Assembly: GCF_018446385.1 (NCBI RefSeq)
Contig: NC_055987.1
Span: 11,927,705 to 11,991,704 of the forward strand
Direction: 5' to 3'
DNA: 64,000 bases
Source: Zingiber officinale
Taxonomy: Eukaryota; Streptophyta; Magnoliopsida; Zingiberales; Zingiberaceae
In this document: positions 1-64,000 of the stretch, in pieces
Numbering within the stretch: position 1 is the stretch's first letter
How the letters are laid out: every line of letters starts with the position of its first letter
Notes under the pieces: generated by a model
Told to the model about the DNA's origin: nothing
The model's database searches: none
What the model saw: the letters and a program-made list of their open reading frames with translations, nothing else
Program-made: the position numbers and the translations under genes

Positions 1-56
1 AGGCTATTGGATTAGCCTAACTTAAAGGTATTGTCAAACATCAAAAAGGGGGAGAT

Positions 57-1513
57 TGTTGGTGCAATTACCAGTAGGTCAAGGTTGACCTAGTTGACCA
101 AGCGTAAACCTTGGTCATGGTTTCGATGTTTGACAATACAGAAAGACATGTAGACATGCACAATGCAGGTGCAGTTGTCCATGCGGAGAGATACTAATCA
201 AGGTCTGACCAGGTTGAATGAAGAAGAGTCAAGTAGGTCAAGGTTGACCGGATACTTGACTGGGAAGTCCTAACTGGGATGTTAGGCAGTGAAAATCTGG
301 TGAGGCTGGTGGGAGAGTCGTGTAGGCGAAAGGTCTCGGTGAGTGAAGCGGTGAGAAAATCCAGTGAGTGGCTGGTGAAGTGAAGGTGAGCTAGTGGTGA
401 GCTAGGTGAGGTGAAAGCCGTAGCAGCTAGAAAGTGATCTGTTGAGCGGTAGAAATCTGATTAGGCGGTGAAGCGGTGAGAAGCCTGGTGAGTGAAAACC
501 TAGTGAGCTGGGTGAGCTCACGGTGGCGTGAATCGATGGATCAAGGGTGATCAGACATCCGGGTGTTGTGTTGTGAGTCAAGTAGGGAGGGTGATGGATG
601 AGAGAGAAAAGTCCAAGTGGGTCAAAGGGGGACCCTGACACTTAGCGGTCTGTGAGAGTGGGATGTCGATGTACCAACAGTCCATTGACGGATGTTGGTT
701 GGAAGGCTTAGGACTTGGTTTGGGCAAAAACGATCAGGAAGAGGACGATCGGTGATACGGTCATGCGATCGAACCAAACAGCAATGTACATGACATCGGG
801 TGTCCGCAAGGAAGAAGAAGAAGAATAAGTGACGCTCGAGCATATGTAGGAAAGCTATCGTCCCAGTGATTCCCGAGTTCCTCATCCGACCGACCCGAGG
901 CATCTAGCTGATCAGCTTCCCCACCGTCTGACGATCAGTCTCGAGCGATCAGCCGCGGTCTTACATCTTGTGTGCAGCTGCTTCTTCTTCGCTTCTGGTA
1001 TGCGGTAAGAGAACGAGGGCCTTCTAAGTAACTCTCTCACTCTTCCTCAAAGGCTTCTTCCTGCTGTGCTCTTGAGCTTTGCTAAGCTCAAGCTTGGTGA
1101 GCTTCTTGTTGGCTTGTTGGCATTCGTCGAAGTTGGTGCTTCATCAGGACTTCCAATGTGAGTATTTGTACATTCATTGTGTATTTTGTTCTTGCTCTTC
1201 TTTGTATTTCCATATTGCTGTTGCAAGTTATTGTGGCGAGGTTTCTCCACCCACAAGGAGTACTTATTAGCCGGTTCTCCGGGGACTCATCCACCGACGG
1301 ATTGATAGGGCTCATCCACCTTACGGACACGCCGAGGAGTAGGAGTATATCTCCGAACCTCGTTACATCCATCGAGTTTGAGGTTTGTCTTCTTCCTTTT
1401 CGTTTCTACGGTTTCATTTCAGCTGCGCTAACCCTAATCGTAGGAAGAAACGTGAAGAATTTGGGACGGCTATTCACACCCCCCCTCTCTAGCCGAGTAC
1501 GACGATCCTAACA
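57..1513 (+). mobile_element. Ty1/Copia LTR (3' LTR or solo LTR), plus orientation
   Basis: The LTR starts TGTTGGTGCAAT at 57, directly after a polypurine tract (AAAAAGGGGGAGAT, about 43-56), and ends GATCCTAACA at 1513. The PPT right before the TG end marks it as the 3' LTR of a plus-strand element whose body lies left of the window. Its end matches the LTR ends at about 30369 and 35316, so it is the same family as the tandem array further right. It carries GTGAGTGAAG-type short repeats (about 300-510) and ATCGATCG-type palindromes. It interrupts a minus-strand LTR that resumes at 1514. Confidence 0.8.
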
Positions 1514-2334
1514 TTATCATGGGGACTCACCTAATCAATCGGCCGATCGATTGGGCATGTGCCAATCGATCGGCTGATCGATCCAGCTCCTTGTTTTTGC
1601 CCAAAAACAAGTCCAAAGTCCCCTAAACCAACATCCGATCAACCATGACCTATTGGTCCATCATGCCTAGCATCCGGTCACCCTTGACCTGCTAGGACTC
1701 CCTCACCAAGTGTCCGATCAATTCTTTTGACCCACTTAGACTTTTCTCCTCGTGTCAAGTATCTGGTCAATTCCTTTGACCTACTTAGTCTTTCCACCAG
1801 ATGTCTGGTCAACCTTGACCCATCTAGATTTCCTCATGCCTGGCTTCACTCACCAGGTCTTTCCATTGCCTAGCTTCCGGTCACCAGGACTTCCAACTAC
1901 CTAGCTTCACTCACTAGGATTTCCAACTGCCTAGCTTCACTCACTAGGACTTCCCAATTGCCTAGCTTCACTCACCAGGACTTTCATCTGCCTGGCTTCA
2001 CTCACCAGGACTTTCAACTGCCTAGCTTCACTCACTAGGACTTCCCAATTGCCTGGCTTCACTCACCAGGACTTTCATCTGCCCGGCTTCACTCACCAGG
2101 ACTTTCCATCTGCCTGGCTTCACTCATCAGAATTTTCCAGTCAAGTATCCAGTCAGCCTTGACCTACTTGACTCTCCTTCACAATCTCCCCACATGAACA
2201 ATTGCACCTGCAATCTTCATGTGTTGCCTATATGTATTGTCAAACATCGAAACTCAAACATCAAGATTCGAGCTTGACTCAATTCAAGCTCAGTCAACCA
2301 GGTCAACCTTGACCTAGGGAATATTGCACCAGCA
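1514..2334 (-). mobile_element. Truncated Copia LTR, minus orientation
   Basis: This matches the second half of the solo LTR at 5603-7026: the block reading CAAGCTCAGTCAACCAGG, then GGGAATATTGCACCA, is shared and ends at 2334. The other end is missing because the plus-strand LTR (57-1513) sits against it. Interior sequence 1830-2140 is a minisatellite of about 29 bp built on GCCTAGCTTCACTCACTAGG. Palindromic CGATCGGCTGATCGATC sequence lies at about 1538-1580. No PPT follows at 2335, so it is probably a solo LTR placed in the 3' region of the Copia element to the right. Confidence 0.7.
1830..2140. repeat. CTTCACTCACTAGG minisatellite, about 29-bp unit
   Basis: Roughly ten imperfect copies of a unit resembling TGCCTAGCTTCACTCACTAGG plus a short variable tail. 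The same unit recurs in the LTR at 6545-6830 and, in reverse orientation as GTGAGTGAAGC, in the plus-strand LTRs. It is therefore an LTR component and not an independent satellite. Confidence 0.85.
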
Positions 2335-2827
2335 CTAATGTTCAAGCCTGGGTGAACTCAAAAATTTAAAAGTCAAGTACTTAGGTTCGCGACCACATGT
2401 CTAACCATTTAGCTACTAGATGATTACTTAGAGGGCAACAGCTTTCACTTGGTTAGTCAAGTTAAGTTAATAGATCCAGCTAGATTTGACTAGGGCTGGA
2501 TGACTTGACTTGATTACTGTTAATTAGATGTTTAACGCCCAGACTCATATTGATGCATATATATAAGCATTCTTGTGTTTGTGAGATGCTCTAGCTGAAT
2601 TCTAGGGGAACATGATTTCTAAGGTAGAGCCTAGGCTAAGTCCAAATTTTGAAAATCTAGCAAAGTTGGGATTTTGAAACCATTTTTCCTAGACTTTTCA
2701 AAACAATTTAAAAGGTATTTATGAAATCATACTCACAAGTTTTGAAAACAAACAAATAAGATATTTAAAAATAGAAGTAGGAAGCTGATTTGAAAATCAA
2801 ACACTATTCTACCCAACACATTCCTAT
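2335..2827 (-). other. Noncoding 3' region of Copia element
   Basis: Between the RNase H domain and the intruding LTR there is about 490 bp without an open frame longer than about 60 codons. SIRE-type elements often have such a long stretch downstream of RNase H, sometimes with an env-like frame. I see no env-like frame here. Confidence 0.5.
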
Positions 2828-3295
2828 TTACCTTCTAAGTGTACTGAACTCAAGTTCAGGTAAGGGTTTTATGAAAATGTCAGCTAGGTTTGATTTGAAC
2901 TCAACATAGCTGAGTACAATTTCACCCTTAGCTACATAATCCCTTACAAAATGGTGTTTTACCTCTATGTGTTTGGTCCTAGAGTGGTGAATTGGATTTT
3001 TGGTTAAATTAATTGAACTCACAATATCAATTAAAATTTTTATATTTTTGTATTCTAGCTGATAGTCTTTTAGTGTATGCATCATCCATAAAAGTTGGGA
3101 AGCACATTCTCCTAGGGCTATGTATTCAGCTTCAATAGTGGATATAGCAACACAGTGTTGCTTTCTGCTTGACCAACTTACTAGGCACTGACCTAGAATT
3201 TGACAGCTACCACTTGTGCTTTTTCTATCTAATTTATACCCGGCATAGTCTGAATCAGAATAGCCAAAAAGGTCAAGGGTGCAAGTTCTAGGGTA
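2828..3295 (-). pseudogene. Copia RNase H domain (pol remnant)
   Basis: Continues the pol frame after the RT segment. Visible motifs on the minus strand include YSDSDYAG (catalytic Asp region), DRKSTSG and EAEYIALGECASQ, all standard for Copia RNase H, followed by KNPIHHSRTKHIEVKHHFVRD. The frame is broken at the RT/RNase H boundary, where a Trp codon in the family reads TGA at 3296-3298. The protein ends with a stop at 2828. As part of a broken polyprotein it is presumed inactive. Confidence 0.85.
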
Positions 3296-4408
3296 TCAAA
3301 GTCCCACATTTAGGGTGCCCTTAATATACCTAAGTATCCTTTTAACATATGTTAGATGTGACTCTTTTGCACAAGATTGGTATCTTGCGCACATACCTAC
3401 TGCAAATAAAATATCGGGTTGACTTACAGTTAGGTAGAGTAAGCTACCTATTATACTTCTATAGTACTTTGGGTCTACTGGTTTTCCTTCTGGGTCAGAA
3501 TCAATGTTGTTATTTGTTGTCATTGGGGTGTTTATAATTTTTGAATTTTCCATGCCAAATTTTTTAATTAATTCTTTAGCATATTTAGTTTGATAAATAT
3601 AGATTCCATCTTTGGTTTGTTTAATTTGTAAGCCTAAGAAAAAATTGAGTTCCCCCACCAAACTCATCTCAAATTCGTTTTCCATTAAATTAACAAATTC
3701 TTTTAAAAGTTTAGTGTTGGTTGAGCCAAAAATTATGTCCTCAACATAGATTTGGGCAATAAAAATGTCTTTTTCTATGGTTTTGACAAATAGGGTCTGA
3801 TCTATTTGACCTTGGTTAATGCCCTTGGATATTAGGTAATTAGATAACCGTTCATACCATGCCCTAGGTGCTTGTTTTAGTGCATATAAGGCCTTTTTTA
3901 GTCTAAATACATGGTTTGGATGATCTGAGTCCTCAAAACCTGGGGGTTGACCTACATATACCTCTTCCTTAATAAATCCATTCAAAAAGGCTGACTTGAC
4001 ATCCATTTGGTTTAATCTAAATCCTTTATGTGCTGCATAAGCCAGCAACATCCTAATGGATTCGAGTCTAGCTACTGGTGCATAGGTTTCGTCATAATCT
4101 AAACCTTCAACCTGACTGAAACCTTTGGCTACTAGTCTAACCTTGTTTCTCACTATTTCACCCTGATCATCCAATTTGTTCCTAAATACCCATTTGGTGT
4201 CAATTATGGACTTATCTACGGGTTTAGGTACAAGTTTCCAGACTTGGTTTCTATCAAATTGGGCTAACTCTTCTTGCATAGCAATGATCCAATCTGGGTC
4301 AGGTAGGGCTTCCTCTATAGTCTTAGGCTCAATTTTAGAAATAAGGGCAATCTGGCTTAAGTTTCTATAAGAAAAACTAATTCGAACTCCTAGGTTTGGG
4401 TCACCCAA
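3296..4408 (-). pseudogene. Copia reverse transcriptase domain (pol remnant)
   Basis: 370-residue open segment with the full Copia RT signature in order: [67 protein letters not shown], the catalytic box, and [12 protein letters not shown]. The catalytic box reads YVEDIIFG where the family has YVDD. Loss of the second Asp would be expected to abolish polymerase activity. A stop ends the frame just before RNase H. The segment was probably part of one polyprotein with integrase upstream. Identity is very secure and function is presumed lost. Confidence 0.95.
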
Positions 4409-4540
4409 AATTTGGTCAGGTGGGTGAGTAGTACTTATTCTTGTTGGTCTTATATTTGTGTTAGGAGTTAGTTCCTCTGGTATACTAATGTTAGGTTGAA
4501 TTTCATCGTCTTCTGTAATTTTTGGATTGATGTCAATGTT

Positions 4541-5602
4541 TTAATTTATATTAGGTAGGTTATTGTCTTCATTAAAGATAACATTAGTTGTTTCTTCAAC
4601 TTTCAAAGTATTTTGGTTATATACTCTAAAGGCCCTACTAGTTGAGGAGTATCCTAAAAAGATTCCTTGGTTTGATTTGGGTGTAAATTTTCCTAAGTAA
4701 TCTTTAGTGTTTAAAATATGAACTTTACATCCAAATACTTTTAAATAGTTTAAGTTAGGAATTTTATTATAATATTTCATAAGGGGTTTTATTGTGAAGT
4801 TTGTTAATTAGAATTCAATTTTGAATGTAGTTTGTCGTATTTATTGCTTCAATCCAAAATTGATGATTTAAGTTATACTCGCTTAACATAGTTCTAGCGG
4901 CCTCTTGTAGGGTTCTATTTTTCCATTCCACTAGACCATTCTGTTGAGGGGTTCTAGGGCATGAAAATTCATGTTTGTATCCATTAATTTTACAAAATTG
5001 GGTAAACCTTTGATTTTCAAATTCACCTCCATGATCACTTCTTATTCTTTTAATTTTGGTGTCTTTTTCATTTTCTATTAACTTGTAGAAATTATTAAAA
5101 ATTTCAAAAGTTTCATCCTTTGTCTTTAGAAATTTTACCCAAGTGAACATAGAGTAATCATCAATTATGACTAAGCAGTACTGATTCTTACTTAGTGATT
5201 TGGCTCCATGTGAATCAAATAGGTCTAAATGTAGGAGCTCAAGTAAGGAATTAGTTCTATCTAGGTTGGTTGACTTATGGGTTGATTTGGTTTGCTTACC
5301 TTGTTGGCAAGCTTGGCAAACTGTATTTTCTAGGTTTCGTAATTTGGATAGCCCTCTAACTAAGCCATTTTGACTCATTTTGGAAATGAGTTTGACATGA
5401 GTGTGACCCAGTCTTCTGTGCCACAGGGTGGTTTCCTCTTGTTGTGTCAAGAGACACTTTATTGATGATTTGGGTAGATCAATTGTGTAGATGTTATTCT
5501 TTCTAAATCCCTTAAGTATGATTTCGGGGTTATCAATATTTTTAACTAAACACCTAGATTTATTAAAAATAACTAGGTAGCCACTATCACACAATTGACT
5601 TA
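4541..5602 (-). pseudogene. Copia GAG-preintegrase and integrase (pol remnant)
   Basis: From 5602 down the minus strand reads the zinc-binding preintegrase (LWHRRLGH, later CQACQQGKQ), then the rve integrase core with Asp in LDLFDSHG, Asp in IRSDHGGEF and Glu in TPQQNGLVEWKNRTL. A break near 4815-4780 shifts or stops the frame. The C-terminal integrase part (YLKVFGCKVHILN, GIFLGYS) follows at 4780-4541. The open frame that reaches 5723 is chimeric: its first 40 or so residues come from the solo LTR inserted at 5603 and are not integrase. Confidence 0.9.
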
Positions 5603-7026
5603 TGTTGGGACCGAAAATGGAGCTAGAGGGGGGGGGGGGTGAATAGCTCGGCGCGATCTCGTGCTCGTCGTTGCTTACTTCTTCAAAGATGAAATGCAGC
5701 GGAAAATACAAAGAAACAACCACACAACGCTAACGCTAGGGATTTACTTGGTATCCACCTCAAGAAGAGGTGACTAGTCCAAGGATTCACACACTCACAC
5801 ACCCTCCACTAATAAAACACTCCTTTTCGGTTACTACCGAAGGCAGAGAAGCCCTACAATACTCTCAATACAACAAGAAACAAAGAGAAGCAAATAAAGG
5901 GAAAGCTTACACGGTTTACACAAGAAACCCTAACCCTAGCTTCTTCTTCTTGATGTAGATCCGCCTCTTGACTTGGAAATGCTTCCAAGAACCTTCAAGA
6001 TCTGGCGTGAGAGCGACTGTGGAGAAGTTGTACGACGCCAACGGTCGAATCCCAATCGATTGGATTGCTCCCAATCGATTGGGGAGACTTTGGATCAATC
6101 GACCGATCGATCTAGAGTGCCTCTGTGCTCCTGGAAATCGCCTAGATTGATTGATCGATTGATCTAGGGCTTATCGCACAAAATCGCACCTCCCAATCGA
6201 TCGCCTGATCGATTGGAGGCTCCCAATCGATCGGGCGATCAATTGGGAGGCTCCCCACGTTGCTCGATCTCGATCGGATTCAGAACGTCGAGTTGATGCG
6301 ATTTTGCCCATAATCGATGAGTGATCTAGCTTGGCCCACTTGGTTTTGCCCAAACCAAGTCAAAGTCCCTAAACTGTCAACCATTGGTCTTTACCAACAC
6401 ACTGGATCTAGACGCTACCAGCAGCTTTGACCATGGACTTTCGTGCACGATGTATCGGTCGGTATCCGGTATCCCCCCAGTGAGATGCAACCTCGTAACA
6501 ACTTAACAATCAGGTACTAGTCGACGATTCGTACGATCACACGGCCTTGATTCACTCACCAGGTGACTTATCCGCCTAGCTTCACTCACTAGGACTTCTC
6601 ATCTGCCTAGCTTAACTCACTAGAACTTCCACCTAGCTTCACTCACTAGGATTTTCACCTGGTTTCACTCACCAGGACTTTTCAACTGCGTAGCTTCACT
6701 CACTAGGTCTTTCACAACTGCCTGGCTTCACTCACCAGAGCTTTCACCTAGCTTCACTCACTAGGATTTTCACCTGGCTTCACTCACCAGGATTTTTCCT
6801 TCTGCCTAGCTTCACTCACCAGGACTTTCCAGTCAAATATCCAGTCAACCATGACCTACTTGACTTTCCTTCACAATATCCCCATATGACCAATTGCACC
6901 TGCAATCTTCATGTATTGTCTCAATGTATTGTCAAACATCGAAACCCAAACATCAAGACTCAAGCTCGAACCAATTCAAGCTCAGTCAACCAGGTCAACC
7001 TTGACCTAGGGAATATTGCACCAACA
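5603..7026 (-). mobile_element. Solo Copia LTR with TSD ACTTA, minus orientation
   Basis: TGTTGGGACC at 5603 and GCACCAACA at 7026 give TG...CA ends. The 5 bp ACTTA at 5598-5602 is repeated at 7027-7031. Sequence on both sides joins one Copia pol reading frame (protease side at 7032, integrase side at 5597), which proves an insertion. There is no internal region or second LTR, so this is a solo LTR, the usual result of recombination between two LTRs. It holds a G-run at 5628-5639, GATCGATC-rich palindromes (6060-6260) and the CTTCACTCACTAGG minisatellite (6545-6830). Confidence 0.93.
6545..6830. repeat. CTTCACTCACTAGG minisatellite inside solo LTR
   Basis: About ten variable-length copies of GCCTAGCTTCACTCACTAGG followed by ACTTTCAC-like spacers. 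Same unit as at 1830-2140. Some copies are shortened to ACCTAGCTTCACTCACTAGG, others have the CACCAGG variant. Confidence 0.8.
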
Positions 7027-7330
7027 ACTTATACTTAGTAAATTAAAGTTAAAATTTTCAATTAACAAAACATTTCGAATAATGAAATCGGAACTAAGTT
7101 CGATATTATATTTTCCGATTACCTTAAGTTTACCGTCGTTGCCGAATGCAACTGATCCTAGGTTCTAGTATTTGAGCTTAGTGAACTTCAATCTATCTCC
7201 AGTCATATGTCTGGAGCATCCTATCCAACATCCATTGATCCAATTCCTACACATAAGGTATTTGAATTGGATTCATTTCGATGGATCAACAGATAGTTTG
7301 ATTGACATAAGCTCTCTAATTCCCCATCTT
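7027..7330 (-). pseudogene. Copia protease-region remnant
   Basis: Minus-strand reading shows MTGDRLKFTKL and VAFGNDGKLKVIGKY, the conserved stretch after the DSGCSRHMTG aspartic protease motif in Copia pol, followed by NIELSS toward the solo LTR junction. The preceding residues resemble a degraded DSGCS motif, and an uninterrupted frame is not available. The insertion at 5603-7026 separates it from the SISQLCDSGYLVIFNKS stretch on the other side. Confidence 0.75.
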
Positions 7331-7384
7331 ACTCATTCTATATTAACAATCAGTTATGCCTATGAGTGATTGTTAGATGGTTGA

Positions 7385-8200
7385 TTTTACTTAAGTAAAT
7401 TTTAAGTTAAATTTTTTTTTTGAAAAATATTTTAAGTTAATTAAATTTTTAAAAAATATCTATTCAAAATATTTAAGTTAATTTATTTATTTTTTAAAAA
7501 AAATAAGTTAATTTAATTTTGAAAATTTTTAAGTTAATTTAATTTTGAAGAATATTTAAGTTAATTTAATTTTGAAAAAATATTTAAGTTAATTTAATTT
7601 TGAAAAAATATTTAAGTTAATTTTTGAAAATTGTTTTAAGTTAATTTAATTTTGAAAAAATATTTAAGTTAATTTAAGTTTGAAAAATATTTAAGTTAAT
7701 TTAATTTTGAAAATTTTTTAGTTAATTTAATTTTGAAAAAATATTTAAGTTAATTTAAGTTTGAAAAATATTTAAGTTAATTTAATTTGAAAAATATTTA
7801 AATTAAATTTGAAAAATATTTAGGTTAATTAAATTTTGAAAGAATATTTAGGTTAATTTAATTTTTGAAAATATTTAAGTTAATTTAATTTTTGAAAAAT
7901 ATTTAAGTTAATTTAATTTCGAAAGAATATTGATTAAATCTTGATTTGAAGGTTGATAATTTTAAAAATATTTACGTTAATTAATTAAAAAAATATTTAA
8001 GTTAATTAAATTAAAAAATTTTAATTAAATTTTAATTTAATTACAAATTTTGAATTTGAATTTGAATTAATTTAATTTTAATTATGAATTTTAATTTCAA
8101 ATTTCAAATTTCAATTCGAATTTCGAATTTTAACTCGAATTTTGAATTTGAATTTCGAATTTTGATTTATATTTTGAATTTCAAATTTAATTTTTTTTAA
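7385..8200. repeat. AT-rich periodic repeat, about 27-bp unit
   Basis: Dozens of imperfect copies of TTTAAGTTAATTTAATTTTGAAAAA. The last part (8040-8190) grades into a different TTTGAATTTCAAATTT pattern. It lies between the protease and gag parts of the Copia element, where a coding junction is normally found. It may be expanded noncoding linker or slippage-amplified sequence. No ORF of interest. Confidence 0.8.
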
Positions 8201-8788
8201 ATTTTTATTCCTTAGCCATCTCACCCGATCTAAATTTTCAATCAGGAAATCCTACAAGTTTTGTGAGATGAATTAGATTCAATTTTAGGGTTTGGTTTAA
8301 CTTTGTGTTAGATTCAGGTTTAGTTTTGGGTTCAACAAGTAGACATTCTTTGGATAAACTTCTGGGCTATGGTGAGTCACAAGGACATCATTAAAGTAAC
8401 CATGCCTTCGAGGTTTTCCAAATAGTCCTACCTATTGAACTTAGTACAAAATCTTGGTCTAACTGGTTATGATCCATAAAGGGTAGCTTCAGTCAATTCC
8501 ACTTAGCCAAATGCACCAGGTCGAAGCCATATCTTCCTAGACATGCGATGACTAAGCTTCCCCAACGTACTATCATCCAATACTTCACCAGTACCGTGAG
8601 TTAAGTTAAACCTAGCCCATTTTATTCTAACCTTAATTACCCTGTCAGGTAGTCTATTCTTGGTTACCCTTATCGGGTAGGTTAAGTTCGGAGGTGCCAG
8701 CTATCCTGGAGCCTTCCTTTGGATTTTAATTTGATTTAACTTGAATTTAATTTGATGTTATTTAATTTAAATTTGAATTTAATTTTAT
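8201..8788. other. Copia internal spacer between gag and protease
   Basis: No open frame on either strand. Plus-strand-looking text such as 8340-8700 is low complexity but not tandem. The segment belongs to the same Copia element because gag and pol flank it in the same orientation. I cannot assign a function. Confidence 0.45.
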
Positions 8789-10471
8789 TTAATTTGAATT
8801 TGAATTTAATTTAATTTTTAATTTAGTTTTATTTTTTATTGTTTTTCTTCTAGCTCCCTTTGGATCATAGCTTCGATATGGTCTATCGAGGTAATGTATT
8901 TGATCTTTAGGGACCCAATATTGACCAAGTCTAACTTGATTAACCAGGTTGGACTTGGGTACCCATGCTTGGACTGATTTATTATTTTGTCTATTTACTA
9001 AGGACAGGTAAGATCTATATTTTCTTTTAGTTTTATAACCTAGCCCAGTTTTGTTGTAAACGGCTCTTTGTGTCCCAAGAATTAGGTCAAGCTTCTTGGA
9101 GCCCAAAGAGAACCGTTCTAATGTATTTTTTAAATCCTTCACCTGAGTTTTCAGACTAGAATTTTCTTTCTCAAGTTTTTGAACTTGAGTTGAACTTCCA
9201 GTCTGAACTGGGCCAGGCAAGGTCTTAGAGTTAGTCACTTCTTTAAGGACTGCTACTTCCTTTAGAAGTGACTTGACCTTTAGGTTTGACTTAGCTAATT
9301 TACGTAGTAAGTAATTAACTAAATTATTAAGTCGAGGAACACTTACAGTGGGGTCAGGCTCTTCGGAAATGGATACGGATCCGTGACTTCGCTGGGACTC
9401 GGCTTCTGACTCGCTCTCGCTCTCGGACAGTTCAATCTGGTCTCGAGCCATCAACGCAAGTAGACTCGTCTGATCGAGTTCATCATCGGTGTCTTCTTCT
9501 GAGGATTCTTCCCAAGTCGCTTTCAGCACCTTCCTTTTCCTCTGCTTCTTTGCATCCTTCTGATTTGGGCAGTTGGCCTTGATGTGCCCTTTCTGGTTGC
9601 ATCCGTAGCAGATCACCTCGAACTTGACTCCTGAGCTGGGTTGACCTTCCTTGGATTGAACTGCTTTCTTTAGGTCTCTCTTGTTGAAGCCCTTCTTCTT
9701 CTTATAGAGTTTCTTTACAAGATTTACTAGTTCGGTTGTCAATTCATCATCTTCATCGTCTGAGTCAGGTTCGACTTCCGATTCCGGTTCACGTGTTCGA
9801 CTGGTACCTGCAACCAAAGTAACCTCCTTTTCGGTTGGCTGTGTATTAGTCTGTTCATGCAATTCAAACTCACAAAATAACTCATCTAATTTTATAGAAG
9901 ATAGATCCTTGGAGACTTTGTAGGCATATACCATCGATGCCCACAATGTGCTCCTTGGAAAAGCGTTTAGAGCGTACCTTATGATGTCCCGATTCTCGAC
10001 TCTTTGCCCGATCGCATGGAGGGAGTTGAGAATTTCTTATATACGAGCATGGAGTTGACTTGCAATCTCTCCGTCCTGCATTTTCAGGTTATATAATTTA
10101 TTAAATAGAAGATCTCTTTTACTAACCTTGGTGTCGGAGGTGCCCTCATGGAGTTCGATCAGCTTCTCCCAAAGCTCTTTTGCGCTGGAGAACAGTCCAA
10201 CTCTGTTGAGCTCCTCCTTGGTCAGTCTGCACTGGAGGGTGCAAGTCGCTCTGGCATCAGCTTCCACCTTCTTGATTAGGGTCGGTTCCCATTTTTCGCA
10301 AGGTGTTGGCTTGTCGTCTTCGTCGGTTGGTAGTTGTATTCCAGTCTTGATAATCATCCAGGTATCGAACTGGATCTTGAGGAAGATTTCCATTCACCCC
10401 TTCCAATATCTGAAGTCTTCTCCGGTGAAGAACAGGGGACGAACGGTGTTGAAACCCTCTTGTTGGGCCAT
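8789..10471 (-). pseudogene. gag: Copia gag, one frame with two nonsense codons
   Basis: The start ATG is at 10471-10469 (MAQQEGFNT, then FFTGEDFRYWKG, the typical gag N-terminus). The same frame runs to the stop at 8789, about 560 codons. The UBN2-like gag domain occupies 10393-9950 (CTLQCRLTKEELNRV, LWEKLIELHEG). A CCHC knuckle CYGCNQKGHIKANC lies at about 9610-9570, flanked by acidic and Ser-rich stretches, and a coiled coil (LKEVAVLKEV, LEKENSSLKTQVKDL) follows. Only two in-frame stops break it: TGA at 10396-10394 and TAA at 10039-10037, both explained by C-to-T changes. This gag is therefore much less decayed than the pol part. Confidence 0.9.
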
Positions 10472-10714
10472 TTGTTAAATATGCAAAACAAAAAATAGCA
10501 GAAATGTCCCAAGACTAGGTCTTGGATTAGCAGTGCGGGAAATAAAGTTAAGAAATAACTAACTCGAGTGGTGTTGCATCAGTCTCAAGCAAAAACTGAT
10601 TCAAAAAAAATAATTAGAATATAGCTATTAAGCTAATTCTAATTGACTCTGTAAAACTGAAAATACCACGAAAAAATTACGTGATTGGTGGTTGCACCAG
10701 ATCAACGCGACCCC

Positions 10715-10726
10715 GCTCTGATACCA
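10715..10726 (-). promoter_or_regulatory. Primer binding site, initiator Met-tRNA type
   Basis: The minus strand reads TGGTATCAGAGC, the classic Met-tRNA primer site of Copia elements. It begins two bases inside the LTR boundary at 10729. This fixes both the orientation and the inner edge of the 5' LTR. Confidence 0.92.
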
Positions 10727-10728
10727 AT

Positions 10729-11984
10729 TGTTGGATCGAAAGCGCTAGAGGGGGTGAATAGCGCTCGTGGCTTTCACTTTTTTGAATTCGTAAATCGTAC
10801 GAGTTTAAGCAGCGGAATAAAGAAAAGGGGACAAAACAACACACAAGGACACGAGGAGTTACTTGGTTCGGAGTCTGTGATGACTCCTACTCCAAGGCCC
10901 GCGATCGTTGATCGTTTCCGATGGGCAACAACTATAAGCTCGAAACAATAGTACAGATTAAGATTTACAATGAGTGCGAGAATGTAAATTATACCGAACG
11001 ACATATTCTAAAACAGCGGAGCTCCGGGTCGTCGGAAGGTTGTTGCAGCACTTCGGGATGAACTTGTTAGCAGTAGAACGCAGAAGGATTGCTTGTGAAT
11101 TCTTGAATTTAGTGCTGCTCGAACCCTCCTTATAAACAGTGATGGAGGCGCCTCCAAGCCTGTCCGAGGCGCCTCCAGGCTGCTGAGTCACACGCGTGGA
11201 TCAGCTCTGATCTGGTCGTGCCTTATCACACTGAAGCCGCCTCCAAGCTGCTCCAAGGCGCCTCCAACGCCTGGTCCAAGGCGCCTCCAGCGATGTCCGA
11301 GGCGCCTCCAGCTCCTCTGGACAGCTAGCTTCGGCTAGCACCCGAGGCGCCTCCAAGCCCCATGGAGGAGCCTCGGACATTGTTCATCCGAGGCTAAGTG
11401 TGCTTCTTTGTTCCTGCAAAATATGTTAGTCCCAAACATAAACCCTGCAAAACAAAGTTAGTACAGAAACAATATAATAAATATAATTAACAGTCATCGG
11501 ATTGTCCAGGTCTGACTTCAAATTTCCAACCGGAAACCCTAGGTCGACCCAACGCCTACTGTTCCCTCTACGAGGAACGCGTCCTCACCTACTTCCCTCA
11601 GGAGATTTACCTGTTGTCAGTGCGATCCTCAAGATCGACTGGACTTTTGCTCAGCGTTCGAAGCTTCCGGACTTTCTGCTGGACTTCCGCTTCTCGGCCC
11701 GTCCAGTTTTTCACCTGGTTCGCGACACCAGGACTTTCCACCTAGGGTTACCACCCCCTAGGACTTTTGCCTGAAGCACTCGATCCGCCATGACTTTCCG
11801 CATAGGGTTACCACCCCCTATGACTTAGGATTACCAACCCCTAGGGGTTTCCACCTGCCTAACCGCAGCTAGGACTTTCCTGAAACACTCAATTAAGTAC
11901 GTTAGATCACAAAACAACTTAACTTTGAATTCCTTTACCATTATCAAAACAACGGTCGATCGTCGGATGCTTCTCGCACCAACA
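10729..11984 (-). mobile_element. 5' LTR of the Copia element, minus orientation
   Basis: TGTTGGATCG at 10729 follows the PBS and the proposed outer end is GCACCAACA at 11984. The length of about 1.26 kb suits the clade. Its central part (11140-11390) has seven or more copies of GGCGCCTCCA, a palindrome-bearing motif also found in the LTRs of the neighbouring element (12030-15858). The outer end is inferred from the TG...CA rule because the partner LTR is not in the window. Confidence 0.7.
11140..11390. repeat. GGCGCCTCCA interspersed repeat cluster in LTR
   Basis: GAGGCGCCTCCA or AAGGCGCCTCCA occurs repeatedly with spacers of about 15-35 bp. GGCGCC is itself palindromic. Related but fewer copies occur at 12400-12500 and 15330-15460, in LTRs that otherwise differ. 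Confidence 0.8.
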
Positions 11985-12029
11985 GGAACGTCCGTTCTAG
12001 CTATTACATGTCCGTTCCGACGAACCATG

Positions 12030-12922
12030 TGTTGGTGCAGCGGAGGCCGGCAAGAGGGGGGTGAATTGCTGAAAACACAAAATAAAAATACTCTCCTCGG
12101 ATTTCAACTCAATTAATGCAATAGTAAATAAGTAAAGGCAGAAATAAAATTAAACTAAGCAAGGAAATAGAAATTAAGTAGAAAACAGGATTTAACCTGG
12201 TTACAACCAAGGAGGTTGTTAATCCAGGGCAGTAAGAAAAAGCTCAGTAGAAAAATCTCCTTTGCTGAAGGCGGAGAAGCCTTTTACACTTTGGAAGCTT
12301 AGAACTATTGCTAGGAATGGCTACACAATGATTGCTTGAGTTGTTGTTGAATTCCTAGCTCCAGGGGCCTTTTTATAGCTCCTGGAAAGTCTATCTCGAG
12401 GGTCCAAGGCGCCTCCAACAAGGTTTAAGGTGCCTCCAACTCGATCTGCGGATAAAACTTTATCCACAGCGCAAACGGTCAAACTGGACTGCTCAAGGCG
12501 CCTTAAACAATCATTCAAGTCGCCTATATGTATGTGTTCTTGGCGCTGTATTAATTAAGCAAAAGCATATTGCTCTTTTCTGCATAATTCTATTACCTCT
12601 TTGTCTTCTTTTCTTCCCAAGTGCTGAAGCTCATTTAGAATTGTGATCCTATACTTAGGGATGAATACCAGTCGAACCCAGTCGAATAATTTGGCTTCAT
12701 TCGAATCGAATTTATAACGTTCGAGCTCGGCTCGACCCTCTTGAAGGCTCTCTGTCGTCCCTCGGACATCCTCGGCAAACCCGCCCCTCGGCTGCCCCTT
12801 CCGTCTCCTCTCTGGCGCGCTCGACTTCGTGTTCCTAAACTCCCCGCACCGGACATCAGTGGATCAAACACAGAGACCTAATCAACTTGGTTGATCACAT
12901 CAAAACTACCACGGGTCCAACA
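12030..12922 (-). repeat. 3' LTR of gag-only element (893 bp)
   Basis: TGTTGGTGCA at 12030 and GGTCCAACA at 12922. It shares long identical blocks with 14976-15858, for instance CAACTCAATTAATGCAATAG and AACAATGATTGCTTGAG-like stretches, but has scattered small insertions and deletions relative to its partner. Confidence 0.92.
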
Positions 12923-13179
12923 ATCTCCCCCTTTTTGATGTGCATCAACCCAAGTTCAAGTTAGGGTTTAAAATAGACATAAAAAGTAATTTTAAAGAAA
13001 AAATTACTAAACTAACAAGTTAAGCATAATTTTTGCAATTAGTAAAATTGCAACACTTTTTATAATAATAACGAAATTTTAAAATTTTCTAACTCCCCTA
13101 AACTTGTATTTTCTTTCCCCCTTTGATCACAGAAAAATGAGGTTAAAAAATAACCTAAGTTAAGTGAAATGTATAGAAT

Positions 13180-13400
13180 TTAAAAAAAAATTCTAATTCA
13201 AAACGAATTTTACCAAACAAAAAATTCTAAGTCAAATTTTTGAATTTTCAAAAAAATTTCTAAGTCAATATGAATTTTTCAAAAAATTTCTAAGTCAAAA
13301 AAAAATTCTAAGTCAAATTTTTGAATTTAAAAAATTCTAAGTCAATAAAAATTTCTAAGTCAAATTTAAATTTTGAATTTTCACTGACTTTTAGAATTTT
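13180..13400. repeat. Degenerate TTCTAAGTCAAATTT repeats
   Basis: Short AT-rich units with AAATTCTAAGTCAA recur about eight times at irregular spacing inside the internal region of the gag-only element. They probably form its 3' noncoding part. Confidence 0.6.
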
Positions 13401-13603
13401 AAAAGATTTAAGAACTTTTAAAGCATTATTTAATTCTAGTTTAATGTTTTTTCAGAAAGTTAATTAAACATTTTTTCAATATTTTAGCTTCCAAGTCGTG
13501 GCGAGGCACTAGGCCTTCTTGGTTATTGGAGCAACAACCACTTGCTTCCAGAAAGAATTTCAATATTTAATTTTTTCACTGTAAGCTTTTAATTTTTGAA
13601 AAA

Positions 13604-13834
13604 TTAATTAAACACAGATTTTGGAACCCAATAGAGGTTCCTACCTACAGGGTTATTCAGATACTTAGGGGGTACATAATTTTTGGGTATCCTTCTAAGC
13701 TGGCCCTTATGGTTTCTAATATACCAGTTCAATTTTCCATAAACTTTAATTTTTGAATTTGGAAATCTATTTAAACATGTACTATTTCTTAATTTCTCAA
13801 TTTCTAATTTTAGATTTTTATTTTCAGATTTCAA
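13604..13834 (-). pseudogene. gag: gag C-terminal fragment of gag-only element
   Basis: 76 residues ending in NPVGRNLYWVPKSVFN and a stop, with a basic stretch before it. The ending closely parallels the gag C-terminus at 31258-31815 (NPMSSNRYWVPRSIFS) and the gag at 8789-10471 (AWVPKSNLV). The upstream coiled-coil part (SENKNLKLEIEKL) is present, but stops separate it from the rest. Confidence 0.75.
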
Positions 13835-14830
13835 ATTTTTATTTTCTTTTTCTAATTGATCTAATTCTTTAGATAAAGCTTTAATAAACTCAAAAGTTTA
13901 GAGTTTACGTACCTTACTTACCTCGTCCGATGCTCCCCTTCATCATTGCTTTCTCCTTCTGATGTTCCTCCCCTTCATCTATGCTCATTTTACGAGCTAA
14001 GCGTTTCTTCTAGGCGATGGTTGGCCATCGATTGCTAGTCAGAATTCTTCGATGTCGACTTGGAGGATGATGAATCGACCAAGTAGCCTTGATTCTTGTG
14101 CTTGGAGGATTCTGGTTTCTTGTTTTTGATTTTCCCTTTCTTTCTCCTTTCTCTTTAATTTGTCGGCATCATCCTTGATGTGCCCTTCTTTGTTGCAATT
14201 ATAACCGTCCTTTTTCTTTGTTGATGCCTCTTTTTCTGCGGTCTAAATTTATTAGAATTAAAAACTTATTGAACCGTTTTACCAGTAGTCGCCTGAGGCT
14301 TCGGAGTCGAACCGATTACTTTTGCCTTTAGAGCTATGTTCTGACCGGTCTTCTCTACTCCATTTGGCTCCAAACTCGAGATTCGTGAAGTTCAAAAGTC
14401 GAAAATAACTGTTCTAACGTTACCTCGAGGTCCTTAGAGATGTAGTATGCATCTACTAAGGAGGTCCACTCTGAGTTCTCTGGAAGGCATTGAGCGCGTC
14501 TAGGATAGAGTCCCGGTTGGTTACCTCTTCTCCAAGGTTCGTTAGTTGCATTATCAGCTCCTTGAGTCGCGCTACCTTCTCGCCTTGGTTCATCCGGAGG
14601 TTCCCAACCGGTTCCGGAGGATGTCGCGATTTGCTAGCTTCGCGAGGTGCCTTCAAAGCTCCAGAATTTTTCCGAGATCTTTGTGAGTCATAGCTTCGAT
14701 CGGTTTACCTCCCGACCGTGTTGGGGGTGGAACTCGGCCTTTCCGTTATGAAATCACTTGCTCCTTTTTGCTCCACGTGTTTTCTTCTTTGTCTTTAGGA
14801 GCCGAAACCATATTTCATAGTAATTAAAAT
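13835..14830 (-). pseudogene. gag: gag N-terminal and central remnant of gag-only element
   Basis: Broken frames on the minus strand. Near 14656-14456 the text LKELIMQLTNLGEEVTNRDSILDALNAF matches the gag segment that in the neighbouring Copia gag reads RVENRDIIRYALNAF. At 14150-14200 the complement contains a degraded zinc-knuckle region (ATTGCAACAAAGAAGGGCAC, compare CNQKGH). Frameshifts prevent a continuous translation. Confidence 0.6.
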
Positions 14831-14961
14831 ATCAAAGTCTGCTTTTAAAAATACCTCCATTTGCGCTTCCATGTTGCAAGTCTCCGTCGAACCTGGGATG
14901 GATGTTCGCCGACCATCGTTTGATCGTAGTGCTTGATTGACGATTAGTCCTGAGGCAACTT

Positions 14962-14973
14962 GGCTCGATACCA
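14962..14973 (-). promoter_or_regulatory. Primer binding site of gag-only element
   Basis: The minus strand reads TGGTATCGAGCC, a one-substitution relative of the Met-tRNA primer site TGGTATCAGAGC region. It starts two bases from the LTR edge at 14976. Confidence 0.85.
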
Positions 14974-14975
14974 CT

Positions 14976-15858
14976 TGTTGGTGATGAGAGGCGCCAAGAG
15001 GGGTGGAATTCTCGAAAACACAAAATAAAATACCCTCCTATTTCAACTCAATTAATGCAATAGTAAATAAGTAAAGGCGAAATAAAATTAAACTAAGCAA
15101 GGAAATAGAAATTAAGTAGAAAACATGATTTAACCTGGTTACAACCAAGGAGGTTGTTAATCCAGGCGAAGAAAAAGCTCAGTAGAAAAATCTCCTTTAA
15201 GGCGGAGAAGCCTTTTACACTTTGGAAGCTTAGAACTATTGCTAGGAATGGCTACACAATGATTGCTTGAGTTGTTGTTGAATTCCTAGCTCAGTTGCCT
15301 TATAGCTCCGGAAAGTCTATCTCGAAGGCGCCTCGCAAAGTTTAAGCGCCTCAACTCGATCTGCGGATAAAACTTTATCCGCGGCTGTAAATCAGAAATC
15401 TGATTTTCAAGGCGCTTAAACAATCATTCAAGGCGCCTTCATGTGTTCAGGCGCCTTGACTTTTAACGCGCCTTCTTCAATCTTCTACGATAATTATGCG
15501 CTGCGATAATTTCAACCTCTTTTGTCTTCTTTTCCTCTTTAGCTTCAAGTTCCGTTCTTTTGGGTGATTCGACCCCAATAGGGCTCACCGAACCATTCCG
15601 GCCTTCTCCTCGGCGACCTTCCGTCCCAACGTCGTCCCTCGAGCCGCGCGCACGCCTTCACGCCACCGAGTACTCTTCTCTGCAGCTCTCCGTCGCCACA
15701 CTCGCAGCCCGGCTCCCTTCCGTCGGCCTTCTTGCTAACTGCGTCTTCCGCTCGACTTCCTGTGTTCCTAAGCTCCTGCACACTCAGACACAGGGATCAA
15801 ACACAGCAGGACCTAACCAACTTGGTTGATCACATCAAAACTACCACGGGGTCCAACA
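14976..15858 (-). repeat. 5' LTR of gag-only element (883 bp)
   Basis: TGTTGGTGAT at 14976 and GGTCCAACA at 15858, next to the PBS. Compared with the partner LTR it mainly differs by short indels. For example, the first 20 bp differ and then the tract with AAAACACAAAATAAAATAC aligns closely. Confidence 0.92.
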
Positions 15859-15863
15859 CCATG

Positions 15864-16599
15864 CGTTTCACGGAACGATCGCGGTCTGGATATATATATC
15901 ACTTAATAAAAATTTTTAATTTATTTGTAATTTATCGTACTAAATATTTAATGATATACTAATTAAAATACTAAACAATAATAGTAAAAATAAATAATAA
16001 ATATTATATATATATAATGATAATAATTAAAATTAATTAAAATTTAATCTAATTAAATTTACTTAGAATAATAATAATAATATAAATAATAGTTAATAAG
16101 AAAATAAGTTTCTATGATTATATAGATTTTGTTTACATTTTTTAAAAATTTAAAATGATTTTTTATTATATTATATATTAAAATGATTTTTTATTATATT
16201 AAATAAAATAAATTTTATTTATTAAATTCTCCGTCTCCTCTCTCTTGTCTCATTTCTCACGCGTAGCAACCCTAAATTGCCGACGCCCCGCCTTCTTCGA
16301 CAGCGCGCAAGCTTCCCGATCTGGCCACGCCGGAGCGCCTCCGACGTCGTTTTCCGATTCATCAGGAGGTAATCATTTCCGATCCGTTCCGTTCCGGCGT
16401 TCCGATCCGTTCTTTTACTGTTCAAATCTATCGTCGTCTGATCTTTGTGTCACTTGATCCGCGAAAATTTTGGTTCTGAATCCATTTTAGTCTCCCTCTC
16501 GATTAAATTGTCATGTTTCTCTTTGGGTTTTGTTTGATTTTGTTGATTTTTTTTTCCTCTTGTCTTAGTTGAGGGGGATTGTTCAGATCGGATTTGAAG
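15864..16599 (+). promoter_or_regulatory. Upstream region and 5' UTR of the SRP receptor alpha gene
   Basis: 15864-16220 is AT-rich with AT runs (TATATATATA at 15890-15900 and 16006-16017) and no ORF. From about 16225 the composition changes to CT-rich and GC-rich 5' UTR. A likely 5' UTR intron runs from the GT at 16369 to an AG just before 16587 (pyrimidine-rich tract TTTTTTTTTCCTCTTGTCTTAG at 16548-16568, alternative acceptor there). Transcript evidence would decide. The start ATG follows at 16600. The gag-only retrotransposon ends only 741 bp upstream of the ATG. Confidence 0.5.
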
Positions 16600-19500
16600 A
16601 TGTTGGAAGAGCTGTTGATATTTACGCGAGGTGGGTTGATCCTATGGGAGCTCGGCAAGGCGCTTAAGGGCTCCCCCATCGATGCCCTCATCCGTTCCTG
16701 CCTCCTTGAGGAGCGATCCGCCGACGATGCCTTCCACTACGATGTTCCTGCCGGCGGCGCAGCCTATACGCTAAAGTGGGCGTTCGATAACGACCTTGGT
16801 CTCGTTTTCGTCGCTGTCTACCAGCGCATCCTCCACCTACTTTACGTCGATGATCTTCTCGCCGCCGTCCGTCGCGAGTTTTCTCAGATATACGACCCCA
16901 AGCGCATAACTTATGATGATTTCAATGAGACCTTCCGCCAGCTTCAGAAGGAAGCAGAGGCCCGTGCTGAGGAGATGCGCAAGTCCAAACAGGCTGGTCG
17001 GGCCTCTACCATGGCTCCTGTGAAGAAACAAACCCCTAATGGTGCTGCCAGAGGATCTGGGAAACAACGGAATAACAACAGTGGTGGCTCTGGGAAGGAC
17101 GACTCTGATGGCGATTCAGGTGAGGGACGTTCTTTAGCTAATGGTGGTTTGAAAGGGCAAGGGAATGGACATAAGGAGAAATCTCAAGCCCCAAACCTTT
17201 TTGCAAAGGGAAAAGAGAATGGAGCCCCTGAAGCTGGGGCCTTTGATGTAAATAAGTTACAAAAATTGAGAGCCAAAGGTGGAAAGAAAACAGATACTAG
17301 TGCTGGCGGTAAGGTTACAAAGGCTGAGCCAAAGAAAATTGTGAAAAAAAATAGGGTTTGGGATGATTCACCTTCCGAGTCAAAGCTGGATTTCACAGAT
17401 CCCACGAATGAGAGAGGAGATATACCTATTGAAGCTGCAGCAGCAGATCAGGGAGAGAGCATGATGGATAAGGAGGAACTTGTAAGCAGTGATGAGGATG
17501 AGGATGATGAGGAAGTGGAGAATGAGAAAACTAGCACCAAGAAAAAAGGCTGGTTTTCATCTATGATCCAAAGGTAAAATGCTTTGATCTCAATCTGGAC
17601 AGATTTTGCCTGGGGTATTTTTTTGGTTTACTTAATGGTCATTTTCTTTTAAGTTGAAGATTTATTTATCTTGAACTAGAGCACTTTGCCTTGCTCTGTA
17701 ATCATTTCTCTGATAGGTTTCACCTCCTTCCCTGAATAAACATTTAAAAGTATTTTGGGTTTTTAACATTATTTGACTTTGAGACCTTGGACTTGTCCAA
17801 AATCTACCACTAGTATTTTTATGTGATTCCTCGGAGCATAATCAAATATCTCTGCGCTGAATTGTTTATAATTTTGTCAGCTCTTCTATCAGCATTTTAA
17901 CTTTCCGTACCAATCTGTTTGAGATGATGAATGATTTTCATCTGTATATCTTGTTACAGAAATGAAAGCCTTCCCATATCTTTTCCAGTGAAGCCAATAA
18001 ATTAACTGTTCTCAGGATGAAAGCCTTTAATTTTGAGCCATGTATGTGAACAAATTTCATAATCCTTTTGAGACGTTTTCAAATCTTCACTGACAATAAC
18101 TTCTTGTTGCAGGTTTTCTAAATTAAATGAGACCCTAGATGTATGTGTTAGCTTATAGTTAAGATTCTACTATGTTAAACTGTTGATTAAAGATTAGCAG
18201 TTATTTCATACACGAGCAATTTAGTTTTCTCTTATTTTATATTACTATTTCTGCAGCTGTGCATCATCAGTTGGCATATTTATGGTGTATAATTGTACCA
18301 TACTTATTAATTGGATAATATGTCTTAAATGTAGTGTATGGTTAAAAGTGAAAGATAATAGTGTTAGTGATTCTACCAAGAATCTCCAAAATAACTCAGT
18401 TAATCATGCTTTGCAGACGTTGGGAGACAAAAGAAAATTTTTAGAGGTCCATAATAGTTTGGTGCGCTGGTTTCTCCAAGACCTAAGGATCTTATCTACA
18501 AATCTGTTATCATGCATCTTTGTAGTTGTCAATTCTTTCAATCTTATTTATTTGTTTATTTAATTTTCAGCATTTCTGGCAATGCTGTTCTAGAAAAATC
18601 TAATTTGCAACCAGCATTGAAAGCCCTCAAAGATCGTCTGATGACTAAAAATGTGGTATGTGTCTTGCCTTGTACGCTTGATTTCCATTTAGATTGTGTT
18701 ACCTAATTTCATCAACTGGTTTACAGTTCACTAACGGCTTACTGTTGCCTTTCGTATGCCACCCTTAGGCTGAGGAAATTGCTGAAAAGCTATGTGAATC
18801 AGTAGCAGCTAGTCTTGAAGGAAAAAAGCTGGGCTCATTTACAAGAGTTTCTACCACAGTCCAGGTACATAACTTTGTTGTTTGTCAATATGCTCTGCTG
18901 GAGGTTTAATTTTACTGCAGAGGCATCTTTTGCAACCTTACAAAATACCACTTGATGAAATTGCAGGCAGCTATGGAAGAGGCTCTTCTTCGCATTCTAA
19001 CGCCAAAACGATCCATTGATATATTGCGAGATGTTCATGTGGCTAAGGAGCAAGGAAGACCTTATGTTGTGGTTTTTGTTGGTGTCAATGGAGTTGGAAA
19101 ATCTACTAATCTATCTAAAGTAAGTGCTTTTATCCTAGTTTGCTTTATTTAACTGGCATCAGGATTATTTTTTGAGGATATTTTTTCTTCAGGTTGCATA
19201 CTGGCTTTTGCAACATAACATTTCTGTTATGCTAGCGGCCTGCGATACATTTAGGTCAGGTGCTGTTGAACAGCTTCGCACACATGCACGCAGACTCCAG
19301 GTGTGCAATGTTCTTATGATTGTTTACTTGAGATTTGTGCTGGTTTCTCATATATATTGTTGCCAAATCTTTTTTCTGACATCTTCCAAGTTCACTTATT
19401 TTATAGTTAATAATTGTTAGTTGGTAGAACTAGATTATATATTGTGTCAAATATTATTCAGTCATTTTCAAAAATTCTTGTGATCCTAGTGTCTTCTGTT

Positions 19501-20524
19501 CTGTTTCCATTAATCTCATTTCACTTTTTGACCTTTGTTATACTGATTGTCTGTTGAACTGTTAAGTTATATTTAAATAGATGCACTGATTTCTGCTTAG
19601 GCCGTTGGTCAAATGCTGAAACTAAAACTAATTAAGCCATCGGTAAAATGCTCAAACTAAAATTGCTTCTGGAATCTTTGATGAATGTAACTCGACTTTA
19701 GCTTTGGTTTGACTCAAGAAAGCCTCCAACTTCAGTGATGATAAAGCAGAACTGAATAATGTTTACTCAACTAAACCAAAATTAATCACAGATACCTATA
19801 TTTGAGAAAGGCTATGAAAAAGATCCTGCAGTCGTAGCAAAGGAAGCCATCCAGGAAGCTAAACGGAACAGTTCAGATGTGGTGCTTGTTGATACAGCTG
19901 GTCGCATGCAGGTTAGGCTGGACTATTTAAATGCTTTTCAGTTGTCAAAACATTTGGAGAGATTTCTGTTCTTACTCTCTGACATATCAGGATAATGAGC
20001 CGCTGATGAGAGCACTCTCTAAACTCATCAATCTCAACAGCCCAGACCTAGTTCTTTTTGTCGGAGAGGCTCTGGTTGGAAATGATGCGGTGGATCAATT
20101 AACAAAATTCGACCAGGTGCTTTTTGTGTATTATTCACTTAAAATTTGTGACCGTTATGATTGCTTAGCATAGCAATATGAAGGAAATATACCTATTCCT
20201 TCTTTTAATACTTTGTTCCTCATATGTTGCAGAAATTAGCTGACCTCTCCACAGTTCCGAATGCCAGGCTGATTGATGGCATCCTGCTCACCAAGTTTGA
20301 TACTATCGATGATAAAGTCAGTTAACTGCAAAAGTTTATATAGATATTGATCACCTATGTTTTCCTCGGTTTTGTAAAATGTGTTTTTTCACCTGCAGGT
20401 TGGAGCAGCTCTTTCCATGGTTTATGTTTCAGGAGCTCCAGTGATGTTTGTTGGCTGTGGTCAGTCTTACACAGACCTGAAGAAGCTCAACGTGAAGTCC
20501 ATTGTGAAAACTCTTCTGAAGTGA
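16600..20524 (+). CDS. SRPRA: Signal recognition particle receptor subunit alpha (SR-alpha)
   Basis: GTPase that docks SRP-ribosome complexes at the ER membrane. Coding exons: 16600-17573, 18571-18655, 18769-18864, 18967-19119, 19193-19300, 19792-19911, 19991-20116, 20233-20316, 20399-20524; all introns are GT-AG and the frames join, giving 623 residues, near the usual plant length. Residues 1-130 form the SRX (longin-like) domain that binds SR-beta ([16 protein letters not shown]). 131-324 is a charged low-complexity linker. The NG domain carries G1 GVNGVGKST (about 424-432), DTFRSGA (455), G3 DTAGR (506), G4 TKFD (574) and GCGQSY (601). I chose ATG 16600 because MLEELL is the family N-terminus. 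After LILW this copy reads ELGKAL, a few residues shorter than I recall for relatives. Convergent with the next gene. Confidence 0.96.
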
Positions 20525-21545
20525 ATGTAATTTGTGCGTTCTCCCCATCAATGTTTGCTACTGTGTCTTAACTCAATGTACCCCCCTGTGACCTCATTCT
20601 CGACTTTGGAAGCAATGAATCATGAATGCTTTGATCCGTTATGTTCCTGTCTTCCCTAAGTTTGGATTTGTTATGGAACTGTCGTGTAATGTTCATCTCT
20701 CTTATTTATGTTCCTGTCTATACTGTGCAATGATTGGAACTTTAGAGTAGATGGAACAACAGATTCACTTGGAATATAATCTCAATCGAAAAGTTTTTGC
20801 TTCTTTTTTTTTCTCAAATATTGAACTTCTTCATCCAGAAAAGCAAGTTTCTTTGCACCGGAGGTGTCTTTGTTTTTTGGTAGTCCACGAACTAATTTTT
20901 TGACTGACGCATTCCCTTCCTGCAATTCGCAATATCTCCTTCATTGCTAAATAAAGAATGCTTTTGTGTCTTAATGTACCAAAATAATAAATTGATGATG
21001 TATTTTTCTATCCAAACTGACATATTTTGCACCATTAATGTAATTTTTATAATAAAAATAATCGTTTTAGACCGAAATTAGTGTTTTTGAGCCCAAGGTG
21101 TTTTTTAGCTGAAAACAAATTATTCAGAAAAGAAACCCAAAATAAGTGATCATCTTGTAAAGCAAAGGATAAAAAAAATAGACCTAAATTGACTTCCAAG
21201 ATAAAAAAAAAACCCCAAATGGACTACTAAGATAAAAAAAAATAGCCAACCCAAAATAAGTGATCTCCTTGTAGAGTAAAGCAAAGGATAGAAGAATTCT
21301 GAGAGTGGAGCCAAGCCTGTGTTCTTGCAAACTTTTGGGTAAGAGCACACAATTTCAGACTTCGACCTCGTAAACAATTTTCCAATTGCTGCACAAAAAA
21401 AAAAAAAAATGCTGTATAGATGCACATACACCATGTACATGGATCTACTATTTATGACCGAACAAGCCTATACCGCTTTGCAAGCCGTGGATTTGCAATT
21501 TCATATCTTTGCAATAGACTCATCTGAACACCATTTCAGATGCAC
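20525..21545. other. Convergent 3' intergenic region
   Basis: Holds the 3' UTRs of the two convergent genes. AT-rich with A-runs (21208-21214, 21233-21241, 21395-21409). A short imperfect tandem pattern of CCAAAATAAGTGATC, spaced about 115 bp, occurs at 21137-21270. No ORF with recognisable content. Confidence 0.5.
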
Positions 21546-24500
21546 TTACTTCTTCAAAGCATTTTTGAGACTGCGGATTGTGATAAGTAGTTGTTGCCTT
21601 TCACCTTCTACTTCTGCAAACTTCCAGCTAATCTCCGAATATCTTTCTTGCATTTCTTTCAACTCGTCTTCGGTTGATTTATTCTGCCTTTTTAGGACTG
21701 ATATCTCATTTAGCATGTCTTTTGTATGCTGATCACAAGTATAGGAAACCAAATCTTGTTCTCTTAAATTTGTTCGACAATACCTGTAAACAGATCAAAA
21801 TCCGGATAAGAACATGGAACACTTTCATGTGCTGTCTCTTATTTCTCATATGTTCTCTAGTGGTTTTTTGCCCCTATTCTACTCTTTCTTATAAAATTAA
21901 AGTTTCTGTCTGTATCAATGAGGAAAATACTAGCAAAAAGGATAGTCACCTTGCTAATTCTTGAGATTGTTGCAGAGAGCTGGCATCACTTTCAAACTCA
22001 CACTTGTAGCTCTCAAAATGATCATCTTCTTCCTGAAGTAGGTTAATACTCAACTATTAGCTTTATCAGTAAAAATACAAATGTAATGTGTTTACCTACT
22101 CATTTACCTAGTCAAGCTAGGTTAATACTCACATATGCAGTTTCATGAAAAATGGTTTCTCAATTCATTTTAATTCACTGAAACATAATTTATATGACTC
22201 TTATAGGATTTTCTTTTAGAATTTTTCTTCTTCTTTTTTTCTTGCGTTTGGTAGAACCATGAAGTGGTCAACAGGTCATCGAAGTGATACTTACAGTATT
22301 GTATGTCTCCCCAAGTTCAGAAACCAGACTCCTCAACTCTTGTTTTTCTAATTCACCTTCAGATACCATTTGTTTCAAGTGATCATACTTTAGTCTAAGG
22401 GCCTCTACCTCAGAAGTCAGTATAATAACAATATTCTCTTTTTTGTCTGTTAAATTCTTGAGTTCATTCCTCTCGTCCTCTGATTTTTCTAATACTTGCT
22501 TCAGTAGCACTATCTCTTCCTTGAGGAGTTCACTTTCTGAATATCTATCTTGAAGAATCAGCTCATTTGCTTTGTTCTTTGCCTCCAAAATTTCCACCCT
22601 GTCTACCAAGTTCCCTCTTTCTTCAGAGACTAAATGTTTCTCCATTTTGAGCTTCTCAATCTCAGATTTTAGTTCTTCCATTTTCTCCAATGTGACCTTT
22701 AGCCTTTCTTCAGAATTCCTACAACTTTCAAGCTCTTCATTCTTGCCTTTGAGATTCAAAAGCAGCTTATCTGTTTCTTTGGATTTGTAAACCAGAACCC
22801 TTAATAAGTGCTGAAGATTCATCTGATATTGGCCATGCACTGATGTCAGGTTATGCTTGGTTTCCTGAAGCAGATTTTGCAGGTAAATGTTTTGAGAATG
22901 CAACTCATTAGCTTCATCTATCACTCTCTCGACCACTTTCTCGCTCACATAAAATGTCGATGAGGCTTGTGAAGAAAGCCTCCTAAGTTCCTCATGAAGC
23001 CAATCAGCCGTGTTAACATTCTTCCACTTTGTTTCCTTCAGTGCTTCCTCTGCTTGAATGACCTTTTTCTCTTGTTCAACTTTAGCATGTATAACGTTGT
23101 CAATATCTGTTTTAAATGAATCAGCCTGCGATTGCAGCTGTTTCTCTAGCCATTCAACTTGACACTCAAGGTCATTGATAAGTGCAATATGTGCTGAACA
23201 CTCGTACTGCATGCCGAGTTTTTCTCGCAGCTGCATCTGATCCAGCTTCAAGGACATGTCATGGTTCTCCTGTTTCAAAATCTCATAGTCCAAAGCTAGC
23301 TGTTCCATTTGCAACAATAACTCTTCGCGATCGTCGCTGTACAACACCACTTCATTGTTGAGGTCAATGATCTTCTTTTCTAACGTGCCATTTTCTATGC
23401 CATCTTGTTTAGCATCCGAGTTCTGAAATCCTGTGCATTTTGGGCACATCTCCCTGTTTTTTTCCTCCAACAGCTCGTCAAGGTCTCTAACAGCAAGCAG
23501 CAACTCAGAATTGGCTTCCTGTGTTTTATGTAGCTGCAAGCGAAGACTCGAGTTCAGATTTCTCTCATGATCTAATTCTTGTTTGATCTCTTCTAGCACA
23601 GACGAAGGACCTTTCCTAGCACTGTGTGATTCAGCTGAAACATTGTCATTAAAGCTTAATCTCTCCTGTGAAAGCACTTGGCATTCTCTGCGCAAACCAT
23701 CTCTTTCCTTTCTCAGACTACTTATCTCTCTCAAAAGCTCTTCTCCTTGCTTGGCATCCTTGACGATTTGCCTCTTCAGCTTCTCCAACTCTTTCTCGGA
23801 TACTTCCACCTTTCTTGTTAGGGAAACAACTTCACTCAGCTTCTCAAGTTTGATATGAGAGAAAGGAAGGCATTCTCTTGATTCAGACTTTGCAGAACCA
23901 TCTGTGCTTCCCTCACCTCCAGACCATTCAGAGCTGGTCACTGATCTTTTCTGAATGCTAACATCAGTAGTAGGCGATGAGAAACTGGCGGTATCATGCC
24001 GATTGCTGCCGGTGTTCTTGATCATGCCCTCTCCTGGTGTATATATTTCTGATCTGCCATCAGAGCTGGCTTCTGATGTAACATCAGGACTATTAGATTT
24101 ATGGTGTTCGTTAGAATCTGAATAATTTGTCAGGTTTCTGTTTACTGTAAATTTGACTCTGGGCTCTCTGCTGATATGTGATCCATCCTGGCAAAAAGAA
24201 ATCATGTAGATAACTTGATATCATAATGTTCGTAGAGAACAAACTTATAGGACAGAGTGTGCATTCACTTAAATGTGATTTCAGTAAAGTATACTTTAGA
24301 AACATCTACAAAACTATTCTGTGAAAATAATCTCTTACTTTCAGCATGTTCATGTCGTTCTTTACAAGAGCTTTCAGCCCCTTTTCACAGTCGTATTTGC
24401 CCAACTGGCCTTGCAGTGTTTGTCCTTGTCCAAGCATTCCATCTCGCTTTATATCCCCTTCTCTGAATCATTGTTGAAGCAGCAAAGAGAGAATACAGAT

Positions 24501-25322
24501 TAGTTCTTAAGAACAAAATCTCCCTAAAAACATGAATTTAAACATGACTGTACCTGTCTGCCAATTCACCTTGAATTCTTTGTATAGTCACCTGTCAATT
24601 AATTCAAAAGTTCATTAGCGATGCACTTGCCACTTTTTGTCACATGAAGTAGATGATCTTCTTCTACCTTGTCTTTTCTTGGTCGAAAGTTAGATGCAAA
24701 TTATGTTGCAGTATAAGTTGTTTCAGAAAGTTACTGTTTATGAGTTAGCAGAAATGCTCACATGCAAGATCGTTCCAGCTTTGAGATGGAGAGAGATAGA
24801 AGAGGCTTTGAACACCTCGCCATAATCTGTCAGGTTCACCGTGCCTTCTCCCAGAACACCGAGCTCATTTGGTCCCTGCTGCAAGAACTCAGCAATCAGT
24901 ACTCACAACCGGCAGAGCTACAGATACAATTAATGGATGAAATCTGAAAGTGACGATCTTTCTCACAGTCTTAGAAACTAGAAACTGGTACCACTTCTCG
25001 TTCATCTTTCCACTCTTTGCATCGCGCACTAATTTCACTGTTTCATAAATTGGGTTCGACCAGTTGCAGGTTCCATTAACCACAGCAGCCTTTTCAGTCC
25101 TCGCCGTTGGTTTTCCAGTGTCCAGCTGAACCAAATTCACCATCACTGTCTCTGATCCCAACAGTGGTACCTAAAAGACCAATACTGGAAATAGCTAGAA
25201 TTCCAGGTAATTGATTAGCAATCCATTGTTCTAAGCAGACCAACCTTCGTCGCTTGGAATTGCAATTTGAAAACAACCTTGATCTTGTTCTTCTCGTTCC
25301 TCCATCGTGCAGTTTTGAACAT
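21546..25322 (-). CDS. NT-C2 domain coiled-coil protein (plant myosin heavy chain-related family)
   Basis: Coding exons on the minus strand: 25322-25245, 25170-24967, 24878-24762, 24591-24554, 24462-24339, 24187-22295, 22032-21950, 21783-21546. All junctions are GT-AG and join in frame to 924 residues. Residues 1-146 form the EEIG1/EHBP1-type N-terminal C2 domain (MFKTARWRNEKNKIKVVFKL start, GTCNWSNPIYETVKL, LGEGTVNLTDY, VTIQRIQGEL end), thought to bind membranes. A Ser-rich linker follows (about 190-250). Most of residues 250-920 is predicted heptad-rich coiled coil, with one CPKC motif near 443. The family in plants includes proteins described as myosin heavy chain-related, but no motor domain is present. 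Specific function is unknown to me. Confidence 0.93.
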
Positions 25323-25690
25323 CTTCGATCTTCCTTTTAGTTCTCAGTGATCACTCATTGAGCAAAGTGTGGAAGGGGAAAAGATTGCTTGGAAAATCTT
25401 TGAAACAGTGACTGTTTATTTGTCAAGGAACTTAGAGAATTAATGGAAGGTTGGGACATATAGGTGTACAAATAAGGTAGAGAGTAGATGTGAGGGTGTG
25501 GGTGGTATGTAATAATATGTTTGTTGGTGAATGGCTTGAAGGTCACAGCAAAGAAGAAGCCATACTGACAGGTGATGATGATGATCACTTCTTGCAGCCT
25601 TGGTATTTATCTTACCATATATAATATGATACGGTGATAAAAAATAACCCCAAAAATAGATCAGAGCAATGGTAGAGATCAAAGTCAAAC
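25323..25690 (-). promoter_or_regulatory. Upstream region of the NT-C2 coiled-coil gene
   Basis: Sequence 5' of the ATG at 25322. It carries CA/CT-rich tracts and a GAT trinucleotide run (25573-25583). I see no clear TATA box position that I would defend. Short ORFs on the minus strand are low complexity and not supported as genes. Confidence 0.4.
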
Positions 25691-26330
25691 GGTTAAAATT
25701 ATAGGGTCGGATGGACTATGAGATAGCGGACTGCGGACTAGGCAAGGATAGCCGAGTGTACTTACAGAGCCGGTTGGACGTGAAAGGCTGATCATACCTT
25801 CCGAACGGTCGTCCGTCACAACTTGCAACTGAGATTAAGAGTCAAAGTTACCATGCCCACCGCCCTTGCCGATCGGCCCTTTGGTCTGACCGAGTTGATG
25901 ATATCTCGGTCGAGTGGTGCTCGGTTGGTTTACAACGGGATCCACATGCATATCTTATCGTACTCTTTTGAAAGTTTGTACCGCTTACAATAGAGAATGT
26001 TCAACAGACAAATCATATTTTAGAAGCTTCTAGTCAGTCACATCATAGAGATTTACGTGCTCGTTTAAGGAAAGATTTTAGAGACACTTTTTGACTTGTC
26101 TTTTCCTAGGAAGTTTTGAAAAACATATATATGCTTTGGGATGCGCGTATAGATGCTACAATAACATCATAAAAAAGAGGTCTCCATCTACAGACAGAGA
26201 TATGCAATGCTTCACTTTTCTCCATGCTCTCTACTATTGTTCACTATTATTATTCTCTCCTCCTGAATTGAATACTTATTTGAGCGTCAGAAGGTAAATA
26301 CCGGATGTCCTTTTCCTAATCCGACATTAA
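25690..26330 (-). mobile_element. Gypsy-like LTR fragment (inverted relative of 62270-62900)
   Basis: AGAGACACTTTTTGACTTGT with CTTTTCCTAGG at about 26080-26110 is the reverse complement of the block at 62408-62437. Further matches follow in order: GAAGCTTCTA near 26030 against TAGAAGCTTC near 62480, and TCTTATCGTACTCTTTTGAAAG against the ATATGATAAGATAT area near 62550. The GATCGGCC and TCGGTCGAGTGG rich flank also matches the GCCGACCGG rich stretch there. The pattern suits a Ty3/Gypsy LTR, without clear ends or TSD here. Confidence 0.55.
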
Positions 26331-27316
26331 CGCTCCTTGTATTATAGATAATACAGAATATTCTTCCGGTGAACCATGTCCTATTTACTGCTCGCTGCGG
26401 CAGCTAATCAAACACAGAGCGAGATTGTACACTTTATTCTTCATGATGGTCACGAGTCGGATGCAACTGCTCTGGGAACCTTGAAAATAATGTAGAAGAA
26501 GAAAACACCAGCCAATTCAAGTTTATTCTAGTGTATTAATTTTGTTTCTCTCTTTTCAATATTTTCAAACGTACATTTCGGAGAGAATCAAACTATCTTG
26601 TCCCTGTTAGGTGCAAACTCCTTATACAAGACCATAATTTATAATCACGCAGCAAAAATTTTCCTTTAAACATGGTCAAGCTTCCATTAATTATCTGTAG
26701 AATGATTTGAACAAGACAATCCCTCCATGATGGCTTAATTCAACAACCATGTTTGGCTTGCGGCAGAAGGTGGATCTTGCTTGCCTTCAAAGCCTGAAGG
26801 CAGCTCGTGCTCGTCTCTTCTCATGCAGGTGCATTGGGCATGTTCTGCTCACTTTTGACAGGTTTGTTACCCATCATTGAAGGAGCAGCAGCCAGCAGCA
26901 TCTGCACTGCAACAGCCAAGTGGGCGAGAGGTATAGTGCTGTACAGGTGTAGTTTTTTTTCCCCATGCTTGCAAGCTTAGTTTCGAGGAAAATATTTGAT
27001 TCCAATTATCGAATTTTTTTTAATCAAATTCAAATTTATAATATTTTATTTGATTAATTATAACTGTTCATGAGCAATCGAATATTGATTATTTTTATAT
27101 AATTTAAATTTAAATATATTTAAATTAAAGTTTGAATAATTTAAATAAACTCAAATTTAAAATATTTTAAATTTTAGTTTGAACCTAAGTTCAAATAATT
27201 CAAATCGAATCGAGCTCGGATCCTATTTCAAATCAAACTCAAATTAAAATTATTAGTTTTTGATTGAATTGGAATATTAAACTTTGCACGTAATCTCTAA
27301 TCACAATTTAAAGTTT
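26331..27316. other. Intergenic DNA with no supported gene
   Basis: 26331-26960 has mixed composition and no frame over about 60 codons. 26990-27300 is AT-rich with repeated TTTAAATT/AATTTAAA words. No features recognised before the CACTA terminus at 27317. Confidence 0.4.
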
Positions 27317-27590
27317 CACTACAAAAAAAAAATCAGCTTTACCGACGGAGCTACCAACGGAAATTTCTATCCGTCGGTATTACCGACGGAATATAATATT
27401 CCGTCGGTAATATATGCGTTACCGACGGAATAAAAGATTCTGTCGGTAATGTACTAACATTACCGACGGAATAAAATATTCCGTCGGTAATGTACCGACA
27501 TTACCGACGGAATTAAAAAATTCCATCGGTGATGTTTGTTTTTTAAAAAATAATAGCTTTATCGACGGAATCTAGATTCCGTCGGTAAAG
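27317..27590 (+). repeat. CACTA left terminus and subterminal repeats
   Basis: After the CACTA end there are about eight alternating copies of TTACCGACGGAA and TTCCGTCGGTAA spaced 15-40 bp. In En/Spm-type elements subterminal repeats of this kind bind the TnpA protein. Neighbouring direct and inverted copies form potential hairpins. Confidence 0.9.
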
Positions 27591-27647
27591 CCAAAATAAA
27601 CCCTAACCCGACCCCTTTTCCTTTCTTTCGACGCGCGCGGTAGCATC

Positions 27648-27722
27648 TCCTTCCTCTTCCTCTTCCCCGATCTCGTCGGTAAGCTCCTTCCTCTTCCTCT
27701 TCCTCTTCCTCTTCCTCTTTTC
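27648..27722. repeat. CTTCCT hexanucleotide microsatellite
   Basis: (CTTCCT)n and TTCCTC-rich stretch with one interruption (CCCCGATCTCGTCGGTAAG). Located between the CACTA subterminal repeats and the GC-rich minisatellite. Confidence 0.85.
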
Positions 27723-27735
27723 TAGCTTCCTTTCT

Positions 27736-28065
27736 TTGTGGCTGCCAGCGCCCTGCTGGCCTTTGTGCCTGCCGGCGCTGGTAGTTGCCTGCCGCCAGCG
27801 GCCTGGTGGTCGCTGTGGTTGCCGCCAGCCACCTCGTGGCCGCTATGCCAGCGGCCTGGTGGCCGCTGTGCTGGCCGCTAGCGGCCTCCTGGTCATTGTG
27901 TCGGCCACCAGCGGCCTGGTGGCCACTGTGCCAGCCGCAAGCGGCCTGGTGCCCGATGTGCCGGCCGCCGTTGGACTCCTGGCCTCTGTGTCGGATGCCG
28001 GCGGCCTCCTGGCCACTGTTCCGGACGCTACTGTGCCAGCTGCAGGTATGTCGAAACTGCTATGC
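27736..28065 (+). repeat. GC-rich GCGGCCTGGTGGCC minisatellite
   Basis: Imperfect repeats of GCGGCCTGGTGGCC followed by CACTGTGCCAGCCGCCA-like text, about 30-60 bp per unit. It gives long frames in two registers (Ala/Val/Leu-rich and Trp/Pro-rich), which is expected from the repeat and not evidence of a gene. Its composition differs sharply from the AT-rich flanks. It probably lies in the 5' leader or first exon of the CACTA transposase transcript. Confidence 0.75.
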
Positions 28066-28382
28066 TGACGGGTGTGTCGGATATATGCTGTTGTGCTGTC
28101 CTGTGCCAGTCATTTTTCTACTTGTTAATTTTTTGATAAATTTTGTGCTAAATTATTTTTATTTTGTAAACAGATAGCATTTGCTGCTCTTCTCCAGTAC
28201 ACATTCACATCTTCAGATATATTTTAGTTTATTGTATTTTATATTATTTGCCATTGTTTAATTTACATATATGTTATGTTCGTATCTTAATCTGTAACAT
28301 AATATCATTCTTTTGATTGTTTTGTATTTGTACGTTAATTTAAGATAATTTATAATTATCAATTTATTAGTTTTAGGTGAAA

Positions 28383-28771
28383 ATGTCTATGTATAAAGCT
28401 TGGATGTACAATCGATTAGAAAATGAATTTATTAGAGATGATTTTATTACTGAAGTTGAAGAATTTGTCAACTATGCTAAAAGTCATCAAGAATGTATGA
28501 ATGGTGCAGAATTAAAGTGTCCGTGCAATCATAAAAAATGTCAAAATAGAGCTTTCCGTGATGAAAATACTGTAAAAATGCATTTATGTAGGAATGGTTT
28601 TGTGCCAAATTACTACAATTGGTACTGTCATGGAGAACCTTATTTGTATGAATCAATTGGGCCTTCCGGTGGTTCATCATCTGGCATAACTTTTACTGCA
28701 CATGACTCATCAACTTATGATATTGGAATACAATCAATGGTTCACGATGCAATGAATGCCGCAGTTGATTA
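28383..28771 (+). pseudogene. CACTA tnp2 transposase N-terminus (transposase-associated domain)
   Basis: Start MSMYKAWMYNRLENEFIRDD, then CPCNHKKCQNRAF and HLCRNGFVPNYYNWYCHGE. The Cys/His pattern and the FVPNYYNWYCHGE stretch are typical of the transposase-associated zinc-binding domain at the N-terminus of plant tnp2 proteins. An acceptor-like AG precedes the start, so an upstream exon is possible. The frame is cut after NAAVDY at 28771 by the LTR inserted at 28772. Residues seen after that point are translated LTR. Confidence 0.85.
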
Positions 28772-30369
28772 TGTTGGTGCAACCCTAGGTCAAGGTTGAC
28801 CTGGTTGACCCGACTCAAGTTGACGTGACTCGAGTTGTATTTTGATGTTTGACTTGGGAAGATTGTCGGTGCAACCTTAGGTCAAGGTTGACCTAGTTGT
28901 GTTGCATGTTGATGTTTGACACTCGTGAGAGAGTTCTATTCTTGATGTGGGACAAGAATAGATGTTTGGGAGATTATTGGTGCAACCGTAGGTCAAGGTT
29001 GACCTGGTTGACCTGATTCGGGAAAAGTCCAAGTATGAAGACTTGGCACGGAAAAGTCCAAGCAGGGAGCTGGCATCGAAAAGTCCAAGTATGGAGACTT
29101 GGACTGAAAAGTCCAAGGGAGCTTGACGTGAAAAGTCCAAACAGGAGTTTGCACGGGAAAAGTCCCGTGAGTGAAGCCAGTGGAAATCCCGGTGAGTGAA
29201 GAAATCCTAGTGAGTGAAGCTAGGAATGGGAAAGTCCTAACTGATGTTGGCGTTGGGAAAGTCCTGGGAGGAGGTGAAAGTCCCGTGAGTGAAGCTGAAG
29301 AAGAAAGTCCTAATGGATGTTAGGCTGGAAACAGTGAGTGAAGCTGTGAAAGTCCCGTGAGTGAAGCTGCAAGGAAAATCCGGATGGATCGGGGATGATC
29401 GGACTGTGTGGAAAGTCCAAGTAGGTCAAAGGGACCGGATACTTGGCGAGTTCTAGCAGTCAAGGGAGTGACCAGATGCTAGGGATGAAGTACCAGTAGG
29501 TTGACCGGATATTGGTTTGGAAGTCTTGGGACTTGGTTTGGGCAAAAAAGCTCGGATCGGTCACCGATCGATCCAATATTTTATCTCGATCGGTCCTATC
29601 CACCGACATACAATCTCTCTGCTGTGGCACGATCCGTGACCCACCGCAAGCAACAGAGGCGAAAGAGGTCGATCGGTCCACACACGTTGAGATGCCTCGA
29701 CCGTCTGGGACCGATCGAGAGATGGCGTCGCGCACAGCCAGAGTTAGATCGTGCCGGACCGATCAGTCAGGTCCGCGGCCCACGAGCACGCACAAGAGGT
29801 CTCATCGGACCGGGACCATCAAGACCGATTCGAGCGTGACTGCCGCAACGCTAGTTTTTCATTGCTTCTCCTTCGCAGTATAAAGCGAGGGCTTCGATGC
29901 GAGGACTTTCTTCTTGAGCCTCGCTTGACCGACCACCGTGCGGTCTTGAGCTTCTTGAGCTCATCGCGGCAAGCTCGCGTGAGTTTCCTCGCCGGGTAGC
30001 TGCTGGATCCGAGGCCGCATCAAGGTTCCAATCGACAACAAGAGTGTTTTTACAATTTCTATTGTTCTTGTTTGTTGTCTCTATTGTTGTACTCCTTTGT
30101 CTGTTGCAAAAGATTGTGGTGAGGTTTCTCCACCCACAAGGAGTATTATTAGCCGGGCGGACTCATCCACCGACGGATTGGAGAGGCATTCCACCTTACT
30201 GACACGCCGAGGAGTAGGAGTATCATCTCGAACCTCGTTACATCGACGTTGAGGTTTGATCTTCTTGTTTTCGCTTCCTTGTTTGTTTTCCATCCAACGC
30301 ATTGTAGGAAGAACGCGATCGATTTGGCGCTTTCACCCCCTCTCAGCCGACAGTCGAAGGATCCTAACA
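28772..30369 (+). repeat. LTR 1 of array (1598 bp)
   Basis: TGTTGGTGCAACC at 28772 and GATCCTAACA at 30369. The core promoter TATAAAG lies at 29879-29885. It carries AAAGTCCCGTGAGTGAAGC repeats (29150-29360) and ATCGATC/GACCGATC palindromes (29540-29830). It is followed by a PBS (30372-30383). Confidence 0.9.
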
Positions 30370-30371
30370 AG

Positions 30372-30383
30372 TGGTATCAGGCG
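30372..30383 (+). promoter_or_regulatory. Primer binding site of array unit 1
   Basis: TGGTATCAGGCG follows the LTR after two bases. It matches the Met-tRNA-type site TGGTATCAGAGC except for a 1-bp loss. Equivalent but more damaged text follows LTR 2 (CGGTATCGCAGCG near 35320). Confidence 0.8.
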
Positions 30384-30430
30384 AGGCCGCTCTTCGTCGG
30401 ATCAACACCCGTGGGAGCAAAGCTAGAGAA

Positions 30431-31815
30431 TGGATCTCTATGGAGAAGACATCACCATTCCACCCTTCTATTTAATGCGGCGATCACAGAAGGTAAGGAT
30501 GAAGTACTTTATGACTAACATAATGAATTGGTTTTGTGTACAAGAAGGTTTTACTCCTCCGTGGATAAGGAAGGAAAACCACTTGAGAAGAAGGAGTGGA
30601 CAAGAGAACAAATTCACAAATCCGAAATCAACGAAGAGGTAACGAGAATAATTGAATTTTCATTGCCTAACATCTTGTGTAAGATAGGTTACAACAATGC
30701 CAAGGAATTATGGGATAACTTGGCCAAGTTCCATGAGGGAAGCTCAAATTCAAGCCATGAAGAGGAGCTAAGTGAGCCAAGTAGCTCACATCATGGAGGA
30801 GAAGATTTAGAAGTTGAGGCCACTCAAAAGAAGAGGAGAGTTCCTCTTCAAGATCGGAGCAAGAAGAAGAAGCTTCTACCTGGATGAAGATGAGAGCGTT
30901 CATCCATCCTCAACCCTAGGTAACTCAAGCATTTTAATTTCTAGCAAATTACATAGGGAGAATGGGCACTACAAGAGCAAGTGTCCAAAGAGGGTTAGAA
31001 AGACTCCACCGCACCAAAGGTCAAGGAAGCCGCGTCCCAACACGCAAAGGCAAGAAGCACGTGGTGTTCAAGGGGACACTATAGGAGCCAATGTCCGAAG
31101 GGGAGAAAACCTCACAAGGACAAGGGATGCACATCGATAGGGAGCTAAGGCAAACCCTAAGGTATCTTCTCATTCGTGCAATTCTAGTAGGATACATGCT
31201 AGTAATTTTATTGCATTAGTCAATAATGCTAAGCATGTTAACACTAGAAATCAATACATGTGCTTAGGTGCTAAACATGTCAACCTAGATAGGGATACTA
31301 CTAGGAATGCTAACCCTAGGATTAACACTTCTAAGGTTAAGGAAAACCTAGGTAGAAACCCTAAATCAACTAGACACATGCCTAGGAACACCTCAAGAAA
31401 GAATGACAAATCAAAACTTGAGGTATTAGAGAAAGAAAATCGAATCTTGAGGTCAAGACTTGACTCTCTAGAAAAGGCTCTTAAGGATTTGACTCTAGGG
31501 TTTAAGGGTCAAAAACCAATGTCCAAGGACAAGAAAGGTTTGGGTCACAAATCTAAGTCCCAAGTGGTCAAGCCCACTTATCACAATGTTCCATTCGATT
31601 ATGGAACAAAACCTAGGGCTAGGAAGACCACCACCAAGGTCACAAGGGGAGTCACCCCTAGAGTTGATCTTGATGAGTCCCAAATGACCAAGGCTTCAAA
31701 GCCTAAGAGGGTCATTAGGAGGGTTGCTAGGGAAGTTATCCCTAGTGAATATTTAGTGAACCCAATGAGCTCAAATAGGTATTGGGTTCCTAGGAGCATC
31801 TTCTCTATCCCATAG
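30431..31815 (+). pseudogene. gag: gag of array unit 1
   Basis: Starts MDLYGEDITIPPF, typical for this gag group, with the UBN2-like domain reading NWFCVQEGFTPP, then (after a frame change) KEWTREQIHKSEINEE, IEFSLPNILCKIGY and AKELWDNLAKFHEG. A zinc-knuckle remnant GHYKSKCPKR lies near 30965. The C-terminal part is an open 185-residue frame (31258-31815) with a coiled coil (LEKENRILRSRLDSLEKAL), basic tail and ending NRYWVPRSIFSIP followed by a stop. At least two frameshifts separate the parts. It resembles the gag at 8789-10471 in domain order. Confidence 0.85.
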
Positions 31816-33591
31816 ATGGGTTAGAGAGTGTCAACTCCGATTAGAAGGGTAGTTAACCCAACTTTGAGGAAATTGACACTCAAGGAGCATTTTCAAGGTT
31901 TTGAGAACTTTTGAAAATGAAATGGAATTATCATTTACTCCTTTGAAGAGTTAAATGTGCCTAAAGATTGGAAATTTCATTTTTAATCTCAATTGGCACA
32001 ATTTGGGAAAATCTAGAGAACTCTCGAAAAAAAATGAAACATGCCAAGTTTTGAGGATAAATTTGATCTTTAAGTGGCATGAATTAATCTAGAGTTCAAG
32101 AAGTGTCAAAATTAGGATTTTGGCATTTTGGGGCAATCTAGGATTAAATTTGAAGTTAGCCAAGTGGTTAAGGATACTTAGATAGGTAATCTAGGTATAT
32201 TTATTTATGCTAAATCTTGCCATGATTGTTTGCCCTCACATGTCATGACATCATGTTTAGTTTTATTATCATTTGAAATGTCATGATAATGCTTAGGCTT
32301 TATGTCATGTTTAGTTTCAAACTTTATGCCATGACATCATGACATTGGCACATGTTTTCATTGATGATACCATTTTATGCCATGTCATCATCTCTTGCAT
32401 TAGTAATCAATTGAATTGATTTAAGGATGAAAAACACACTTTGATATTGAGATCAAATTTGTGTTTAGAAAATGCATGAGACCTTAGTCTAAGATACCTA
32501 AACCCATATCTCACATCAAAATTGACTTGGATGTGTTGATACACTTTAAATGTGTGTGAGATATTAGGATCATGAGTTAGGATCAAGGTGCATAGTTCTT
32601 GTACCTAGATGAGCCTAATTCAAGAAAATTAGGATCATAGGGAAAGCTTGTGTACAAGTCATGTGCATATAGCCCTAAGATTGTGGTCCCAAATTAAAGG
32701 GTTTGAAATCATTTCAAAATTGTTTTGAAAAACCTTGATGAAGCTTTCCTAGTGATAGCATTCATCATTGACAAAGTTGACTTAACTTGAACTATTTCAA
32801 AGTTTTTGAATTTTGTATCAAGATTTGAAAATGGAAGTTATTTTCATCTAAAACTATTTTTCCATGATAGTATATGTTATGAGGTGTATTCTCAAAATTT
32901 CACAATTTTATTTTATTTTCTGTGATTTTCTAGAGGTTTCAATTTCTCGAAGGAAATGTCAATCGAGATGTGGACCGATCGAAGAGTCCGATCGGTCCAA
33001 GGATGTGGATCGGACGATCCGATCTGTCTGATCGATCGGTGTCGACCCATGGGCGTGTCTTTGATACATTTGCGATCTTGTCCGAAAGTTCAGCTAGAAG
33101 TTGGGTTTTATGAATTTCTAAGGTTTGGAACTCACCAGACATTGTTGGTGCAATGGTAAGGGGAGTTGACCTTTTAGGGAGTTTGTACTCCTTAAGACTT
33201 TTGAGGATTAGTGATATGGGATTATCACTAAATTGATTGTTGAGTTATAGGATAGGAAATTAAGGTTTTGAAAGAAATTGACCTTGATATCTCCTTTTTC
33301 TTTTATGTCCAAAAGAGTGTTCATTGGAGAATTATTGGAGAACCCAAGTTAGGTTATCGGGTTAACCTAAGCTAGGGAAAGAATGTCAAGGAATGTTCAA
33401 GGAAGAACATTGGAATTCTTTTGATGTATGTCAAAGGGGAGAGTATTCAAGTTGGGTTATCGGGTTAACCTAAGGGGAGAATGTCCAGAGAATGTTCAAG
33501 GAAAGAACATTGGACATTGAAGATGATGAAACCTAAGTTAGGTTATCTAACCTAACTTGATTATAGTTTTGTCAAACATCAAAAGGGAGAT
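31816..33591 (+). other. Noncoding 3' internal region of array unit 1
   Basis: About 1.8 kb with no coding frame, ending in a PPT (ATCAAAAGGGAGAT, about 33578-33591). Where an autonomous Copia element would have protease, integrase, RT and RNase H there is only AT-rich sequence with short direct repeats such as TGTCATGA near 32240-32400. Confidence 0.7.
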
Positions 33592-35316
33592 TGTTGGCAA
33601 CCTAAGGACGACCTGGTTGACGACTGAGGCGTGACTCGAGTTGTATTTTGATGTTTGACTTGGGAAGATTGTCGGCGAACTTAGGTCAAGGTTGACCTAG
33701 TTGTGTTGCATGTTGATGTTTTGACACTCGTGAGAGAGTTCTATTCTTGATGTGGGACAAGAATAGATGTTTGGGAGATTATTGGTGCAACCCAGGTCAA
33801 GTTGACCTGACCGGGAAAGTCCAAGTACTTAAGACTCAGATGGAAAAGCCTGCCAGGAGCTTGGCATCGAAAAGTCCAAGTACGGAGATTTGACTGAAAG
33901 TCCAAGCAGGAGTCACATCGTGAAAAGTCCAAACAGGAGTTTGCACGGGAAAGTCCTGTGAGAAGCTGTGCAATGGGAACTCGTGAGGAAGCCAGTGAAA
34001 TCCCAGCGAGTGAAGCTAGTGAATGGGAAAGTCCTAACTGGATGTTAGGGTGCCAGGAAAGTCCCCGTGAGTGAAGCTGTGCAAAGGGGAAAGTCCCGTG
34101 AGTGGCTGCAGTAAGAAAGTCCTAACCGGGATGTTAGGCGCAGAAATCCTCGTGAGTGAAGCTGTGTGAAAGTCCCGTGAGTGAAGCTGTGTAAGGGAAA
34201 ATCCAGATGGACTGGTGGATGATCGACTGGTGAGCCGAAAGTCCAAGTAGGTCAAAGGGATTGACCGGATACTGGCAGGAGTTCTAGCGTGTCAAGGAGT
34301 GACCGATGTTGTGATGAAGCAACAATAGGTCAAGGTTGACCCTATATTGGCTCAAAGTTCGACCGGTCAGCAAAATTGCGCTCGGATCGCCGCACTGATC
34401 CAAAGGATAATTATTTTTTCTCCGATCGGTCTAACGACCCATCGACATCGGTCAGGTTTCGTTCGTTGCCATCGACTCCACCCAGACCGATCGCCACAAA
34501 TGAGGCGAAAAGAGGCAGGGCCGATCGTCCATGCATCGGACAAAGACAAGTTCCCGATCGGCCTGGACCGATCGAGACGGTCGCCGGGTTATCGCCTGAA
34601 GTTAGACTTCCACCGCGACCGATCCAGTCAGGTTCCGACCGTCCACGGCATCGACGTAGCACGCATAAAGAGGCTCTCGCGATCGAACGATCGGGTTCAA
34701 ACGACCGATAGTCTCCGACGTCCGAGACCTATCGAGTTCTAGCTGCTGCGCACGCAACGGCTAGTTTCTTCACCGCTTCTCCTTCGCAGTATAAAGGGGC
34801 CGAGGTAGCTTCATGTGGCGAGGGACTTTCTTCGAGCTTCGCCTTCGACCACCGAAATACCGGTGTGCCTTGAGTCATTTAGCTCATCGGCCAAGCTCAA
34901 GGTGAGTTTCCCCGCCGGTGTTCTAGTTGGGTTTGATCCAGGTCGCCGCTTTATCATAAGGTTCCAATGACAATGAGGCAAGCAAGTGTTTTTACAATTC
35001 TATCGTTTTGCTTGTCGTTCTATTGTTGTACCTCTTTGTTTGTTGTTGCAAAAGATTGTGGTGAGGTTTCTCCACCCACAAGGAGTATATTATTACCGTT
35101 CTCCGGACTCATCCACCGACGGATCGAGAGGCTTGGCCCACCTTACGGACACGCGAGGAGTAGGAGTATCATCTCCGAACTCGCTACATCGACGCCGAGG
35201 CTTGATCTTCTGTTTTCGCTTCGTTTGTTTTTTCACCGCTGGCACTAATTGTAGAAGAAACGCAATTTGGAAGTGGCTATTCACACCCCCCCAGTCGGTG
35301 CAAATGGCGATCCTAA
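33592..35316 (+). repeat. LTR 2 of array (about 1725 bp)
   Basis: Starts TGTTGGCAACC after a PPT and ends near GGCGATCCTAA at 35316, where LTR 1 has GATCCTAACA. TATAAAG at 34790-34796. Its sequence follows LTR 1 closely but with many 1-5 base insertions and deletions. Confidence 0.82.
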
Positions 35317-35369
35317 TTGCGGTATCGCAGCGAGGCCGCCTTCGGCCATCAACACCCGTGGAGCAAAGC

Positions 35370-36790
35370 TAGAGAATGATTCTACGAGAAGACATCACCA
35401 TTCCAATTCTTCATTTAATGCGCGACTTCGCCAGATGGAAGGTAAGGATGAAGTACTTTCTACGATTAAATATAATGAATCAACAGGTACAAGAAGGTTT
35501 TATCCCGGATAAGGAAGGAAAACCTGAAGAAGATGGACAAGAGAACACCACAACCAAAATCAACGAAGAGGTAATTTAGAATAATTGAATTTTCATTGTC
35601 ACCAACATCTTGTGTAAGATAGGTTACAACAATGCCAAGGAATTATGGGATAACTTGGCCGGAGTTCCACGAGGGAAGCTCTGCAAATTCAAGCCATGAA
35701 GAGAGCTAAGTGAGCCAAGTAGCTCACATTTGGAGGAGAAGATTTGTAGTTGAGGCCACTCAATATCTAAAGAAGAGGAGGGTTCTTCAAGATCGGAGTG
35801 CAAAGAAGAAGCTCTACCTCCTGAAGGGATTTAAGACGAGAGCTGCTCATCCATCCTCAACCCTAGGTAACTCAAGCATTTTAATTTAGCAACTACATAA
35901 CGTGCTTCGAGGTAGGAATGGGCACTACAAGAGCAAGTGTCCAAAGAGGGTTAGAGACTCCACCCAAGACCAAAGGTCAAGGGAAGCCAAGGCCCCAACA
36001 CGCGAAAGGCAAGAAGCACGTAGTGCTTTCAATGCAAGCAACGGGGACACTATAGGAGCCAATGTCCCAAGGGAGAAACTCACAAGGACAAGGGATGCAC
36101 ATCGATAGGGGGGAGCTAAGGCAAACCCTACATCTTTAAGGCTATTCGCGTAATTCTAGTAGGATACATGCTAGTAATTTTATTGCATTAGTCAATAATG
36201 ATAAGCATGTTAACACTAGAAATCAATACATGTGCTTAGGTGCTAAACCTGTCAACCTAGATAGGGATACTACTAGGAATGCTAACCCTAGGATTCCCAC
36301 TTCTAAGGTTAAGGAAAACCTAGGTAGAAACCCTAAATCAACTAGACACATGCCTAGGAACACCCTCAAGAAAGAATGACAAATCAAAAACTGAGGTAAT
36401 AGAAAAGGAGAATCAAGTCTTGAGGTCAAGGCTCGATACCCTGTAAAAAATGCCCTAAAAATTTGTGAGAAGTCAACCTAGGGCCTATGGGCCAAAGTCC
36501 TGTGACAAGAAAGGTTTAATACAAATCTAAGTCCCATGGTCGTCACTTACCATAACAATGTTCCATCTGACATGGAACAAAACCTAGGGCTGGTGGGAAG
36601 ACCACCTCACCAAGGTCACAAGGGAGTCACCCCTAGAGTTGATTCTTGATGAGTCCCAAATGACCAAGGTCAAAGCTCAAGAGGGTCAGGAGGGCTGCTA
36701 GGGAAGTATCCCTAGTGAATATTTAGTGAACCCAATGAGCTCAAATAGGCATTGGGGTTCCTGTATATCTTCTACCCCATAGATACAGAG
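35370..36790 (+). pseudogene. gag: gag of array unit 2 (heavily frameshifted)
   Basis: Aligned by eye to unit 1: GAAGACATCACCATTCCA at 35390, GGCACTACAAGAGCAAGTG (zinc knuckle) at 35929, and the near-identical C-terminal block at 36135-36420. It ends at the NRYWVP-equivalent region near 36740-36780. Many small indels leave no frame longer than about 80 residues, although blocks of 100-240 bp are almost unchanged. Confidence 0.75.
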
Positions 36791-38577
36791 TGTCAACTCA
36801 TTGTATGGTGTTAACCCAACTTGAGTGAAATTGACATCATGAGCATTTCAGTTTTGAGAACTTTTGAAATGAAATGGAATTATCATTTACCCTTGAAGAG
36901 TTAAATGTGCCTAAAGATTGGAATGTATTTTTAATCTCAATTGGCAATAATTTAAAAATCTAGAGGAACTCAAAAAATGAAATATGCCAAGTTTTGAGGA
37001 TAAATTGATCTTTATGGGTATGAATTAATCTAGAGTTCAAGAAGGTCAAAATTAGGATTTTGGCATCTTGGGCAATCTAGGATTAAATTCGTTAGCCATG
37101 GTTATGATGCCAGAGCAGTAATCCAGGGTATATTTATTTATGCTAAATCTTGCCATGATTGTTTGCCTCGCATGCCGTCATGACATCATGTTTAGTTTTA
37201 TTATCATTTGAAATGTCATGATAATGCTTAGGTTGTTTGTGTCATGTGTTAGTTTCGTCAAACTTACACATACATCACGACATCGCACATGTTTTCTACC
37301 GATGATACCATTTACGCCATGTCATCATCTCTTGCATTAGTGTTCTCAATTGAATTGATTTAGTGATGAAAACACTTTGAGATTGAGATCAAATCAGTTT
37401 AGGAAAATGCATGAGACCTTTAGTCTTATGATACTTAAACCTACATCTCACATCAAATTGACTTTGATGTGCTGATACACTTTAAATAAAGTATATTAGA
37501 TCATGAGTTAGAATTGCTGCATAGTTCTTTGTACCTAGATGAGCTTAATTCAAGAAAAATTGGACTAGGGGAAAGCTGTGTACAAGTCATGTGCATATAG
37601 CCCTAAGATCAGGTCCCAAATTAAGAGTTCAAATCATTTCAAATTGTTTTGAAAAACCAATAAGCTTTCCTAGTGATAGTATCTACTATTGAATACACAG
37701 ATGAAGTTGACTTAACTTTGGAACCATTTCAAAGTTTTTGAATTTGTATCAAGATTTGAAAATGGAAGTTATTTTCATCTAAAACTATTTTTCCATTTAT
37801 AGTATATGTTATTAGGAATGTATTCTCAAATTTACAATTTTCAATTTTCCGTGATTTTGATGTTTCGAATTCCTCGGTGCTGAAAATCGCAACGTAAATC
37901 GAGAGTTAGGACCGATCGGCGGGAGTCTCGATCGGGTTCAGTAGCTTGTGGATCGGGTCACTGACCGACCAGGAGTTCCACGTCCCACCATCAGTATGCA
38001 GTTAACGGCTCGACAATTTCGTTGTCCCAAAACCAAATAGAAGTTGGGTTTTATGAATTTCAAAGGTTTGAAACCTGGCTGCACATTGTTGGTGCAATGG
38101 TCAAGGGGAGTTGACTTTGGGGAGAGTTTGTACTCCTAAGACTTCTTTGAGGATTAGTGATACGGGATTATCACTAAATCGGATTGGCTAGTGCTTAGTG
38201 ATAAAGGGGAAAATTATGAGTTCTTAAATGAAAGGAAGTGACTTTCATTAGAAGAAATTTTTCACCTTGATACTTCCTTTTTCTTTTGATGCGTCAAAAG
38301 GGAGTGTTCATTGAGAATTATCGAGAATCCCGTTGAAGTTATCTAAGTTAACCTGGCTAGGAAAGAATGTCAAGGAATGCCCGCGAAGAATAAATTCTTT
38401 TCGATGTAACAAAAAGGGGAGAATTATTGAGAACCCAAGTTAGGTTATCGGGTTAACCTATGAATGTCCGTAGAATGTCTAAGGAAAGAACATCGACATT
38501 GAAAGATGATTGAAACCTGGGTTAGTTATTCGTTAACCTTAACTTGATTATAGTTTTGTCAAACATCGGGGGGAGAT
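36791..38577 (+). other. Noncoding 3' internal region of array unit 2
   Basis: Matches unit 1's noncoding region in order, ending with ATCGGGGGGAGAT directly before LTR 3. No ORF. Confidence 0.65.
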
Positions 38578-40128
38578 TGTCAGGTTGAGGCAACCCCAGG
38601 TTCGCCACACGCCGTTGACGACCACCATTAACGCGAATCTTCGAGAGTTGTATTGATGTTTGACTTGGGAAGATCTTGGTGCACTTAGGCTGGTGAAAGG
38701 ACCTAGGTTGATGTTTGTTTGACACTGTGAGAGTTCTATTCTTGGTGGGACAAGATGTTGATTATTAAACCGGTCAAGAGGTGCAAGTGGTTGTGAGTGA
38801 CTCAAAAGTGCCGTGAGGGCTTGAGCAAGCCATAGGTGAAGCGTGATCGGAAAGAAGTCCAAAAAGTGACACGTGAAGTCCAGTTTGGTACGCACAGGGA
38901 GGGGTTTGAGTTCGCACGACCAGAGTGGTGAAAATCGGCACAATCTCCGGGAGGGTTAACTTGGTGTCCTAGTGATCTGAAGGCGGTCGGTTAGAGGTCA
39001 TGGCAAGGCAGGTGTGGGAGAGTGCAGAAGCGGTAGAGCGGTGAATCCTAATCGGGATGATGTTGCAGTGGACAGGAGCCGTGAAAGTCTGAAGTGCCAG
39101 TAAAGGAGGAAACTCTGGACAGGATCAGGGACCTCGTGACTGTAAGTGAGGCCGGTCGAGAAGATTGACCCGGGATTGACCCATTTAGTTCAGCAAGGTC
39201 AAGTGAGACCCGGATGGTACGGTGCCGACCGGGGTTGAGAGGCTTGGGACTTGGTGTTGGGCAAAAAAGTCACCGCACGTCCGGTGTTTTGATCCTTTCA
39301 TATGATGCAGACCCTATCGTACCATCCGGTCAGCTACCTACCGACGGTGATGCGATTCAGCCAGGCGAGTATGCTTAATCGGTGACGGCGATGTCGCTCT
39401 CGAGAGATGTATCGGCTGACATCCGTATCGACTGCGCCTCAGACACGCTCAACAGCCGTTCGTGACCGGAGTATCGTCCACGGTCAGCGAGTGGAGTACC
39501 AGAATGTCTGTAACGGCTGCACGATCGATGCAAGATCTGGTGTCGAGTCGGCCAGTGCGATAGACCGGGAACCGAGGCAGCCGTATAAAGTTTCTGTACC
39601 TTTTCCATCCTCTTTCTATGACGCCTGAGAGGACCAGCGAGTGTTTTCGAGATGAGCGCCTCTCTGTAGTTCTGAAGCGTGCGAAGTGGTTTGTTGTCTT
39701 CTTGTGGATTGCTCTTGATCCCGATCTCATTAATCTTGGGTTCCCGCTCATCCATCAACGCGGACAACAGGCGCAAGAGGAGAGGCGCATTTGTGTTTGC
39801 TATTGTACTACTGTCTGTCCTTTTTGTATGTCTGTTTGTCTCAAGAGCAAAAGATCGAGGTGAGGTACTCCTGTCTTCTTTGGTTCGCTTTACTCTCCAG
39901 AAAGGATCATCCAAGACCGCGGAGGTCCCGAGGTCTCCCGCCGAGAGGAAGGAGTAGTTCACTCGCTACGATGTCGTTGAGAGGCGTGCTGGAAGGCTCA
40001 CAACTTCCGTGTGGGTCGATCTGAGGTCTCCATCGTTAATCAGAGAAGAAACTATATGAATTGTAGGAAGAAGCCGCTATATTCAACACACCCCCTCTCT
40101 GGCGGAGTAACCAGATCCTCCTAGAACA
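38578..40128 (+). repeat. LTR 3 of array (about 1550 bp), strongly altered
   Basis: Begins TGTCAGGTTG after a PPT and ends near CTAGAACA at 40128. TATAAAG at 39584-39590. The GTGAAGTCC-type repeat section and the ATCGGTC-type section are recognisable but altered far more than in LTR 2. Long minus-strand frames here (such as 39375-39962) are not supported as genes. Confidence 0.7.
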
Positions 40129-40179
40129 TCAAGAGCCCTTAGTGAGCAGCTCACAGAAGAGCTCATCCAGACATGACAC

Positions 40180-41520
40180 CATGAATGGCGACTGCCCCCT
40201 TCTACGTATTGAAGTACTACTTTCGATGGTAGTTACTAATTGTAACATAATGAATTGGTTTTGTGTACAATAAGGGTTAAGGAAGGAAACCACTTGAGAA
40301 GAAGGATGGACGGACAAGAAAGGACAAGAGAAGGAAGGAAAACGAGAATAATTGATTGCAACGGATAAGATAGAATGCCTACAACTAGGTTACCATCTTG
40401 TGTATGATAGGTTGCAATGATAGTTGAAAACTTGGAACATAACTAAGTTCCATGAGGAAGCTCAATTCAAGCCATGAAGAGGCCAGTGAGCCAAGTAGCT
40501 CACATCATGGAGGAGAAGATTTAGAAGTTTGAGGGTCACCCAACATCTAAAGAAGAAGAGGAGGAGAGTTCCTCTTGAAGATCGGAGCAGAAGCTTTCTC
40601 GGAAGGGACGAAGATGAGATGGCTGCTTCCATCCATCCTCCCCTAGATAACTCAAGCATTTTAATTTCTAGCAAATTACACATAATGTGCTGTTGTAGGG
40701 AATTTAGGCACTACAAGAAGAGCAAGTGTCCAAGAGAGGGTTAGACCCACCCGCAAGGAAGGAAGCGTCTATCCCAGGTCCCAAGCAAGGCAAGAGCCGT
40801 GGTGTGCTTTCAATACAAGCGAAGGGGACACTATACAATGTCCGAAGGGGAAGAAACCTCACAAGGACAACCAAGCACATCAATAGGGGGGCTAAGGCAA
40901 ACCCTAAGGTATCTTTTAAGGCTCATTCGTGCAATTCTAGTAGGATACATGCTAGTAATTTTATTGCATTAGTCAATAATGATAAGCATGTTAACACTAG
41001 AAATCAATACATGTGCTTAGGTGCTAAACATGTCAACCTAGATAGGGATACTACTAGGAATGCTAACCCTAGGATTAACACTTCTAAGGTTAAGGAAAAC
41101 CTAGGTAGAAACCCTAAATCAACTAGACACATGCCTAGGAACACCTCAAGAAAGAATGACAAATCAAAACTTGAGGTAATAGAAAAGGAGAATCAAGTCT
41201 TGAGGTCAAGGCTGTTAGTTAGAGCCCTGCCCTTAAAATTTAAAATTTAAGTCAACTCTGGGCCTATGTAACAAACTGGTGACAAGAAAGGCCACAATCT
41301 AAGTCCCAGTGGTCAAGCCCACTACAATCCATTCGATTATGGAACAAACCTAGGGCTAGGAAGACCACCACCAAGGTCTCAAGGGGAGTCACCCCTAGAA
41401 GCCTAAGAGGGTCATTAGGAGAGTTGCTGGGGAAGTCATCCCTGAATATTTAGTGAACCCAATGAGCTCAATAGGTATTGGGTTCTTGAGCATCTTCTAC
41501 AGATGGGTTAGAAGTGTCAA
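40180..41520 (+). pseudogene. gag: gag of array unit 3
   Basis: Shorter than in unit 1. The block around CTCAAGCATTTTAATTTCTA (near 40650) and the C-terminal block (40900-41200) are nearly identical to unit 1. The frame from 40726 to 41250 is 174 residues with NPRINTSKVKENLGRN and KSKLEVIEKENQ, then diverges. It shares the variants AATGATAAGC and AAAAGGAGAATCAAG with unit 2, so units 2 and 3 look closer to each other than to unit 1. Confidence 0.75.
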
Positions 41521-41712
41521 ACTGATTAGTAAGGTAGTTAACCCAACTTTGAGGAAATTGACAATCAAGAAGGGTTTGAGAACTTTTGAAAATGAAATGG
41601 AATTATCATTTACTCCTTTGAAGAGTTAAATGTGCCTAAAGATTGGAAATTTCATTTTTAATCTCAATTGACACAATTTGGGAAAATCTAGAGAACTCTC
41701 GAGGAAAAATGA

Positions 41713-42645
41713 AACATAAAAGGTAGCCTGATCATATGGGCGCAAGTACGCAGATACGTATCAAAACCCTAAATTGTTCTTCTTTGTTCACCCTCCTCCA
41801 TCAGAAACTAACTTGAGCGTTACAGTGGATGCGCCTGAGACTCTCTAACTGTCATTCTAAGCCTCCCTTTCTCGTCATTTTCTATTCAGGCTCTAGCAGA
41901 TATCTTCACCAATTTTCGCTACTGTTAGGTGACCAATGACCTAGCCAATATTCACACATGTTCATTGATGGTTCGTTTGCCGACATTCTCAGGTAGAATC
42001 AATAACACATTGGACATTTCAAGGAGAAAATCCTAGCAATCAAATTGGGCAAGTTTATCAGACTGCGTAACTAGATTGCAAGCGAGTCGCCAATGGATTC
42101 GTTCCAATAATTGCTATGCTCTAGTTTTGCATGATCCCTACGATAATAGATACTGTGGGCCATGCTAGCAAGGGTGGAACCATGCACGTGATAGCCTATC
42201 TAGGCTTTAGGCAAGGGTCCGACACCGATACTGAGGAGCTGCTATATTTGCGACGAGAGAAAGGGTACATCTTTCGATAAATAATAAAATAATATATGTC
42301 TTTAAGTAAATTTAAAATTACGTTATTTGGTAAATTATCAAATTTAATTTGATAATCAACAAAAAAAAAAAATATATATATATATATTTTTACAGAATTG
42401 AATCGCTCACTCAGGATGTGGATATTTAAGATTGAGGAAGAAATAGAGTCAATCTTGACAACGCAAGTCCGTCTACGTTCCTTAGTAGAAAGTTCCACCA
42501 CAGTGCCACATGCAGTCTTTGTGGGGATAACTTATAGAAGAAAATAAATGCTAATCAAGCCGGCGATTAAAAAGATCACTTTGCGACAATTTTTGAATAG
42601 TCAATTATGCTTTATTAATGGCAGGGTTGAGTTTAGTATAAAATT
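41713..42645. other. Unassigned segment replacing part of unit 3
   Basis: The homology with units 1 and 2 stops near 41712 (AAATGAAACAT) and resumes near 42646 (AGGGAGTTTCAATGAAAGG, then TTTCATTAGAAGAAATT). The 930 bp between do not resemble the corresponding parts of the other units. It includes an AT microsatellite (42373-42389) and no clear frame. It could be an old insertion or foreign filler DNA. Confidence 0.6.
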
Positions 42646-42972
42646 AAGGGAGTTTCAATGAAAGGTATGGGACTTTCATTAGAAGAAATTCTTACCCTGA
42701 ATTTCTTTTCTTTTCGACGCGCCAACAGGAGAAGATTATCGAAACCCGTTAGTTACGGTTAACCTCAAGCTAGGAAAGAATGTCAAGGAATGTTCAAGGA
42801 AGAACATTGTTCAATTCCTCCTTCGATTTGACGAAAGAAAGTGGTTTTAGATATTGAACCCATTTTAACCGCTAAGGACTTAAGAATGTCAAGAATGAAT
42901 GAATGTTCAAGGGAAAGGAATGAATTGGATTTTTGTATAAGTGTTGAACGTTAGTCGGGTTGTCAAGGAGAT

Positions 42973-44688
42973 TGTTGAGTCAACCCCAGGTCAGACATCG
43001 ACTGGAAGTCAATTTGACCGAGCCGAACGTGACAAGGTATCTTATGGGAGATTTCACCTAAGGGTGTCGGCAGTCAAGTGACCGTTGACCAATATCTTCC
43101 GCATATTCGCCGACGCCTCTATGTGGGACAAGAATGATGACTTGGGAGATTGTGGTACACCAGACCTAGTTGGTCGTATCGGGAGATCAATGCATGACAC
43201 TTCGCGGAGAAAGGTTCTTCAAGTGATGTGGGAAGATGGAACCGAAAAGCAAGGTATTGACATGACCGACTAGATTAGTCCAAGTCGTTTGGAGAGACGG
43301 AAAAGTCCAGACTGATAGACAAGGCAGACCCAGAAGCAGGCACCACGAAAAGCAGGAGGGCCGAGGAGAGTCTCCCGTGGAGCTTGAGGACAGTGGCAGA
43401 AGTGCAATCAGTTCGTGATACGTGAAACAGTGATGTCGGTGAGTGAAGCGTGGATAACTGTTAGAACAGCCGATGTGGGATGAGTGAGCAGTGTGGAAAG
43501 TCTGGGTGAGGCAGTGAAGAGTCGCAGAAAGTCTGGCCGGGGATGTTGCGGTGGAGGGAAATCTGAGGAAGCTGTGAGTCCCGAAGTGCCGGTGCAAAGT
43601 GAAGGCAGAAAACCAGGGCGGAGTGCGAGTGTTGACAGATCGCGAAAATGACTGAAGTAGTTGGTGTTGAAAGTCAAGATACAGAAGGGGAAAAGTAGTC
43701 ATTGCAGTTCTAGCTAAGCACGAAGGGTGATACGCTGGGACATAGACAGACTTGGCTCGAAGTCTGGTGGTTTGGGCGGACCAAGATTCGATCCAAAGAG
43801 ATACTTGAAGCCGGAGGATTCTCCGGACTGACGCAATGACCCGGAAGGTCAAGTTTCGGTTATGATAGTTTTCACCGATACGGTGGCCGTTCCAGGCAAC
43901 AGAGCACATCGAGGCCGTTGGCAGTAGCAATCGAGCCCAAAGTGTCCGCGCATTTGTCAGTTAACCGTGTCCATCCGGTCAGTTATCTTTAGCGGATCAG
44001 ACCCGTCCTATCCCAGTAGAAGTACAGTTAGGATCCGGCTCTAGCCAGCAGAGTTGGAACGACGGTACCAACATTTGCGGTCCAGCTGGCAGCAGGGAAT
44101 GCGGCTGGTGACTGGGGACTGGCGAGACCTACATCAGTTCCGAGGCACGAGTACTAGGAGTTCTAACAGTTTCTAGTTCTCAGCTTTTTCACTCCTCATA
44201 AAGTTCTATAAAGGCCGAGAGAGGGCTTCATGGCACGCCTTCAGGACTTTTCCTGGTTCGTTCGCCACTGTGCGCTCCGAGTTCGTATTCGCCGAAGCTC
44301 GCGAGTTTCCGGTGTGTGTTCTATTCGGAAGCCGCCATCTGGAAAGCCGGGTCATTCGAACCACACAAGGAGAGCAAGTGTTTACAATTTCTATTGTTCT
44401 TGTTTGTTATCTCTGTTGACCACTCCTTTGTTTCTTTGTTGCAAATTGTGGTGAGGTTCTCACTTGCTTCTGAGGAGTATATTCGGTTCACGAGGGATTG
44501 CCAGTTGAAACCCGTCCATACGCCGAGACACGTAGGAGTATCATCTCCGAACCCTCGTTAAACCGACGTTGAGGTTTGATCTTCTTGTTTTCGCTTGTTT
44601 GTTTTTCGCTTTTCCCATCGCGCTAACGAATTGTAGGAAGATTCTTATTTAACGAATTGTAGGAAGAAGCAGCGAGATTTAGATCCTA
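42973..44688 (+). repeat. LTR 4 of array (about 1716 bp), strongly altered
   Basis: Begins TGTTGAGTCAACC after GGAGAT and ends GATCCTA at 44688, adjoining GATTA. TATAAAG at 44207-44213. The large minus-strand frame at 43187-43930 falls wholly inside it and is chance coding. A second internal copy of the terminal GAATTGTAGGAAGA word occurs near 44630-44670. Confidence 0.7.
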
Positions 44689-45230
44689 GATTATTCCAGC
44701 AGTCTAAAGGATCCTCTATGATTATTCCAATGAAACACACTTTTCAATATCGTAAGCTATGTGAAAAGGCTAGTGGTTATTGGAGGAAGACGTTTCCCTC
44801 GAATTAAGCTCCCGTGTATCGATACTATCAAGGTTGTTGAATATGAAATTTTTCGATGTTATCATTTTCTGAAAAGTCACCAATTATGATGTCATATTAA
44901 TGTCGAGTTACTTCTGTGACAATGTGGAATAATTTTATAGTACGAAGAAATTGGTTAGAGGTTTAGGTTTGTGATTAGAAGAAGATTACTTTGTGTAAAC
45001 ATGCATGATATTTTGGCATGAGAATATCAGCCCGAGTGAATGCAAAATCTCACCCTCGTTATCAAGAATGTTACCGGAAGAAGAAAAAATTATTAGTGAT
45101 TGTATTATTTTCCTTTAAGCAGATTACACGTTTGTATGACGACTTTGGACAGTATGCATGAGCATGAAGGCATTATTATATGTCATCCTTGTGATTTTTA
45201 CGCATGGAAACATCTTGATATTTCCCTCGT

Positions 45231-46147
45231 TTGCAATGGAACGTAATGAGATGGGACTTTCTGGTTGATGGATTTGAATTTGGTCGATCGGACAGCATGA
45301 TATTCATCCCGATCGATATATTAACATACAATTTACCACCCTGGATGTGCATGAAAGATGAATTTATGTTTCTTACTGTGCTTATTCCTGGTCCAACCAA
45401 TCCCAAAGAGAAGATAGATGTTTTCTTGCAACCTTTAATTGCAGAATTAAATGATTTATGGAATGTAGGATCAGTAACTTATGATGTTGCAAGTAAAAGT
45501 AATTTTAGATTGCATGCTGTATTATTATGGACGATCAGTGATTTCCCAGCATATTCAATGTTGTCAGGATGGAGCACGGCGGGTAAATTAGCTTGTCCAC
45601 ACTACATAACAGATTCTGATGCCTTTTCATTACCTTGTAGTCGGAAAGTATCCTGGTTTGATAATCACCGGAAGTTTTTACCTATTGATCACCCTTTCAG
45701 GTGGAATAAGAAATATTTCCTAAAAAATATTGTAGTAAGAAAACCTCCTCCAGCATTCCATATATCAGGTGAAGAAATCATTGAACAAATAGACAGTTAT
45801 GGATTTCTACCAGTATCTCAATCTGGTTCTGATGAGATAAATAGATACATTGTTAGGATGTGCTATTGTGGTTGGAAAAAAGGAGTATTTTTTGGGAGCT
45901 CCCCTATTGGAAGTATCTACTTATTCGACATAATTTAGATGTCATGCATGTGGAGAAAAATTTCTTCGATAATATCTTTAACACTGTGATGAATGTGCCT
46001 GGAAAAACTAAGGACACTACAAAATCTTGTGAAGAATTAAAACAATTAGTAAACAGACCAGAGTTGCATCAAAATGAAACAACTAATAGATTTCCAAAGC
46101 CTTGTTATACATTAGACAAAGATGGTAAGCAGACTTTATGTCATTGA
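45231..46147 (+). pseudogene. CACTA tnp2 transposase core (Transposase_21), frameshifted
   Basis: Two overlapping frames (45231-45938 and 45860-46147) joined by a frameshift near 45890-45935. Visible family text: YNLPPWMCMKDEF, LIPGPTNPKEKIDVFLQPLI, LWNVGSVTYD, LLWTISDFPAYSMLSGWSTAGKLACP, and the C-terminal part MHVEKNFFDNIFNTVMN. These are hallmark stretches of the tnp2/Transposase_21 domain. The segment preceding 45231 back to 44720 is too altered to read. The protein would cut CACTA ends; this copy cannot make it. Confidence 0.9.
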
Positions 46148-47412
46148 AGGAAGTAAAATTCCCAGATGCAAATATGGCTCGAATATGGATATGAATATAG
46201 GTTAAAGATGTTTGGGATGAAAGAGTCATGATTATGTATATATTCAAAGACTTATTCCATGGCTTTCCATGATTTACTCATAATGTTTGTTCTCTCGCTT
46301 AAGTCTATTTTTAGAGAGATTTGAACAGGTGTATTCGATGATATGCTATCTTGATTAGATAGACATTCCTCATATTATGTTAGAGCACGTATTTCCACAC
46401 CGCTTTTTGATTCAATGGAACATCTGTAGGTACACCATATGAGACACAAATACTGGTCCTGTGCAATATAGATGGATGTATCCATTGACGATTTTTGAGA
46501 AAATTAAAGAATAATATTCGTAACAAAGCAAGAGTTGAGGCTCAATATAATTTATTGAAGAAACATCTTTTCTACTCCTATTATTTCTGATAATGTCAAA
46601 ACGGCATCATGAGTTCCTAGAAATTGATGATGTCAAAATAGACAATTCGATGCTTTCTATATTTTTAAGTTTCTGGCGAACCAATGGGTGCATATTTCTA
46701 GATTTTAACTCAGGAAGAATATCATATGTAAAGAACATACATACTCTTGAATTGTGAAGAGGTCAAATCATAGAATAAGTTGACTTCTCTAATTAAAAGT
46801 ATTCCCCGTTCAATTTGTTGCTTGATATCTCATTTACAAATTACCTTCTTTTCATTATATGATAACAACTATCTATAAAATCCATCGAATGAGATGCGTA
46901 TGTGGGCAGTAAAGTTAGAGGTTGAATTTGCATTATAGTATGAAATATGTGAGACCAAATTTTATTAAGTATTTAAGTTCGTGTGTGTTAAGTAGTGTTC
47001 TAATGTCTAAATTGTATGGGTTAAGGCGTAGAATATCAAATGTGACAGATGATAAGATCATGACCTTGCATCGACCTCTTCTATAAAATAAAAGGTCTAC
47101 TCTGGTTTCTATGTTAATGTCCTCAAATTCCGCATTGGATTCACTTGGAGATTAACCTATAATTCTGGTATTTGCGTGTCAAGGATCTATGGACAACAAC
47201 ACGCATTGATGATTATTACTGAGGAAATCATGTGGGGAATATCACTGCATTACCTATTAGGGGGCAGTTATTTAAATGTCCATGTGATCCTACCCCAAGA
47301 ATAGTAATACATCCAAAGTAATTTAGTTGAGGGTTAAACAAAGGTTCAACAAGTTTGAACCTTTATATTTTTGGTACAAGCAATACAAAGCGGCCACGGG
47401 TTTCTATCTTAG
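46148..47412 (+). pseudogene. Degenerate CACTA tnp2 C-terminal region
   Basis: About 1.26 kb with no long frame, between the tnp2 core and the acidic ORF at 47413. Position and orientation suggest it is the rest of the tnp2 gene (DUF4218-type region in relatives), but I can only place it by context. Confidence 0.4.
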
Positions 47413-47697
47413 ATGATACCCCACAGAAAGAATAGTGAATGGTTGTCTGTTTGTCGAATGAAGCCTCACTCGATTATAGAAATGCCGAATACCACTCAGG
47501 CTACTAATGCATTTCAGAATGACGAAGTTGAGAGACATTCAATTGATACACAACTTGAATCTACATCTCAATTACTTGTTGATATTGATAATGTCACTTA
47601 TGAGGAGATAGATGATGGAGAGATGTCCAACAGTGAAGATGAATTGGTACTAATAGAGTTTAGCGATGAAGACTTGGAAACTATTAATGTTGATTAA
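47413..47697 (+). pseudogene. Acidic C-terminal tail ORF of CACTA tnp2 (tentative)
   Basis: 94-residue open frame, Asp/Glu-rich (EIDDGEMSNSEDELV, SDEDLETINVD). Such acidic ends are seen in some plant tnp2 proteins. It starts without strong evidence for the ATG and is interpreted as the last exon of the decayed tnp2 gene. Confidence 0.45.
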
Positions 47698-48173
47698 ATA
47701 GTTGCTAATGTAATGTTTGAATTGTACTTTTCTATATAATTTTGTATTGTGTTGCTAATGTTAATGTTATGCATGTGTGTATATATATTTTTGTATTGTG
47801 ATGTTAATGTTAATGTTATTACTAGTACGATGCATGCGTATAATATGGATGAGAAAGACGGTGGCACCTCAGTGGCTAGTTGCAGAGTTCCTGGAGATAT
47901 CGATGTATGTATTTTGTTATGATTAATACAAGTTATTAGAGTTGTCAAGACTTGTTATTATTCATATCTATTTTTTCATACAGATTTGTTCTTGATGGCC
48001 ACCTAAGCCTCTTATATCACTAGTAAGTTTAAAGAGCCAGTATGTCTTCATGGACGTAGATTAAGATGAAGACATTTTATTACAATGAATTCGTAGTAAG
48101 TAAAATTAATATATTTGGTATCCAATAATATATTTATCCTTTCGTATACTAAAATCTATACTTACAATTGCAG

Positions 48174-48627
48174 AAAAGGTATACATGGGAAGATGGTAAA
48201 CTGTACAGAGACCTCATGTATTATATCAAGAAAGATGGGTCATTTGTCGATTCTCGATCTCAGGCCCTACACGTAAGATTATTAACTTTATTTCATTTGT
48301 TCATGCATTTCTATTTTGATTAATTTTAATAATTGTTATCAAATTAAATATTGATATATTATAATTTTGAACATAGGATCAAATGACAGAAAGAGTGGCT
48401 CAGGCCTCTCAGCCACCATCAGAGGGGGAGAGTCACAGTCTCTATCCACCGACGCGCTAAATGAGATATATTATGATGTTGTCGGTGGAAGGATAAAAAA
48501 CTCCACCCTCTATGGCCTTGGCTCCCAGGCCAAAGTGACATTTGATCGTTTGAGGACTCCTAGGGGTCGTGCTAGTTCCTCTTCTTCTAGTGTGAGATGC
48601 GGTCATTTTAAAATCAAGAATCGCTAG
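48174..48627 (+). pseudogene. CACTA TnpA-like / plant transposase Ptta family remnant
   Basis: Exon 48174-48272 gives RYTWEDGKLYRDLMYYIK and SFVDSRSQALH. The next exon starts at 48377 (DQMTERVAQASQPPSEG), and after a frame change in the G-run at 48423-48430 continues as ESQSLSTDALNEIYYDVVGG and LYGLGSQA. This matches the Ptta/En-Spm type (Transposase_24) found beside tnp2 in plant CACTA elements. An upstream exon likely exists near 47830-48070 but has stops. The product would be the DNA-binding partner protein; this copy is broken. Confidence 0.8.
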
Positions 48628-48850
48628 ACATTGAGACAATGGATGAGTAGGACGGTTTAAGGATGAGCTGAGGAGGAAGAGGAGGACCGGGAAACTCTCT
48701 TTGCCGATGAGACGCGAGACGTTCGGCTAGACTCGCATGCCAGATGGTCTTGAGTCCCAGGAGACTCAAGACCCATCAGACCGTGATGATTAGCTATGTT
48801 TCGAGGTTTGTTCAACTACTATTTAAATCTTTATTTATCATACAAGTTAC

Positions 48851-51207
48851 TGTTAGGATGTATACTAAAAGCCTAGCTTTTGGTATAAACATTTATCTAG
48901 AAATAAGAATCACATTGGTCAAATGTCTACATTTATGATAAATGTAGTTGTTGATTAATTAAGTAGATAACATGGTGTGTGGTGTCAAGAACATGTTATT
49001 GGTTCCTTATAAATTATAAACGAGGCTCTCGACCACCAGATGGAAAGGAACAAACCATGAAGGTCGTGTGGTGTATTAGGTACTTATATAAATTACACTA
49101 GTATAATTACCAGTAGGACATTTGAGGTGATTCGAGTTCCTTTTATACCGACTTTATAAGAACAAAGACCTCTTATTATGGTGTGTGCTCTTAATCTAAT
49201 ATAATAATAATATTTGATATTATTTCTTTAATTTATCAATGGGTGAGATTTAGTTAGATGAATCAATGGCTGATAAGTTGGGAAATTATAGTGTGTGTTG
49301 TTTGATTATAGAAGGAAACGTATTCTAGTGATCTAGGTTGAGAATGTCCCCAAGAGATCTCATTGTTATGCGTATTGAAACCCTAGGACTGGAGCTTTAC
49401 AGGCGTATGATTGTTGAGTGGTACTACTCTTGGGCTAGATATTAATTAAGTGGGTTGTCAAGACTTACTTGGTGGACATTGTTGTTTAACAGGAGACTAA
49501 CACACTCATGTAAGAAGGAGCCCAAAATGTAATTTGGGATTGGTGCGGCGGTAGTTCAATAATAGTTCTTAGTGGAACATTATGGGCTTGATGAAATTTA
49601 AGTTGTTCCGCAGGGATCTCATAATTTCATCGGAGACAAAACCAATTCCTCCTCGGTCCTATACGTAGCCTTAATTATAGAGTACTATCACAGCACCCAC
49701 ATATACCAGGCTAGCTTGGACCGAGCTAAGTGACCGTGGGTGTTCAGGTGAATTCATGTGCAGCCCTATTAAAATAAAAAATAAATTTTAATTTTAAAAT
49801 TTTCTTATGTGGATAATATAATTTAAAAGAGAGTTTAAAAATTTAAATCCTTCCTTTTATAAGATTCTACAAAGATTAAGAGAAGAGTTAAAATCTCTTT
49901 CCTTATTTGTAGATTAGATTAAAGGTTGATTTAATTTTGGTAAAAACTTTCCTTTAATTATATTCATGATTTAAAGAAAGTTTAAAAATAAAAACGCTTT
50001 TATTAGTTTCTACAGAAGATTAAGAAAAGATTTAATATCTTTCCTTATTTATAGATTGAAAGGAGATTTTAATTTTTAGAGATAACTTTCCTTTTGGAAA
50101 TTATCCACATGTTTAAAAGAAAGATTTAATTTATAAAATTTTCTTATTAACCAATCATGAAGGATTAAAATTATTGGAGAAATTTTTATAAATTTCTAGA
50201 AACAAATTAGAAGTTTTAATTTTGTTTTAATTAAAACTCTCCTTGTTTTTAGGAGAAGAGTGGTCGGCCAATATAATTTGAAAAGAGAAAAATATTTTAA
50301 TTAAATAAATTTTCCTTTTCAATGGCAAAAGAATTAAGGAAGTTTTATTAAATTTTCTTATTTGCCAAGATCAAGGATTATAAAAGAGGGGTAGAGGAGG
50401 CTTCAATGCCGACTCTATTCTATTTTCCTTTCTTTCTCTTGTGTGGCCCTTTCCTCTCTCCTCCTTTAGGTGGCCGAAACCTTCTCATGGTGAGATAGCT
50501 TTGGTGGCTGGATCTAAGGGAGAAGAAGGAGAGAAAGAAGAAGCCTTCTTTCTAGCATCCCTGGAGCATGGTGGTGGTCGAACCTCTTCATCCTAGGAGA
50601 AGTTTGACCGAAACTTGTAAGGAAGAAGAAGGTGCTTGGTGGTTCTCATCTCGGAGATCGTTGCACACAACGTCGTCAGGGTTAGAAGAGAGAACATGGT
50701 AGAATATCAAGAGGTCTTTCTAAAAAGTATAACTAGTAATTTTTGTTTCGCATCATACTAGTTATTTTGGAAATAATAAATACTGAGGCATCGATTCTAG
50801 AGTTTAGAATTTGTTTTCGATATAGTGTCTTTTTGTTTTTCTTTGATTGATTGTTCTTTTCTAACCTAAAGTTATTTGGAAATTAAATGTAGCTTTCCAT
50901 AAAAGGTTTTGTCTAGTGTGGTGGTTGCTCCCATATCCAAAAAGTGCCGGTCCGATCTTTGGGAACCAGATTGTAAAATTATTTAATGGAATTAATAAGG
51001 TGAGGTTTATTTAGCAGTTAAGTTCGCAGAGACCCAAGTCAAAACCTAAAAGAACGAATAGATTAAGTTTTGGATCAAACGTGTTAAGTTCCGCAGGCGA
51101 TCCAAAATTTAATTTAAAAGAACACATGGTAGCTAGGAAAAGGTTCAAACCTTTGTACAAAATTTTTGTACAGTGGAACCTCTAGGTTTTCCGAGTAGCA
51201 ACCAACA
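48851..51207 (+). mobile_element. Solo Copia LTR, 2357 bp, TSD GTTAC
   Basis: TGTTAGGATG at 48851 and CAACCAACA at 51207, with GTTAC at 48846-48850 repeated at 51208-51212. The promoter TATAAAAG lies at 50389-50396 on the plus strand, followed by a CT-rich leader. No internal gag/pol, so it is a solo LTR. It belongs to a different family from the SIRE-type LTRs (no GATCGATC-rich part). Confidence 0.9.
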
Positions 51208-51212
51208 GTTAC

Positions 51213-52166
51213 ATGCAAAATATATTTGATTGTTTTATTCTACTCTGCTTATTTCTAATATTTACATTAATATATGTTTCAGGTGTCAGGGTGTATATAT
51301 TCAGCACGATCATCATCATCATCATCATCATTTTCTTTCTATCTAGGTATTTATTTTTTTAAATGTAAAATTCATTATACATCTATGTAACATTTCGAAT
51401 TATAGATTGATATCAATCTCATCATAATTTATTGTATTTTACTTTTTACAGGATTTTACACTATTAGTTATTTTTGGAGTATTTGTTATCATAGTATGAA
51501 TTTATACATTTGAGCACGAAAATATTTTGTTTATATTATGTTTGTTTATATATGTTTTGTTAGAATATGTAAACTGTGATTGAGTTAGTTTATTTGTTAA
51601 CTATGATTGTATTTGTGATTAGGGTTAGTTTATTTGTAAATTGTGATTGCATCTGTGTCGGTATTTGTGATTATATCTGTGATTGTGTTAGTTTATATCT
51701 GTATTTGAGATTATAGCTGTGATTGTATTTGTGATTATAATTTGTGTACATGGGGTGAATGGGAAACAAAAGAATCGGCAATTTTTTTGTTTCTATGTGG
51801 AATTTAAATTTTAATATGCATCCATTTATTCCATATCAATATACCGACCGATTGGTTTTCCGTCGGGAGGTATCGACAGAAATTCGAATTCGATTCCGAC
51901 GGAAATAAAAAAACTAATTCCGTGAGAATTTCGACACTAAATACCAATTCGAGTCGGTGGTTTCCGTGAAATGATATTAATACGATAGGAAGATTTTAAT
52001 CGGCCTCGACGATTTATTATATTCGGGAAAGTTTGGCGCCGGTGTTCGTTTGTTTCTTTGGACGAAATAGATTTACATCGGTGATTACCGAAATGGAAAT
52101 ATTGACTCTGGAAAATAGTCGACGCGATATTCTCGAGCAGTTAATATCCGTCGATAATCTATCGGT
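51213..52166 (+). other. CACTA right interior with degraded subterminal repeats
   Basis: Contains a (CAT)n run at about 51309-51331. From about 51840 come degraded forms of the subterminal motif: GACGGAA near 51898, GGTTTTCCGTCGG near 51853, and GTCGGTGG near 51953. No ORF. Confidence 0.6.
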
Positions 52167-53510
52167 TGTTAGGACCAAAAAGTAGCTAGATTAGCCTCGC
52201 CGATTGTGGCGCTGCTCGCTTCTTGAAGAATATGAAATGAAGCGAAACACAAACCTTAACACTAGGAGTTTATGGTATCCACCTCAGCAACGAGCTAATC
52301 AGGATCCACACCACACACCTCTCACGTCTGTAGAAAACCTCCTTCGGTAACTAGGTGGAGAAGCCCTGAGACTCTCGGTACAGAAGAAGGGTAGAAAGAA
52401 TAAGCAAAAGCTTACAAGAAATGCAGTAAAACCCCAGCTTCTTCTTCTTACCGTTGCAACTGCGCCTCTTGACTTGGATAAGAACCTCTAAGAACCGGTA
52501 TTTGGCGGTGAGGAGCTTAGAGAGTCTTTGGGGAGGAGGCGTGTTGAATCTGGGAATGATGGGGTGAAGAGATGCCGCAGCCATCGCACGCTGTGACTAT
52601 AGCGGCGACGTGGATCACGTCGATTGAATGTTCTATCGATCGATCGGGTTTTTGGATCGATCCCTCTCTGTGCCGGGAAACGCACGGATCGATCGATCCG
52701 GTGCTCTCAATCGCGTCCGATCGACGATTGGGACATCTGATCTCGATCCGCACGGATCGATCCGAAACTTCATTATTTGGGAGAAGCCTCGATCGATCCA
52801 CCGGGATCGATCCGGCTCTGATCGATCCTCGATCAATCCGGCCACTTTTTTTGCCCAAAACCAAGTTCCCATGACCAACATCAGTCAACTGGCTGTACAT
52901 CATGCCCAGCATCGGTCACCCTCGCCGACCGCCAGATTTCCCACTCTCCCAATCCCTTGACCCACTTGGACTTTTCTATTCCAGAGTCCGGTCCCTTCCA
53001 GCGGCCTGCCGGACTTCAACCGATGTGTCGGTCAATCTCGATCTATCTGATTTTCCTGCAGCCACCACGGGTTTCCATGCAGCTGCTCACCGGGACTTAC
53101 CGTTTCAGCCGGGCTTCTTTCACTCAGGACTTTCACAGCTAGCTTCGAGCCCTCCTTACACTCACGACTTCCAGCTCACCCATATATTTTCTAGCCTCAC
53201 TCCCACTCACCTTTCACGGACTTAACGCCTACTGCACCTTCCTTCTCCGGCTTCACCACCAGATTTTCCTTCACTCAAAACAGCTGACTTTCCACGGCTT
53301 CACTCACCGTGATTTTCTCTTTCCTTCTGGGCTTCACTCAACCACCGGACTTCATACCGCCTAGCTTCACCCACTAGATCTTTCCGCCTAACATCTCCAA
53401 GTAGGACTTCCTTCATCAGGTGAATCCTTGGCCCTCGGCTCTTCAATCGACGCGCGATCAACATCGAGCTAAACATCGTCAACGGGTCATCTTGACACGG
53501 GATGTGTGTC
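52167..53510 (-). mobile_element. Decayed Copia LTR near CACTA right end, minus orientation
   Basis: Starts TGTTAGGACC at 52167, similar to the start of the solo LTR at 5603 (TGTTGGGACC), and contains matching text: GGTATCCACCTCA near 52275, the GCCCAAAACCAAG word near 52850, GATCGATC-rich stretch 52630-52830, and the CTTCACTCAC repeat section to about 53380. The right end lies near 53500-53515 but is too altered for a TSD. It is inserted in the CACTA element, just inside its terminus. Confidence 0.7.
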
Positions 53511-53514
53511 ATCA

Positions 53515-53588
53515 GCGTCAATGTAGGTCCATTACCGACGGAATACCGACGGATAATTCCGTCGGTATTGCTGGATATTTTTGTAGTG
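53515..53588 (+). repeat. CACTA right terminus
   Basis: Contains TACCGACGGAA, TTCCGTCGGTA and the end TTTTTGTAGTG, the inverse of the left terminus. Only about 75 bp separate the inserted LTR from the end. Confidence 0.9.
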
Positions 53589-53591
53589 TTT

Positions 53592-54420
53592 ATATGCAGT
53601 CACATATTTAAAAAAACTTTATTTTCACTCTTTAATGAAATATAATGGACACCAATTTACCTAATTATTCCTTATATTTTTTAAGATAAAAAAGTCTAAA
53701 AATAAATATAATTTTACTTAAATTTAGTCTATTAAATTAGAATCTAATAATTTTTTTTTATCAAATTAAGCACTGTTATATTTTCTAGTATAATGATTTT
53801 CAATTGGATGAAAAAATATACTAGATTCTTTTTAAATGATACTAAATTTATGAAAAAATTATATCAAGCGAGAAAAAAGTTATGCTCAATAAAAAATATA
53901 TTCAATTTTAATTTAAAGTGCTAAATTTAATATGATTATAATTATTTTTAGATTTTTTTATTAAAATTATAAGAGGTAATTTTAATAGAAAATATATTAA
54001 ATTTTAATTTTAATTATATTTATTTTTAAATTTTTTATAATTAGATAATAATATTTACATACCAGAATTAAAGTAAATAAAATTTTACATATAAAAGTGG
54101 AAACAAAAGTTTTTTTAGAAATAAAACTGCATATAAAGTTAAAACTGTAATTAAAATTTTACATATAAAGTTAAAGCTGTAATTAAAATTTTTTCTCCAA
54201 TTAACTGTATATATTTTTTTAAACTCAAATTTAAATATTAATATTTTCATATTATTCAACCTCATTAAATTTATTTACACTCCTGATATATTTACCGCTG
54301 GGCGTCTATCTAACCTGCAATTATGCTGGACCTTGACGTGAATGATGACTTATTATTAGTGTCATAAATTAGATTAATTGTAATATTCTCTCTCTAAATA
54401 ATAATATAAATATTGTCAAC
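53592..54420. other. AT-rich intergenic DNA
   Basis: Over 75 percent A+T by eye, with AAATTTAAT-type words and no gene-like frame. Possible boundary of older repeats. Two nearly identical AAAGTTAAAGCTGTAATTAA-type words near 54140-54190 are a short tandem. Confidence 0.5.
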
Positions 54421-54429
54421 ACAGCAAGA

Positions 54430-54740
54430 CCATTCCATTCCTCCCATTTCCTCGGATCCCTATTCGCCGCCGCCGCCGCGGTGAAACCCTCTCCCAGCCT
54501 CCGCAGACGCATCCTCTCTCCGGCGGCGTCTCTCCACTCGAGCCTCGATCAAAGATAGTTGGATTTCCCTCCCCGTGCCGACCGAGGACCGAGCCCTCGA
54601 GGATGTGGCTCCTGATCGGACCGCATCGCCCCTCTCACCGAACCTCGCTACCGCCGCACCTTTCTCGCCGGGCCCGAACTAGGGTTCCACGCAGGCGTTC
54701 CCGTCGTCCGGCCGACGAGAAAGACGCCGCGTGATTTATC
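54430..54740. other. GC-rich island, unassigned
   Basis: Strongly GC-rich between AT-rich flanks, with GCCGCCGCCGCCGCGG at 54468-54483. It resembles a first exon or 5' UTR of a plant gene. One plus-strand frame from the ATG at 54603 gives MWLLIGPHRPSHRTSLPP and soon stops. I do not recognise the product. It may be a leftover 5' end, or an alternative upstream exon of the gene at 55375. Confidence 0.35.
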
Positions 54741-55374
54741 TGCGTAGCCCATTTATATTTTATAGGAGTAGTTTCAAAAAATAAAGTTAAGGTACTTTTT
54801 AATTAAAAAATAAGCGCTTGAGACGAGAAGATGGATCTGCCCACTTTATTTATTTATTTATTTTAACTCGGAAAAAAATATTTAGTAAAAATGTAGTTCT
54901 CATGCAATAAAAAAAAAAGGGAAAAATGATTTCTTTTCCTTTTTAAACATTTATTTATTCTTAGGCCTCCGATCTTACGGTCACGATTCATCCCCTTTTA
55001 CGGCTTTACCTGCCGCTTCAAACAATTAATGAACATTTTCAAAGCATAATAATGTTTAGCAGTTCGTCTTAATCCAAACCAGCACGGCCATCGAGAGACA
55101 GAGAGAGAGCCAAGAAAAGATACAAAAATAGTTGGACCGTCCGATCTGATCCTCCCGGCATCCGAGCCGCCAGCAATGCCTGCGGGCGCGAATCTCCAGG
55201 AACCGCATTTTCAACTATTTGGTCTCAGTGGACCGAGCAGATTGTGGAGGCGGAGGTTGAGGGAAGAGGAGAACGGAGGAAAAGGGGGACGCGCGAGACG
55301 AAGTCTGGGAGGAGTCTTCCAGCTAGCTAGCTAGCTAGCTAGCTAGCTTTGATATTGGCCAGCGGATACCGGAG
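54741..55374 (+). promoter_or_regulatory. Upstream region and 5' UTR of the MBD gene
   Basis: AT-rich to about 55070, then GAGA-rich and GC-rich 5' UTR. The tetranucleotide (AGCT)7 at 55321-55348 lies 26 bp before the ATG, a site where length could vary between individuals. I find no TATA box I would name. Confidence 0.5.
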
Positions 55375-58300
55375 ATGTCGACGGAGACGAGCCCCGAGTG
55401 GCTGCCCGATGGGTGGACGGCGGTGGCGAAGACCACCCGGAGCGGCGCGACGCTTTGGGTAAATCCAAGCGATCTTCTTTCTCGATTCTCCACTTTCTTT
55501 GCGCATTGTTCTTTTGTTCGTGTAAAAAATTGTTTCTTGCAGGGGGTTTAAGGTTGTGATGTTAGATTCAGTAGCCGTGCATGCTTAACCGCTTTTACCT
55601 TTGTTCATGTTGTTAGTATTGTAGTGTTGTTTATCGCCACTTTGTGATTGTTTGGGATTTGTTGAGGAAAAGACTGGAATCGAGAAATTCTGGTGAATTT
55701 TTGTGATTTGGTGTTTTTTAAAATTCTGTCTGTGTTTGGGAATAGATGAGAATTGAAAAAGGTGTGCTTTGAATCTCACTTATCTAGTGTTTGTTTTGCC
55801 CACTATTCCTGCCAAACGAGTAAGTTTAGCCACGAATATTTTGGCTGCCGAGAAGTCTGTAGCCGATTGAGTAGTGAGCTTTTTGAGATGATGTATTAGT
55901 CATCAGATGACTGTGTTGAAGGCTTTGCAATAGAAGATAAAACAAGTTAATGAAGGATTTATGCACGGGTTAACTAGCAATATACTTTTAACATCATAAA
56001 GGGTTTTTTTCCTTGTTCCCATTGCACAATCAAGTCAAGCCACTAAAGTGGAAATAACCAGTTAGTTAAATCAAATTGAAGTGCAACAGAAAAATTTGTT
56101 GTGAAAAATTAGCAATTCTTTTTATAGTTGATTTCTCTAATATTTCATCTCGGAGTTGATAGAAATTGCGTAAACCTAAGCCGCATGAATTCTAAGATGT
56201 TGTATGAATTCAAAACAAGAAATACACAATAACATGAATCTTTGTTTCAACAATTAACATGGCATAACAAAGTAAAACATAAACTGAACTTGATTGAAGA
56301 GCCATTATTCCTTGTCCTGTTCCAAGAATCCCTGTGGAAGAAGAAGCAGCGGAAGCAAAGCGAAGAGATCTTCCAAGGGGCTTAGGGTTGATGACGCATA
56401 ATTTTCTTCGTCAATGGGGACGAAGAGATTTCTCAAAAAGATGATACCGTAAACCCTTGGGACCTCCCCTTATATAGGTAACCAATCCGTTATAAGCTCA
56501 TAGATATAACGGATTAGGCTTAAGGGTTCTACACATTAACCCCATATCCAATAATCCGAAATCCAATAACCTTAAGTTAGATCACTTAAATGGGTTCGGT
56601 TCCCTTCATATGCACAACTTATAATTAAGCCCACTAATTAGAGATAATAACCAACAGGAGTCTCTTGATACTATTTATAACATTTAGGTTCGTTTAAAGT
56701 TGAGTGGTTTAGTAATACAGAAGCTAGATAAATAAAATAGCTCTGTTCTCTTGTGTTAGCAGTGGCTGGACCAGCCATAGCATTATAACTATATTTGTGC
56801 ATATAAAGGAGGTTCCTTTGGATTACTACATGTGTAGTTTGAATTAAAAATCTACAAAAGAAGGTCTCTAGAAATTTTGGACTCCCATCTAGTCTACTGT
56901 CTTAATTGACTAATTGTATAGTTATGCAATGCTTTCTTTTTCAGTATGAACTACTTTGGTTGTTTAAGATGTTACGTAAAGGCTCGATGATGACATAATG
57001 TCTCTATATACTTTTTAAGACCTTGGTTTGAATGGTTAGCATTTAGTCGCCATAATACTCTAAACAAATATAGTTTACATTTATCACATCACGGATAATG
57101 AAATGCAAATAGGATAGTCAGCGTGGGAAAAAAAACAAACCTTGGAAAACAATGTGCAAAGTCATGAAACAGGATAATACGGTATTTTTTATCCATGCTT
57201 TCAATTTTCTTGATTTTTAGGATTTTTATTAAAAGGCAACATAAGTAAACCAATTGTCTTCTCATATGTTTTGCTTCCTTGTGTATCAAGTTGATTTGAA
57301 CTCAACAAATTAGCTTGATCAAGGTCAGATTAAGGATTTGACTAATATGTAGCACTTATATTCTCTAAGTTGTTTGCATATATATTTCAGAATCATAATA
57401 GCAGCTTGTATGCCATAAAGAATGCGGTGAAGTCCTACATATGCTCTTTGATTCTTGGGTTCTTCATTTATCCCTTGCTTGACACTATGATTGATATCCG
57501 ACATCCCTAATCATCACGTGTAATTTTTTCGATTATGGCTGTGTTAGACATTGAAGATGCTATTATTGATCAATTTCCATACAATTATCTACTATTAACA
57601 GATGTGTGAAATAACATAAAACAACCCTTCGTTCTATGAGGAATTTAAGATTAAGAGTCATCATGTAGGGAACTAAGGTATAGATTAATTTAGTTGGCTA
57701 TATATACATTGAGAGTCTGAGACCAACGAATCTAATTTTGTTTCATATTTGATCTTGGTGAACATTGTTGTATAACATTGATTAATTTTGTAATTGAGAA
57801 AAATACTATAACTCAACTGTAGTCCTCTGTTTTTCTTCAGTTCGTCCATGATCCCTCTACCGGTTCTGGATTTTATTCCAAGGAAGAAGTACTTAAACAT
57901 TTACAAGAGGGAAAAATTTCCAATCACACAGCCATTCAGACAAGAAGTGCCATTACGAGATCTATGGAGAAGAAACTAAAGAAGTGTTTGTCCAATTCAC
58001 TACAGAAAGAGAACAATAAACCAGACTCCGTTGAACATGTTTGCTTTTGGATACCTCTTTTCCAATTCTCATCTGATCATTGTGGAATGAATGACTTATA
58101 TAATCAGTAATTTCTCCAGCAAATATCCAGAAAATATGTTAATCTTTTTTTGATCTTATCAACAGGCGCATTCAGGCACGTTGCCTCCTGGTTGGATCAA
58201 AGAGACCAGGCCTAGAAAGTATAGTGATAAAAAGGACCCGGTAAATAGCTACATAATTGTGTCTCTTAATTCTGTAGTTAGCTCTTCTAGCTAATTAGCC

Positions 58301-61160
58301 CAGTTTATTAAATGTGAGATGTTAATCTCTAGATTTGATTGTTTTTTTTTTAGTTCAAGCTTTTGGCATGATACCCTTATTTGTAATCTTCTCCTTACAG
58401 TTACAATATTTTTGCATGTATTCCTGCTTCCTCAATTTCTTGGATATCGATTTTATCTGCTATTATCTAAAAATTTTCCTCTCTATCTTTGTTCTACAAA
58501 GATCTCAGACAAAAGCTCTCTATCTTTTGTGTATAGAATTACTATGAAATTGATGCACCAGTAAATAACATGCATGAAGCATGATCACCGCACCCCACTT
58601 CATGCTCTCATGAGTAGTTTCTCTAAATGTCAGTGGTTTTGCATAGATTGTTTGACTTTCCATCTTGCTTTTACTTTATTACTATTGATCTTGCTAATTA
58701 GATTACAAATTAGCATCAATCTTACTGGATTACCTTGTGGTTATTTTGTCCATTGAATTTCTACAGTTCTACATTGACCCAGTGAGTGGTTATGAATTCC
58801 GCTCTCTAAAGGATGCCTTTCGCTACATTGAAACTGGTGACATTGAGAGATGCTTATGCAAGCCAAAGACAAGAAGGATCTCTGACCTCAATACCTGTGA
58901 GATGGAATCTCCTGTAAGCATTTCATTTCTGTTCATTTTGAAAGTTGTTATTGTTTTTGATATTCTATTTTTTCTTTAATCTATTTTTTCTTTAAGTAGG
59001 TGATTGCTTACGTGTTAGCAGTATGTTTTTTGTTTGATATATAATTAGAATGCCTTTTTGTCATATAGAATGTCAAAATTATTTTCTTGGTTTTTTAAGT
59101 TATGAGAAGAATTTTTCATTTGTGTCTGATTCTAGTCAGTAGTCATAACTAGGAGCTTGTATAAAAATTCTCTCCCCTTAAGATAATAAAACTGGGAGAT
59201 GATACAGTTTCGGAATTTTTTTATTTATATATAGTAATTATAAGATAAATATATTTTTGGTGTATATAAAAATAAGTTGTATATTGATTTTGTATAAGTT
59301 TTCAATTATTGAATAATTTAATATTGTTAGAAAAAAAAAAATTAAAAATAGGTTTATTTAAATAAAATTGAAATATCACATATCCTTAGGAATTGTTTAA
59401 ATTAATTAAATAAAATAATTAATTATCGGGAAAAGAAACCACGACCGCGATTGATCGCCCGCAACTCCTCTGGCGCAGCCGAGACGAGGATACCTCCTGT
59501 GCCGGTTTCGGCTACTAGCGGAACAGTAAAAACTATCTGTGCCACCAGGCACGGAACAACATTTCATTCTATGGTGAAGACAAAATATAAAGAGTACTTC
59601 ACCGGAAATTTACCTACTCATATGAAATTCTGAGATAGTGGTCTACTACTCCACCTTTGTATTTGAACACAAATCATCTTGTTAGATACTATTCAGGTGA
59701 AGATTCATGTTTTGAAATAGTTTAGATCTATCACGGGATGGCTGATTTTGTTTTTGTAAAATCCATCTTAGACCCTTAGTCCATTTGAATTATGATTTGC
59801 AGCTTCATGAATCCAAAATAGTAGACTCGAAAGAGAATAAATCAGAGAAATGCCTATTCACTGGAGGGAAACACAACTTGGATGTGAAGATGGAGACCAA
59901 CACCAATGAATTTCCAGGGGAGTCAGAAGCACCTCTAGATCATGTCTGTGAAACAAGTAATTTCATCAACTCATCCACATAAATTACTACTCATGCTTTG
60001 AATTTATTAAACTTTGCTTTATACTTTCTACCGAAGGAGAGTCTTGGCGCAACGGTAAAGTTGTTGCTTTGTGACCAAAAGGTCACGGGTTGGAATCCTG
60101 AAAACAGTCTCTTGCAAAAAAGCAGGGTAAGGCTGTGTATAATATAGATCCTTCCCCGGGACCCCGCATAGCAGGAGTTTTGTGCACGGGCTACCCTTTT
60201 CATACTATCTACTAGACCAATCTTGACATTTCCTGGTGTGTCAAAGTGTAGGAAATAATCAGATAGGCCCTTTCTAATTCATGTTCTCACAATACAGATG
60301 CAAATTCTGGTTTCATGATGTCACCGGGCACTAAGCAGTTAGATTGGCACCATGAAAAAGAGATCACAATAGTTGGTAGTCCCAATTCAATATGCCATGA
60401 AGATAAGGAATCTAGAATAGTGGAATCCGACAAACATGAAGCTATGGTGGCAGCAACAAAAACGCTATCAGCATTCAACAGCTCTTGTCTCTCTAAGTTG
60501 CAAAGTGTCACATTTGATGGACTTGTATCTGCAGAGCAGCTGAACAATGGTGATGACTATATACCTTGTCAACCAGATAAGATAACAAATGGGCTAGGCT
60601 TGCCAACTTCGGATGAAAATTTGTTGGCAAGTACAGAGGAAGAGAACTTGAATTTCAAGAAGCCTAAAAGGACAAGAAATTATTCATCAAGCAACACTCA
60701 TAGTATCAAAACAATCACAATGCCCCTTCGGTCATCTCCACGATTGGCTGCACTTCGAGCTGATACTGAAAGCAAATCCGAGCTGGTAAAGAAGTGGAAG
60801 ACAGAAGCAAAACCTCTTGATCTGCCACATGTGAATTCATTAAGTGAAAGTCATAATACAAGTGACATTCCATCAATATCATCTGACAACCCTGAAATTT
60901 TGAAGAAGACACATCTTTCTTTTGCAGAAGCTGCTCCACTGGCTGAATCAGGAATTAACATAGACAATCCAGTCTCAAAACTCACTTCGATCTTTGGAAA
61001 TTCGTGGTCAGATCCATGCTTAGAATTTGCCTTTAAGACACTGATAGGGGATCTTCCAGCATTGGATAATACTTCAATATTCCATGACTGTTCTCAGCAA
61101 CAGCAGCAGCAGCAGCAGCAACAACAACAAAGTAGTTCAGCTAGAAGTTTGAAAGACTAG
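55375..61160 (+). CDS. Methyl-CpG-binding domain protein, plant MBD13-like
   Basis: Exons: 55375-55458, 57841-58038, 58166-58240, 58767-58913, 59803-59956, 60298-61160; all GT-AG, joining in frame to 506 residues. Two MBD repeats are visible: residues about 9-50 (LPDGWTAVAKTTRSGATLW, DPSTGSGFYSKEEVLKHL) and about 100-142 (LPPGWIKETRPRK, DPVSGYEFRSLKDAFRYIETGD). Introns fall at the same point in each repeat, a sign of internal duplication. C-terminal motifs are SPRLAALRAD and SDPCLEFAFKTLIGDLP, and there is a 12-Gln tract (residues 486-497). The gene is nuclear and predicted to read methylated DNA. Which methylation is bound, if any, cannot be judged. A TAG at 61158 ends it, though the same frame stays open for 80 more codons. 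Confidence 0.92.
56157..56656 (-). mobile_element. Solo LTR (500 bp) in intron 1 of MBD gene, TSD GGAGT
   Basis: TGATAGAAAT at 56157 and ACCAACA at 56656, flanked by GGAGT at 56152-56156 and 56657-56661. On the minus strand a TATATAAG promoter word (56469-56478) supports minus orientation. No internal region, so it is a solo LTR. Family not identified, but it lacks the SIRE-type repeats seen elsewhere. Confidence 0.85.
58914..59802 (+). other. MBD gene intron 4, with a GC-rich patch
   Basis: Mostly AT-rich, but 59440-59640 is a distinct patch with normal composition and an open frame on the plus strand (MIARNSSGAAE start, HMKF end, 59451-59633). I cannot match it to a known exon or transposon. 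It has no good splice-site pair in the right phase that I would defend. Confidence 0.4.
60036..60200 (+). mobile_element. Au-type SINE in intron 5 of the MBD gene
   Basis: tRNA-derived short interspersed element. Starts GGAGAGTCTTGGCGCAACGG (A box within), has B box GGGTTGGAATCC (one change from GGTTCGAATCC), then GCAGGGTAAGGCTG and CCGGGACCCCGCATAGC, and ends CTACCCTTTT. These blocks match the widespread plant Au SINE as I recall it. Imperfect target duplication ATACTTTCTAC (60021-60031) and ATACTATCTAC (60202-60212). It fills about half of this 341-bp intron. Pol III transcribed in principle; its mobility depends on LINE proteins. Confidence 0.92.
61095..61130 (+). repeat. CAG/CAA polyglutamine tract in MBD gene
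   Basis: Twelve codons, (CAG)/(CAA) mixed, encoding residues 486-497 close to the C-terminus. CAG-rich in the centre, hence prone to length change. Confidence 0.95.
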
Positions 61161-62150
61161 GATTTGTTAGCACTACGTAGCATCGGACAGCTTAGCCAAA
61201 ATGAACATTTTGTGCAGCTGGAACCACCTAAGAATAACAGGTTGCCCTTCAGAGGCAACAAAATTTGCTTGGCAAAAACAACTTGCAGTCCCCAAAATCT
61301 TGAAGGAACTCCACTGGAGACTGTAACTGAACCCTTGAGTTATTGGAAAAGAAAGAAAGATGAAATTGTCTGTAACAATAATGTCTTTTGGATATTGTTT
61401 TAGAGTTTGAACCTATTCTTTTGCACGGCAGCATGCTGAGGAAGAGGATGATTTTGTATCTCTTAAATCACTCTTCCTGATGCTCCTCTTTTGGTACTGT
61501 AACTGTAGTAAAAAGGACTTTTTTAGTTTATTAACAATTTAGTTATTTCATCTTTGGTTTTTTGGTAAGATTGCATGCCATCTTATATTAATCGCCTATT
61601 ATTCCCCCGAATAGTTGAAGGTTTTCACTTGTTGGATCCTTTCGCAAGTGAAATTAATTTTAATAACTTAGATAATTTTTTAAATTATATAGTTTTATTT
61701 ATTCAAACCAATCTTAAATCGTATAAAATTATCAATAAACATATCATTTATTTAATATTACTTTTTATATTAATTCATATGAGACAATTTATTTTTAATG
61801 CAATTAACATCACCAATTATTATTTTTATCTAATTACCTAGAAGTGAAATGAAATGGAATTACATGATATAAACCATATCATTAAATGAAATGACAACGA
61901 GCTCGAGAAAACTTCATTAAAAAAATAACTAATAGTTACCTAATCAGTAGTAAAATTTTATGGCCTCTAGTTAATGTAAGTTTAAATCTAAAAACTGTTA
62001 GCAGGAGTTCAACCTTGTTACTTTTATTAGAAACGTAAAATAATGTTATGTCTCATGTCATCGGTTAAAACTAAAAAAATTAGTTTTTAAAAGATATCAA
62101 TAATCATCGTGTCCAAATCGACCAAGGTGGTGGACTAGAAATATGGTGCT
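61161..62150. other. 3' region of MBD gene and AT-rich intergenic DNA
   Basis: 61161-61400 continues the MBD reading frame after the TAG. 61400-61560 looks like 3' UTR. 61600-61990 is AT-rich without a supported gene. ORFs in the AT-rich part (61575-61841) are low complexity. Confidence 0.45.
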
Positions 62151-63460
62151 CTCTTTGATTCGATAAAGATTTGTTGTGATCTGTAAAATAGGGAACGCCA
62201 GTATCAGATCCGGAATGAGTTTTTAGCGTTGGCTCTCCAACACTCAAGTCAGTTTCTGGAGATGTGTAAAACAGTAGACACTATAGCATAGGTGTATAGA
62301 AACGAAGTTACGTATACCTCTCCCTGTAGATGAGACCCCCTTTTATATCATTACTATAGTGTTCATGCATGCATCCTAAAGTATAGATACATTTTTCTAA
62401 GTGTCCTAGGAAAAGACAAGTTAAAAAGTGTCTCTGACACAATTTCTTAAGTAGTTATGTAATTCTCTGATGTAACAGCCTAGAAGCTTCGAAAGTACGA
62501 TTATTTGCTAAACATGCATTGCTATCAGCGACACAAATTCCTAAAAGGATATGATAAGATATTTGGTGGGATTATGTGCAGCCGACCGGAGTCTGCTTGG
62601 CTGGGCTGTCTCTGCTCGGTAGAATCCTTATGGCTTGCCGACCCCCTTTGATTGGATGCGAAGCTCGATCGACGAGACCGCCTATTGCTTAGCTCTGTTA
62701 TTGAGGGCAATTTTATCCGGTCGGGGAGTCTGAGCTAGTACCATCCACTTGGCAGTACCAAGTCCGCTCGGCCATACTGGTCCTCTCGGCCGACTTGGCT
62801 ACCCTGCTTGACTTTGTCTTCCACGTCAACTGGTCTTCCTTACTGACCTATCTTTGGTGGGACCTCCCATCATTATCGGATCAGAAGCCTCTCCTTTAAG
62901 TTTAGTTAAAGGAGATTGGAAGTCCGACTGACCGGACCATTAGTATGTTCTTGTGCCTCTCTCCTCGACCAAGCGCTCAACCACTCAGGGTCTCCCATAG
63001 ACTTTGCTGACGTCCTTACACGGTTTTATAGCTGTCGTTCAGCTGCTGATGGTGAAGACATTCGATTTTATAGCCGTCGTTCGACTGTTGATGGCGTAGA
63101 CATTTGGTTTTAGAGCCAATGTTTGGTTGTTGATGGTGAAGACATTCGATTTTATAGTCGTCGTTCGACTGTTGATGGCGAAGACATTCGGTTTTATAGT
63201 CATCGTTCAGCTGCTGATGGCGAAGACATTTGGTTTTATAGTCACTGTTCGGCTCCGTCATGTGCGTTACTTAGCCAATTTTCTGACTCTTTGCTGAGCT
63301 CTACTTCCGACTGCAGTGCTTCCTAATTGCCCCTGCTGTCACTGTAATTTTTAGAGAATCGTTCAAATCTTTACCCATTAATGTAGAGCACACTCAGCTA
63401 TGCCTTGTAATCATGCTTTTTACCTCATCATTAATGTCACCTATAACAGAATGCAATGTG
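62150..63460 (+). mobile_element. Probable Gypsy LTR and leader (family shared with 25.7-26.3 kb)
   Basis: Shares reversed blocks with 25690-26330. Has a TATA-like TTTTATATCATTACTATAG at about 62340-62358 in plus orientation. The sections GTCGGGGAGTCTGAGC and TCGGCCGACTTGG are typical of plant gypsy LTRs. Exact ends are not visible, since the window ends before the partner LTR. Confidence 0.55.
63019..63256. repeat. 42-bp tandem repeat, 5 to 6 copies
   Basis: Unit reads TCAGCTGCTGATGG, GAAGACATTCG, GTTTTATAGTC with copies differing by a few bases. The spacing is 42 bp, so both strands stay open and give repeated 14-residue peptides (KTECLRHQQSNDDY on the minus strand). It lies within the gypsy LTR or leader region, so the peptides are not evidence for a gene. 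Confidence 0.88.
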
Positions 63461-63842
63461 GTGCCTCTACATGCCGCCGCATGCATGATGTGACAGATGA
63501 CTTTTTGGGATTGATGTGATTGCTACCTTTTGAATTCAATGGTCGCGATGAATCCCCATTTTCCCAAACTCTAGATCGGACAGTCCAGAGAGGTCGTAGA
63601 CGGGGTTTGTAAGCCCATACCTTTTCTTTTGGCACCATCGTCTTCCTCACTCTCGCCTTCTTCCTTCTTTGTTCGCCATTGACGGTCTCCACTACTCCCG
63701 TAAGTTCCTCCTCCTTTTCCGCTCTCAATCCTTGATTTCTATTCATGATCCCATGGTCCATCCAACTTCTTCTCCTTAAGCCATTGTTGGCTTATGGTAT
63801 ACTTCCACCAAATATGATTTCAACAGGGATGAGATTCTCTAA

Positions 63843-63998
63843 ATGAAAATGACTTACCACTTCCTTGACAACTATCAAATTGCTATGCCTTCTTCCTATG
63901 CGCGTCCCCACACCCCGCCGGATGGCTTCCTTCCCTTCTTTAAAGATCAATTTTTGGCCGACTTGCGTTTTCCTTCCTCTGCACCAGTTAGTACCTAA
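63843..63998 (+). pseudogene. Gypsy-type transposon leader-ORF fragment (PF04195-like)
   Basis: Short frame MKMTYHFLDNYQIAMPSSYA, then PHTPPDGFLPFFKDQF, which resembles the putative gypsy-type transposon domain seen at the start of Tat-lineage elements (PPEGF and GLRFP elements). A TAA occurs at the window end. The region before it (63480-63842) is not coding in the same frame. Confidence 0.5.
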
Positions 63999-64000
63999 TT

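Follow-up and report, generated by a model that had tools for sequence, protein, structure and literature searches.

How did three units of one LTR-retrotransposon family come to occupy a single insertion point in the ginger (Zingiber officinale) genome? The question is raised by about 15.9 kb of DNA (28772-44688) in a window of 64,000 nucleotides, the whole stretch that was analysed and to which all coordinates refer. We conclude that this is very probably a real three-unit array of one non-autonomous, gag-only, copia-type family, which entered the transposase gene of a CACTA element, on one of the haplotypes, in a single integration marked by GATTA.

A single insertion in a CACTA transposase gene

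A sequence-only reading of the window had described four LTRs alternating with three internal regions (INT1-3) in the same orientation between one pair of GATTA repeats. Alignments confirmed this order, LTR-INT-LTR-INT-LTR-INT-LTR, with borders accurate to about 3 bp (Table 1). Purine-rich tracts ending in GGAGAT directly precede LTR2, LTR3 and LTR4. Damaged forms of a primer site, presumably of the initiator tRNA-Met type, lie 3′ of LTR1 and LTR2, and none was recognisable 3′ of LTR3. LTR3 and LTR4 are so heavily corrupted that they are nearly invisible to BLAST, and the foreign stretch of about 0.93 kb in unit 3 has as its counterpart in units 1 and 2 their own sequence of about 1.2 kb, as judged by eye. 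The array was read from the assembled sequence alone, and a misjoin may lie within the error tract; unit 3, with its foreign stretch, is the least secure part. When the inner borders were compared, no 5-bp repeats flanked LTR2 or LTR3, as the same reading had claimed. LTRs thus stand at both ends, inner LTRs are common to neighbouring units and a TSD pair is found outermost only, the organization of a tandem LTR retrotransposon.

We detected an insert-free site (GTTGATTA joined directly to TTCCA) in all three CACTA paralogues examined elsewhere in the genome. Since these sister copies hold the exact empty site, the 15.9 kb fills one insertion point. Near the join, 36 of 120 homologues match on both sides, and the DNA gap minus the protein gap had a median of +7 codons (range −26 to +36). 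The exact empty sites, together with transposase domains that are colinear across the array, bear out the earlier proposal of one integration event rather than three. The homologous stretch of the other haplotype (C1) is colinear on both sides of the site. The matches listed for this stretch include none of at least 200 bp to the CACTA flanks as a sign of a single-unit allele, so the other haplotype is silent on the mechanism that formed the array.

Table 1 Features of the array and its surroundings in the window
Feature	Coordinates	Strand	Remarks
CACTA (tnp2) transposase gene, N-terminal part, left of array	28377..28766	+	PF13963, E 4.7e-19
Left target-site duplication GATTA	28767..28771	+	Basis: empty site in three CACTA paralogues
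LTR1	28772..30369	+	TGTTGG...AACA; initial ~300 bp clean
Error-laden consensus tract	29000..45400	.	Spans most of array plus ~0.7 kb to its right; patchy within internal region 1
Internal region 1	30370..33591	+	Contains gag fragments, a purine tract and a damaged primer site
gag fragment, N-terminal part, unit 1	30519..30884	+	
Longest gag fragment, C-terminal half, unit 1	31141..31812	+	224 codons; 81% identity to an independent short-contig protein, ends nearly coincide
LTR2	33592..35319	+	
Internal region 2	35320..38577	+	
LTR3	38578..40122	+	Heavily corrupted, end approximate; alignment to LTR1 scores 424 versus −86 shuffled
Internal region 3	40123..42972	+	
gag fragment, unit 3	40708..41247	+	
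Unrelated stretch inside internal region 3	41718..42650	+	No kinship to units 1-2; elsewhere in window just weak AT-rich matches
LTR4	42973..44688	+	Heavily corrupted; 3′ end GATCCTA in place of ..AACA
Right target-site duplication GATTA	44689..44693	+	
Same CACTA transposase gene resumed right of array, frameshifted	45219..46144	+	PF02992, E 1.5e-51; colinear with homologues

Consensus error as the probable source of differences between units

Raw differences between units were about 20-49% with gaps counted, and were dominated by short indels that increase from left to right. The indel excess continues about 0.7 kb beyond the array and ends abruptly near 45,400. Against one CACTA paralogue (L032), the left flank showed 23 substitutions and no gaps over 734 bp; farther left, two of three paralogues were gapped (11 openings in 1515 bp and 5 in 954 bp), compared with 29-36 in 1315-1397 bp on the right. 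Gap events per 150 bp of right flank, counted against three paralogues, were 13-22 adjoining the array, 5-14 farther out and 0-2 past +700 bp. The gag sequences of units 1-3 contained 1, 13 and 7 frameshifts and 0, 0 and 2 stops relative to P0241, and 4, 8 and 5 frameshifts and no stops relative to P0245. A host exon control gave 0 frameshifts across 636 codons.

Gap events per substitution reached 1.19-1.57 in INT2 and INT3 and 0.79 in INT1, compared with 0.04-0.48 in 14 family internals. The LTRs gave 1.63-2.20 (LTR2-4) and 1.70 (LTR1) against 0.77-1.57 in 25 family LTRs and, because family LTRs themselves give such values, only internals, exon and flanks serve as clean yardsticks. Controls within the window were mixed, with ratios of 0.23-0.31 in three old repeat pairs and of 1.35 (12,021/14,966), 2.0 (12,818/15,749) and 1.07 (49,818) in others; shifted tandem repeats (7397, 1837 and 63021) proved useless as controls. 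Gaps followed GC content strongly in LTR1/2 (rho 0.86) and LTR1/4 (0.80), and no such relation was found in INT1/2 or INT1/3. They were not enriched at homopolymers, which differs from textbook nanopore error. In a clean patch of 292 bp, units 1, 2 and 3 carry 8, 7 and 0 private changes, respectively.

From these error patterns, we infer that most of the base-level difference between units is probably error in the assembled consensus. Genuine great age of the units, with decay through indels, is very improbable: identities of 81-82% in the longest BLAST-aligned pieces would fit such decay, but the gap-to-substitution ratios of INT2-3 and LTR2-4 exceed the family ranges, the many gag frameshifts are accompanied by few stops, and one and the same CACTA element is clean beside the left edge of the array and corrupted at its right. 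CpG observed/expected ratios in the LTRs are 0.92-1.01, compared with 0.16-0.19 for an aged pair of copia LTRs, which also speaks against decay, although the internals give 0.37-0.52. Since most differences are consensus errors, the age of the array is unreadable from LTR divergence, and we dropped such dating. Pairwise alignment of the LTRs, which the sequence-only reading had suggested as a check, was uninformative on the assembled letters for the same reason. Grouping of the four LTRs gave almost all private changes in one projection and, in a multiple alignment, an excess for LTRs 1 and 2 versus 3 and 4 (58 versus 23 and 14); we trust neither.

The array might instead have been misassembled, partly or wholly, from noisy reads of a high-copy family. 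The error gradient and its sharp right border would suit this explanation, as would the unrelated stretch in unit 3, the weakest part of the array, and the gap closing in the pipeline that PMC8342452 describes for what seems to be this nanopore assembly. We nevertheless consider misassembly unlikely, because the outer borders agree with the exact empty site and TSD, the units are distinct even within the clean patch, and better-read arrays of like structure occur elsewhere in the assembly.

A probable gag-only family of copia type

The gag reading frame is broken in all units of the window. Among 14 family internal regions drawn from 11 loci, a stop-to-stop gag frame of 487-512 codons was present in eight and one of 448 codons in a ninth, and the frame was broken in five. 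Beyond the gag span, the forward stop-to-stop frames of these 14 internals never exceeded 105 codons, ORF length being the sole criterion for pol. When the array was searched with the reverse transcriptase, RNase H and integrase of one copia element, a single match at E ≤ 1 appeared (integrase, E 0.22). We detected two zinc knuckles in all four family gag frames scanned, one slightly below the Pfam cut-off, and no Pfam gag-domain match in these frames. Family gag matches copia gag with E 3e-13; clear similarity is restricted to the N-terminus and zinc knuckle, with the middle unaligned. LTRs of the family measure 1.6-2.0 kb, and all six single copies fetched have a primer site, a purine tract and exact 5-bp TSDs. 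A copia element at 1838-10393 of the window has LTRs merely weakly similar to those of the array (62.6%). The proposed gag-only family stands, with a long gag frame in many copies and pol not seen. We conclude that it is probably a gag-only, non-autonomous, copia-type LTR retrotransposon of ginger, assigned to copia through gag similarity and the presumed tRNA-Met primer site; reverse transcriptase and integrase would be borrowed from an autonomous relative.

Like TR-GAG elements, whose founding paper is reportedly that of Chaparro (2015), copies of the family combine paired LTRs, a TSD, a primer site and a purine tract with a single gag ORF, and pol was not seen. Shared with TR-GAG elements are also the gag-only interior and movement thought to be externally helped (PMC9784723, PMC6022998, PMC5818461). 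Compared with them, ginger gag clearly resembles the copia gag examined just at the N-terminus and zinc knuckle and has two knuckles, and the internal region has a long tail lacking a long ORF.

Recurrence of arrays in the ginger genome

From 2,448 candidates, the 40 best-scoring matches trace to 36 loci, 35 of them beyond the window. Among these matches, four of the 35 outside loci were pairs spaced one unit apart; 31 matches were unpaired, and the six fetched were single. Three further arrays are complete (three LTRs, two internals), each with one exact TSD pair (CCCTC, ATCTA and ATATA), and a fourth is truncated. Arrays outside the window lie at C2:51.2 Mb, C2:126.06 Mb and C20:14.86 Mb. 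We found empty sites for two of the three complete arrays. At the first, L036, L038 and L039 are contiguous with 1-2 unaligned bases and L037 is without about 13 bases; at the second, L042-L044 are exact and L041 is not clean. Flank searches for alleles of two of these arrays matched highly repeated DNA and found none.

Such arrays had been called rarely described, which is not supported for tandem LTR elements generally: PMC11899658 gives 266 potential tandem structures for a pangenome of rice and, for three further plants, 11-130, and at least 4600 three-LTR structures of barley BARE1 are cited in PMC7215508. Our literature searches found no earlier report of tandem arrays of gag-only elements; tandem LTR elements themselves are already described, and what is new here is their recurrence within one gag-only family. 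Like the plant structures of PMC11899658, the ginger array has alternating LTRs and internals, shared inner LTRs and one TSD pair; the cases studied in detail there likewise have no inner TSDs, and one rice case also lies within a DNA transposon. In contrast to the 28 curated rice cases of that paper, which all encode retrotransposon protein domains and are 82% gypsy, the ginger array is copia-type, gag-only and, in the window, of three units. Cassandra arrays and BARE1 three-LTR structures are also head-to-tail and attributed to LTR recombination or concatenated cDNA, but Cassandra is without gag and pol and BARE1 is autonomous (PMC7215508).

Origin of the tandem units

Whether tandem LTR elements originate by post-insertion recombination or by multimer integration is stated as open in PMC11899658. 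In ginger, the units would have multiplied at or shortly after integration, either because multimeric cDNA integrated or because the long LTRs underwent unequal exchange early on. The earlier reading had named LTR recombination and multimer integration, and this pair of routes holds, with neither singled out. Timing was taken from clean-context changes in the three complete arrays elsewhere in the genome. Their three LTRs carry 15, 13 and 12 private substitutions, and the middle LTRs, with 13 of 40, have as many as the outer ones, which favours arrays that formed during or shortly after insertion. Other measures conflict with this timing, so that either recombination or multimer integration may be responsible. 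Counting all changes, the outer LTRs are more diverged (27/3246, 0.83%) than the two internals (31/9248, 0.34%; P 0.0008), an indication that duplication followed insertion. With CpG sites set aside, the counts are 12 and 25 (P 0.35, not significant). In the array at C2:51.2 Mb, the last two LTRs differ by 12 substitutions and 3 gap events and from the first by 36-37 and 50-56, and 55 of 58 indel differences separate the first LTR from the other two, unlike a star.

Integration of a whole multimer, a concatenated cDNA made from read-through transcripts of one-LTR circles or by template switching, is one possible explanation. It accords with LTRs equally old by substitutions and with several independent arrays within one family, and the mechanism has been proposed (PMC11899658, PMC7215508); however, errors evenly spread over the LTRs would imitate a star, early recombination yields the same picture, and the indels at C2:51.2 Mb fit a star poorly. 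Late unequal homologous recombination, in which one aged element was multiplied by LTR exchange on sister chromatids or homologues, is a possibility we hold with some doubt. Both PMC7215508 and PMC11899658 include it among possible routes, the length of the LTRs suits it, and it would explain both the excess divergence of outer LTRs over internals and the mutual closeness of the last two LTRs at C2:51.2 Mb. A late event nevertheless predicts few private substitutions in middle LTRs, unlike the 13 of 40 observed, the ratio of duplication age to insertion age is estimated at 0.96 (lower bound 0.46), internal and LTR divergence are about equal outside CpG, and shared changes along the middle LTR at C2:51.2 Mb are not ordered as a crossover predicts. 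A broader proposal, rather doubtful at present, is that the family habitually integrates as multimers: concatenated cDNA, produced via one-LTR circles or template switching because the short genome fits a helper particle two or three times, would enter in one step, so that arrays would make up at least 1 in 10 of the probe-closest loci (4/35).

The locus is also a warning that noisy-read plant assemblies can badly inflate LTR ages where polishing failed. Since a single phased genome offers several arrays of this ginger family together with empty sites and single-copy sisters, the origin of tandem LTR elements becomes a testable question.

The array is one insertion into a CACTA transposase gene

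Self-comparison and pairwise alignment agreed on the layout first read from the sequence alone: four long terminal repeats (LTRs) alternating with three internal regions (INTs) in one orientation, LTR1-INT1-LTR2-INT2-LTR3-INT3-LTR4. All nine LTR and internal pairs scored far above a shuffled partner. A purine-rich tract lies before LTR2, LTR3 and LTR4, and damaged primer sites come after LTR1 and LTR2. GATTA is exact at both outer ends of the array, and no flanking 5-bp repeat was found at the LTR2 and LTR3 borders, as the sequence-only reading had it. Unit 3 carries an unrelated ~0.93 kb (41718-42650) against ~1.2 kb of own sequence, judged by eye, in units 1 and 2; this could reflect either an insertion accompanied by a deletion or an erroneous gap closure.

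The array is flanked by two domains of a CACTA transposase (see table). Matches near the join on both sides were found in 36 of 120 fetched homologues; in these the DNA gap was larger than the protein gap by 7 codons at the median, with values from -26 to +36. We searched for CACTA paralogues with a 387-bp probe, scored 40 of 1,923 candidates and took three loci (L032, L033 and L034) that are 96-97% identical over the probe. All three read GCAGTTGATTA joined to TTCCA without insert, so the whole array is one insertion with the target-site duplication (TSD) GATTA, not three.

Features flanking the array and elsewhere in the window
Feature	Position	Assignment	Remark
Transposase-associated domain, CACTA transposase	28395-28637		left of array; same strand as Transposase_21 domain
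Transposase_21 domain, CACTA transposase	from 45264		right of array; same strand as transposase-associated domain
Signal recognition particle receptor alpha exon	16573-17574	PF04086	intact host exon
Host exon	22271-24220	best ginger match is a PF10358 protein	intact
Local tandem repeats	7397-8193 and 63021-63254		from self-comparison

The array probably lies in a poor consensus tract

Pairwise alignment gave 181 gap events versus 93 substitutions between LTR1 and LTR2, and 243 versus 166 between INT1 and INT2. We compared each array segment with the closest of 25 family LTRs or 14 family internals. Gap events per 100 bp were 8.0, 11.8, 20.4 and 20.1 in LTR1 to LTR4 and 2.7, 8.3 and 13.2 in INT1 to INT3, compared with 3.4-7.9 for family LTRs and 0.0-1.9 for family internals against their closest copy at another locus. 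Missing events outnumbered extra events in seven of seven array segments. The left flank differs from L032 by 23 substitutions and 0 gaps in 734 bp; L033 and L034 show the same pattern as L032 near the array, but further left they have gap openings too (5 over 954 bp and 11 over 1515 bp). Short indels corrupt the right flank at 44694-45400 and end abruptly ~700 bp out (18, 21, 10, 14, 8, 0, 0, 0, 0 and 1 gap events against L032 in successive 150-bp bins outward), which marks the edge of the poor tract. The gags of units 1, 2 and 3 have 1, 13 and 7 frameshifts with 0, 0 and 2 stops against one protein reference (P0241), and against another (P0245) the frameshift counts are 4, 8 and 5, with no stops. 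As a control, a 636-codon host exon in the window shows no frameshift, its 636-residue stretch being 97% identical, ungapped, to a Zingiber officinale protein. The array LTRs have a high CpG observed/expected of 0.92-1.01, where an old pair of copia LTRs has 0.16-0.19; the array internals, at 0.37-0.52, lie below the array LTRs.

From these patterns we conclude that the stretch at ~29.0-45.4 kb is probably a patchy tract of consensus laden with errors. Gaps were not enriched in homopolymers, which speaks against simple nanopore error. Dating by unit differences was ruled out by the gap excess, the one-sided flank corruption and the frameshifts with few stops. An LTR-like pair (12021-12922 and 14966-15858, within 12021-15858) has mostly kept its CpG and carries many short indels; it is perhaps a second poorly polished spot. 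We infer that the window comes from the nanopore assembly described in PMC8342452 (scaffold N50 141.27 Mb, polished with Pilon and NextPolish, gap-closed); PMC8342499 describes a second ginger assembly, from PacBio CLR reads.

Arrays recur in the genome and may have formed at or soon after insertion

A 292-bp clean gag probe yielded 2,448 candidates; the 40 scored matches, all at 98% or more, represent 36 loci. Outside the window, at least 4 of 35 loci are pairs of matches 5.1-5.4 kb apart on one strand; 6 of the 31 unpaired matches were inspected and all were single, which makes the count a lower bound. Three pairs are complete arrays of three LTRs and two internals, each with its own TSD (CCCTC/CCCTC at C2:51.2 Mb, ATCTA/ATCTA and ATATA/ATATA), and the fourth, on contig C3, is a truncated array. 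Of four flank paralogues for the ATATA site, three run straight through it (1-2 unaligned bases) and the fourth lacks ~13 bases; of four for the ATCTA site, three show the empty site exactly and the other does not do so cleanly.

Late unequal exchange between LTRs predicts few private substitutions in the middle LTR, but clean-context counts summed over three arrays were 15, 13 and 12 for the first, middle and last LTR. The estimated ratio of duplication age to insertion age is 0.96 (lower bound 0.46). In favour of late exchange, the outer LTRs are more diverged than the internals on all clean-context changes (27/3246 versus 31/9248, P 0.0008), and 55 of 58 indel differences in the CCCTC array separate the first LTR from the other two. 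However, the excess is not significant outside CpG (12 versus 25 changes, P 0.35), and all of these measures, the private-substitution counts included, could be biased by errors that remain in the CpG-rich LTRs. We lean, on these sequence counts, towards arrays having formed at, or soon after, insertion: the units would have multiplied then, through recombination or through integration of a multimer. Both routes, proposed in the sequence-only reading, still stand, and its single insertion held.

That reading had also called arrays of TR-GAG-like elements rarely described. According to PMC11899658, plants commonly carry tandem LTR elements bounded by one TSD pair: it gives 266 potential cases in a rice pangenome and between 11 and 130 in each of three further species, and leaves their origin open. 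Arrays of Cassandra are described in PMC7215508, which also cites a figure of at least 4600 BARE1 structures with three LTRs. Rarity is not supported for tandem LTR elements generally. For TR-GAG elements, an accepted class (PMC9784723, PMC6022998, PMC5818461), we found no report of tandem arrays, in ginger or elsewhere, in the literature searched, which covered few subscription papers.

A gag-only family and a lead for its putative helper

We sampled eleven family loci from the 3,090,333,446-base assembly, in which the window lies at C2:11927705-11991704. In single copies the LTRs measure 1.6-1.9 kb and are 97-99% alike when substitutions are counted, the internal region spans 3.38-3.50 kb, and the 5-bp TSDs are exact in 6 of 6. 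On the other haplotype, C1:11221194-11232620 and C1:11263111-11271399 match window 15858-27255 and 54177-62479 (89-98%). Between these blocks, no match of at least 200 bp to the CACTA flanks was among those listed; another, single copy of the family lies there in reverse orientation (LTRs 2.0 kb, internal 3.54 kb), with TAAAT on both sides after, in our reading, a one-base shift of its start.

The gag frame, stop to stop, is open over 487-512 codons in 8 of 14 internals and over 448 codons in a ninth, and broken in five; outside the gag span, the 14 internals have no forward frame longer than 105 codons. Two zinc-knuckle stretches occur in each of four scanned gag frames, one scoring just below the Pfam cut-off, and a pol domain scan of the four found none. 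The claim that the units lack pol was borne out: reverse transcriptase, RNase H and integrase proteins of one copia element gave a single array match (E 0.22), nothing convincing. Similar to the gag piece are five short-contig proteins, four of which stop at, or a few residues from, the same place, before any protease. The N-terminus of the family gag matches the gag of the window's copia element (29% over 85 residues, E 3e-13). At two family loci (L029:4532-6055 and L027:4951-6411, minus), gag has two zinc knuckles and a clear copia-gag match at the N-terminus and knuckle only. The family gag may be without the capsid middle.

At 1160-1513 lies a piece of a family LTR that shares 75% identity with the end of LTR1. 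Parts of a copia-type element occupy 1838-10393 on the minus strand; its frames cover gag, zinc knuckle, integrase and reverse transcriptase, and repeats resembling LTRs lie at 1838-2331 and 6544-7023. This element has weak LTR similarity to the array and is a lead for the helper lineage on which the family may rely.
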